Shown: piece after piece, positions 1-64,000 of the stretch | Layout of the letters: each line of letters starts with the position of its first letter | How positions within the stretch are numbered: position 1 is the first letter of the stretch | NCBI GenBank assembly: GCA_000310025.1 | Contig: FN649733.1 | Coordinates: 4,299,640-4,363,639, forward strand | Reading direction: 5' to 3' | Source of the DNA: Ectocarpus siliculosus | Taxonomy: Eukaryota; Sar; Phaeophyceae; Ectocarpales; Ectocarpaceae | DNA length: 64,000 nucleotides | Translations under genes and position numbers: made by a program | Notes under the pieces: model-generated | What the model was told of the DNA's origin: nothing | Database searches by the model: none | The model's input: the letters and a program-made list of their open reading frames with translations, nothing else

Positions 1-3000
1 AGGTTGTCTGCCGCACCAAGAGGATGGGGGGAGCGTTCGGCGGCAAGGAGACTCGTTCCATATTCTTGTCGTGTGTGGCTGCTCTCGGGGCCCACTTGAC
101 AAAACGGTACGTACGGTGCGGAAGTGGGCCGTTGGAGATTCCTTTTCCCAAAACAGTATAATCTATTGATCGGATCACGCGTGTGACACGGTGTTCTGAC
201 CCGTTCGGTGGAGACCTCTACCAAACCTGACGCGCTTGTTGGTGGGGTCGCATTGTTCGTGGCAGACGGGTTTGGCCTCAATTCCATCTTTGATTTTCTC
301 GAGTGTTCTTGAGACTTTACGATTTCTGTGGACGCGACTCATGCTACTGTTATTGTTTCATCCTTCTTGTACCAGTGCGATCGAGCATTGCTTCCGTGTG
401 CCCGACAAATATGGACCCCGCGAATCGTAGCCTCGTGGCTCTTTCCGGTCTTCCTCATGTGTCCTGCCTTGTCCTGGAAGAGTTTCTTCCGGCCTATGCC
501 AATGCCATCGGGCTTCGGCGACCCATTAGAAGTCGCCAAAAACCGCGATGAAGGCACCGAACACACATCTTGTCACTCGGGGCCCCGTGGTTTCTGTCAT
601 GTTTGACTTTTCATGTGCATATCTGTCTGTGTTGCCCACTCTCCCAATACTTGTTGGACATTTTCTATCATTGTTTGCCTTTGATCCTTATTTCTGGTAT
701 CGCTCATGGCCATGGAAACCGTGGAATTTGATGGTGGGAGAGGGGTCACTTGACACAAGCAACACAACTGTTAGCTGCTGAGACCAACCGGTATAGCAAC
801 GGCAACGATGTCTGGAGATTCTCGGGTCCACGCCGTAGGACTGTTGTCAGAAAAGGGAACCTTTTGTTCATAGACAATCCGGGGAGACGTTGTGTGGTCA
901 CATGAAATGAGTTGACGTCGCCCCTTGTTTTTCTGCTTGGGGTGGCCTGTCACGCGCACATGGTACTCGCAGGCCCGTGAGGATCTGTCTTGACAGGGAC
1001 GTGGACATGCAGATCACCGGACACCGACACGCCTTCCTCGCCAAATACAAGGCCGGCGCTACAAAGTGAATTTCTAAGAGACCTTCGAAAATTTGCGTAT
1101 TGTGAAAATTTGCTTGTTGTAAATTTTCGACTACGATACGGGTTTTCGACCATGCCTAGCATCCTCTTCGGCCGTGGCAGAAAGGTCCGGGCGTGTCGAA
1201 CGATCTTGTGTCACCCGATTTTGTCGGTTTGGCTTTGGTTGCCTTTGATGGGATTGTCCTCCAGTCAACGGCTTGGCACATCCAGTTTCTGATTATCACA
1301 TGCAATTGAGGTTGGGAAAGAAGTTTCGCGTATTCCGTTTTTGTGACGCAACGCAACACGAGCGTCCTGAGTGTTCCCACGTGTCGTACGCACGTCGTGT
1401 TTCTCATTGCCTTGGCGGCTCAGGGATGGCAAGCTAGTCGGCATGGGCGTAACGCTGTACAACAACGCTGGCTGCAGCCTGGAACTGTCCTCTGCTGTCA
1501 TGGACAGGGCTCTCTTCAGTATCGACAACTGCTACAGGTCAGGCTGACGATGCTCGCGCTGTCGTTGTCTTGCCGCTGTCGTTCTTGCCGTTTGTTATCG
1601 CGGTGTTGTACAGTAGTTGTGGAAATCAGTGACACTCACTTGTTACCCACTTTATTGGCACACTTTTCGATATTTTCTACTCGATCGCGTCCGTCAGCCT
1701 CCTTCAGATCCACGGATTTACTCTTGGTGTGTTTTTTCGCTGTGTGCATTATTAACAGCTGGCCGGCTCTGCGCGTGAAGGGGTTGGTCTGCAAGACAAA
1801 CCAGGCCTCTCACACGGCCTTCCGGGGCTTCGGAGGACCGCAGGTAGGTAGCCCCGCCACGCATGGTCTCTCCAGGTTTCTTGTCACCTTGCATCACCCC
1901 TTGATGACACTTTTCTCTCATAAGCCCACCCCGCAGATGACCCTTGCATTCCTGTGTTTTCTTTTCCGCCTGATTTTGTATGCCTGACTTTGTGTGCAGG
2001 GCATGCTTGTCACCGAGACGGTGATGGACCACCTGGCCTCTTCCTTGGAAATGGACTCGTTTGTATTGCGCACGCTCAACTTGTACAAGGTTAGTGGACA
2101 TTCACCTTTCTGACGCCAATGCCGCGAGATAGGTCGTGCAGACTGTGGGATGACCGGCGGGTAGGAATCATGATGGAGAAGTCGGGGTTGCCCTTGTATT
2201 GTACGTGTCCGCAGTTCCCTACTTCGTACCGTAGACCCTTGCGCGCATCAAGACGGGGGAGACGGACAGCACCTAGGGGTCATAGCCACATTCAAGGACT
2301 GCACGAAGGGGGAGAATAGGAGAAGCTGTGCTCGGGGAGAACTGTACGCGTTAGTGTGAGACGAAGTACGCATAATCGGCTGGTACAGAGGCTGGTGCAA
2401 TGGGATCACCTAGCTTTCCACGTTGACCCGCCCGCCCTGCAACGAACGAGGACGCATCTCGGTGACACTCGCCTGCCCAACGCCATTGTCTAGCTCACAG
2501 GTCCATCCCGATCATCCAAACTTGCCAAGAGTTCATAGCCTTTCTTCCCTCCCACGATGTTCGCTTTGCATTTCCCCGATGGCTGTAGCCGGAAGAGCCA
2601 ACGCACTTCGGGCAGCCCCTGGAGGCCTGGAACATTCCCGCCGCTTGGAAGGAAATGCAGCAGTGGGCCGCCATCGAGCACCGCCGCAAGGAGGTGATGC
2701 GATGCAGTTTATTTGTTCGTTTCTTTAATCTTCTCTCAAGAGAGTGCAGCAGGGCGCGCCACGCGAATTTTCTGGCAAGGGTTGTGTTTTCGAGATGCCG
2801 TCCAGTCTTCAACGAGAGCAGCAAGTATTGTTCGTTTTGAGTGCCACAAGATGGCATGCCTGCTGTGTGTTTGTGTCTTCGTTGCGCCGCCTCTTTGTGC
2901 TCGAGTTCCAGCCATGGGAGAGGCATATTGTCAAAAACCGACGTCGGCTTCTACCATTTTGGCGGGAAGAATCACCGTCAGACTTGCGCTCCGCGGAAGG

Positions 3001-6000
3001 ACGGGGTAAAACGGAAGGATAACTAGGTTGGTCTCGGCATTATCGTACTGCGGCCGAGGGTATGTAAGCGAAACGCGCAGTCTCCCAACACCCCCTCTGC
3101 AATTTCAGAGTTGCTTACTTGATTGTTCCGATCTTGCTCTCCTGTCGGCGTGTCAGGTGGACGCGTTCAACTCCTCCAGCCGGTACAGGAAGAGAGGACT
3201 CGCCGTTGTTCCGACGAAGTTCGGGATCAGGTATTTCTCTTGGAACGCGTTCGTGCCCATGGTCTTGGTTGTGAACTTCGCCCCGGCACCTATTTGCTCG
3301 CAACGAACACCCCGGAATCAGTCCGGAGGCAGGATCGCCTTTAAGTTGGGGATTAAGCCCAGTGTAGTTCATTCCGTGTGAACTCGGCCACGACTTTTGT
3401 GTAGATATAGACGGACTGGTAGAAGCCCCGGGTGTGGCTGGTGCTTCCCATGCTTGCTTGCTCTATGTGCTCGTCAAATTCACGGCATGGTCCCCCATAC
3501 GACAGCGTTTCTTTCAGTCAATTGATATGTGCGTATCATTCGAGCATCGCGGCGACCCTCTCCTTCTACCCCCTCCCACTGTGAGGTGGTACTTTTTTCA
3601 GCCCCAAGTTTTCCGGCTCATTCCTTGAACCCTAGTCCAAGCTCACCTAAAGCGTCTGGTACACCTTGGTTCTTATTTCTCCATGAGATCGATCTACTTC
3701 TTTGGTCCCGCCCGGCATATCACCTGCACCCTCCCCCCCCCCTCTCGATGCGTGTGGATGCCTCAAAAAGCTTTACGGTGAGATTTTTGAACCAGGCCGG
3801 GGCGCTCGTGCACGTGTACTTAGACGGGACGGTGCTGGTGAGTCACGGTGGTACGGAGATGGGACAGGGACTCCACACGAAGGTCTGCCAAGTCGTGGCC
3901 AACGAGTTCAACATCGACGTGGAGAAGGTATGCTCCCACCAACTTCAAGCCCATCTTTTATAACAGTCTTACACCCTCGTAAACTCGGTGATTTGTCAGT
4001 GTTCAGCTGGTTCACGCTGAGTTGCGCCTGGTTGCTCAAGCTAGGGGCGCACTGCATCAGAACGCCGCCAAAAGAGCGACCATGACCGACTCATCCCCTC
4101 GAACGGATCATTCTACGCGAGACGGTCACGTAAAAGTGCCCATGAGCACGCCAACAGTTGTTCCCTCCATACATGTTCATCAACTCGGTTGAATCTTACA
4201 TCTGCCCGCCCGCTGTGCGGGGCCGTTGTGACAGGTACACATCTCGGAAACGGCAACCGACAGAGTTGCCAACACGACCCCCACAGCAGCATCCATGTCG
4301 ACGGATCTGTACGGCATGGCCGCCCTCGATGCGTGCGAGCAGATCACAGAGAGGCTCCGGCCCGTCATGGCGCAACTACCGGAAGGAACTCCATTCGCTA
4401 CCATCGTTCAGGCAAGCGCCACAAAGTATTGGTTGTTGTACTCGAGCCAATCGCGAATACGCCAACAGTGGCAATGCCCGTTTTTTCTGCTGTACGATTT
4501 CTCCATGGGTTGTATGACCTGCGTCATGCCTGTGGTTTTCACGGCATGAAGCGATGCCGATATTTGGTGATCTCATATGTTTCGAAAGAGTCCGTGGATA
4601 TTGCGATATTCTGAACATCTAGGTTAGGGTTTTCCTGTTGTGAGCCCGCTACTGTAGCAATAATGCAATGGGTCTGAGTTGAGGCCGGGGCTATCCCCCG
4701 GGCTATCATACAATCCACTATATGTTATACAAGTCCAGAACGTTTGAGCAGACCATGGAAGCGGTGAACAGAGACTTTTTCTCACACGTCGCCGATGTGA
4801 CTCTCTTTGCTTGGGTAGTCACTGCCACCGCTGTGCCTTCTTCGTTTTTCCTTGCGTTGTATTGCCGGCATTTTATGGTGGACATTACGACCAAACAACC
4901 TAATTCCATTGCCGGTCGCCTTTAAGCCTGCAGTTGGTGTGGGAACCATGGTGATGGCTGACGTAGATTACCGCGTGGTTGGTTTACACCTTATCCGCCC
5001 TTGAACCCCAGGCTGCGTATTTCCAGCGGATCCAACTTTCGGCCCAAGGGTTCTACATTGTGCACGCCGAGCGATGTAATTACGATTTCGACATGGAGAC
5101 CACCAATAACAGGGACAGAGGGCTCCCTTTCAACTACTTCACTCAGGTGGGGGAACGGACGAGAACGCGGCGTTGTGCCCCTGCGGTTTCTCTATACAAC
5201 TTGCAATGAATCACTGCCGAATGAATTGGGCGTGCGCATAGGGTTAAAAATATTGACATATTTCTCAGTGAACTTCTGCCGCTGCTGACGGTGGTACCGC
5301 CACTGCTGCTTCCGTCGCTGATAAGGGTGTGGCGGCCAGCGAGGTGGAGATTGACTGTCTCACCGGAGACGCCAAAGTGATGAGGGCTGACATCCTCATG
5401 GACATCGGGACTAGCGTCAACCCGGCTATCGACATCGGTCAGATCGAGGGAGCTTTCATTCAGGTTGGCGTTCGTTGCATGTTCGATCTCGTTGCGCCTT
5501 GATCTACAGCAATGTTTTCGAACATCAAGATTCGCAATTGGCTCTATCCAACTCGCTTTACAAACTCTTCACGCACTTAATCGCACGGCACGCTACATGA
5601 GGGGGATGACCGGGTAGATGAGACAGCCTTCTTCAATGAAAATAGATGGCATTTTGTTTTTGAAATTGGGAAATCATACGACGAGCGCCGTTGCGAGGAA
5701 CGCATAGGAGTATTTGGTTTGCGTCAAGTGCCAAGCTCGCCCCGGTCTTGTGTTTTCCTCTCTTCTGTGGACTTGGGGAGTAGGGGCGGCTCTCGATCAG
5801 ATGTTTTTCACTACCCTCCAGGTGTTCGTTCGTATATCGGTCATATCCGAGCGTACATCGTGCTCTTGTTCAAACGTATGCCCAATGCTTTTCAGGGCTA
5901 TGGTTGGTGTACGATGGAAGAAACAAGCTGGGGAGACTCGGAGCATCTCTGGGTAAAACCCGGGCAGCTCTTCACCAAGGGCCCTGGCACGTACAAAATC

Positions 6001-7207
6001 CCGTCTTTCAACGATGTGCCCTCAGACATGAGGGTCAAGCTCATGGACAGGGCGAACGCCTTCGCAGTCCACTCCTCGAAGGTGATTAAGGCACTGCTGT
6101 GTACTTGGTAATGTTTGGCTTGTTTGTCATAAGCGCCGCACAACAGAGCACGAAGCCATAGGAGCTTCATCTTTGGTCTTGGTTGAGCGTGCTTCGTGCG
6201 GTGGCCGAAGCCTTTCCTCTTGCACGATTCCCGCAAATGATGTCACGAGTAGTGTGTTCGAGATTTTCACTCCGGCCATTGGCGGCAAGACTTGGTTCAT
6301 CTCTTCGCGTTGCGCCCTTCCGAGGCAGTCATGATGAATCGGGGGCTTCATATGTCGATGAGAAGGCATGTAGTGAGGCGTTCGCCTCACCTTATGATGA
6401 TTTATACATACAAGACACCGTGGTCCGCTTGAACATGATGACCGGCCCCGTAGTGTAGCTTCTGATACTACATGTTTGCAGGCTTCGTGTATAGTGTGGT
6501 TTCCTCGTCGAGCGTAGAGGGTGAAAAGCCCCTGAGGGGACCACAACAGCATTATGGTGACACAAATCCACAACATTCAGGCTTTTCCATCTCTTTGCCC
6601 TTAGGCTGTGGGGGAGCCCCCGTTCTTCCTCGCATCCTCGGCGTTCTTGGCCATCAAGGATGCTGTGGCGTCAGCGAGAAAGGACCACAATAAAGGCAAA
6701 GCATCCTTTTTCCGACTCAACAGCCCAGCCTCTTCTGAAAGGTCGGTGGGACCTGATTAGAGAAGGTGTTTTTGTTTTGATTGGCCATTGCGTTTTTTGA
6801 CGTTTGGGTCTTGGTTCGTAGCCCTGATGTGTGTAGTGTTGCGGTCGAAGCCCCCGAATCCATGGCCCAGGGTAAGAATGCCGCTCTGCAGTCTCTTGCA
6901 GCCGAGCACATGACCACGATGTGGGCCTGTCAATAGCGTACGCAGTATATCGATTTTCTCTCCGTTACAACTGTTTCAGTTGCACGTGATTGTCTTCTTT
7001 CCTGTGAGTGGGGAATTGTCCAGGTTCCTTACGCTGGGTTAGCAATATTGCTGTGTTCCATTACAATACCTCGCCTCGTTGCGATCGTCTTCCTTTGTCA
7101 GGATCCGCACGGCTTGCCTCGATGGCATCATGGAGCGCTCCGCTGCCGCAGAAGACGGCGAAGGCCCTGTCCACGTTAGTGACTACCAGGCGAAGGGCTC
7201 GTGGTAA
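1..7207 (+). CDS. XDH: Xanthine dehydrogenase, C-terminal 14 exons (5' partial)
   Basis: Oxidises hypoxanthine to xanthine and xanthine to urate in purine catabolism. Exons: 3-106, 973-1065, 1424-1537, 1759-1843, 2000-2089, 2589-2693, 3157-3230, 3771-3927, 4235-4411, 5012-5146, 5326-5463, 5896-6081, 6605-6741, 7102-7207; all junction phases agree and the chain gives about 566 residues ending in TAA. Only the molybdopterin-binding part is present; the 2Fe-2S and FAD domains would lie to the left of the window. Visible landmarks: [11 protein letters not shown] (bovine Glu802 equivalent), MDRALF (Arg880), AFRGFGGPQ (Phe914), SFTV spanning exons 7/8 (Phe1009), [12 protein letters not shown], and AVGEPP with the catalytic Glu1261 equivalent. 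All key residues are intact. Bases 1-2 (AG) look like the tail of a preceding intron. Intron 9 is GC-AG, and the acceptor at 5325 is AAG. An aldehyde oxidase is the alternative; overall motif spacing favours XDH. Confidence 0.94.
4412..5011 (+). other. GC-AG intron in the XDH gene
   Basis: The donor reads CAG|GCAAGC after the codons for TIVQ, and the acceptor is CCCAG before [10 protein letters not shown]. Both flanking exons match xanthine dehydrogenase in phase 0. The GC donor is therefore required to keep the protein intact. Confidence 0.85.
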
Positions 7208-8970
7208 AGGGGGTTGCTTTCTCTTGCCTCAGGATGCTGCTCCTCTGCCTGTTTCACACTGTACGGAGAGGCTTGATTCACTACATATGAGCTGACATAG
7301 TGATTATGTAGGCATCGAACGGGGACTCGCGTTCATGTTGAGTTCTTTAAGGTGTTGAAAATGTAGGCGGCATGGTGTGAGTATTTCGGGCAAGTGTGAA
7401 ATTCGTCAATCAAGCGGTCCGATCGTTCACTGCAATTTGTGTGCCGTGTAATTTCCACGCTCTTCCACGGGGGATACTTAAATCCCGGAACATAATGTCG
7501 AAAATTTCCTCTAGCAACCATTCGACGTGGATCCTTGTTGCGGCTCAAAACTAGGATTGAACATTGAGGGGGCTCACTACGGTTACTCCCCCGTCCCGCC
7601 TGATAACCCAACTAGCGGCAGGTTGTGGGTTCGATTCTCTCTCCGGAGTTTTTTTTCCCCGTATTTATTCCCAGCAAGCTGCGGTTGAAAGTGAACTACT
7701 GCATATCGTCACTACACCTTCGGCTTCACGTTCGACAAGGAAAAGAGATGCCTTGACCCTCCTCGCAACTTAAATTAAGGCAAGCAGGGGCTCGGCAACA
7801 GGCTGGGAGTGAAGAGTCGGCGCTGACCCGATCCCATTCCACTGCACCGGAGAACATGAAGCACTCGGAGGTCAACTCGAACACCGGTTCAAGAGGTTCT
7901 ACTGCCCCGTCAACGCCACCCGTCATTGTGGGTCTGCGAGTGAGAAAGAAACTAAGCCATCGGCACATTTCCAACCCCGGCAAAGGGCCAAACAACGCCG
8001 CAGAAAGCACGGTGAACATGACACAAGGACGTTCCCGAGCCGGTTCCGGGTCACTCGGGTGGTTGGGGAGTACTGTAGCTTCAGGTCGTCGGTGCGACTG
8101 GAAGCCGTCCTGCTCGCTGACCACGTCCCTCGAAGGAGGGGCCGCTCGCCAGCTAGGGCCCAGTGGCGTCGATTTTGAAATCCTGACAGGACCCCGTTCT
8201 TGCAGAGTTGAGCTTACCTCTGTCTGCGAACGAACGCTATTGCCGATGCATCTTGCGTGGTCCATGTGACGTATTCCCGCCTCTTCCAAGGAGAGGAGCC
8301 CTCGAGGAAGGACTCTACCGCGAAGACATGGGCCCACCACCCAGTCTACCGGTCTGCGGCACCATCACTACACCCATCGTCAATTTCTTTGGTCCGTCCA
8401 CGTCGCGATCGGTATCGTAGACCCCGCACGAGACTAGTGTCGGGGGCCATTTTCTCCCGGTTGATGGGCAGCGGTTGTTTTGGGTGGGAAGGTGCGCGGC
8501 ACTCAACGTCGTGTCCACCGGTTGCCCTCGACATTCCAATTGCCGTACCCTTGTGGTCGTGGCTGTCTGCGTCATCCGTGCCACTCATTATCCTCGTGGT
8601 CACACGGATTTCATTCTGAATTTGGTGGCGTAGAGAGGCGAATAGGGGAGCACTGCGAGTGAAAGCAGCAGATATGAGTGAGGTATTGCCGTAACAGTGC
8701 TGACGTTTTCCCCTAACCCAAAGACAGAGCGAATGAAGAAGAGCAGTTGTGTGGGGGGGCCAAAAGAACTATGAACCCGAGCCGCGACCCCTGTAGCACT
8801 GACACACGCCTGGATATGCCTATGCCCAAAAGTAGAACATGAGAAAACTACGAAATCTACATATGGTATGTGTACACAGCAGTATATTCTTCATCATCCC
8901 TTCCGGTCGGAGAACCACTGCTCAATCTCAAACAAATTGGCTTGTATATTCTTTCACGGCGGAGGCAAGG

Positions 8971-9007
8971 GAGAGAGAGAGAGCGAGACAGACAGACAGA
9001 CAGAGAG
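8971..9007. repeat. GA/CAGA microsatellite
   Basis: A purine-rich run of GA units passes into four CAGA units. It lies outside any supported exon. Confidence 0.85.
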
Positions 9008-10370
9008 CATCGAGGAAGGTGCAAGATCGTGGCGCTTTTGTAGACCGAGAGCGAGCAGGGCAGATTCGAAAACTATTCACGCGCCGATGTGGCCATTCGT
9101 GCCCTTTTTTTCTTGCCGCTGTTCCGTTTGGTGCATACCGGACGCCCTTCAAGCTAAACCTCAACACAGAGAGTCAATTATTGAATCTATTCGCTCGTGG
9201 ATTTTGCACCGGCACTTTCATGCATTGAAGTGAGATGCCGCTGCGAGGTTCACCGGCCAATTGTCTTCTTCCACCAATCAGATTTCGAAGGCAAGACAAA
9301 CGTAAGTATATACTGCGAAAAATAGATCGCCCACCGCGGCGGCCCGGCCCAGGTTGTTGGGTCAACGCTTTCCGGCCCCAACATACATAGATGTTTCTGC
9401 CCGTCACCCCTATCCCAAGACATATATTTCAAAGACGTTCTACTGGGCACGTTGGATGTCTGCAGGACTTCTTCCAGCACGCCAGAGGGGCGGCTCAAAC
9501 GATACCTGACACAGCCAACAAGTGGCTCGTACTTTCGGCCGATCACCGGCGCGGTGTTCACCCCTCACGCGGATTCGCAGGAATGTACAGTGACTGTCGA
9601 GAGCCCTGAAGCGCACGAAAGTACTACCACCGTTTCGTATCGTCTCTCATCGAAAATGGTCCTTCGGTGGCTCTACCAGCCCCATGGAAGTCTTGCCCTG
9701 TCACTGGTGCCGTGCGTCGGGCATGCGCGCGGTCGCTTCAACACGACAACACCAGATGACACAAGTCTCCAACTCTTGGTGGCGTGGCAGAGAATCACGT
9801 GTGCGCTAGTCCGCCGCAACGCGCAATCCCCATCAAAAATCCAATAACGCACCTTTATCTTGTATGACCGCAGCATCAACTCATGCTGTACTTCTGACGG
9901 CAGTTTGCCACCTGCATCGTGCCTGATGGGTGAAACCCTCGCGGACTCCGTCCCGCTGGCAGGCATGCAAGGAGATGATCCAATGGTTTGTAGACTGCGG
10001 CCACAGATAGAGAAAAATATTTCCCTCGAGAAAAATACTCCCTCAGAGTATTAGGCGTTTTGCGCCACCTCAATGTGTAAGTTCCTCACAGGTTTTGCAT
10101 TCACCATCACAACCTCCAAAGCCCCGTAATTCGGTCCATATTTTCCCATGCATGACAGCTTCGGAGTAGTGGGAGGGTCTCAGTAGCTTCGAAATTGAAG
10201 GGACTTCCAAACAGAGGATGGTTCCGCACGCCTTATCTTGCAAGAAAAAAAGCTGGACAGACAAGCCGTTTCGCTTGGACTACTCCATCGGGGAACCCAA
10301 CCCCGAGCATGAACAACGCAAAGGCCGAACCCTGTACCGACACTACCTCGAGACTTAACCACCCCTGCCT

Positions 10371-10412
10371 CGAGGGGTAACCGAGGCCGAAAGGGCCTCG
10401 TGAGGCTTCGCC
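10371..10412. other. GC-rich inverted repeat (hairpin)
   Basis: CGAGGCC and GGCCTCG form a 7-base-pair stem around a GAAAG loop, preceded by the palindrome CCTCGAGG. No function can be assigned; it may be part of a decayed mobile element. Confidence 0.4.
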
Positions 10413-12951
10413 GCGCGTTGGGTAAGCGTTTCCTCGAAAACCAACCCGAGAGGCAAAAAAGGGAGCCATTCTCCGATCAGGTTCTCTCCTGAGCAGCAAA
10501 AATATTGAGGGTTCTACTGTATTGTGCTCTGGCTTCCTTTCACAGCACCTTATGGAAAACCACGCTAAGACAGACCAACACTACACTCATGACGGAAATC
10601 CAACATTGTCACCCCAGAGGCAAACCCTAATGGCCGTACGACAGTACTGAGGCCATCCGCGTGTTTCCTGCCGACAATATAATGGTTGTAGCTCGATGCG
10701 CACATACTAGACAGCAATTCTCTATCGAGCACCAACACCATCAGATGGCAAAGATAACTTCTTTGCGACCCGAGACCGCACAAATATTTTGGCTCCCTCA
10801 GAGGGATACAGACAGGGGACAGTGAGACACGGCCCCGTGTGGTGAACAAGAATCTTAGGGCCACCAATTCGCTCTCTTTGCAAAACGAACACAACCACGT
10901 CACCGGAAAATCACACCGCCTAGACCCCAAACAATGCTCGCACTATTTCCGGTGGCGACCATAGGTCACTGACCGCCGAGTGGCATTCGATCAAGCAGTC
11001 TTTTCGAGATCGGAACTAGAGAGTCTGCTCTCCCTTACTGCTTGTCTGCCTCTCGGAATGGTCCTAAGCCCTAAAATGCGATCAAACATCTTTGACACTG
11101 CTTGTACGAAATAAAGACCTCGGGGTCACGCAAGGGGTACGAATGGAGTTCAAATTATCAGGAGTTTTTTGTTCATCCCCCCGTGGATCGCTTGTGCGTT
11201 GCATTCCCAAACCCACCCACTCTGCCCCATATCGCAACTCACCGCGGTCGCCTTAACATCTCCGACACCGAGAGGCCGAGGGCAAGGGTGCAAAGAGAAA
11301 GACCCTTACCGTCCCCGAAATGATTTCATTCCGAATCCGTCCGCCCACTCTTCCTCCTGGTCTACACCCTCGCTTCCGGCGCTGCTCGGTCGAGGAGAAG
11401 ATGTGGCGGCCGGCTGCAGTCGCGTAGCAAGCAAGGCGGAGAGATTGCAAAGAACGTGTTAGAGGCACCCTGAGAGAATCGTGATGCGGAACCGGGTTGT
11501 GGGTGAAATGCAAGGAAAAAGCACCGATGGAAGGGTGGGAATAAACGGTGTGATACGCACTTTCCTTCAAAGGCTGTCAGCGCCAAAATCGCTGCAGAAA
11601 AGACTTGACTGCAGCGGAACACGGAACGTGGCACACGCGTCGAGATAGATTCAGACAACACGGAGCATGATCTACCTGGCTTCCTGAATAAGCACGGTTG
11701 GTGTGATACAGCACCACGCACAAACTCCTCGCGTCGAAGAGTGCGACGGTAGCTTCACTGCGTCCTCATTTTCTTGCAGGAATCCTCTGCCACGGTCGCC
11801 GCGAAGCTTCTGCAAGTGACTGAAGCTGAAGCCCATTCTCCATTTCAGCTATGCTCAACATATTTATTGGAGGACGTTCCTCCATTCTCTCAAGCGCGAA
11901 GGCGTCTCTAGGTGTGGTGTAGCAACAATTTCTCAACACCTATTCTATTTGCAACCACGACATCGGTACGGAAGACGGACGGACCAGTGACTATACTTGT
12001 TGCTACGAGTTCAATACCAACGGCAACAACGACCATCGCACTAGCTGAAAAGAAATATCGATATCCATGTTTCCCCCAAGCTGTACCACTAACAAAGAAC
12101 AGGCACGCCCGCAATGGCCGAACAACAATGAATTCCATCGCCAAACCGTAGGAAGTCGAGATGTTCTTACGCCTACCTTGGATGCAACCTGACACCCCTT
12201 CTTTCTCCATAGCAGTGGTTCTTCAGACTCGTCCTGGAGGTTGTCTCGGAGCTCACTGTCGGTCAGAAAGACCACAATGCTCTGAGACGGGTCCAGCCGG
12301 GCAAAACAATAGCAACATCATAGGAGGTGTGGTATCAGAAGCAATCAGGATATCCCGACTAGAGGAAAGCCGCTTGTATCTATCTAATACGCGAAAATGA
12401 GCTTCGGGCGGAGCATCACACTGAATCAGCACGTGAAGGGCTGTTGAACTCTTCGTTCCTTTCATTTCAACGTCTGCGCGACATGATGTCGCTGAGTCGT
12501 ATCTAGTCGATTCGACAAATGGTGGGCATCACCAAAAATGCGCCCGTGAGGGTTAGGCGGGCAAGGGGAGGGAGTCTAAGGCCGCATAGGAGTACCGTAC
12601 CAACGAAGAGCTCGAGTATTGCACCCAAAGAGTAATCCGTTACCGGTGGATCTGATGCATAAGGACATACGACAAATCACGAACACGAACACTAACACAC
12701 GCGAGTAAACAAAAACAAATCACTCGATCGCCCCATGACACGTCGCAGTGCTGCTGTCGCAGGGGGTCTGGGACAGAGTTGCTACATAGAATAAGGTAGC
12801 GTAAAACAAATCCTGGTAGACATTTCTCGTTGCAACCGTGACAAAAACGATGCAGCGGGCGCCAATCATTCAACCACGGTGACAGCCCGACGACACCAAT
12901 CATAGCGTGCCGCAAGACGATTGACGCAATGCCGACACGAACAACCGAGTG

Positions 12952-15900
12952 TTAGGTCTGCACAAAGGCCGGCAGGAGCGCGTACTGCATACGACGTCGT
13001 GCCTGGAACACACCAAGGTCAGCGTGAATTCTGAAAACATCTACTGGCTGGAAAAAAACAATGCAACAGGCTGGTTTCCTGAGGCTAATCGTTAGGTGTT
13101 TGCGCCCTCTCATACTATCGTGCAGAAGTCGATATTTCGAGTCGTCGAAAAGCATCTGTCACGCACAGGTAGGACCTACGCACGTTCTGCCAAGTGATCA
13201 ATCACCGAGACGCCAAAGGGCGCGAACGGTTCGTCAACTGCTATACTGCCGTATCGCAGTACTCCAGCACCGAGGAAGCAACGCGAAAACGAACAACCCA
13301 TCAGCCAACGAGCGACACAGCATCGGCATATATAAAAAGAGTCCACAGGGTGCAACAACGCACATGAAAGCCGATCCGGGGCAGGAAAATCACCAAGTTA
13401 CCTTAGAAGCGGAGAGACTGCCTCGCCGGGCGTAGTTGATGCGAAACTTCGGGCGACCTGCCTCATCCGTCCCAAGAGACTTCGTCAGATCCACAACAGA
13501 GGTGAACCACGACTCTGTCTGCAGAAAGGGCAAGGGCGGGTGGGAATAAGGGTTTCAAGTCGAGGTAGGGCTCAAGGATAGGTGGCGGTGTCCGGCTGCG
13601 GGCCTGGCCCACACCTGCAGTGACCCAACTTCCTGTACACTTCTTCTACTCGCCGAATGTGGACGATCTTTACGCAATATGAACAGATTCCGATCGGAGC
13701 CGCCGAAACATTCATCACGAACAATCAAGTGACATATGTTCTCTTTCCCTACTAGAGGGCCCAACCACGTGTCGTGCCGCACGATACAATCGCCGCAGCC
13801 CCGGTACTTGCGGTAAGCCCAGCACCCCCACCTTAGTAGGTGATCCATATGCGAGAAGGAATGCAAACGTATCACGAACAATCATGCCAGTACTTGCCGT
13901 GGCTCCAGCATGCAAAGGTGCCGTTCGTTGGCATTTCTAGATGCCAAATGACAAAATAACACACGCGATTTTCCACTAAAAGCAAATCGCTGCAATTGAA
14001 ACACTCAACCGGACTTGATGGAGGGATTGACTGTTGGAGCACTACTTCTGAGCATTTCAACAGCAAAAATGCAAAAACACCTCAGTCGTACTCGATACGA
14101 AGTGGCAGGTACCTGCTCAGTCTTCCGCCCGCTTTTTTGCACTTCCACCTCCCACAGGACGTCGATGGGACATTTTTCCCCGCGCGGCAGGCCGAAGAGG
14201 ACCTTCTCGGACACGTCATCGCTGTCCAGGTACCCTGGAAACTTGGCGACCTTGCTCTTGCTGCCACGATCCCCGCGGATACCCTTGGCACTCGCGCTGC
14301 CGCCGCCGACATCGCTCTCTTTCGATGTCTTGGCTGTCCCTGTTTTGTCTGAGGGTTCGCTCCTCCTCTTCCTCTTGAGAGTGGGTCCTTTCACCTTCGA
14401 TGTATCGGGAGCGGCACTGCTGGTTCCTGCCCCTCTCGTTCCTCCGCCGCTGACAACGCCAGAAGGAGCAGCAGCAGCATCCTTGCCACTGTTTGTGCTG
14501 TTATCCTGTGAGGTTACCCTCCCCCCGCCGTCTCGACCAACGGTTTTAGTGGCATGGCCGGCGCCTTCGGCGCTGCTGCCCACAGCTTCCGACGCCGAAG
14601 AACCTGCTCCTGTGACAGGGGTACGTGTATCTGCGGTCTTGGCCTCTGCCGCAGCTACCGTAGTGTTCGGGGCAGACGATTTGCGAGCAGCAGAAGGTTC
14701 GCCCTCCGGCGGGGACGCTTTACGCTTTGGGGGGGCGATCTTCTTCCTCACGCTTGCCCCAATGGTCTCCGACGCGCTGCTGCTGCTGCCGCTGCTGCTG
14801 TTGGCCAGGTCCTCGGGTTCTTCGTGCCTGGGTTGGTCTGGTGTGGCTTTTCGCGCAACCTGCTTCCCCTTTGGCGCATCTTTGGTCGTCTTGCTCTGCG
14901 CCTCTGCGTCTACTGTTGCTGCTGCTGCTGCTGCTGCTGCTTTCATAGGTGCCGTTGTCCGTTCGGTTCGCTTTTCCTTGCCATCGCTAACGCTGCTACC
15001 GCCTTCGCCCGCCGGGATATCCTTGTTACCTTTCGCCTGCTTGAAAACAAATCAGCGCACGGAACCAACCAGTCCCGTAGACAAAGAGAGACTGCTGTGG
15101 TGAGTGTGGTCTTGAAGGCGGTCCAATCGACCCTCGCCGTCGCGATTAGAATTCATGAAGTACATCCACGCGTGCATTGTTGCAGCATACTGTCACAGCA
15201 GGGTTGTAACCCTTCCGAATGCCGACAGCTACTGTAATCCACAAACCCTACAACCCACGCCGCACAACTTTGCAAGCCTCTCGTTGTCTTCACCAAGCAG
15301 GTGGTGGTGATTTCGAACACGACGTATAGCGATCTATAGACCCTTGTGCTTCGTGGAGTAGGGGTCGATCGGGGTATCGGACATTCCAGGGCTGGTGATG
15401 CCCTCTGGAATTGGCCTTCAACGCCCTATACAATCCGACGACTCACCGAAGCTACCAAAGCTTCGCAAACGTGCAAAATGAAAGGCTTGAAACCAAGCTT
15501 TGATATGATCGGACCAAGCATTCAAGCACTGACGCTCGTTGCGTTTCCCCGTGCCCTAGCCAAAACCCTTCGTAGACGGCAACGCAGGTGGATGCTCGTC
15601 TCTCACAGAAGCCAACTAGCCGCATGCAAAGCCGGCCAATCTCTGCACCGTTATGAGCAGTGCTCCGCCAGAGTGAAACGTGTTCAACTCGCCTTGTTTT
15701 TTCCCCGCTGCTGATCGGCGAGCTTCTCGCTCTCAAGCCAGGCATTTTGCACCTTGGCAGCATGCGAAAAAAAATCCTTCACGGTTTGATGTGCGTCCGA
15801 CCACATCTTGCCAATGACGCTTAGGATGACGGGGCTCCGCCTGACAACGTCAGGATTCTGCAGACACACAATTTTCGCGGTGGGTTGAGCCGACGGTTGA

Positions 15901-16839
15901 GGGCAGGAACAGTGTGAGACAAACAGGCTTTCACAGTTGTAACGACACGTGCCGGGAATGCTTCAGAACACCATATCATTAAGCGATAATCTTGAGTGTT
16001 GTCCACAACTACCAGCCTTGGATCGGTTCAGGTATTCTTCATTGTGTTCACTGGAGTTGGACTGAGTCGTGTTCAGGCTGATGTTTTCGTGAGTAGCGCC
16101 AACATACCAACATATAGGTGCCAACCAAGAGTGAGTGCTCAAGGCTCAACACATGGCATGGAGCAACACCGTTGTAAACTTAAAAAAAAAACTAACCCCA
16201 CGCTCGCGATCCCTCCTGCGTTAGTGTACCGGAAAAGACCGCGTTGTTGCCAATCAGGACTCAATATTTCCATACGTTTGTGGGTCGGCTGTTTTGATGG
16301 AGCAACACAATCCATCGCAGGTCACAATGGCGCCCCCTACAATGTACTATCTGATTGGCCACAACAAGGGCGAAAACTCAGCGGGCCATGCGTCAACATG
16401 AACCTCGATATTGAGAGTTCGTTCGAAGCGGTCAAGGGAGGCGCGGGAGGCATCATAACCTTCAGTATTAGGTCTGGCGACATGGAGCTGATCTCCACGC
16501 GGACGCCCGAACAGCTCACGGGACAGAGCATCTCGTGCTGGCGATGAGGAAATCATCTTCTAAGCGCTGCGTTGTTATCTCTCCAACCCTATCCCACTAA
16601 ATGCATACACCTGGAAAGAATGCAACAGTGAACTCCTGTGCTCCGCAAGAGACGAAACTCACCCGACTTTGGTGCTTCCTTGTGAAATGCTCGACGGATT
16701 TTTCAGCGCCACCGAATTTAGCGTTCATGTCCGCCCGTGTTGCCTGAGCGAAGAGTAGATAGGCGTTCGTTGGCCTTAAGTTCGGTTTACCACCGGTGTC
16801 GTCGGATGCAGACGACGCGCCTCTCGTCATCTTCGTCAC
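12952..16839 (-). CDS. HMG-box protein with low-complexity middle and possible Tudor-like C-terminus
   Basis: Probably a nuclear DNA- or chromatin-binding protein. Minus-strand exons: 16839-16663, 15857-15693, 15036-14113, 13518-13402, 13002-12952, all phase 0. The first two exons together encode an HMG box: RPTNAYLLFAQATRADM, then NPDVV..SVIGKMW and FFSHAAKVQNAW; the loop between the first two helices is longer than usual. Exon 3 (about 308 codons) is Ala/Ser/Lys/Gly-rich and disordered, with an eight-Ala run and a KRKRR nuclear-localisation-like patch. Its end plus exon 4 (DVLWEVEVQ...WFTSVVDL...GRPKFRINYARRG) resembles a Tudor or chromo-barrel reader, which is inference. The last exon ends ALLPAFVQT-stop. 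The exon 2 donor must be GC (AAG|GCGAGT). ATG at 16830 could be the start, or an upstream exon may join at the acceptor before 16839. Joining exons 2 and 3 into one gene rests on splice phase. Confidence 0.68.
14917..14940. repeat. CTG/CAG trinucleotide run inside HMG-box gene exon 3
   Basis: The CTG run is read on the minus strand in the GCA frame and gives eight consecutive alanines. Confidence 0.9.
15037..15692 (-). other. Probable GC-AG intron in the HMG-box gene
   Basis: On the minus strand the exon ends AAAAACAAG and the intron begins GCGAGT; the acceptor is TTCAAGCAG. No in-phase GT donor exists before the stop codon at 15684-15686. A GC donor is therefore the simplest way to join the HMG-box exon to the next coding exon. 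Confidence 0.55.
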
Positions 16840-19800
16840 CTGCGCGCGCCCGCGAATTCTTGTTCTTCACGTTTCTGGGTTTCCGGGAAAAACCCGATCC
16901 AATCGCTGGCCGTGCCTACCCTACAACAGCGGGCGTCGGTTGGACGGTTGTTGGCACGCGTTCGTGTGGTCGCCTCCCCAGCTTCCTCAATAATGGCAAC
17001 TAGCCGATTCAAAGAATGTAGACTGGGGTGCGAATATGCTGTGCACGAGACGAGACTGGCAGGTGCAAATCAGTGTCCCGCAAAATCTACGGAATTGATC
17101 GCGAGGCGGAACACAACAGTTGTACGTAGTGAGTGCAGTCTAGGTGCCCTAAGTGTTATTTCAAGTCCCAGTGTCCTCTCGGTACCCTGACATCCAATGC
17201 CGCTCCCAAGCGCTGTCTGATGCTCCCCCGGCCTGCCAAATTATGCCTGAGCACCCAGCCAATTTTTCACGCTTCGACCTTTCCAGCGACAACCAACGTC
17301 TTCAGTGTTCCGTACCGGCAGCTACAAGGGGGTATCTCTCCCATCAGCACGCGAATTATCATGAAGGGCCAATTGGCCGAGAGTTTCGGGGACCCGTTCG
17401 GTATGTCCCATGAAATGATGCCTCGCGCACTCTGCGTTGAAAGTTAACCGTCCTCTCGTGCCATAAGTCAATCCTAGTGTTAGTAACAGCAGTAAGAGTT
17501 GAGGTACAGCAGTTTAAAACGCAGCACGTTATGGTGTGGTGTGAAGGACTTGACCTGAGTGTGTTTGATTCTGTGAGTAAGGCTGGGCATTCAACAGTAG
17601 TTCGGGTTGATTTCCAGTCGAATAAGGGCCATGAAAAATATACAAATGTATGAGGTGGAGAGCACCAGGTCTCGACAAACCAGGTTGAGGGGTGACATAT
17701 ACCCTTCTGTTCAGTAGTCGAATTCCCTGCGGTTGCCTGCCTAAGAAGGCCTAATAACTAATAACACACACCGTGATCGCGGACGTCTTTGAGACGCACA
17801 CACCGCTGGCACATGTACATTGAAGTCTGCGTAAGAGAGGCCTCCGCCTGCTAATCTCGCCACAACTCTGCATGTAGTTTCGACCCTGGTGCGTCGTTGC
17901 GTTTGGTGTACGTTGTACTTCCAGCAGCTGTGCGGCCGTCAGGGAGTGCACCTACAAGCACTGTGTGACACGCAGTCACGTTGTAAGCCAGGATTGCGGT
18001 AGACAAACCCTAAACACGCACCTGTGGGCGGGGTCAGTTGTGTGTTGCCTGTGTACTACACAGCAGACACATATTGAACGAGAGTGTACAGCAGTAGTCA
18101 CTTGCAGACGGCCGTAGATGATGCAACCGCCTTCCACCGAGAGTGGCCCCATTATCTACGACGTCCCGCGTAAGCGCAGACGAGACACAATAATGACATA
18201 CCGCTGTGGTTCTTGCCATCCATGGCAAAAAATTTCACGATACATGGAACAGGTCACGTACTGCTGTGTCCCCCCAAGCGTATATGTATGCGTACGACGC
18301 CACTACACCTGTGACTTTCCAGACACACAGGACAAGCTTGTTGTTCACATCCACACATGCAGGATACGCACCTACCTCTGGCCTGGCCTCCTACGCCTTC
18401 ACGCGGAAAGGGGATCTCCACTACGGCCGCTTGCTTCGTCCGCCAGGCGTGTGTATTGGCGCGCAGCTCTGGTGCTCTGGTGCTCCGGTTAGGCTCTGGT
18501 GTGTGTATAAGGAAAGAGAACCAGCGGAGCGGCGGGGCAGCGCGGAGGCGTTGTGGTCCGCAGATGGTTTTGGTTCTCTCCAGTCTCCAGTCTCCAGTCT
18601 CCTTTCAGCTTTTCAGTCCAGTCCCGGACACGTCGGACACGGATCTACTGTTGTACCAGCTACCAAACACACAGATGCAAAGATGTCCTCCACTCCTCCA
18701 CTATGCCGTGAGCATGGTACAGTAGTAGGGGGGGTGTCTGTGCTGATCGCAGTAAATACTTCGAAGCACGAGCGCTGCGGAGCCGTTGGGATTTTACGAT
18801 TTTTCGGCCTTTGTTGTTGTTGTTGTTGTCTTCACATTAAAAACCGTTCCGATCTCTCTCTACCCAGTACCTTCGTATGTCCGTACTGATCCAACACTCG
18901 ACGCGGTCGATTCCCGTGGTCACAGGTTAACTTACCCTAAAAAGGTACACTCAAATAAACTGACCCCGAGGGGTCCGCAAGTCAATAGAAATCAACGACA
19001 GATATTCTGGAATCCTGCACTCCCTCTTCGCGCTATGCGAGGTATCAACTGAGACTTGACTAGCAGTCACTATCTATCATGGGTCGGAGAGAAAGAGGTA
19101 CACCCCCTTGGTTAAATCTTTGGCAACTGATGAAATGTTTATGTTCTCTCTGTCCTTTGCTGGCACGCGTACGTATGTTTGGTACGTGTGGATATTCTCT
19201 TCTATCGACAGCAGTAGTACAGTATGTTCATGTTCGTGTATTAATATCACCTCTAGGCTGCAGTTCTGCTGTGGACATGTCAGCTTTCGCAGAGGTCATC
19301 CAGCGTGCCAGCATATGCACCCCATCACTATCAACAACGTGCTGGAATAACGCTGGAAGGGTGGGTGAAAAGTGGCCTGCGCTGGGGAAAAGCTGTGTCG
19401 TTTGCTCTCCGTGCGTGCCTTCACTGTGAGCGAAGACTCCCCAAATCCAAAAATCAGCTCCCCAAACTACCTGAACAAAAGAAACCCGAATCATCGTCCT
19501 TGCTTCTTGCCTGGAGTATCACCCGGGGCAACGTATGATGCCACATCACACAGCACCAAGCACCACTAAGCCCACCAGTCCGCCCATTGTTATCGGCGGT
19601 GATGTTGGTATATTCCTCGAGACTCCGATTCGATGAATCGATGGAAACATTCAGCATCCCCGGTCGGTATTTCTCTGGTCTCGGTATAATACTTCAAGAA
19701 CCTGCCAAGCCAATCCATATCAATACGAAGATGAAAGTCCACAAAATACCGTAGTGTAAGGTATCGCTCTATGCCTCTGCCTTACAAACTGAACGGGTCA

Positions 19801-20083
19801 CAGCCTGGGTGTCGGCATTCCCAAGAAGCGAGCAGGATCTTCGTTGCCAAGAGCAAATGCATTAGTAGTGTGCGTATAGATGTCATCGTTCAAGAACGAC
19901 ACACGCCGGGAAATAACGGCTCGATGCAGCGAGTGGGTGGATGGAACGAAAACACCCAACGATCTTTTTCTTCTATCGTCGGTCTGGCGCACACCCAGGT
20001 TGCAACAGCTTGCATATATATATACGCAATCACACCGATAGAGACTTGTATTCCGCCGGAGAAAACGCAAAACGGAGCTCGCG
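16840..20083. other. Region between the HMG-box gene and the seipin 3' end
   Basis: No gene is supported. It may contain a first exon of the HMG-box gene, which cannot be placed. A TCTCCAG-type short repeat lies near 18575-18605 and a TTG run near 18811-18830. The rest shows only short frames in poor context. Confidence 0.45.
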
Positions 20084-23000
20084 CTACCGTTTGTTATCAT
20101 TGCCCGCATCGACAGAGCTCTCGGACAAATCAAGCACTCGCCAACCCCCTGGCGCCGCAGATACCGCAGCCCGCTCCGTATCCACGAGTGTTACGTCTGC
20201 TCCTCCAAGCCCCGACGTCGGCCTGCTACAGCCGCTTCCAGCATCATCGTCACCATCCACCGCTGCCCGTTCTGCAGAAACGCTTTCGCATTCAACGACG
20301 CGAACGCCTTGCGCCATCGTCTCTGTCGTGTCTACAACAGCGGCAACTCCCCCGTGTCCCCTACCCTCACACGCCGCCGTCTCCCTTCGCGGCTCGATCG
20401 TATTGCCTTCCAGAGCCGCCCACGACGCCAACGCAGCCGCCTCTAGCTCGGCGCCTGGGTCGCTACCTCCTGCAGCCCCACCAGATCCGCCGCTGCCGGC
20501 AACAGCAGCCGGTCGACTCCCTTGTACAATGTACCGAGTGCCCCTCTGGTACGCCTGCACTCCGGGCGGCAACGTCGGGGCTTCTTGCTGCTTTCCATTC
20601 GTGCTTGCTGCGGCTGCTGCTGTTGCTGCTTCTTGTAACCATGACGGCAGTGACGATGTCGGTCTCCCCATCCAAACCGTGTCCCGGTTCTCGGTGCTAA
20701 CGGACGATACTGAGCCACTCCCTGACCTACGACTGCCACTGACGGCCGTCGTTGCTGGCTCTACTGTCGACCCTCCTCCCGCAACTGTTCCTGGTCGTCT
20801 CCCTCCAACTCCTGCCCTTCGTGTGAGACCCTCATCATCGTGGAAGACACCTTGGTCACGTGGCATTGTTGCGGCTGCTTCTCTCGCTGGCGGCGATTCA
20901 CGACCTCCGCTCGTTTCCGTCGTCGGGTAGCCTCTTCCGGTGCCACCGCCGCTGGCAGTAACCGCTGCAGATAGACTCGAGGAGAGCCGGCCGGTGTTAT
21001 TCGGAATCCTGGCTACACTGTGGCTGGCAGAGGATGTCCGGTTCCTGTTTCCCCGCGAGGCCGGAACAGTGCTAACTCGGTGGGAGGCGACCCCCGTGTC
21101 GCTGCTATTGTCATTCTTGTCGGATTCTTCGAGGCTGACGAAGAAGAACACGTAGCAGAAGCCGGAGAGCATGAGCTCGAGCGACGCGATGAAAAGAACG
21201 CCGGCGGCAAGCGTGGAGTAGAAGAAATCGTGCATTAGCCACGGGAGACCCTTGAGCTGCGGGAAGACATGAGAGAAGCCACCGGGGGGGGGGGGGGGGG
21301 GCCCCAGGCCCCCGGCCCCAAAAAACCCCTCCACCCGGAAAAAACAAAAGCCCCCCCGAAGGGCAAACTTTTAACAACCTTGGAAAAAGGGGGGGGGGTT
21401 GCCCCAATTTTTTAACCCCCCCCCAACCTTTTACCCATTACCCACCCCCCCCTTTTCAAAAGGGAAAACTTTCCCCCCCCAAACCCAAACCCCCCCCTCT
21501 TTCCCCCTTTCCCCTTGTTTACCCCCAAAACTAAACAAAATTCCAAACCCCCCCCCCCCCCTTCTTTTTGAAAAACCGGGCCCAAAATTTTCCACCCAAA
21601 ACCCCCCCCCCCTTTTTTATCCCCTGTCCCCACCGAAAACCCCCCCCCCAAAAAATTTCTCCCCCCCAAGGGAACAAGGAACCCAAATCTTTCCTTTAAA
21701 AAAGGGTTGGCGGCCACCCCCCCCGAAACCCCCCCCCCAAAACCCAAAAAACCGGTACCCAACAGAAAACGGAAATAACCAAAACAACTAACGAAAAAGG
21801 CGAAAAACCCCCCCCCCCGAACCCCCTTATTAACCCAAAGGAAGGGCAAAAATCCCCAACNNNNNNNNNNNNNNNNNNNNNNNNNNNNNNNNNNNNNNNN
21901 NNNNNNNNNNNNNNNNNNNNNNNNNNNNNNNNNNNNNNNNNNNNNNNNNNNNNNNNNNNNCCTTCTTCCGGAAATTTTTCTTGTTTTTTTCCTTCAAATT
22001 CTTCCCTTTTGTGTGAAACCTTCTTCTTGGTGAAAGACCCTTGGTTCACGGGCCTTTTTGGGGGTTGTTTTTTTCGCTGGGGGGATTTCAAAACTTCCGT
22101 TGTTTTCGTTCTTGGGGTACCTTTTTCGGGTCCCACCGCCGTGGCCATTAACCGTTCCAATTAAATTGGAGGAAACCCGCCGGTTTTTTTTGGAATTCCT
22201 GGTTACATTGTGGTTGCCAAAGAATTTCGGTTTCTTTTTTCCCCGGGAGGCGGAAACAGTGTTAATTGGGTGGGGGGGAACCCCGGTTTGGTTGTTTTTT
22301 TCTTTTTTTTGGATTTTTTGGAGGCGGAGAAAAAAAAACAGTTACCAAAACCCGGAGACCATGAGCTCAAGGGACGGGATAAAAAAAACCCGGGGGCCAA
22401 GGGGGGGGTAAAAAAATTCGGCCTTTACCCAGGGGGACCCCTGGAGTTGGGGAAAACCATGAGAAAACCCCCGGGGGGGGGGGGGGGGGGGGCACAGGGC
22501 ACAGGGCACAGGAAATCCGTGCAACCGGGATAAACAGAAGGCACAGCGGAGGGCAGACGTTTGACAAGCGTGTGAAGAGGGTGGGTGGTTGGTCCAATTG
22601 TTTGACGCCTGCCCTAGCATTTGACCAGTGACCAACCATCTCTTTTCAAAAGGGGAAACATTCACATCCCTAACACAGACGCGACCGTCATTCGGTCGTT
22701 CTCCTTGGTTATCCCGGAAACTATACAGGAGTTCATACACACCTCGTCCCCTTCATTTTGGAAGATCGTGGCCAACATATTGCAACCAAGATCAGCACTC
22801 TCATTGTTAGTCACTGTACTCAACGGAAACACCCCCACCGATAGATTTCTTCGTCGCGAGGGGACAAGGGATCTGAATCTGTGCATGTAAAAAGGGTTGG
22901 CGGGCATCAGTCGCGGAATCCGTCCAGCAAGACTCAAGAGACAGGTAGCCGACAGGAAACGGGAATGACGGAAACGACTGACGGATGAGGCGGAGGAGCT

Positions 23001-26000
23001 CTCCCTCTGGAACCTCGTAGTAAGCCAAAGGAAGGGCAAGAAGTCGCATACCAAAGGCGTGGTAAATTGGTCGCCCAGCAGCTCAGGGGCCAATGTCTGG
23101 ATTGCGTCTTATTCTCAGTACGATTCCGTGAGTATCGTAGTTTCCAGGCACCGAATTGCACAGAAGCCAACGCCACTCAAAACGGTGTTTTTCTCAATTC
23201 AAAAATCGAACGTAGAGGGTCGCAGCTGACCACCGGGGCCACACAGGGACAACAAAAGTCCACAGGGCAACGTCGATGGCGACAGCAACAACAAAAATCT
23301 GACCGGCCCTTGCGTAGCACCTACCTGCGGAGTGATGTTGATCGAGGAGCTGTAGAACTGTACGCGACCACTCGACACAGTCACTCTCGCCTTCGTCAAC
23401 GGGTGAAGCGCGTTTTCCTAGAATGGATGAAGGTCGCAGCGGAAAGCGAAGCCGCGTTTGACGAATGTATCCCGCCATTAACACTTACTTGCGCAGAGCC
23501 AACCAACGAGTTTATTTCGAAGTATCGTGTATCGTATACAACGCTGCGGGGTAGTGCCACAGGCTTCGGCATTCCGGCAGAAGGGGGGGGAAAGGAAGCT
23601 GAAGGAAGCCGAGGCCGGCGCACGTACTCCGACAGAAAACTATACTGTAAACGGCGACTATACAATACACGGTACGTCATCATGCGCATGGCAGTGCTCA
23701 CCTCACGCCCAACAAACTGTGGTACACGAGACCGCCGTGAGCCATTTGCAAGCTAGTCTCACCTCGTAGTAGTCTATACAATCCACGTATATGGTTTCCT
23801 CTTCTCTCCTAAGCCCGGCAAGATGCAGCGGCCAAGCGAACATCATGCCCACGCCCTTGCGGAGCGCCGATGTGTGTGGCAGCATGGCAGGCCGCGCCGA
23901 GCTGGCAAGCTCGTTGTCCTGCTCGTCTAGCAGCGTCGTGTGCACCTTTCCATCCAACACGCGACGGCAACGACACTATGAAGGAAAGATGGATGAGGCG
24001 ATGGCAATCAAACCGAGGATATCACAATTGTGCACGTCAACCCAATTTGATCGAGTTGTTGCACGCCACGATCCCGATTGCAGTCTGCTTCGGTACACTT
24101 TGTACAAGGTTCCCCTTCGGGAGGTAGGTGTGCTTGCCTCCCAGGGGCGACGCAAGAGGACATGGCCACTGCTATCATGGTTGCCTCGTTGTATATCTCA
24201 ACCTACCTTCGGTAGTGTCACGGTTTGTTTCGGTAGAAACTAATAACTGCAGAAGGTATCTCGCATCAATTTGTGGGGGGAAATTATTTTCGCCGTTTCT
24301 CTTCGCGTGCGCTCTCGCGGTGCCGTTGCCGTACATCCCACTACTGCTGAAACACACAGGCATCGCTGGGAAGTTTCTGCGCCAAAGCTCTGTCATCAGG
24401 ACAAGCTCGACACACAGTGCTTACCGAAAAGGCCGTGTGGCGCCGCATCGCCGCTGATAGCAGGGGCAGTGTAGCATAAAAGACATGTAAGTGTTGTATA
24501 TGCAAATATGCACCTCCTATTATCTTACCATGAAGACGCCGATCCTCCTGTTGATATATGACGTAGGCATCTGCAGCTCCAGACCGACTTTGTAGTGCTG
24601 CCCAGCTTTGAGCACCCTGCAGGACAGCATCACCCCGATGGGATATATAGAACAGCGAGTCGAAACGGTCACATTGGCTTAGCACGACAACGAAGAGACT
24701 GGAATATCGATTTCCGGCTACACGACAAAGGACAGGTGCAGATCCGCATCATCATTGATGACGTTGGTCACGCCTTATCAAACGTTGTCCTGAAACCTAC
24801 GGTTACGGACATTTGCTTTGCTGTGGAGAAGAACTAGGGCCAGCGGGGGTGTGCTCAGCGGTGGGTAGCTGGCTCACTTTGTGTTGAGACGCTCGACGTT
24901 GGTGAGAGGGGACGGGTCCCACTGTGTGTGCCTCGCCAGAAAGTCCACCGTGCCCGTCGCACTTCCCTGCCAACACAGAAAAACAAATGGCAGAGCAGCG
25001 GTGTCAGGGTCCATAATAATAGGATATGGTTAGATTAACGAAGGGAGACAGAAAACGAGAAAATGAGACACGACAATGTCTCTACGAAAATCCACCACAC
25101 ATAAAACGAAGTTTTCGCGCTACAATCCTATCGTATCAAACCATATAATGAAAAGATTTCTTACTGTCGTTGCTCTGTCGGAGTAGTCCAGGAAGATGGG
25201 CTTATCGTGCAGGCGGAGAGGCATGACTAGCCAGTACAGTGCCCCGTATAGGACCACAGCCGACAGTAGCACAGCCTCGAAGAGCAGCAGGTACTGCAGT
25301 CCCTGTTGTTGAAGGAGGGGAAGGTGAGGTCTTGAGCAAGGCAGCGCCGATTCACTCATGCACATGGGATGCGAAGTGCGCTCAATATAAGGTCAAAGAA
25401 CCGATGGTGACGCCCGTTCGTGAGCAGCTACACTGAGGAACATCAACGTCTATGGGGACCAACGATTCTTCAGCCCCTGTTTAAGGTTGAGGAAACACCA
25501 CAGACTGGGCTCTCTGTTTGCCGGATCCGAATTACAGGAAGACCCAACCTTGGCAATGCAGATTCTGTCCCCGAGTGGAAATTGAGATATTGACGGATAT
25601 GTCCACAGCAACATGATTGACAGCATGTAGGGCAGGGTCTCTCCAGAAAACAAAGTATTCTGGTCCAGCCTCTGTGGCTTGGTTTGGGAACGAAATTCTG
25701 TTTCCAGAGTAAGCAAAATCCGTCGCTTTGAAAGCGAGTGTGAAGACAGAACAAGCATTCCGTATGCATGGAATACGCTGTGCACCATTCGAGGACGGCA
25801 CATGAATGACAACAATGGACGACCCACTTACCGTTACGGCCGCGGCTATAGCCCGATTTACGAGCATCGTCATTGACTCGACCAAGCTTGCCAGCGGGCC
25901 TGGTGGGAGCTGCTGCTGATGCTGTTGCCGTCGTTGCTGTATGTACTGCTGCTGGGGCTGATACTGCCCGTCATGCTGCTGCTGCTGCTGGTGTTGCTGC

Positions 26001-26122
26001 TGCTGGTGTTGAAAAGAACCACCCCCCTCTCTTTGCTGCTGCATTCGCCGCCCCCCCTGAGCAGCCACCTCATCGACGATCACGCCAACCAAGCCCTGGG
26101 CCAGGGATCCAATCATCGCCAT
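20084..26122 (-). CDS. BSCL2: Seipin (lipid droplet biogenesis protein)
   Basis: Seipin is an ER membrane oligomer that organises lipid-droplet formation. Minus-strand exons: 26122-25832, 25302-25165, 24966-24878, 24616-24529, 23945-23763, 23417-23325, 21256-20084; every junction is in phase, giving 684 residues. Residues 1-97 are Gln-rich. Membrane segment 1 is about 101-127 (EAVLLSAVVLYGALYWLVMP). The lumenal domain shows MPTSYINRRIGVFM, SSARPAMLPHTSALR, a YVDCIDYYE-type stretch and RVQFYSSSINITPQ. Membrane segment 2 is about 304-335 (FFYSTLAAGVLFIASLEL). About 350 further residues are Ser/Gly/Ala/Thr-rich and disordered, much longer than in human (398 aa) or yeast (285 aa) seipin. ATG at 26122 is the first in-frame ATG; the frame stays open a little upstream, so an earlier exon is possible. 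The last intron contains the assembly gap and false duplication. Confidence 0.9.
20772..21283. repeat. High-quality copy of a falsely duplicated segment (part 1)
   Basis: This 512-base segment, part of seipin's last exon and the adjoining intron end, recurs at 21961-22472 at a constant offset of 1189 bases but in degraded form. This copy keeps the open reading frame and is the reliable one. Confidence 0.85.
21284..21301. repeat. Poly-G tract (poly-C on the seipin sense strand)
   Basis: Eighteen G on the plus strand. On the coding strand it is a poly-C tract ending about 25 bases before the 3' splice site of the last seipin exon. Its degraded twin is the 20-G run at 22473-22492. Confidence 0.9.
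21302..21860. other. Low-quality duplicate of 22493-23050
   Basis: The segment is full of inflated C and A homopolymers yet aligns colinearly with 22493-23050 (offset 1190-1191). Shared landmarks include the CCAATT, AAAAGGG and AAGGAAGGGCAA stretches. It looks like the decayed end of a sequencing read past the poly-G tract, not genomic sequence. Open frames in it should be ignored. Confidence 0.85.
21861..21960. other. Assembly gap (100 N)
   Basis: Exactly 100 N, the usual placeholder for a gap of unknown size. Because both sides are degraded copies of sequence on the other side, the true gap is probably negative, meaning the contigs overlap. Confidence 0.97.
21961..22472. other. Low-quality duplicate of 20772-21283
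   Basis: A colinear, same-length copy of the end of seipin's last exon, with substitutions towards neighbouring bases. The reading frame is destroyed. It is an artefact and not a second seipin exon or pseudogene. Confidence 0.85.
25918..26011. repeat. CTG/CAG-rich tract coding polyglutamine in seipin exon 1
   Basis: Interrupted CTG runs on the plus strand are read on the minus strand in the CAG frame, giving clustered Gln with some His and Tyr near the N-terminus of seipin. Confidence 0.9.
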
Positions 26123-28625
26123 CCCCACCCCCCCTCGCCGTTCAGCCGACCGTAGCAGCGACTAGAGAGCAACTCCTTTCTGTGGCCAACGCCGTGGATG
26201 GGGAAATGAAAATGCTTTGTCTTTGTGGTGATAGTGCAACGGCTTAGGAACGATGCAAAATACTGAAATGACTTCGTACGCACTGCTTTCAGGCACTCTG
26301 TTCATGTTGCTTGCATGTGCATGGTACCCGATCACTGATATATGTGGTAGATACAACTGTGCAGACATCAGACAAATCCCTCATTTCAACACTTCATGTT
26401 CATTAGCAAGTTTGGCAGTTTGGATGGAGGGGCATCTCGAGAAGTCTCAATGTGTCTGTGGTCTCAGAGTGGGTATTTCGGTGCTATTAGGTGCTACTCT
26501 ATCTACAGCAGTAGAGAGGGTGAGCGGGCGTATGATAGAGTGCTTCGATACAAAACAGAGGAACATTACCAAGAAGAAGCCAATAGGGTCAACAAGCACA
26601 GCTCATCGGTGGATCCTAGACTAAACTCTCTGTGACACCTCGTGCTTGACAGCAGTGGCGATGAAATATAGAAACTGAAAGCCTCGACCCGATTTTGACC
26701 TTTCTTATCTCCCGGGCCGCGTCTGTACTCTGTACGCAGTGACATGTCCGCCCGGAGTAAACTAGTAAACCCGTTGTTGTGGGTAGCCAGCTTGCTGCCG
26801 CATGAGAGCAAAACAGCTCGCTTGGATTTAATCAATTACGGTCCATGACAAAGGCCGGCCTGTTGCCTACACATTTCTGCCCGCCGCAGAACTTGTTGTA
26901 CTTCTTTTTCTTTTCTGTAATAAAAGGCAGTTGTGTAAGGCGGTTGGGCAAAGCGGAGTAATTTACAATTGAAGTGGCATACGCACCTGCTGTAGAGAAA
27001 ATGTCCAGCTCAGCCCTCAGGGGTAAAAGGACCAGTGTGCGTGGCTGGACACGTTCTCGGCAGCCACACTCAGCTCTACTCCACTTCCGTGTCAACTCTG
27101 CTTCCGGCTGCAGGCTGGTGGGTGCCGAGAGAGCGCCGACGGACGCCGACTGTGTTGGGGCTCCGTGTAATCGGTGCATTCTTCAGGCGAACTTCTTGAC
27201 ATACCCTCGATATTCCTATACTCTTGCCCCCTATTGACCCACCCCAATCCACCGCCACCGCCACCGCCACCGCCACGCCCACCGCAAGCCCCCGCCACGC
27301 GCGGAGATTTACACGAGAGAGGACGAGAGAGAGAAAGGTGATGAAGAGGGTGCCCTTTCTCAGGAATTTCGTATGGTGAGAACCAGCATCCCGACGTCCT
27401 TGTTGGCTGCTACTTGTAGTCTCCGAACAGCAGATGATGCCTTGCTGACACCGGTGTACTGCTGTACATTAGACCTGCAGCAGGGGCAGGAGGCAGTAGC
27501 TTTGCTATGTCAAAAAGGTGGAGGAATCGTGGAAAGGAGTTGTGCTAATAGCTTGCACGCCATCTGCGTGGTCCACGAGGTTCACTTCGATATGTGCTAC
27601 TAATGTGCAAACCAGCAGTGTCGGCGTGATTTTGCACACCCGCATGTAGACCGGCCGCCTCGTTCCTGTGGTTCAGCTACATCTGCATCGACTTTAGACT
27701 TTATGTAATTCAAAACGTAAATACAAACGCAGAAATACTTCCCATTCGAGATATAACCACAGTTGAACGGGATGTGTTGGAGTCTTTGCAGTGACTGGAG
27801 GGAAACGGGCTGGGTGCTATGTTCGACCCAGTAGCACGCATTGGTGAATACCACACGTAGCTCCGAGAGGGTTTTCGGGCTACAGCAGCATTATATTCTC
27901 CGTTTCCGCCCAGGTGACCAAAGGCTGTTACGCGAGAAGTTGCGCAACGGCTGTGCGGTGTGTGTGCTTCTTGTCGTGCTTCCTGTCGTGTACTATTTTA
28001 GTTGTACATGCACAGCAGTGCCGCTGGAGTGGAGTATTGAGGAGGTCTGCCTCCCGAGTCAGGGGTGCACATCTCACGTCTGTGACTGCCTGTCTGCTGA
28101 TCGTCCAAGATGCGGTAATTAAAACGAATTTACCATCGTTCATGTGTCGACGGAGCACGGTCAACATATAAGATGCATGGAGAGCAAAAATGGTGTCACT
28201 CGTAAACGGCTCCCCACAATTACAGGCAGAGGGTGTGTTCGAAACGGGCTAACTCTTGCGGGGGCACATAATGTACATGATGCAGTAGGAGATCTGCGCC
28301 TCTCTCTCTGTTGCCGACACCACGCCCCTTGCCCATGATTTATTCTCGCACTGCTTTGCTCTCTGCCGCTACTACTGCTGCTCGCCCTTCCTTGTGTCCA
28401 TGCTAAACCTCGGCAGTTCATGACGCTGATGTTCTATTAATTGAATAGTACGGACCTCCCCGGGCGCAAGTTTTTTCCCAGCACACCGGTATTGGTCAAG
28501 TAGGCGGACTTGCCGTGAACGCAGGCCGTTCGAGAAGACCCAGGCTATTCGTGAACTACTGCTGTAGCGGGCGTGGTGTCGAAGCAAAGCGGTGTAGTTC
28601 ACTGGCACCGCCGGCGTAGCTCAGA
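26123..28625. other. Divergent intergenic region between seipin and the four-TM gene
   Basis: It contains the putative 5' flanks of both genes. A CCACCG hexanucleotide repeat lies at about 27251-27285. I see no exon with a recognisable protein; several CAG/CTG-like stretches and short frames are present. Promoter elements could not be identified with confidence. Confidence 0.5.
27251..27285. repeat. CCACCG microsatellite
   Basis: Tandem CCACCG/CCGCCA units followed by an imperfect continuation. Non-coding as far as can be judged. Confidence 0.85.
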
Positions 28626-31600
28626 ATGGCGACCACGAGAAGAAAGCTTTCGTGGGTCCCAAGCGCCCTCAGCAACGTCAGCAACGTCTCCGTACAGTCC
28701 GACGGCAACGGCGGCGGCCTCGCAGGCACGGAGTCGCCACGTGCACCACCGGAACACAACCAGAACAGGCAACCGCGATCATCTGCGGCACGACAAGCGT
28801 TTGGACCCGTTTCCACCTTGGCGCCGGCATATGACCCGTTTGGTGACCCCGCCGCTGCCGCCGCCGCTGCTGTCGCGTTTTCTGGCGAAACTGTCGCTCC
28901 TATCAACGCGACGCGGCCCATTGGCACTGCGGATGGGACAGTAGCAACATCGAATAGTGTTTCGACGCCGCCCAACACCGCCGATGTGGCGGACCCTATC
29001 CCGTATCGGCCGGGTTCATCGATGACGGACAGGCGTAGGTCCGACGTGCATGCTGTCCTGGAGACAGTGAATCAGCTAGCCCAGGACATTGCCGCAAAGG
29101 AGGCGGAGATTTCAGGGGTCAAGCAAGATTTGGAGAACGTGCAGGTGCGTTTGACTGCAGTTATTTTTTCTAACGTCGTTGTTTCTGCCCCTGCGGATGT
29201 CGTCGACGTCATCGTTGCTGCTGTTTTTGCCTTGGATGTTGACATGGTTGCCTTGCCTTGTTCCAACGCCCGCCCAATCCGCAATTGCAATTTGGCAGGG
29301 GGCCATTGAGGTCAGCGGCTCTTATCGGGGGAAAGAGGGGGGTGCGCTGGCTTCGGTGGAGGAAAGGTTAGGCCACAGGGAGCGACTGCTGCGGGAGGAG
29401 AAAGCGCAGCTGCGGGAGGAGAAACTGGAGCTCTCGAGATTTCTTAATGCCGTACCCGAACAGAGAAGAGGATCCGAAGGTGCCGAAAATTTTCCCAGAA
29501 CAAGTAAGATCGGTCGGTAGTCGGCAAGTGTTTTAGTGTTGTTTTCTCCTCTCCCGCAAAGGCTGGCTTTCAGAGTATCTAACCTCCGACGTGTCGCTTT
29601 CCTACATTCATCGCGGATCGGATCCATGGGATGATCCTTGGTATGATGGGCATCTGGGCAGTCAATCAGAGTGTTGTATGATCACTCTGCTCGCCTCGTG
29701 GAACCCCGACTCCCCTACGTCGGTTAGCTGCCGCAAATATGTTTCGAAGGATAACGCTCGTACCTTGCGCGCAATATTATGGAGTAAACTGCCAACACAC
29801 GCTGATTTTGTGGCGTTTCCGTCAAAAATTGGTTGCCGAACGAGAATGGACCCAGTGTTGAAGTTCGTTCATGGCAAACTCAATCGAGCAAACGAACTAC
29901 TTGTCAACATTTTTGCAGCGATTAGGCTGTTCAGCAATACACTCCTTAGTCTCAAGAACTGCGGCGTGCGATGTCATCGAATATTCAATGTTCGTCCGCC
30001 GTCGGCTTGGCCGATAGTTGCTTGTCGATTTCTCCGCGATGAGGTGGCTGGGATGTGGAAAATCGCGTAGTCTTGATGCGAGCTGTCCAAGATTTGGCAT
30101 TGCCGTGAACGACGACTTTTTCAAAGGGAACAGGGGGAAAGGGGTACACAGCATCGTACTCTTCACAGACGTTCTCTCGTCGTTACGTCAGTGCTACAAT
30201 ATGCGCTTCTTGTCGTCGCTTCTCGGGTTTGCTGCTCGGGTTTCGCGCACGCCTTCCATGCATGCAAAGACCCTACAATGCAATAATGGGGCAACACAAC
30301 ACCAAGGGTTGCAATACGTTTGGGGCTTCCCGTTGCGGAGCCTCGTGTTCTTTGCCATATGGTAGGGTATCCGACTATATTCCCGTTTCCGTCTCACCAT
30401 AGCCTCCCCGCGCGCGCGTGCTCTGGCACTCTCGTTGGCGCTTCTCTTACGGTTTCTCTCATCTCGACAGCCGCACGCCCACAAAAGAGGATATCATTCA
30501 TCATGACGCGTTCGCACGCGGATGATCCTTCGCAAGAACTAGCAGGCAAGTGAACAACGAATAAGCTTATTCGTCCGCTTTCCTGCCCTAGCACGTGCTT
30601 GAGCTTGATCACGAGGTAGTACTAGTGCGAATGGATTCGTAGGATCGTTCTCTGTCTGGGTATGTATGCCTGACGCATTCTGTGGTTTTGTATGTTTGAG
30701 TAGTCCTGATTTTCGCCCCTTCCCGCCTCCTGTGCGTGTCTGGTGGAGCGAGATTAGTATGTTAGTATTCTCCACTACTGTGACCGTGGAAGAGGAAACC
30801 GTTGCTTGCCTACAGGGTAGGTGGCTGTTTGGTTCTGTCTACAGGCAAAAAGGACGCGATTTTTTTTGTAGCTTGGCCACAAGCTATAGTACAGAATTTG
30901 AGGTCCAGCTGCCCCCAGCGTGGCCGGACGGCGATAAACGACCTTTCGATGAGTCGGGGACTCGGTCTTGCCAGAGCTCCACGTAAATGTACCTTTCTGC
31001 AGTGGTTCTAGAGCAAGCCGGTGGAGGAGGGCATGGGGCTCCAGTCGATGGCGTGAGCAGAATTACTGCACATGTTCGAACGCGGGGCCTAATAGTACTA
31101 GTTGTTGTCAGTTGCAAATCGCCTTTTACCCACTTGTTCTATACTGGTATTCTCGTGTGGTTGTATTGACTCTTAACTAAACAACATCGTGTTCCGCGTC
31201 AGATCAGTGTCAGCAACATGAGGTGCAATTTCAACCCAATGCCTGGTGTCGCCGTGCTTCCGCCACGTTGTGCTTCCGCCATGTCCTCCTTCAGAGCAAC
31301 GAAGGATGTCTCGGGTCCAAGAACTGATTCGGGAGAGACGGCAGAGCGTGAACAGCAGCGAACAGCTCGGAGATGAAGGTGCGAACTGCCGACTCCAATG
31401 TCGGACACTCGAGAGTGTATGACTGCCCGACAGTGTTTTGCAAATGCGCATGATCAACGAATGGATGTCCAACTAAAGCAATCCATTGTAGGAGCAGCCG
31501 AGACCCCGTACAACACTTCGGTGGCTTGCGCCACCACGACACTTGCTTGTCCGCTATATCGGGCGACCACCAAGCTTTCACGGGCCGAGAATTGTGAAGC

Positions 31601-33435
31601 TCCGTGTTCTTCCGTAATCCGCCGCCTCACCCTCCGTCGACCTCGAAGTCGGTTCGTTCAGCCGGGACGTCGTTATCGATAGGCTCGATGGCGGCTGACT
31701 CACGCGCCGGTTGCTTTTGGTTTATCCGCGCATCTTGTCCAAGCGTCGGGTTGTTCTTGGCTGGTTTTGGTGATCGTTGCCCGCAGCCTCTGCCCTTGGG
31801 TGCACGGACGTACCATGCCAGCCTTCCAGTTGCTACCGCTGTTGTCGTCGGTATTGTTTTTTTGCGGCCACCCCATGGTATGCCTCAATAAAGTTGGCGA
31901 AGGTACGAAAGGAAATGTGGAAGGGGTTTGAAGTCGATCAATATGATTCGCTGCAAACGGAAAGCCTAGAGGGGTTCAAGAAGGAGATATGAGGTCCCTT
32001 GTCGAAGGGAGAAGAATGGAGGTCTACGGAATTAGAAATCATGGTAGAGGAGGGTCTAGATGTATACGGGATGTTGGAAGTAACAGGGGTCAAGGAGTAC
32101 CAACATGAACCAAGTGATGGAGGGAAGTCAAGAACGCATAAGTTTATCCGTCCACTTGGACTGGGGATAGTGACCTTGCGAGAACGGAGACGATGACAAG
32201 TTCAGTTGTGAATATTGCTCCGAGTGCCCAGACCGGGTTCATGTAGGCGCAGCATGTCCGTTGAACGAAAAGGAGATTGTACATGACTGAGGTGGGGAAA
32301 ATCCAAGGAAAGGACAAAGAAAAGTTGAGGCATGGAGTAGCCAGGAGAGGAAGGTAGCTTTCTGGACTAATTATAGGAAGTGGGTTGAAAAGGCGGGAAG
32401 TTATATCAATAGGATATATCCATTTTTGCGCCACCTTTGGTAACGTACGAAGGGACGATTGGCTACTGATGTTCAGTCCTGTGGGAACAACGCCCCATGT
32501 TGTCGAGGGCCCGTGGTTGAACATCTAGGTATGCATGAGTACGCAGCCCCATAGTGTGCCTTCGTAACCTAAGGCCGACCAACGTTGTGTAACTGTTTAT
32601 GCAACCCGGGTTAATGCAGCACCACCTCTCTTTTCCGTTGCTCTTCATTACCCCCTCTTTCCGCTTGTCGTCGCAGCCGGTGAGGACACCGTGTTCGAGA
32701 TCCACAAGATGGAGGAGGACTCTAGGCTGCTCGTTAGGCTAAGCGCCTTCAACGTTCCCATCCTGGTCGCCACGCTGTTGTCGGGCTTCACTCTCTTGCT
32801 CTTCGACGTTGCTAAGACGGACCTTGCTCGACGGCTGGCGGTCCTGTCCTTCGGACTAGAGACGTCGTCCAGCACCATGCTGTGCCTAATCTCTTTCCGG
32901 GGGCAGCAGCTGTACGCACACTCGACAGACATCAAGCCGCTAACGAGAAGGTGCGTTCGTGCAAGAGACCACATGGTTTTTGCATCGCAGAGGAAGGCTT
33001 CCCTTTTTGACGGGAAGGTGACGTAGGTCAACGTTGCGCCTCGAGCGACGTTGTGCCTCAAGCGACGTTGCGCCTCGAGCTAGCCTTCTTTGTAGCCCGT
33101 CAGGGTCCAAACGTACGTGCACCCACCCCGGCCGTCCTCCCTGCTTGCTTTGACCATGTGCCTCCATGGGACGCAAAAATGTGACACACCCACACAGGTT
33201 CCTGCGGAAGATGTGCAACGTGACTGTGTTGGCCCTTGTGCTATTTTCCTTGGGAGTCATCGCTTTCGTCGTTTCGTTCGTGGTGGAAGCAAGTGAGGAA
33301 TTGGGCGTGGGGTGGTTGGCGGTTTTGGGGCTCGTCCTGTGCCCCACGATGCTGGCCGGGCTGATGTTTGTAATAAGCACTGTACAGGTGCGGCGGCACT
33401 CGATAGAGTCTGTTCCCCCCCGCGCCAGGCAGTAA
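28626..33435 (+). CDS. Unrecognised protein: disordered N-terminus, coiled coil, four membrane segments
   Basis: Exons: 28626-29144, 29299-29503, 32677-32950, 33198-33435; phases 0, 1 and 2 agree at the three junctions and give 411 residues. Exon 1 is Ser/Pro/Ala-rich and ends in a helix (VLETVNQLAQDIAAKEAEIS). Exon 2 is a charged coiled coil (ERLLREEKAQLREEKLEL). Exons 3 and 4 hold four hydrophobic segments: FNVPILVATLLSGFTLLLF, then LAVLSFGLETSSSTMLCLIS, then VTVLALVLFSLGVIAFVVSF, then LAVLGLVLCPTMLAGLMFVI, ending PPRARQ-stop. The family is not recognised. The four-segment layout with LLSGF in the first segment recalls Orai calcium channels, but this is weak. The 3.2 kb intron 2 may hide another exon, and the two halves could be separate genes. 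Confidence 0.58.
29504..32676 (+). other. Long intron or intergenic stretch in the four-TM gene
   Basis: Begins with a GTAAGA donor and ends with a TCGTCGCAG acceptor. No convincing additional exon is seen. At 31880-32200 the translation (LEIMVEEGLDVYGMLEV and flanking residues) faintly resembles the N-terminus of a LINE-type endonuclease, suggesting a decayed element in the intron. Confidence 0.4.
33028..33082. repeat. Short tandem repeat, unit about 17-18 bases
   Basis: Three imperfect copies of a CGACGTTGCGCCTCGAG-type unit, inside the last intron of the four-TM gene. Confidence 0.6.
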
Positions 33436-36400
33436 CAGATATTGTAGCCATTCAGTTTGTGCATATCACACCAGACACTTACCTTGTAGCTTAGTCCATG
33501 CAGATGGTTTGGTCGTGTGCCGTTCGCAGATCGTGTTCAACAGCGTGCACAGGGCTCTAGGTTGAACAATGTCTTGGACTTGGGGATTAGTAGGCAAAAC
33601 GACTCGTTGACCGTTTGGGTCCTGATCCGTCTTTTATTTATGTGAGCATGTGCGTGCCAATTTTGGACGTCCCTTCTGGCACGAGTTCGATGCCTGGTTG
33701 GTTTGGAGTATGGAGGGGGGATGGTACATAAAAACATATTGATATCTTGTCCGGAACCAAACTAACATACGTGTTGGTGCCGACAAGCTGGAAATGAAAG
33801 AGGATGGGTTTGGTGCGGGTTCCGGTGGGTGTAGAAGAGTTTAGTGTAGAAAGGCTAGCCCTAACAGGTGTTTTTGTGGGCAAGCACGACTTAAAGTAGG
33901 TGGGCGTCCCGCAGGTCTGTCTCGCCTCGGATTGAGGCATGAGTTGGCCCATTTAGGATCGCCATTGTCGTATACAAAGAAGAAACTTCAATAGCTGTCC
34001 CGGTTTGGATACGTTGAGATTGCCGAGGGCGATGCATGCATCTTGAGGCGTCCCCCTGTCGTTGTTTCACGATTGATCGCGGGGAAGCCGCGAACGTTTT
34101 TGGCCTTAGCAGTGTCCGGCCTCGTCTCCGTTGTATCTGTCTGCAACTTCGTTGTGCGCACCCTTCGTCTGGGTGTCGTGGAGGTCGACGTCGGCGAAAA
34201 TAACTTGTGGTTGCGCTGTTGACGTCAGTGAGTGTTTCACGCACTCGTAAGGGTGCACGAGACGGAACGGGATACGGCAGTCTTGCAAGACTGCTGTGCA
34301 ATACCTGGATGTCCGGCATGGTTGCAGAGCCGCGGGAAGGAAGATCAGGAACGTGGGATTACGTATGTCATGCCGCCTTCACGGCATGTTCGGGATGATT
34401 GCTAGTAACGATTGGACGACTTCGAGCTCGCCTTTGCCCTCGTAGCTATATGTCGCTGCCAAACGTCCTTGGTTTTGGCAAGGTGAATGAGAAGCAGTAG
34501 GTGACTGCGTCAGACCGCAGAGCTGAAGCCGCAGTTATTGGAGAAGTCATACAGCAGTGCATTTACAGTTTGAGTGGTGGGTTGAACACTTCGAGATTCT
34601 TTTGCATCTTGTTTCCTGGAGACTTTTATTTAGTAAGGTGGCAACGGGAGCATCCACTTGGCAATACCTAAAATGTTGGCCAGCGTATCAGCACCGACTG
34701 GACGCATCAGGGAAGTACATTACATTGTTGCTTCAGTGGAACCCATTTAATTTATTCTGATTTTATTTTCGGGGTCAATTCCTTCTCGCCCAGGTCTGCT
34801 AGTTCTGTCGATTGACATATTTTGTACTCCCTGTTCAGTACCTTTTCAAAATGTAGCGTGATTGTACAGTATGAAGAGAGGCTTAGTTTCATTAAATGCT
34901 AAGCCGCACCGATAGGTCGGCACTGTGCCGGGATAGAGAGGACCATGCATAAAGTACACAGCTTCCATTTGTTTATTTAACACGTTTCGTTTTTCTTTGT
35001 CGTTCCATCTGTTTTGGGACCCAGTCTACACCTTTTGGCGTGTGTTTGACCCACCACCCGGGTCACGGAAAAATAATTCTCCACCTTTCTTTCCTCACCT
35101 GCGGTGCCTGCCTTCAGCCCTTTGAGTGAGAAGGGTTCAGCGTTTTCTTCCGTCTTTGTTGAGTACTGTACGAATAGACTATGCCCTTTTCGTATTGTGC
35201 AAGTTGTTTTCATTTCGGAGAGATTGGACACATAGCCTAGAGCCAGAGGATTTTTTTTTTTTTAAATCTTTGATTGCCTTCGGTAGTGGTTTTCTAACGT
35301 TGTTCTAGAGAGCACCCGCTCATCGTTTTGTCCCTCTCCTTCTTGTTCGGAACCCGAAAATCTCGTTCGGGACGAGTTCCACTGCGAACGGTCAACTTTA
35401 GGAGCTCTTCGAGCATTGATGGTATTTCGTTCACGTGCGCAGCATTTATCTGTGGAAGAAATGGTGGCGTTCAAAGGCGTCCCATTTCAAGGTCGGTGGT
35501 GGACCTTCCGTCTCTATTCACACCGGCGTCCCGCCGAGACGTCTGATTTCGGCGGGAAATTGCACCGCTTGAATCCTGCCAACCAACCATTGTGGATTTG
35601 AGCCTGGAATTGCAAAGTGACTGGGCGGGCGGAGCACACTCGGAAGAAATCCACACAGGAGATTGCTATGAGCTGGGATACGGGTACCCACGTAGAGGCG
35701 TTCAGCCCCCTTGAAGGTGTGTGTGTAGTCGACATGGTCCCATCTGCATGACTTCCGTCGAGGGTCATTAACTTGATCTCATGACGGTTAGATTGCATAC
35801 TGTACGATAGTTTATTTATTGTTCGTGTTCCTGTGTTTTCAGCGTGACGAGACTGAGCTGGATCAACAGGGGACTCGCTCATGTTGTAACTTTGTGATAC
35901 TACTGAAGTATTTTTTCCTCCCAATCCTCCGTCCTGTTCATCAAGCTTCGCCTATCTACTTCTCCGTGAAGAACAAATGCCCACTTCAGGGTGTTCTCGG
36001 CGGTTGTTCGCAAGTATGTAGAACCATAGATATTCATGAGTAGGCGTGCTGTTGCCCTTCGAAACTAATCTTCGCGGAGGCAGGCCTACTAACTTCACTC
36101 AACCAATTCCTTGGGGGGTGCATGAGGCTCACAGGGGGGGGGGGGGGGATATACTGCCGACACAGATCGGTCTCCAACCTAAACGCCACGACATACAAGT
36201 CGCATCCACGCGATGTGGATTGTGCAAAGCAACGATTGACCGGACCCTCTTTACCGTATGTAATGTTGTTCAGGTCTCCCACAGAACCCGAGAAATTGCT
36301 TTACGGAATAGAGCTGCGACAACGAATACCCTTTTTTCTTATTTCGCACTACCTAACCTCGTACTCGATTCATCATTCCAGGATACGGTTTTAGTCTCAG

Positions 36401-38325
36401 CAAGGGACGAAAATTGATGGTGCAACACTCCAAAAAGGCTACAGCTTGAGACATCAGCATTAAAATCGTGTAACCGATATTTCTACGAAGCCGCTAGGCT
36501 CGCTGCTGCTACCAGTCATCGAGCCAGCAGGCTCGTGGTGTGTACGTCCCAACAGTATTCCTGTCCATGTTCTTGCAACTCGTGCTCTCTTCTGTCCCAG
36601 GTTCACCATGAAGAAGGAGCTGGGCATCTTGCGTTATAGTGTCCTCCCAATGAGCGACGGCTGTCTCTGAGATTCTCGCTTGATCGCCGCCACGCATGGT
36701 TCCATGGCTACCCTTTGGACGCGGTGGTTTCTGTCTGGGCGATACTGCTATGTTTCCGCCGGAAACCTTACGGGTACGAGTCAGGACTTCCTGCGGTTGG
36801 TCGGTGCGGACTTTCGGTGTAAGATGGACGAGCAAAACCGCGGTTGGTTGTCGACAGCAAGGCCGAGGCATTTGTATGTCGAACATTGTCGTTGTGTGCA
36901 CAGCATAAAACTTGAAGCGTTTTGACGATATCGGAAGCGATCGCTTGACGCTTCGACCGTTCTGGGTAATTTTAGCATTGGAACGTGCCCATTCGTATGT
37001 AAAAGTGGTCTAAGGAAAATGTCGAAATGGGCGTTCGGGGGCACACGCCAGAGTTCGAATAACTTCGACAAATTTAGCTCTCGTCCAAGCTACAGGTACG
37101 TACGCCATCCATTCGACAGACCAACACCAATATAATGATTGCCTTATCTGGGGTGATAAGGTGGGCGAAGACAGCCCGAGAGGGGCAGCAATGGAGGGCC
37201 AGCTACGCAAAATATAGAAGGTTGGAATAGGGCGAATCTACACCGCACACATAGTCTACGTAAGTACCGTTTTTCTCTCTGCCTACTTCTACATTAACTT
37301 TTTTTTCCCTCGCCCTCAGTCGTTCATTTGGATCAGTGAGAAATCGTTGATATATATGCACGGCTCAGGGAACTAAGATGTGCCGGTGAAACGGATCTAA
37401 GTATCAGCAATAAATCATCAACACGCGAGAAGGGGTGCACCTCTATGATGCTTTGAACAGCAACTTCCCAGGCCTGGTCGAAGCTCTTATCCTTCCTGTG
37501 TGCCTCACAGACTCGCCTCACCTATTGCGGCGGAACAACCAGCGATGAAGTCAATGCCCGTCACGAACAGAGTGGGCGACTACTACTGTAGTTGGGCCTT
37601 TTTCTCAGCCGACATGACATTTAACGATGGTCCCCGTCGAACAGATCGCGGCTGAGATCTAAATTGACCAAAACTCTGCATTTATCAGTACACAAAACTC
37701 TGCGTTTATCAGTACACCCATCGCATGCCAAGTCATCTCAAAGTCGTCGCACGTTCCCGCACGACGTGAGTCGAACGCTCTGCCCTATGGGCGGGCTTGG
37801 CCACTTGTGATCCATGCTTGACCAAGCACTGGAGACCCTACATGTTCCCTAGTGCACGTGCAGTTCAGTCTCGCAACATCAACCCTAAAATATCAAAATA
37901 TCTCAAGTGATGCTGAAGACCGCTTTTGGTGCTCGGGCTAGCCTTGGGGATTTGATCGGGGACAGGGTGCAGTTAAAAATTCACCTCAAGGCGAATTCGT
38001 ATGATTGAAAGAGCATGCCAAGGTGCGTGAAGGAAAGGCGAATATATTGAAAGACTGCAAACCCCATGATCTACGTAAGAAAATATCTAAGCAAAACCTG
38101 CCAGTGCCCCTACAGCATCCATCATTCGCCCCGATTTTGACCGCCACATCTCTACCCGTCTGAGCCATTCCCTGTACTTGTTATGTTCACGTTAGGATAT
38201 ACCTTCCAACCAGTTTGCTTGACCGACGTTCGCGAAGTTACCCTTGAAACAATTGCGGAGTCCTGTGACAATGACTGTAGTACCTTTCCGTCACCAATGA
38301 TTTCTGTTTGGCCCTGTATGCCACT
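33436..38325. other. Gene-poor interval between the four-TM gene and LRRC49
   Basis: The two flanking genes converge here. No exon chain is supported. Present are a 15-G run at 36134-36148, a perfect 16-base palindrome (CAGTCTTGCAAGACTG) near 34279, and several short frames, including 36509-36901 (-), that match no family I recognise. Decayed transposon sequence is plausible but unproven. Confidence 0.45.
36134..36148. repeat. Poly-G tract
   Basis: Fifteen consecutive G in the gene-poor interval. It is not adjacent to any splice site I can identify. Confidence 0.9.
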
Positions 38326-41300
38326 CTACTCGTCGCTCACCATTCCATTGCAAGCCAGCTTCGCCCCTCGCGCCGAAGACGCCCACGCCATGCCGTTAAC
38401 ACCATCCGGGTCGTCGCCCAGGTGGCTAGCCGTGCTCGATCCTGCCAAAGCGATAGCTCCCCACGAGGAAGAGGCGGCGCGGCTTCTCGCCTCCGCAAGT
38501 CTTTCGAAAGCAGCATCGGTCGAGACCAACGGGTCCCGGTCAGTGCATTCAACCCTCACAAGCGCGGCGCTGGCGGCAGTGTTGTTCGATTCGTTGACCG
38601 CCGTGTGTTGCGATCTGACTGTAGGGCCGGATTGTCTTTCTGATGCCGATCGAGTCGACTGCTCGATGATCCCCCCAGAACCAGGCTTATTGTCTCCATT
38701 GCTCTGCATTTGTTTGTCTTTCCTTGCTGCAATGACCGTGTTGCCCGCTTCCCCTCGTTCCAAGATCCTTATGGTTGTCTTCTCACAACCCTTCTCGTGC
38801 CCGTTACTATTTCGGGAAGGCACGCCCACGTCACTGCCGCCTAATGGTTTGGCATTGTTAGAGCCAGTTCCACAGGGAGGATGAGGTGTAGGCGCCGCTG
38901 GGAGTGGCGGTGTCGCCTGGGTGGTCGGTGTGCTGGGAGGAGAATATTGTTGTTGACTAGCAGATGCGTTCGTTAACGGACAATGCTGCTGCTGCTGCTG
39001 GGTATACTGTCGGCGATCTCCGGTACAGATGCTCCTCCCGTCACTCGCTGGCCCATGCCCCGGAGAGACCAAGCTAACACAGGGACCTTGGCCCTTCACC
39101 CAGGCTCGAAGCGCCGCCTCCGAGGCATTTCTCGTGACGGGGTTCTTCCCGAGGTGAAGAGCGGTGAGGTTAGTCAACATTGGCCGCAAGCGCTCCAGCT
39201 GCCTAAGACTGCGGATGTCATTGTCCAGTAGCTGAAGGCACGAGAGGTTCGGAAATGTCTGCGAAGTGGTGGGTTCACAGGATGAGGCAGGGCGGTTCGT
39301 GTTGGGAAGCGGGTGGTGCTTTCGTGTGTAGGCTTGTAGTGTTTCGAACGTATATATGTGACGGACTGGGAGAATCGCGTGAAACCCTAAGAGATTACCA
39401 GTAGAGAAATCAGGAAACACTCCCTCTACAACGGTAGGTACCAAGAAGCTTCCACGTTTCCATCGGTCGTGCCCGAACTCTGTGTGTTTTACTTCTGAGG
39501 ACAACCTCGCTCGCCACGGACAATCTTCCAGGACTTCTGCTTCAAAGTGACGCTTTGTTTTGCACGACTTGACGCACCTGTGCTATTGTCGAGGCCTTCC
39601 TGGCGACGCTAGTCACATGGACCAGCGAGAACCGAGCCTCTACGACTTGTTCCCTGAGCGAGCACACCTTCCCGTCGCCTAGCCACCGCCACACGTCTCC
39701 ATACACCTTGAGCGTGATTCCGCCTGCTCCGCCAGGAACACCACCCCCGGATGCAGCAACATCACCTACGCCCATTCTATTGTGCCGCAACCGCTGCTCC
39801 AGTTCGAAGTATCCCACTCCGCCAGAAATGCTGCCCCTTCGCCCGGCGTTTCCTGAACGGCGGCCTCCAACCCCTCCACCAGTCCTTGCCACCCCCGCCA
39901 CTTCACTCCCTGTGTTTGCCGAGGACGATGTGCGTCTGCTTGGAGGGGTAGGGGAGCGTGGGCTTGGGGGCGGGGGCTCCGGCCGTGGCGGAACAGCCCC
40001 ACCGCCCGTGTTGCTGCTGTCAGCTGGGTTTGGGCCAGTGGGTGCCGAGCACGACGGCGAAGATGCAGGCGGCGGCTTCACGTGGGCGCTGGTCTTTCTG
40101 CTGGTGTTGTCTTTGCCCGTGGAGGTAGAGTCCCGAGAGCTGCGATGTCTTGCTCGAGAAGTGATGGAGCCGCCACCGCGCCTCTCCCAGCACTCCCTAA
40201 ACGAATGGCAGTCGCAACCAAGGACGATCCCGATTGGGGATTTACTGGGTGTAGGGTCTGGGTGGGAGTTGGTACCCCTCCGATAATCGATCGTTCCCGG
40301 TATCCCTCGCTATGGAAAGTTTGGTTCGACCTTTGGCGAAGTGGAAAGATTTTCGGAGGGGTCACGATGCGGCAAAAACAAGAACAACTCTGGGGTTGCG
40401 CGTCTACAGTACTGCACATTACCGGGCTGCGGCAGAGGCTGCACGCGTCGTGGAAGAGGCTGCACGCGTCGTGGAAAGGTTGGATCCCGATTTCGGAAAC
40501 AAGTTCAATTGAGCCACCTATCGATGTGAAACTACCGGGAATCATGCCGAAACACACAATAGACTGCAGTTGTTCCGAAGACAAACGCTCGCCTTGCGGC
40601 TTCGATGGCCTCCCTCCGCTCCTTGAGCGCCGTCTTTTCCCGCTCGTCTCGGTCCGTCTTGGCTCTTTTCAAAGCCACCGCCTCTCTCGCCTCCGCCGCC
40701 CGGCTCATCCCGTTGCCCACAGCCAAAACCACCTCCTTTCTCGCCGCCCTTGTGGAACTATCACCGCCAGTGATGGCGCACTCGCCAGCGGCCATTGTCT
40801 GCTGGGAGAGCTGATCGGGTGGCGCAGGGGGTTAGCATACCTCAAAATAAAACGATTTTTGTGATGACGCTCGAACAAACTAGAGGAAACGGAGACAAAA
40901 CCGTGTCTCAGCGAAACGCCCTCGCTGTAGACGACTTTGCCAACGGCGGGCTTGGCCAAGAAGACAACCAACGCCTAACCCAAAATCGTTGGAATGATTT
41001 AGCGGCGAAATAACGGAAAATCTGTTTGAGACGGTCCATGGATGCCATAGGCCGTTCATTGGTGGTATCGTCTCCGCCGTGATTGTATATGAGTTGGGAA
41101 TGTATGGAGTCAGGTATGGAAAAAAGTGTAAACAAGAATAAATGCCTACGGCAGACTCAATAACAAAGATTTCGGCTCGGAGATATCCTGCCCGTCGTTC
41201 TATTCGGCGGTGAGATAATCGAAGGTTGCCGCGGCGGAGTCAAGACACAGAATGTTTCCAGCTCGATCGCTCTGCAAATACAGTCAGTTCAGACTCCATG

Positions 41301-44300
41301 AAAGGGGCGGGTGCTTCACACAATCTTTTTTCTTAGGGTGAGGCACGGTACACCCCCCCCCCAACGGTGCATGGTTCGTCTCCGGTGCTGTCCTTGTTTT
41401 CTACACGCTCGGAGTGTATGCTGGTGGCCATCTGTCGCCACGAGTTCGAGAGTACTTTGCAAACCTGCACGAATACTGTCACCTGTTCCCATGCGCCACC
41501 ACGCACCCTTCCGTCGCTACCGATAGCACCCTTGTCGGGAGCGGGCGCAGACATCACCGGCCCTGCACGATGAAGCCCCCTCGGGTCATCGCCGCCCCGA
41601 GAGTGGTGATGCTGGTGTCGATGTTGTTGTTGCGGGCTTGATAAACTTGAGCCGGGGTGATGTTCCGCGCGTGATTGGGTGTCGGCGCTGCCTTGGCCTA
41701 GCAGGACCGGAAATCCGTCGTTGCTTCTTTCATTGCGATTGGTGCCGCTGGTGCTGACACCGTTTCCGCCCGTACGGCTCGTCCCCGACGGCTTTCTGGA
41801 GCCTTTGCCCGAATTACCCATCGCCTCGTGAAACGCAGTCCGGCTCCTGCCGTTGTTGCCCCCGCCCCTACTCTCCCGGGCGTCATCGGCTGACGCTGTC
41901 CTTGTCGTTGGTGGCGCCAAGTTGCCGTCCGAACCTTGGTGCGAAATGGATTGGCCGTGATCGGTCACCCTTTTGAGGTCTAGGTGGTGCAGGTTCGGCA
42001 GGTGCTGCAGAATGTAACTGCGGTAGCTCGAACCGAGACCGTTTTGGCCCGCAACAGGGTTGCCGTAGAGGCTCAGCTCCATCAGAGACCTGAAAGTTTG
42101 TTGGGTTGGGGGCTGAGTTACGAGATGTGGAAAATGTTTTTTCCAGTCCCAATCGTAGTTACATTTTGTGTTACCCGTTCAATCCAACCCCATGAAAATG
42201 TTCTCGCTTTTCATGAATACAGATGACAAACTAGCAGGATGTGGCTCTGAAGTCCAGTGCAGAGTCGACTCCGGCGCAGACAAAATAAACTGAAGGGAGC
42301 AACGGGTTCACGCTTTTGACGAGGTGATGGCTGTCCTACCATACACATTCATGATAATTTCGATACGTGCAGCGCGAAGAGAAAATACAACTAACCCGCA
42401 AGTAAACAAGTACCGGGGATAGCTGTGTCGCTGCATACTGTAGAAGCTCAGGGTCCAGCAGATACCCGGTCTGCCAGCGAAACCAATCATGATGCTCGGC
42501 ATTCGATGCTCTCCGACGTCTTGCCTGGTAGACGTCCTGGTGCCTACCCAGTGGAGCGCTCCAACACTTTTGCTCAGCTATTCCTACAAGACTGAGTTCT
42601 ACCAGTGGCGTGGAACCATCCGGCTTCTCGGCCGTCGAAAATTCAACGTCTTACTCCTCGGCCGTAGCACGAATCGCCTACAGTATTTGTCACACGTTGT
42701 TTGCTTCGGTTCCAGAGGGGCATACAGGGCAGACGCTGACACCGGGTAACAGTACGGCTCTGGTCCGACGACATGCTACGAGAAGTGGTCGTTGTGGCGG
42801 ATGTTGCCACAAACTGGCGGCCAGGAGCCAACTGCTGGAACGCCGTTGTTGCTACAAAATAATCTTGTTATCCATGAATCCATTCGCCGCCACGGAAATA
42901 CGAAAACGTATCGCGCAGTACGTAGATCAAACACACCCACACGAAGCCAACTCGAGCGAGATTCCCGAGTGCAAATCCTCACTGACCGAAGCAGAGTATC
43001 GTAGGGGTAGGGAGTTGTGGGGTTTTCACCCGTCAGCATGATCGAGGGTACATGTGCTTACCCCACCGAGAAGACACAGGAACAGTCTTCAAAACTGTTG
43101 ATCCTGTTGTTGCTTAAAAACAGCCGCTGCAGCCTGGGCAAGCCATCAAGTTCCATCACCTTAGTTTGGCCGGGGAGACATGGACGTTCGAAAATGATCG
43201 ACACGCAATACAACACTGAGTGGCCATACAGTACGGCTGCACAGCACCGAACACTCTCGTCGTCGGCCTCCATCAAAACCCATTTATTCAGCCACGTGAA
43301 ACTCCGCGGGTGGGTTCTTACTTTCGTCGTAAGACGTCCATGCAAGTTTGAGGCGATCTTGTGTTGATGCACTCTCATGCCATCAACCTTATCGAAGTGA
43401 CATGGAGACATCGTCAGATGCAACAGCTGTTACTGCAGGCCAGAGTCTGATTCTCCGCATCCAACCAAAGGCGTTGTCTCCATTCCGCTGCTTTAGACTG
43501 TACACATGGCCGAGTGAAACTGTGTGTGATGACTAAGGATCAATAAATGCTTTCAGAAACAACCCGTCGTTAGAAAGGCAACACCTTGCTTGAAGCGAAG
43601 GCAGTTAGTTGGTCATGACCTACTGGTACGAGAGTCGGGCTTTCGCGGCAACCTAATAGTCATTACAGGTTACTGGCAGCGGATGTTCTTTTCATGTTTG
43701 TACAAAGGTGTGCTGCTTGGGCGGATCCTACATAGGTTTAGCGACAAACTGATGAAGCGATGCACACCCAGGGGATTCTATTGTGCAGCCTACCGTAGTT
43801 CAGAGAGCAGGGACGACGAACCACCTCTATTTTCGTTTAGGGAATGAAGCACCGGAGACAAGCATACCTTCTCGACGTTGTTTCTCCGGAGATTAAGCTC
43901 TGTCAGGGCCGTGAGGCAACTCACGTTCTCCACGACCCTGAAAGGAAGACATTGGGTACGTTGGAACGGTCAATATTTCGCTCAACCATCACATATTGGG
44001 AAGGAATAACCCCCTCCCCACACGCTACGGGGGCAGGAACGATCTGCAACAGGAGCGCCGGCGTGATTAACAGCGACACTTCAGTTTCACTCACTTTATT
44101 TGGTTGCCGGCGAGGTTGAGCACCCTCAAATCCTGCAGACCGTCAAGCCCAACCATTGTTTGGATGGAGTTAGAGTGTAGATCCAGGACGTCCAGTTTTC
44201 GTAGAGAATGTAGATTGGATATCTGCGAACACAACACACCCGACAACAACGTAGCGGTTGGCTGGTCAACGACGAGATAGCCAAGTGATGCTGCTGCTGC

Positions 44301-47300
44301 TGCTGCTACTCCTGCCCCTGCCTTGCAGGTAAGTGTCGACAAACAGAGGTATGGATACGGAATGAAGCAGAAGCATCTTCCCTGATATTGGGATTGTCGT
44401 CGGATGCATCGCACGGGAGGGAGGCACTGGAACGGACGTCAAAGAGGGTCAGCCCTTGGAAACGACATGCTGCCCTGGTCGACGTAGAGGAGAGGTTACG
44501 TATATGTACGAGCAATACGTGAAGATCGTCTTCTTCTGGGTGGACGGGCAACAAGCATGATATGGTTGAGACCATGAAATCGTTTTCTCATCTGGAGAGC
44601 AGGCAACGAAAAGTAGTCATCATCGCGGTCAATGCCGGGTCGCTGACGCGCAGTGGGTAGCGTGAACAAACGCGAACCAAAATAAACAAAGCGGCAGAAA
44701 CAGCATGCGCACTCTGGCATGCGAAATAAAAATTAAACATATGACGGTGCCACACCTTCTGGATCTTGTTTTTCCCGACCATCATGACACGGAGGGCAGT
44801 CATCGTCGATAGCGGCCCTTCCAGCGTGTCGATGACGTTATTGTACAAGTCGATGAAGATCAGGTTGGGTAGGTTGGCCAGGTTCGTGATCTTGGTGATG
44901 AGGTTGTTCTGGTAGTTCAGCAGCCGCAATCGGTTGTCTCCCTGGAACGTTGGTGATGGTCGATCGCGATTCAGTTGCAAACACAGGCGGAGACGGACGG
45001 GCGGCGAGGACAGACGTGAGCATTCGTCCAAGAAAGGAGACCAGACGAAACATCTATTGTGGTTCGTATCAATTTCTCTCGAATTTTTCTCTTCTCCGCT
45101 GAGTTGTCTCCACTGCAGCCTTCTTCCCTACAATGCATATATAGCTATTGGTTCACGTAGAATTTTGACGGGTGAAGTGACTTTAATCTTTAGCTCAAGG
45201 GGGCCAACACCACAACGCATGGCGAATGAAGCCCGACGCGCAGACTGGATTACAGTCTTGCACAGAAGCAAAACACAATCAATACAATGCCGGTCGAAGT
45301 CCCCAATTGGAGATGGTTGCTGTATCATCCTCTTGCGCAGAAGGAAAGGGCACAATAGTAAAGACGGTGGCCTACCGTAGTGGTAGGGCACGGGGGTCTC
45401 CCTGTAACAAATGGCAGTATTAGTAACGACAATACCAGTCTGATTATGCCGCTACCGCCGTCCCTCCGCCCGTCCTCAGGCCGAGGAACAGCCACGCAAA
45501 CAGCATTTGTTAAAATGCCAATCGGCAATAGGAGGAATTAGTGATGCACACACAATGTGGCCAATTGCATCCGTCCTCACCATACCGTAACGTGAAGGTC
45601 CCAACAACACGCGATCTACATCAATGAGTAGAGAGCCCTGAAGCAATAGAGAGGTACCCAGCATGTGCACTACACCACCTGTATGATGGGGCACGATGTA
45701 AGCCACCGCCGGTGCAAGTTCAGCCGCTCCGGGGACCTCTTCTTCGCGTCTTCACTTCTTCGGACCAGCAGAACGCCTCCTTGGAACTCCCTCACTTCGA
45801 CCCCTCCCTCGGGACCTGGCAAAAGCACACCGTTCTCGCCCCCCACCCCCATCACGCCGGCATCGTCGACGCCTCCCTCCAGTAGTTGGGTGGCCGCTTT
45901 GCTGAGCGTGGCACTAGTGGAGCCTGCATCCTGCTGCTCCTGGAGCGACATCCCCACACCGTGACCTTTGGCATCACCGCCTACCGCCGAGGTACCGCAG
46001 ATAACGTTGTCATTGCCCTCGGGTAGCCGCATCACCGCTTGGTCGGATTCTCGACCGTTTCTATCCCCACCGCCCCCATCTTGTGGAAAAACCCTAACCT
46101 TCCTGCTGCTGCTGCTGCTACTGCTGCCGCCTACACACCCTCGCCCGCTCCCGCTCCCGCTCCCGCTCCCGCCGCCGGTAGCACCGCTCGTAGCGGTTTG
46201 CCCTCCATGACGAGGGGCACATGCCCCACTGCCGCTGCTGCCGCCACAATGCGGGGGTGCACCCCCGTAGTTTGCAATACCTGTCGCGGAGTTGATGCGG
46301 CTTACCCGCGGGCTCGTGTCCGCGCTTGTGTTCTCAGATTGCGACAAGTGAGACAGGAGGCCCACTGCGGCGACGCCTCCCGCCGACCCACTCCTCGAGG
46401 AGTTGTTGACGCCGTGTGCGGGATTCGGGGGACTGGCTTGAGGGACCGTAACTCGGCTGACTATTGGTTTGGCGCTAGCTTGCGTCGCAGCCGCTAGTGA
46501 TCGCGGCGTGAAAGCTTGGTGACCCCCCCCACCCTTACCACTCCCACAGCTAGCACTTCGTTCTCCACTGGTGCCTACCGCTGGGACGACTGCAGGACCG
46601 TCGCTGCCAGCATTTCTTCTGTGGTTAGCTCCGTTGGCGGAGGAGGGGATGGGGTGGGCCCGTAACGGTTGTCCCACTCCTCGCTCGCGGTGCTGATGGT
46701 GTTTCAAAGAGACCGACCGTGATGACATCTGCGCACCTGCGGTTGTCGAGGCTGATGTGGCGGGTGGTGGGGATGCCCCTGCTACCGTAAGCGCTATTGC
46801 GGCTGACGTTGGTTCTATGTCGTCGTCCGCCGAGAGCAGCGGGAAGAACGAAGCCTGTTTTGCGGCGTGGGGATTAGACACAGCACATACGAGGAACCCA
46901 ACGTCTGGCTGCAGCAACGGTATGTATGAGGCGTCCCAGGGCTTCAGGTCGATGAAACGGAACTCAAAGAATGACAAGACAGATCCCATAAATCGAAACC
47001 AACACGCGTGTAAACTCTGTCGGCAGCATGTTGGCGATCCAAGCAGGCACGAAATCGCGGTGTTGACCGGGTCGGGGATCGACTGGATACACTCACATTG
47101 TGGGGAAACGCCCGTTGTTCGCTTCCCAGAGGGGGAAGCGTCGACAGACAGCCTAGAACAGTTGCCGAAGAGGTGAAGAAACTTATTTTCTGTCCACGGC
47201 AGTAATTCCAAAAATCTCAAGGAAAGGACCTTTCCGCACCCCGCAGTGGCGTACTGTAGTCTGTGTTGAAAGGTGAGGTGTACAGGATGGAGTAAACCGA

Positions 47301-47571
47301 GACGTTCCCCGAAGGATTCGCTTGGGATACGCAGGACACGTTTGTCACCTACCACCTACCTGCACAGCGTCTTCTTCTGTCCTTGCGCCTCCATTGCCTG
47401 CTGCGTTTCTGCCAACCATCGACGACCGCGAGGCTGGATTCCGTGCACTTGACGGTCGTGGTCGAACTCGTCCCCCTCGCCCGATACCCTCCCCCCCGCT
47501 GCCACCACCTGCGCCGGTCCCGGAGTGGTGCGACTGCTGGTGTAGTTGCTGCTGTCTTTTGCGGCCGAAGT
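38326..47571 (-). CDS. LRRC49: LRRC49-like protein (tubulin polyglutamylase complex subunit)
   Basis: In animals LRRC49 (PGs4) is a subunit of the TTLL1 tubulin polyglutamylase complex of centrioles and cilia. Minus-strand exons: 47571-47360, 46854-45679, 44941-44756, 44222-44095, 43937-43868, 43159-43062, 42089-41465, 40810-40593, 40196-39578, 39258-38326, with phases agreeing. Landmarks in order: RLNLHRRWLTSCPII; LRLLNYQNNLITKI; IDLYNNVIDTLEG; LDVLDLHSNSIQTM; LRVLNLAGNQIK; LTELNLRRNNVEK; LQRLFLSNNRINSFED; SLYGNPVAG...LDLKRVT; a charged helix ending EAARECWERR; and a YFELEQ...ITLKVYGD region. The order matches human LRRC49. The algal protein is about twice as long (over 1350 residues, human 686) because of disordered Ser/Gly/Pro/Gln-rich insertions. 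The first exons are uncertain; a further coding-like stretch lies at 47826-48029. The exon 42089-41465 donor could instead be at 41483. One intron is GC-AG. Confidence 0.88.
40197..40592 (-). other. GC-AG intron in the LRRC49-like gene
   Basis: On the minus strand the donor is GCAAG|GCGAGC and the acceptor is CGTTTAG. Joining gives EAARECWERR, matching the conserved helix at this place in LRRC49. No GT donor in the required phase (2) is available nearby. Confidence 0.7.
40436..40474. repeat. 18-base tandem duplication
   Basis: Two near-perfect direct copies of GAGGCTGCACGCGTCGTG lie in the GC-AG intron of the LRRC49-like gene. Confidence 0.7.
44290..44308. repeat. CTG run in an LRRC49 intron
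   Basis: Six CTG units followed by CTA. Non-coding, unlike the other CTG runs in the window. Confidence 0.85.
46102..46175. repeat. CTG run plus CCCGCT hexamer run coding Ser and Gly-Ser tracts in LRRC49
   Basis: Read on the minus strand, the CTG run gives consecutive serines (AGC frame) and the hexamer run gives alternating Gly-Ser. Both lie in the disordered N-terminal exon. Confidence 0.85.
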
Positions 47572-49473
47572 CTACAAAACACGAAGACATCCGCGGCACA
47601 CGTAGCAACCACACGAAAACTGTTTCAGTCGGGCAAGCTCGTGGTGATTGCGTCGGCACCATTCTCCTTAGCGGTTGGATTTTGTTGCGGCCACAGCCCG
47701 CCAACCGCCAATATATTAGGTGAGCGAAAGGTCCTACAGATACTACGGGCACCGGGTTGATGGAGGCACAATAGTGTGGCTACATCCATCCCGAGTACGA
47801 TAGAGAAGGGTGCATCGGCCCCTTACGAGACCCATGGGGGGAGCTCACTCTGGTTGTAGCCCCATCCCTCGCTGCCGCCGAAGGCACCGCCCCCTACCGC
47901 CGCAGCATGAAAGTTCGGTGGGCGACTAGGCGAGGACGATGCTGACGGATGCTGACTGTACGACCTTGCCTGGACCTTGATCGTCTGCGGCTGCTGCTGC
48001 TGCAGCGTCTGTTGTTTCCAGGCGAGCAAGGGCGTGCAATAAGAAGGTGCCCATCAGTTGGAGTTGCCACCTCTACCCTTTCTAGAAATATTCGTCGTGT
48101 CGAGAAGAGGGGGTCTTACAATGGCAAGCGCGGTGCATGGGAAGGAACGTTTTTGCCCCCAGGCTGATTCTAAAAATCATTGTGTGCATACCATCAGTTT
48201 TTGTTCGCCTCCATGTGTCAATGTACATAAAGGTAGGGTGTCAACCTCCAGTAACTATTCACGATAGAGTTGAAACTGAAGTCGTGCATACTTGGACATT
48301 TTGCTTAGCCATGTATATCGGGTAGCGTTCTATACACCTTTGTTCAATGATGAAATCCCTTGAAAATTGAGAGGGAGGTCGGTGCTGAGTAGCGAACGGA
48401 GATACAGTAGTAGAGACAATCATCCAGCGAGGCTGAGACAGTCGTGTTTCTTTGCGGATGAGAGCATCTCAAGCACCACAATTGGGCCAAAGAGGTGACG
48501 CACACTCTGCGGGTACGAGCGACTGCTGCTGTCACATGATCCTAAATGTTCCTTCTCCGGCATGTACATAGCACAGGCCAGCACGATGTACAGTATGCTG
48601 ACTATTGTACTGGCTACTGTAGCAACGGCGGGGTGGGACCCTTCGTGGTCTGTATGCATATCACAGGCGCAATTGCACTACAGTACTGTAGTGTACAACG
48701 TGTTGTACAGTGGTGCTGCATTCTTCCTTCATAGCATGTGACTGCGACAGTAGAATGCGGTTCCGTCATCCGAGTACGCATCCTGACACAACATGTACAG
48801 AATGTACGTAGTCGCTTCACGATCATGTGTGCGCATATGCGTATGTGCTGGTGTACATGTGTAGACTAACCCTAGTGCGAAAATGTACTTGATCCTGGTG
48901 AACGGCCGTTCGAGGGAGACCTGTGTCTCAGAGGAGCGTGGTGAGCACAAATGCCCCCCACGGTCGGTCGTCTACGGTAGTTAGCAAACCTTGGGCCCCG
49001 CAGTCGTCTGAGGCTCCATAAAAGATGATTGTGGTAGCACTCCACGCTCTCCATGCTCCACCTTCACTTGCGCTTGACCCAGGAAGTGTTCCGCCGCATT
49101 TTGGTGAGAGTGGCAATATTGCTGGTGCTGTTTCGAGCTCCCGAGTTTCCAATCCAGTTTGCTGGGTTGGTTCAATGTACTGCTGCCGCCCTGCCGTTGC
49201 CGATGAACAGACCCGCCCTTCAAGAAGTGCCCCCGACTATGGATGAGTTCCATAGATGGCTGCCTTGTGTCTTCGGGGGCTATCTCTCAGTCGCAGGCAG
49301 TGGGGGCCGACGGCCGCGCCGCACCGAACAAAAAAGTGACGGTTACATTTACTGATGCCACCCCCGTCACAACTTGAAAACGAGCGCCAGGCCAAAGATA
49401 TTACTGGATCCAACTTGGCGGTAGCGCTCGAGGGAACGTGGGTGGACTTGGCAAGACCCCTACGGAGAGGACA
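47572..49473. other. Divergent region between LRRC49 and the MORN gene
   Basis: Holds the 5' ends of both genes. On the minus strand 48029-47826 reads as Gln/Ser-rich coding sequence (QQTLQQQQPQTIKVQARS) that is probably an earlier LRRC49 exon, though I could not match its splice phase to the next exon. A 91-codon frame at 49253-48981 (-) might be a first exon. The sequence near 48580-48720 is rich in GTAC and TACTGTA motifs. Confidence 0.45.
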
Positions 49474-52400
49474 ATGGTGACAATAGCAGCAACAGCCCAC
49501 GAGAAAGAGCTCCGAGGATCTGGTGCACGAGAGTCAGGAGCAGGGGGGTATTATGAAGAAGACGGCAATACAAATCCACCGAAGAAAACTGAGGAGGAGG
49601 ACGACCCTGACGCCCCGCCGCCCACGCCAGAGCAGATCAGGCTACAGTGGTATGTACTTGGTCGTCTGGTACCGGTGTTCGTAAAAGTTTATCTGTCTGG
49701 CGTACCTACCATGTGCGCCGTGCGTTCACATGTGACGGTGGCGCATGAGGAAAACAGTTCTGTGGGGACGTACATTCCGCGGTGCCCCGTCGTGTGGCTG
49801 CGTGTGGTCGAGGATGCACCCTTTAGTATGCGTGTGGTAGCAGGCCGACCCATTCATTTAGTGCTTATCACTCAGGTTAATATTTTTGTGTGCTACAGTC
49901 TTCGGAGACACGGGTATGCACTCTTCGTGGACGCCAACTGGACCGCGTTTAATGCTCCACGCTGGAATTGGACCGGCGAAAAAATTGCACCATTTCGCCT
50001 GCATGACAATACCCATTCCCCAATGCGACATACACTCAATTCTCCGTCATTGAGACTGGGGATCGATCAAACCGTGGAATATTAGACATGCTACCGCAGT
50101 GTATTTTCAATGCCTTTGGGTGCAGCATCCACGCGGCCGGTGTCATATGCCCTTGTCAAACAACAACCAGGTTCCACCAGAAAAAAAAACGCAACATCTA
50201 CGTGTAATATAGGGTATCCACTATGGATTGACGCCGAATTTCGACCTTTGAGGATTGACGCCAACATAAAGTAACGGCTGAGGGTTTTGACGGGAAACAA
50301 TTCGCACCGCGTGTGCCCGTTGGCACGTGGGAGGGAAAAAAAAAATGGTGGTGTAGAGTTGACGAGTTAACACCGGTCATGTTCACGACCCCGGGTTGGT
50401 TCGGGATGCCACCCAGGGTCGACATGCTGAAGCGAAGACTCACACCCACTCCCAGGCTCCCAGGAGACTAGGTGTGCCCCTCCGCCTCATCCCGCCGACC
50501 TTCCCTCTTCTGCCGCGGCGACTTCCCAGGCGTCAAACTGCCGTTGCTGATGAGTGAGGCAGCTGCTCGCTGTACTGCTGTGTACCGATGTCACTGCGGC
50601 AGCAGAGCACCGAACCCCGTGAGGGGGCGGGCGAAATGCACCTACTGACTGGCCAAGTCCGTGTACCCTCCCTTAATCCTCTATATGTGCTCCCTTCGAG
50701 GGCGGGACTCCCCCGATTACTGCCGATGCCCCTTTTTGCTGCTGAAAGCCCGTGCGCAATCACGATGGCTCATCTACCGAACGCGCGCGCCGAACACGCG
50801 AGTCCGGCCACTGGGCCGCCGTGAGAACTGCCGAGACGTGTGTGTGCAGGACCGCTAGGAGCAATCAGTAGGCATGGCAAATATGTTCGCTGCTGACCGC
50901 GCTCCTTTCGCGATTTGGTGATGGTAACAGAGCACAGAGCAAGGGTGTGTGAGCCACAGTCTGGCGATATTTGAAGTGCCAATCTCTTCGCGTCGGTTTA
51001 AGTTTTGACGCTTTTTCACAAAAATTTCGCCGTCAGAGTTTGCCTCCAAAAACGCGGCGTAACCTCGTTACGTCAAAACTCCCTGAAATGTCAATCTTTC
51101 ACGTCATTTCAACAACACGTGGATTCCCTCTAATGTACAATCTCGAAAAAAATCTTTCAAATATCGTGCGCCCACCAACGAATGGAATATTCAAGGGGGG
51201 ACAATGCTAATGTTATCACACGCTCGTGGACAATGTTTGTTCAGCTATGACAGGATGCTTGGCCGAGCCGGCTATTTGCCGGCCAAGCACCTGGGTCACA
51301 TTTCTAAGATCCAAAAAAAGGAAGGGGCGGACTCCATGAAGCTCGGGGCGGTGTCCGGGCAGCAATATAAGGCGATATTCAAGGCCAGGGCTTTCGACCA
51401 GTACTTTTTCCAGATTCCCCCAAAGAAAAGGTGAGTGGTGGGTGTGAGTTCCTTGGGGGCAACGGACACGGTAGGAGTGGGCTGGCAGGAAAAGCATTCG
51501 TACGTACGTAGAACCCGGTGTGTTGCCATCCGCCTGGTACACTTCGTCATAATGCTGCTTGAAATTTGGTTACAGTCCTGCGTAACGGCTCTGATCTGTT
51601 GAAGAAGCTGCCGTGAATGATAGAGCATGCTTCTCTACAAAAAGTTGGACGCGTTTCCTTCCCCTAGCGCGAAAGGCCGCAGCTCCTTCAGACGTGGTTC
51701 ACGATGCACACTGGTTGATTCATCTCTCTTCCGCCATGCTTGCCATCGTCGGGCAAGATAATGGTTTGAAGGGCATATCGTGGTCGTGAATGCTTCGGGC
51801 CACTTCCCGATAGATTTGAATAAAACGCAACGCTCCGGCGAAGCTGCGTTGTAACAACCAACTGAAAGCTCGATCCGGACTTGAAACACCCGCTTTCCAG
51901 GCACTTTGCCACGTTTTCCCCGCGGGTTCCTTGACGGACCAACGGCAAGCGCAGCGTGCTCGACGGATGTTATTTTACCCATGCGTGGTGGTGAGGAGGC
52001 CCTGGAGACAACTCTCATCGAAACGCGTTCAAAAGGAGAACCCCCACTGTTGTTGCTGGAAAACGTTGCAAACGCAGTACGCTGGACATGATGTCGGAGG
52101 TTGCGCGGAAAATCTTGTCCAAAGACCCGGCAGCCGAAGCTCAGAGGAAGAAAGACGTCGAGGAGGCACAAGTAGCGGGAGGGCAGTACCACGGCAAAAC
52201 CAAGCAGAAGAACCCGAACGTGAGGATAGCTGCACGTGATGCTGACGCTTGTCTTCCTCTGTGGGTACAATGGGTGTTGCGTGATAGAGCGGTAACGGCA
52301 GTAGTCACCGTCAATCGTGACTCGTCGTTCTCGTCTGACCCGAGGGCTTGGACGATTTCATCTAGAAATCTTCAAGCGAAACGGCACGTCGTCCTGGGAT

Positions 52401-55400
52401 CGACGAGGGCCAAAACCTCCAGGGTTCTGTCCATGGACGAAAGGTGCGAGGGTGGACCATAATTTGGAGAAGGAAGGAATGTGGAATCTCCCGATAATTC
52501 GTTTCGATCATCACCGGTCGGAAACCAAACAACGCAACCGAAAACACAAGAACAGTGGCAACATCGCACGGGCTGCTCAATCCGGGTCCGTCCGCCTCGT
52601 TGGGCCTGACACATACCAAGAGGCCACCGAACGGTACGGAGAGACTGGCTTCGCGGCGATGCGTTCTTCGCAGGAGCACCCTTTGATTTGAAGAATCTGA
52701 AGTACGGCTGCAGCGTTGATCCAGTGCATATATTGTTGCTTCAGCGCTGCCAAACCTTGTTGCGTACTCGGAACCGTATCATGTAGACTGTAGGGGCATT
52801 GTGCTGAGGGGCATGGATCTCAACTACCCGTTTTCCCAGGTGTGGTGTAGTCGCTGCTTGGTGCAAACGAGCTCAAGGCCGTTCTAATATTGATTTTCGG
52901 ACTGAGAAAAAGGTTCTTCTCCGACGGCCCCAACTCAACCCACACACCTGCAGGAGGATGCAAAGATTCGGCGAATTGGGTTCAAGGATACGTTGTTCGG
53001 ACCACCCGGGCTGGCCCCGCCGCAGCACCAAATTCTCAACAGCGAAGGAAGACACAAGTACTTCAGGTCTGACGGAAACAACAAATAATCGAGGGCCTAC
53101 AAGGCTGAAGACGTCGCGTCAGACCCAGGCTCAATTTCGCCCTTCGTCGAGACCGTCGACCGTGGGTTATTATTAGGTAGAGTCATGGCAAGATTTCACC
53201 GCCGAGATGTTTCAAGGCGATCAGCCTCTATTCCTGAACGAAACGTTTCGTAGTTGCGGGTCGTCACTGCAGCGGCTAGGATCCAAGACTTGAAGGAAGG
53301 AAACATGGTCGATGTTCCTAACGCCCGAGAGGCAACGAGTCGCTGCCCCTGCGAAACGGCTCTGTGGAATCAGCTGCTTCAACTTTCGTCACAGTTTACA
53401 GTTCTAGTGTCTCACATATTTTGACAGCTACGACGGAGACTGGGAGAACGGAAACATGAACGGCTTCGGCACGTACCGCTTCGCGGACGGTGCGACGTAC
53501 GAGGGTATCATGAGGAATAGCTGGCCCAATGGAGAGGGGACGTCCCGCTACGCCAACGGTGGCGTGTACGTTGGGCGGTGGAAGGATGGGAAGCATGAGG
53601 TGAATGGGCAGCAGCATGCCGCTTATACAGTGCTAACTGTACTCGGTGACGTCCGTCACGTGAGCGGCCGGTTGAAGGAACCCTAGGACGAAGATTAATA
53701 GTAACCCTCTTCTCTCCATCCCTCATTCTCTCTCTGTCTCTGCCTCTCTCTCTCTCTCTGTCTCTCTCTGTCTCTTCTCTCTGTCTCTCTCTTTCTGTAC
53801 GTCGTGATGCATAACTTGAAAGTTAACTCACTTACGCCCCAATGAAACCACGTTGGTCCAGTGGAACTGACTCCCAGTTCTCAAGGAGGTGGTGATCACT
53901 CAGCTGAAACCACCTTTGCTATATACGATGCGGTGCTGGTTGAATGGGAGACAACGCTTCGCCTACTGTAGTATTAATCTTGTGACAGCACTCTCGCCCT
54001 GTCGCCGAGGTTTGACAAAACGAAGTTATTCGTCCGGATCCGGGCTGATGTATTTTATCTATTTTTCTCGCTCGATGTGGTAAATATCTCCCCCTGTGTC
54101 AGGGCTACGGTGTCTTCACCTACCCTACGGGTACTGTATACGAGGGAACATGGCACGAGGGGAAGCGCTCGGGGAAAGGAATGCTGAAGCACAAGGTGAA
54201 GACACATCAGGCATTGTGATTGAATTTTGTAGCACGGTGTGGTGAAGCAACGTGTTCATGACAAGTCCATCAAAGCACTGAAAATCCAAGCACTACAATA
54301 TGTTGTACCGCAATAGGAATTTCCGAAACAAGCCGCCACATGAACCGGTGGGAAGATAGTGGGTTGTAGTACTGTTTCGCACGAAACTCTCCTGCGTGCA
54401 GGGTGTTGCCCCCTTGAATGCTGGTCGAACATGGAGGAGGCTCCCAACGTCAAATTACACAGAAAGAGAGCTGCATAACGAAGGTTGGAAGCTCAGGGTT
54501 GCAATCGCGCAATGGGTTTTGTCCGCGAACGTCTTGGAGCCTACGCACAGGGCACGGTATCGCGTACAACACCGCAATTAAGCATGGAAACATACAGCAA
54601 TCTCTCCCTACCGCAGTTTGTGTCGGCCAATCTCTTGGTTCACCTCATGTATTTTCCCCTCTCGCTTCTTGGAGACCCTAACCACTCAATAGGTATTACG
54701 CCACGTTAGCTACAACATTGGACAACCATGATTGACGCCACAAATGGTTACTTGTCTGTGTCGTGTACCACCACAAGAGCGGCAGCAGGTACGAGGGAGA
54801 TTTCTTCTTGGGGCAGTTTCATGGGCGAGGACGTTTCGAGTCTGCCAATTTGAAGGTAAACGAAAGGGGTGGTCGGGTGTCCTGGATGGGCATATCACAT
54901 TTGGTTTCATTTCCTTCAGTTGCATGCATCACTTATTTTTCCTGTGCTTGGTGCTACCCAACGAACATTTGTGGCTCGGAACTGCAAGCCCCGACACCTA
55001 ACACTCTAGTCGTCGCATGTGCCAGCTCGTGGGTCGGAATCAAGCACAATACACCCGTGGTTTATCGTTCACTTTACCCGAAGGGGAAAGGTTAGGGCAA
55101 CAGATGCGTAGCCCACATTGTTTGTTTGGCCCGCACCACGCCACTTGCCGTGCGATTACGGGCCGCAGGTGACGTACGAGGGTTGGTGGGTAGATGGTTT
55201 CATTCGTGGTCATGGAACACTCACGATGCCGGACGGGACAAAGCTGGTTCGATCTTGGCCAGCACAAAGTCGGTGAGACAGTCTCCAATGCCTTCAGGGC
55301 TTCTGAAGGATATATTCTCGCCAGTCTCTTGCACTGTCAGGCACGGCCCAAGAGGGGGATCCTGAGGTGTTACAAGAAAACTTGTTAGATTGGTTAAATG

Positions 55401-57196
55401 CAAACCACTTCGACCAGTCACCTTCCACGAACTCCACTCGAACCTGTGCGTCGTACATGGATGCGCCTTTGATGAGGGCTGAAAGAGTGGCAGAGGTTCT
55501 ACAAAACAATTTCACCTACCGTGGTGCTGGTCGGGCGATCAGCGTCGTAGTTTCCTCAAGCTCTCGGCAGTCGGTATGATGGCCATTGACCCACCGTACT
55601 CAGGGCCTGGCTTCGATCAGAGCTGTCTCTTCAACGTGTCTTGTGACTGCAATATTTCTATCTAGAGTAGTTTGCTCGGTTTCATTCGTTCAACAGCAAC
55701 GAGAGAGGCTCTTCTGTATGACCACGGGTTGGAATAAACGGCACTAGTGCTGTGAGCGCTGATTTGAAGTGAAGAACAAAAAAAAAAAAAAAAACGTCGA
55801 CCTTCACGTATTTCACCTCGGATCCAAAGTACTTTCGTAAAACACTCCAAGCAGGTTCGGTGGAGGATTGTCCTTGCGAGGGGCATTGGAGCTAGTTCTG
55901 TACGAGAGAGAGCAAGCTCGCCTGGACAAACTCGACGAAAGACAGGTATGTATCGTGACGGGTGGGCCGTTCCCAAGAACAGTATGCGTGTTCTTCATTA
56001 TTGTAAATGTTTAGATATTTTATGGAGTGGCGCGTCTCCTCGAAGAACGTGTGTCTTGCACTATCCCCCACCCCATTGCTTCTCCGTTTGGTTCCTTCGG
56101 GAAGTTTGGACTGGGCAAAAACACGCATGCATGTACCCCCTTTCATGTATATCCGCGCTTTCGGTGATCGTCGGGGTTGATCGCGTAGGCGCTTTACGGC
56201 GTGTCTGACCTGGCGGAGCTGCAGTTCCGTGTGAATAATGTCCGAAGAGAGATCGCAGAGAGAAGAGCACTCAACAAGGCGAACGAGAAGGCGGAAACGA
56301 TGGCGAAACGGAAGGCGGTGAGTCAGAAGTCCAGCAGGGACAGTCCCCATCGCCAAAGAAGCCGAGAAGACTAGTGAAACCGCCTGGCAGGACGTGTGTC
56401 TCTCCTCATCGGTTAGGGTTAGCCAGGCAGGCTCCTCCTGAGCACTATTCAGGAAAAAAATCAGCCAAAATTATGTACATAACCACAAGCCATGCCCAAT
56501 CCTCAGCCCATTCCGCAAATACGTGTATATGGAGAGCTAGAATTTGCTTCCAACAACCATATGAAACCCTCTGCAGACTATAGTGTCAGGCCGCGAGTGC
56601 CAAACCTGCATTTATGCAATATGACGCCAAATCAGTCCGGGCGCCATCACCGGCCCGTCAAAGTATCGACGGAAGAGCAGCTATTTGGCGACGAAACATC
56701 GAGACCCGCCCCCCTTGCCAAACATTACGATGAACTACTAGTCCCTACGACGCGGGGTGTCAAAAATTGAGGGCATGCACTGATAGCCACTGTGGGCATG
56801 ATCAGGCATGGTATATATTTCTTTATCCACGTACCACGCACCTTTGCGTGCTACATGGTATGCCCCCAGTCAAGAGAAACTGCAACAAATCAAGCAAGCT
56901 GGAACCAATCAAGCCGGTTCCATCTTTCCGCGGCGAAGGAATTTTTCAGTAGCATGACCAACTGCCAACATCAAGCATTGCAGTAGGTTGCCCCCCGCGA
57001 TGTGTGCCATTTCCCTTCGGGGATCCATAAACAAGGACGACGAATGTGCGATTAAAGCTGTGTCCCCCATGGCGTACCGTCCCTCTTTCTGTTGGCGTTG
57101 CAGGCGAAGCTAGCCATGATGGAGAGAAAACTCAATGAGCTGCTTCAGGAGGAAAAAGAGGCCGAACCGGACGATATCGAGAAGTTTATGATGTAG
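49474..57196 (+). CDS. MORN-repeat protein with C-terminal coiled coil
   Basis: MORN repeats are membrane- or cytoskeleton-associated 23-residue units, common in ciliary and cortical proteins. Exons: 49474-49649, 51245-51430, 52078-52219, 52954-53066, 53428-53599, 54103-54195, 54778-54855, 55169-55272, 55855-55945, 56189-56317, 57104-57196; all phases agree, total 458 residues. The N-terminus is acidic (KKTEEEDDPDAPPPTPEQIR) and is followed by a conserved-looking segment (YDRMLGRAGYLPAKHLGHIS...QYKAIFKARAFDQYFFQIP). Six MORN units follow, beginning YDGDWENGNMNGFGTYRF and including YVGRWKDGKHEGYGVF, YEGTWHEGKRSGKG, YEGDFFLGQFHGRGRF and YEGWWVDGFIRGHGTL. The end is helical (LYEREQARLDKLDERQ; ERRALNKANEKAETMAKR), finishing FMM-stop. 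The start at 49474 is the first ATG in the exon; an upstream exon is possible. The precise orthologue is unknown. Confidence 0.85.
53723..53799. repeat. TCTC/TCTG pyrimidine microsatellite
   Basis: About 75 bases of TCTCTG-type repeat in the intron between the first two MORN exons. Confidence 0.9.
55778..55794. repeat. Poly-A run
   Basis: Seventeen A inside an intron of the MORN gene, about 60 bases before the exon at 55855. Confidence 0.85.
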
Positions 57197-58315
57197 ACTG
57201 CCGTCACCCCGGGGATAGCTTTGCGAGGCGCGCAGGAACATACATGTGTGGGGCTTGGAGCCTTGTGGCACGTGGGCGCGAATGCCTTCCCAGTGGGCTC
57301 AAGACCAGCACAGTGGGGTCATCATATCTACCTCTTGCATGGCCCTTCGGGAGACCGACACAAGAAGTTGTGTACTTTGGTACTTGAAAAATACAGGAGC
57401 ATCAGAAATTTTATCTGACGGTTGGTCCGAGTGCTATTCCATGAAACGGTCGGCAGTCACGCCAGTCGTCGTTGCAAACCCATGATCTACGTAAAACGGT
57501 GCGAGTTTTGAAGCTATGGGGGGGGGGCACAATTTCTAACTTACACAAGTACCGAAGTGCATCGGTCACCTCGCGGAATGGCCGTCAGAGTTGCTTCGTG
57601 GCTGTTCATCGCCTGCACAGTGTTCAATTCTGAAGAATTGGAGCAAGAGAGGTTGGGTAGCCTAGGGTGGTCCCGAGAGCAACAATGCCTTCGCTCGTGG
57701 CGGGAGGTGGACCTGCATCTACAATTGAAGCGGTTGGTGAGGGACAAGGTAATATGTAGCTTTGCTCTTCAAGGTGATTCATTACCAATACAAACGCCAA
57801 TAATTCTGTACACCTCTTTTCGCCCGCAAGCACCATGCAATCTCTCCCCTGTGAACCTCACCGTACGTTCAAATTCCATTCCCGTCGAACAAACAGGACC
57901 AACGCATATGTTATACAGTGCCTGACACACCCACCAATCAACAACGTCGGGTCCAACCAGCTACTGAATCAAAGGATCTGCCGCCGCACAAGTGGCAGGG
58001 ATACTGCTGTAGGGGACTACTCCCTGGTGTCCCCTCCACTTGCACCAAAGGATCCCAAGGGTGGCAGTCAGTCGCGGGGTTGGAAGTTCACCTCGATCCA
58101 CTTCGATCCACGCCGGATATTCGCCTTTCTGAAGTACCGTGACTCTGGAACTAGACGGGGTGCACCTTTTCTGAAGCCTAGCCGTCGCAACACACAACAC
58201 GACAAACTGCCTCACACATTAGTAGTAGGGTGCTTGGCGATGATGGAGCACTAGACACACTTCTACTCCATCAAAGATACGTTCTTCGCCCTAGTTTCAA
58301 TCTACCGCATCCAAT
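57197..58315. other. Convergent intergenic region between the MORN and ABC genes
   Basis: Contains both 3' ends. A stretch at about 57631-57750 (+) reads EELEQERLGSLGWSREQQ and onward in a helical, exon-like style ending at a GTAATA donor. It has no partner exon, so I do not call it a gene. A 10-G run lies at 57518-57527. Confidence 0.45.
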
Positions 58316-61300
58316 CTACCGCATCCCCGAGGCTGAAGAATCGGCACTGTCTGCGACGGCGACGTTAGCAGAGGTGGGGGCACCTGTCCCGTGCCCCCTT
58401 TTCCTGTTCGATCCCGTGCTCTCTAGCTTGAATCCCTTGCTGGCAAGGGTGAGCTTGGTGTCGTGGAAGGGGACGAGGCTCGGCCTGTGCCCCACGCTGA
58501 CTACGGACAAGCCAGGAAGGGTGTCGAGAAGAGCGAACATTCGTTCCTCGTTCGCAAGGTCCTGGAAATGTTGATCAACGCAGCACGAGAGGCGCCATAA
58601 CATTGAGTTGGGTCGTGTCCACAACAGGAACGATAAGCTGCCTTCGCATCGGGTTCATGCATAAGGGAAACGCGATGGAGAAACGCGTTCACGGTGTTCT
58701 GAGAATCGCTGTGAGGAGCTCTGCTCCTGGAATTGAAACAGTTTCGACGGAAAGAACATGTGACGTTGTTCCTACCATTAATTCCCAGAGATCACACGAG
58801 ATGAGAGAGAGGACAGGCTCACCGTGGAAGCACTTGAACAACAATCCCTAACCGGATGACTCGGACACGGAACTCAAAAACTTTGAAATTTCCTCATTGT
58901 CACAAGACACGTCAACATTTCATTCTAAGTCACATGAAACAAACCGATTTATGCCGGCAATACAATCTCACGAGAGCGGAGGTAGACTCATCCAATATAG
59001 CCAGCGTGGGCTTGTTGTACAAGAGCCTGGCAAACGCCAACCGCTGCTGCTCCCCCAGAGAGAGCATGTCCGACCAGTCTCGCACCGCTCCAAGACCGGC
59101 GTGGGCGTCACCGCTCCCCATCATCACCGCAAGCCTTCCGAGGTCCACCTGAGGCATCCACAAGACAAGACAAGACAAGCAGGGGAGAGAGGGGGGGGGG
59201 GGGATTCAACGACGAAGTGAGTAGGCTTCCCTATACACCAACCAATTATCACACTCCACACAAGTCAGTCGGCGAAGCTGCGTGCTGACCAGACTCACAA
59301 CCAAACCCACAAGCAAGAGCTGTCGCCACAAGCCCAAAAACAAATCGAGCAGCAAATTCGCAGCCAAAAGAAACATTCCGTGGCACCTTCTCTAAAAGGT
59401 CGAGGAGCTCGTCGTCATCCGCAACCGACCCTCCTTCCGTCGTGCCCTCTACCGCTTCCGCATCACCGTCCTCTCCCGCCGCCTCCGCTCCACCGTGGCT
59501 CGATGGATACGTGATCTGGTCTCTCAACGGGCCGAGTGTACAGTACGGCCTCTGCGGAAGGAAGAACATCTCCTCCTTCGTTGGACGGACGATCTTCCCC
59601 GAACCTTTTTTGCCAAGCGCGCGACGGAGAGTGGGACTCTCACTTCAACCGGCCCGCGAAAAGGAGCCCGAGAGGGTCTAAACGCGCCTCACAGGTCAAA
59701 GAACAGTATACAGAGTTACACGCTGGAAGCAGCGAGTGTGCAAAGTGTTCGACGTCGAAAGGTGATTTTGGCGGCATGGGGGGTCCGGTGGATGGTTGAA
59801 AGTGATGGCGAGGGATACGTCAGCATAGAGAAACGCATACCTCAACTAATGAGGCGCCACGACTACAACAACGACAGAAACCTTGGTTTAAATGCGGCAA
59901 CGATAGCTCCATGGTCAATGCACAATCACGGTGGGGAAGTTGGCACTGTACCTGTTGTCCAAAGGCCGGCCATTGCACGAAGCAAGCTCGACTTCCCTGC
60001 GCCTGACTCCCCAACGATCAGCATGCGCTCTGAGTCGTCGAGCCTGAAGGACAATCCACTCATTAGCACGCGGCCTCCTGGCAGACGAAAGAGTGGACGT
60101 GAATATCACATGAAGCTGAAACATTCAGTTCATCAATGTTCGGCCAGCTGGAAAGAACGAGAAATCCGCTTTAGAACCAAACATGTAGATTTGGATTTTC
60201 ACTACATGTAGCACCGAACCGTGTTCGAGAAAGAGCAAGATAGATACAACAAGTTAGACAAAGGTCACTGAGTGGAAGAGCAAGCACCCTCATTGAGAAG
60301 GACTAGAAACCTACCTTGGCACTGTACGGTGGAGTAAGTATTGCCTCAACTCCAAGGATTCGAAGAAGAAAACACGCGAACATTGGCGGTCAGCCTCGAA
60401 CGAACACGTGAAAGGCACCGTTTTCCCAATCCTATTACTGGCGAAGGGGTTGAAGCAAAACTCAAGCGGGCATCGCCCCCTTCTACGTACCCACAGAGGA
60501 ATATACATCAAAACATCAGCATGCCCATGTTCGAGACAACATGACGCGCTCTCTCGTTCTTCGGTTCTCCAATTCAAAATAGAGTTAGCAACTTGAAAGT
60601 ACACGGTCGATGTCAGAAAAACTCCCCTCTATACTCCAGGGACGGGAATCCAGCCACATGGCCACACACGAGGACCGTACGTGTCAAATAGAGGGGACAG
60701 AGCAAAACAATACAGTTCACACCAAGTGCTGGTTACGCCATGAGCGTTTACTGTTGGGGTGGCGGATATCCTAATGTCCGTAATCAGTCGCGAAAAGAAG
60801 CTGTACTATCGAAACAACACAGCCCAAACTGGATGCATATATACAAGGCAAGACACGCCACGGTGCCAGTTTTTCACATCGCGTACAGCCGCAAGATGCG
60901 AACCCCTGGCATTCCTGACCTGTGGGTGTTACTACGGACACGTCCTCCACAGCCAGTCTCGCACCCTTCGCAGTCTCCGTCGTCAATACCCCCACCCCTT
61001 CCCCTTCCTTGGGGCCATCGTCCTGCTCCGGTTGGTCATCCCCGAGCAAGTTGTCTTTAAGCGGGCTGTCCAGGGCGGTGTGGCCAGGCACAGACGATGG
61101 GCTGGACGAAGGTGACGAAGACGTCGACGCTGGCGCAGCTAGAAGGCCTCGCTTGTTGTCGGTGACGTTCGCGATGGTTGCTGGTAGAGGTTTATGAACA
61201 GGGATTGGTAGGAGTCGGAGTGGGGTGAAGAGGCATGGTCTAGATCGTGCACCACAATGTTTCATGTGGCACAGAACCCCGCGCACGACCACTCGTTCAC

Positions 61301-64000
61301 TCATTCATGATTTAATTCATTCACTATTCACAATTCACTCATTCACGTACCCATTCATCCATTTACTCAGTCATGTACCAATTCACCCACCCATTCCTCC
61401 CTTCACTTGTTCACTCTCTCGTTATATAGACAGCAGGACAATTCACGCACCAACACTTCACCAAACCCTGACGACTCCGGGCAAGCAGTCACAAAGCCAA
61501 CACGCTATATATACAACACAAGATGAACCGTCCTGATTACACTGCAGCAAGTCCTTATATTGGTCGCCCTCGACCGAGATCGGGGATGTCGCTTGAAGAA
61601 ACGCGCCGTATCGTGAACCCCCTGCACCCGTGCGACAAGCCCTGCGTACCAGTTCTTCCGCTATTCCAAATAGTGTGCCTTCCATTCGATGAGCTCGTTA
61701 GAATGGCATTTTCTGCTGTTAAATAAGACGGTTACAGCACTCACCCATGCCCCTCATCCTCTCTAAGAACTCCCCGAGGCGGTCGATGCCGGCAGAGAAG
61801 GCACTCAAGGACTCGAATTGGTTGACAATCAAGGAAAGGTCGCCGAGGATGTGGTTGAAGGCACCGTACGATTGGCTGACCTGGTGAATAAAAAAGGTAG
61901 CAATCGTTGAGGAAAAAGGAGGGTTGTCTGGGGGTGATAGAACAGCAGCAGAAAACACCATCCGCCCTTGTCAGTGCCCAGCCACGTTTTGTTTGTGTAG
62001 GTTTGAGGCCGTGTACCCTGTGACTCGCTCGTGTCGGCAACAACATTGCAGGTCACACGCGAAAGCCGGAGGATGGGGTAGACGGAGGACCCTTCGAGAT
62101 GGTACCCCAAATATCGTGCACAGTATAGATATGTGCGACAGGTCGGAATAATTGAAATTGGCTGCCATGCGATTAGGTCACAGACCTGGTGCAAACTGCG
62201 GTGGTGATCGGGTGATTGGGTGAGTGAATATAGAGGCTACGCCTGACGACGACGCGAAGGGTTTTTAACCTGCGGCACGAATCTGAACGGTCCATGCCAG
62301 CAATGCAGGCCAAGTTGGTATTTACCTCGGTAAAGATACCACAAACGGCAGCAGTACATGTAGAAGCAATCCACGATACGACCGGCCTACATGCGCCGTC
62401 GTGCATTGAAAAACCTTCCCCTTTTCGGTGCAAATGACTTGACTGGCAGCATACTCGACGACTCGCTCACCACTCCGAGCTCGATCTTCCCTTGAAAGAA
62501 GAGCGGCGCCACCACGAAGCCTGGGAGGACCTGACCGATCCCGACGGAAACACAAAAGCACCGGGAGTTAGCGCTATGTCGCTACTGTTGCCTTATACCC
62601 CCACAGCACAAGGGTGAATGATACGGGGCCTCGACCGTTTCTGGACGATTCGGGACTACTCTTCACAAACCAATTGGAGAGACGCTATTGGACAATGAAC
62701 GACGGGCACATAACTGCGACTTGACTGAAGCAACCAAGTCGACGAAAGGACAACGGCACATGTTCACTCCAGTGAGAGCACTATCCGAACTTACGGGAGG
62801 GATTTAACGCTGGCGTCACGCGGAGCACATAGACATTCCATCGTGCAACGTGCGGTCAATGGTGCTGTCCAGACGATAAATATTCCCGTGAAGGGCCTCG
62901 CATCGGAGTTGGGCGATCGAAACTCGCCCGGCCAGAATCGCGGAAATCTCGAAACCCATGAATTTTTCGGGCTCAGCCAACACAACATGTTCGATGTAAC
63001 AAATCCTATCGAGAGCTTTGTTTGCCTGAATCGAGTACAGAGGCCTGAGGCTATAAAGACCACGTGCCTGGAATCCGGAAAGACATGCGTTCTTGGATAT
63101 AGTATCACCCAATCATCGCCAATCATCACGTCAATCAACCGGTTGACAGGCGAAAATACACTTCGGCGTGATGAAAAGGTGTGTGAACACATGTGATAGT
63201 CCACCACACCTGGATGAGATACCGATAGCCGGTGGTGAAGAACTCCAGGTTCCGCTGCGCGCGAATGACCTGGCCAAAGTTGTCCAAAGCCTTGCCGAAG
63301 CGCCGCTGGACCTCGTTCAACTCCTGCTGCACGCCCCCGTAGAAGGCAATTGACTCGGCATTCTCCCGCACGCGAATTAACGAGTACCTGTCCAGGAGGG
63401 TGGATTTGGGGGGGGGGGGGGGGTCCTGGTGGATGAGGTCGTAGTCGTGAGGAATTATGCATTCCCCCCTGTGCCATGCACAGCAGATAACTCGCAATTT
63501 CAGAGGGTGCCGAATTTTAGGATGGGGAAAACATTATCGGATGGGGAAAACTGGGACCGAGCGGCGGTGCTACAGCTGGGGCATGGCGCTTTCGGACGGA
63601 ACACACGTTGTTGAATCTACGCTACTTCGCTCGTAACGAAAACCGCTGATTGGCGGTGGGATAGGGAAACAAGTGCTGATAGGCTTCAGCGACCTAGCGC
63701 ACTAGACAGCACAGTTCGTCCTTGAGGTTCGAAGAAGCAACCTCGCCAGGACGAGTTCGAGATTGCATGTGGGTATCTCCTGCCCATGAAACTCCCGATA
63801 ACAAGCGCCGCAACAGGCCCAACATCTATCCCGTACCTACAGTCCGCCTACACCTGCAAGTAGCCGCGCATCTCTGGTACCCACCAATGTATAATGTGGA
63901 AACGGCGAGAGGAAGAGGAAGTTCGTCGAGGGGTTACAGGAAAGCGACCACACGACAACTCACCGGAAATCTGCCTCTGTCTGGAGCTGATCGAAGTTGA
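58316..64000 (-). CDS. ABC half-exporter of the YddA/SbmA-like, plant ABCD2-like type (5' partial)
   Basis: ATP-driven membrane exporter: ABC_membrane_2-type transmembrane domain followed by one ATPase domain. Minus-strand exons: 64000-63964 (partial), 63387-63210, 62530-62471, 61880-61745, 61180-60920, 60077-59952, 59604-59387, 59148-58972, 58561-58316, all in phase, about 479 residues. Landmarks: [60 protein letters not shown]; Walker [11 protein letters not shown]-loop LPQRPY; signature [15 protein letters not shown]; Walker B LAILDEST; switch His in [11 protein letters not shown]. All catalytic motifs are intact. An extra Ser/Pro/Asp-rich linker precedes the ATPase domain and an acidic insertion follows the Q-loop. 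The relatives (bacterial YddA/Rv1819c, plant chloroplast ABCD2, animal ABCD4) suggest a plastid or vesicle membrane, but the targeting sequence is outside the window. The substrate is unknown. Confidence 0.9.
59191..59203. repeat. Poly-G tract (poly-C on the ABC gene sense strand)
   Basis: Thirteen G, preceded by a short ACAAG repeat (59159-59179). On the coding strand it lies about 40 bases upstream of the acceptor of exon 59148-58972. Confidence 0.9.
61287..61415. repeat. Degenerate TTCA/CATTCA repeat
   Basis: About 130 bases of imperfect ATTCAC/ATTCAT units in an intron of the ABC transporter gene. Confidence 0.8.
63408..63423. repeat. Poly-G tract (poly-C on the ABC gene sense strand)
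   Basis: Sixteen G. On the coding strand the poly-C run ends about 18 bases before the acceptor of exon 63387-63210, in the position of a polypyrimidine tract. Confidence 0.9.

Follow-up and report, generated by a model that had tools for sequence, protein, structure and literature searches.

The locus and its seipin-like gene

Judged from its letters, the locus holds a seipin-like gene on the minus strand, with a poly-G tract in its intron (Table 1); the window referred to below is the whole 64 kb stretch of DNA that was analysed. Of the three exons proposed, the one at 20087-21256 is probably the last, given that its frame stays open up to a stop at 20084-20086. The curated cut-off for the Seipin profile (PF06775) is 25 bits. 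The open reading frame containing the exon at 23325-23417 scored 14.2 bits, under this cut-off, and the peptide made from all three exons reached 80.5 bits over profile positions 80-194 of 196, with an upstream junction that is approximate.

Table 1. Features of the seipin-like gene and of the stretch around the gap, with positions in the window. Neighbour identity is the share of bases that are the same as the base following them.
Feature	Position	Strand	Remarks
Seipin-like exon	20087..21256	-	Acceptor CCCGCAG/CTC; hydrophobic segment (by eye), low-complexity tail
Clean left copy, where the good sequence of contig A ends	20772..21283		Neighbour identity 0.239
Intron as assembled	21257..23324	-	2068 b, gap and false duplicate included
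Poly-G, contig A version	21284..21301	+	18 G
Contig A's end: blurred version of the clean right copy (copy 1)	21302..21860	+	Neighbour identity 0.654
100-N placeholder	21861..21960		In place of a real gap, almost certainly an overlap of about 1.09 kb
Contig B's start: blurred version of 20772-21283 (copy 2)	21961..22472	-	Neighbour identity 0.536
Poly-G, contig B version of contig A's tract	22473..22492	+	20 G
Clean right copy, where the good sequence of contig B starts	22493..23050		Neighbour identity 0.284; within the proposed intron
Seipin-like exon	23325..23417	-	3' end at 23325; profile positions 143-173; consensus-like donor CAG/GTAGGT
Seipin-like upstream exon, matched stretch	23763..23945	-	PF06775 37.6 bits, E 2.9e-9, profile positions 80-140

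Geometry of the doubled stretch

A single run of N, 100 bases long, is present in the window, and the same 1.09 kb stands on either side of it, at 20772-21860 and at 21961-23050. The original prediction had described an apparent tandem duplication around this gap and had proposed a self-comparison as a check. BLASTN of 20001-24000 against itself recovered the pair (20772-21852 with 21961-23042, 70.1% identity, 1084 columns with 5 gapped positions, E about 3e-137), and the coordinates, the gap and the poly-G tracts were as described. Across the full 64 kb, BLASTN (word size 11, E 1e-5) gave no other non-self pair.

Global alignment of the right pair (21302-21860 with 22493-23050) gave 383 identical columns out of 558, with one internal gap against 175 mismatches, and that of the left pair (20772-21283 with 21961-22472) gave 360 out of 511, with two internal gaps against 151 mismatches. 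The right-pair offset of 1190-1191 bases that had been reported earlier was the same on realignment, and the clean end falls at 23050 or 23051 depending on the register. The left-pair offset was 1189 by BLAST and 1190 at both ends of the global alignment, an ambiguity of one base that is expected because the phases are overlaid (see below). The overlap between contig A, to the left of the gap, and contig B, to the right, amounts to 1089 bases counted on A and about 1090 counted on B.

The two members are arranged reciprocally about the poly-G: the first is clean to the left of the tract and blurred to the right, and the second is the reverse. Both run to contig ends that abut the 100-N run (an end at 21860 and a start at 21961), as in homotype false duplication. 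From this geometry, copy 1 was apparently read rightward through poly-G, and the minus-strand reading of copy 2 apparently ran leftward through poly-C.

Gene structure through the clean and blurred copies

Both outer copies are clean, as was first claimed. The further claim that they are coding holds for the left one, where the minus-strand exon frame has zero stops and 20772-21256 is coding, as part of the seipin-like exon; the right one lies inside the proposed intron, and none of the three open reading frames scanned among those overlapping it had a Pfam match above a cut-off (one matched at E 0.19).

Neither the clean exon nor the blurred exon had a Pfam match at E 1 when taken by itself, so the gene argument rests on the joins, for which the peptides compared were equally long. 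With the exon that ends at 23325 in front, the clean exon scored 33.5 bits against Seipin over profile positions 143-194, and the blurred exon scored 19.7 bits over 143-179, under the cut-off. At the acceptor site the blurred copy reads CCCCAA/CTCC, whereby the AG of the junction is lost and another AG stands six bases further. In the 1189 register, 3 of the 161 codons of the homologous frame in the blurred exon are stops; the 1190 register has 2 stops (open reading frames ending at 22342 and 21994). In an annotation, the blurred exon may serve at best as a poor second seipin exon. The warning given with the original prediction, that gene predictors could be misled here, was fair: low-complexity open reading frames are present (e.g., a proline-rich one of 138 aa at 21375-21788), and the blurred exon carries both the stops and the alternative AG.

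Errors in the blurred copies

The differences between blurred and clean sequence follow a simple rule, namely that the wrong base is that of a neighbour. At 172 of the 175 mismatches in copy 1, and at all 151 in copy 2 (323/326 together), the call is identical to a flanking base of the clean sequence. When mismatches were placed at random with the same substitution spectrum (2000 trials per copy), the mean was 76.3/175 (maximum 97) for copy 1 and 67.7/151 (maximum 89) for copy 2, about 44-45%. Bases with two identical neighbours were never miscalled (45/45 and 20/20 kept), and bases matching neither neighbour were kept in 52% (of 285) and 60% (of 286) of cases. The differences resemble sequencing errors, not alleles or mutations, which is a mark of homotype false duplication. 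Mismatches in the blurred exon showed no excess at the third codon position, with 54/162, 40/162 and 49/160 at the three positions (rates 0.333, 0.247 and 0.306).

Counted as phases, shifts of -1, 0 and +1 account for 555 of 558 calls in copy 1 and for 511 of 511 in copy 2, and control phases of -7, 0 and +7 account for just 456/558 and 425/511. Signal from adjacent positions begins at the homopolymer, as in Sanger stutter. Two phases alone cover 529/558 and 505/511 calls. The 29 calls of copy 1 that fall outside phases 0 and +1 all fit either -1 or +2 (26 fit -1, 18 fit +2), and each of the phases from -6 to -2 and from +3 to +6 fits 4-11 of them; in copy 2, 6 of 511 calls fall outside two phases.

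Identity in successive 56-base bins along the blurred stretches ranges over 0.64-0.73 and 0.66-0.79; it is already low in the first bin beyond the poly-G and flat thereafter. A decaying signal ought to get worse with distance; the flat identity marks a step at the poly-G with a constant mixture, not a gradual decay. Slippage at a single site gives a constant mixture from there onward. The original prediction was right that the degraded copies are those adjoining the N run, and its account of a decayed trace or read-end noise gives way to phase-mixed calls that start at the poly-G.

A model of phase mixing

A generative model was fitted in which each call is the strongest base in a weighted sum of shifted copies. 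Each blurred stretch was halved, and each half in turn served for fitting and the other for testing. Held-out accuracy with five phases was 0.867 and 0.900 in copy 1 and 0.816 and 0.792 in copy 2, set against a plain identity baseline of 0.686 and 0.705, respectively. Three phases gave 0.864 and 0.860 (copy 1) and 0.812 and 0.761 (copy 2), and a scrambled-neighbour control with three phases gave 0.649 and 0.691 (one split each). At mismatched columns only, the five-phase model was correct in 76-78% (copy 1) and 58-64% (copy 2); copying the clean base is correct in 0% of these columns by definition. On these base calls, the blurred stretches behave as an overlay of copies shifted by one or two bases, i.e., as phase mixing. 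The fitted weights of copy 1 are spread across four phases, and the main extra phase is +1 in copy 1 and -1 in copy 2 (minus-strand reading).

Ranked by fitted strength, the bases of copy 1 run C>A>T>G, and those of copy 2, in minus-strand reading, A>T>C>G. In the assumed reading directions G is weakest in both copies and the remaining order differs, so the two reads do not share the identical order that this analysis itself had predicted (a prediction of our own and not a published criterion). With strengths that differ between the copies, one dye bias does not fit the two of them, and the geometry is what supports the reading directions. A shared base bias by which the model of one copy would predict the other was also considered and was rejected after cross-prediction failed: with neighbour features, accuracy was 0.56-0.67, less than copying the clean base achieves (0.705 and 0.686), and in log-likelihood the wrong strand had a slight edge over the assumed one. 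The model without neighbours was alone in favouring the assumed strand (-1.116 vs -1.306 and -0.957 vs -1.116). Alignment register may be one cause of this failure, which leaves the phase-mixing result untouched.

Interpretation

The apparent duplication is almost certainly an assembly artefact, on the evidence of the base calls and their arrangement: two unmerged ends of one sequence, with no extra copy of the gene. The locus would then hold about 1.09 kb in single copy, with one poly-G, some 18-20 bases long, in the intron of the seipin gene. Reads, probably of Sanger type, would have entered this stretch from both sides, and slippage of the polymerase on the poly-G would have given products displaced by one or two bases. 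Past the tract, peaks would blend neighbouring bases and the caller would record the strongest, and contigs A and B would each have retained over 500 blurred bases. With the two ends about 70% identical, the assembler presumably missed the overlap and set the contigs side by side with a 100-N placeholder. The geometry, the neighbour-copying errors (323/326), the step at the poly-G and the continuity of the gene through the clean copies were demonstrated from the sequence, and they support the earlier proposal that two overlapping contigs had been left unmerged. The phases probably stem from slippage of the polymerase, seen as stutter in traces of Sanger type.

The alternative closest to this reading concerns where the phases come from. 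Direct sequencing of a PCR product from two alleles, or from mixed templates that differ in poly-G length, would also leave an unmerged overlap and is a variant of the same explanation. It has in its favour that the tract lengths differ (18 vs 20) and that two phases alone fit nearly all calls (529/558 and 505/511). However, copy 1 needs more than two phases, given that its 29 leftover calls all fit -1 or +2, and its fitted weights extend over four phases. This favours stutter over a simple mixture of two alleles, although the argument is weaker for copy 2, where 6/511 calls lie outside two phases. An allele mixture is thus an unlikely source, if one to be kept in mind.

Two further readings were weighed. 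Two diverged haplotypes assembled side by side (heterotype false duplication) would be expected to differ along both copies in the manner of allelic variants; instead, errors are confined to the part of each copy beyond the poly-G, a restriction not expected of haplotype divergence, and the neighbour-copying pattern, which speaks against haplotypes, was found. This origin is very improbable. Still less credible is a genuine, diverged tandem duplication with a real gap between its members. Two similar tandem copies at about 70% identity speak for it, but such copies should diverge irrespective of the adjacent base and carry indels where they are non-coding. Divergence that is reciprocal about the poly-G, changes that nearly all copy the adjacent base with almost no indels, the lack of a third-position excess over codons and a base composition that sets the stretch apart within the window (neighbour identity 0.72 vs a maximum of 0.41 elsewhere) all argue against it. 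Unmerged contig ends stay by far the preferred reading.

Merging the two ends would remove one false duplication and one false gap. The intron of the seipin gene would be shortened from 2.07 kb to about 0.88 kb; arithmetic from the splice sites gives 877 b with the 18-G tract and 879 b with 20 G. Proline- or glycine-rich open reading frames at 21302-22472 are not to be trusted.

The signature elsewhere in the window

Mean neighbour identity in the window is 0.263, and the blurred stretches stand at 0.654 and 0.536. In 100-base windows it rises to 0.72 here, and its maximum outside 21200-22600 is 0.41. Six other G or C tracts of at least 10 bases lie outside the duplicate (C10 at 3733, G15 at 36134, C10 at 41353, G10 at 57518, G13 at 59191 and G16 at 63408). 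No blur was found in their 300-base flanks (neighbour identity 0.234-0.274), and thus there is no second example. The G15 and G16 tracts are bridged with neither gap nor blur, so that any threshold of tract length rests on one case. A scan of the whole window against Rfam at gathering thresholds gave 0 matches.

Neighbour identity offers a cheap flag for such contig ends in old assemblies. Whether phase-mixed contig ends form a systematic class of error in this assembly, detectable from the text of the sequence, is an evenly balanced question, with one case in the window. If they do, other placeholder gaps beside long G or C runs would conceal overlaps of about 1 kb, and these would be findable by neighbour identity alone, without traces.

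Comparison with known systems

False duplication from read errors is a known kind of artefact, and the locus adds nothing biologically new. In homotype false duplication, as set out in passages of PMC9516828, read errors leave one sequence uncollapsed. The present case is like it in that sequence is doubled by read errors on the same scaffold with a scaffold gap between; it differs from what those passages describe in that the letters alone reveal the type of error, as phase mixing after a poly-G. The locus is also like the cases in the relevant part of PMC2864568 in that a mis-assembly mimics a recent duplication, but the false segmental duplications there derive from polymorphic diploid chromosomes, and here from read errors. 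Sanger stutter is characterised in a section of PMC10643650 as extra signal just before or after the true peak, often ascribed to polymerase slippage and worse at repeats and homopolymers. The stutter peaks in that section are less than a third of the main peak, whereas here shifted phases took 175/558 and 151/511 calls.

Long guanine tracts

On the minus strand, from which the seipin-like gene is read, the poly-G tract becomes a poly-C tract (within 21257-21301) ending 27 bases upstream of the exon start, and thus lies where a polypyrimidine tract is expected. The 18-20 G tract was the only long G tract in the window at which a sequencing failure was seen. Tracts of G15 (36134), G13 (59191) and G16 (63408), all on the plus strand, were read through with neither gap nor blurred base calls.

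Other open reading frames

The PF20256 match suggests a putative xanthine-dehydrogenase-like gene. Leucine-rich-repeat matches to Pfam profiles were weak, all below cut-off, in three of the scanned ORFs at 38329-45127 (minus strand); these are possibly exons of at least one leucine-rich-repeat protein.

Open reading frames with profile matches (cut-off, Pfam bit-score threshold of the family)
Feature	Position	Strand	Match
PF20256 (molybdopterin cofactor-binding domain) ORF	3526-3960	+	66 bits; cut-off 27
Top leucine-rich-repeat ORF	44591-45127	-	PF12799, 25.8 bits; below cut-off 27
MORN-repeat match, weak	54736-55092	+	19.8 bits; below cut-off 22.5
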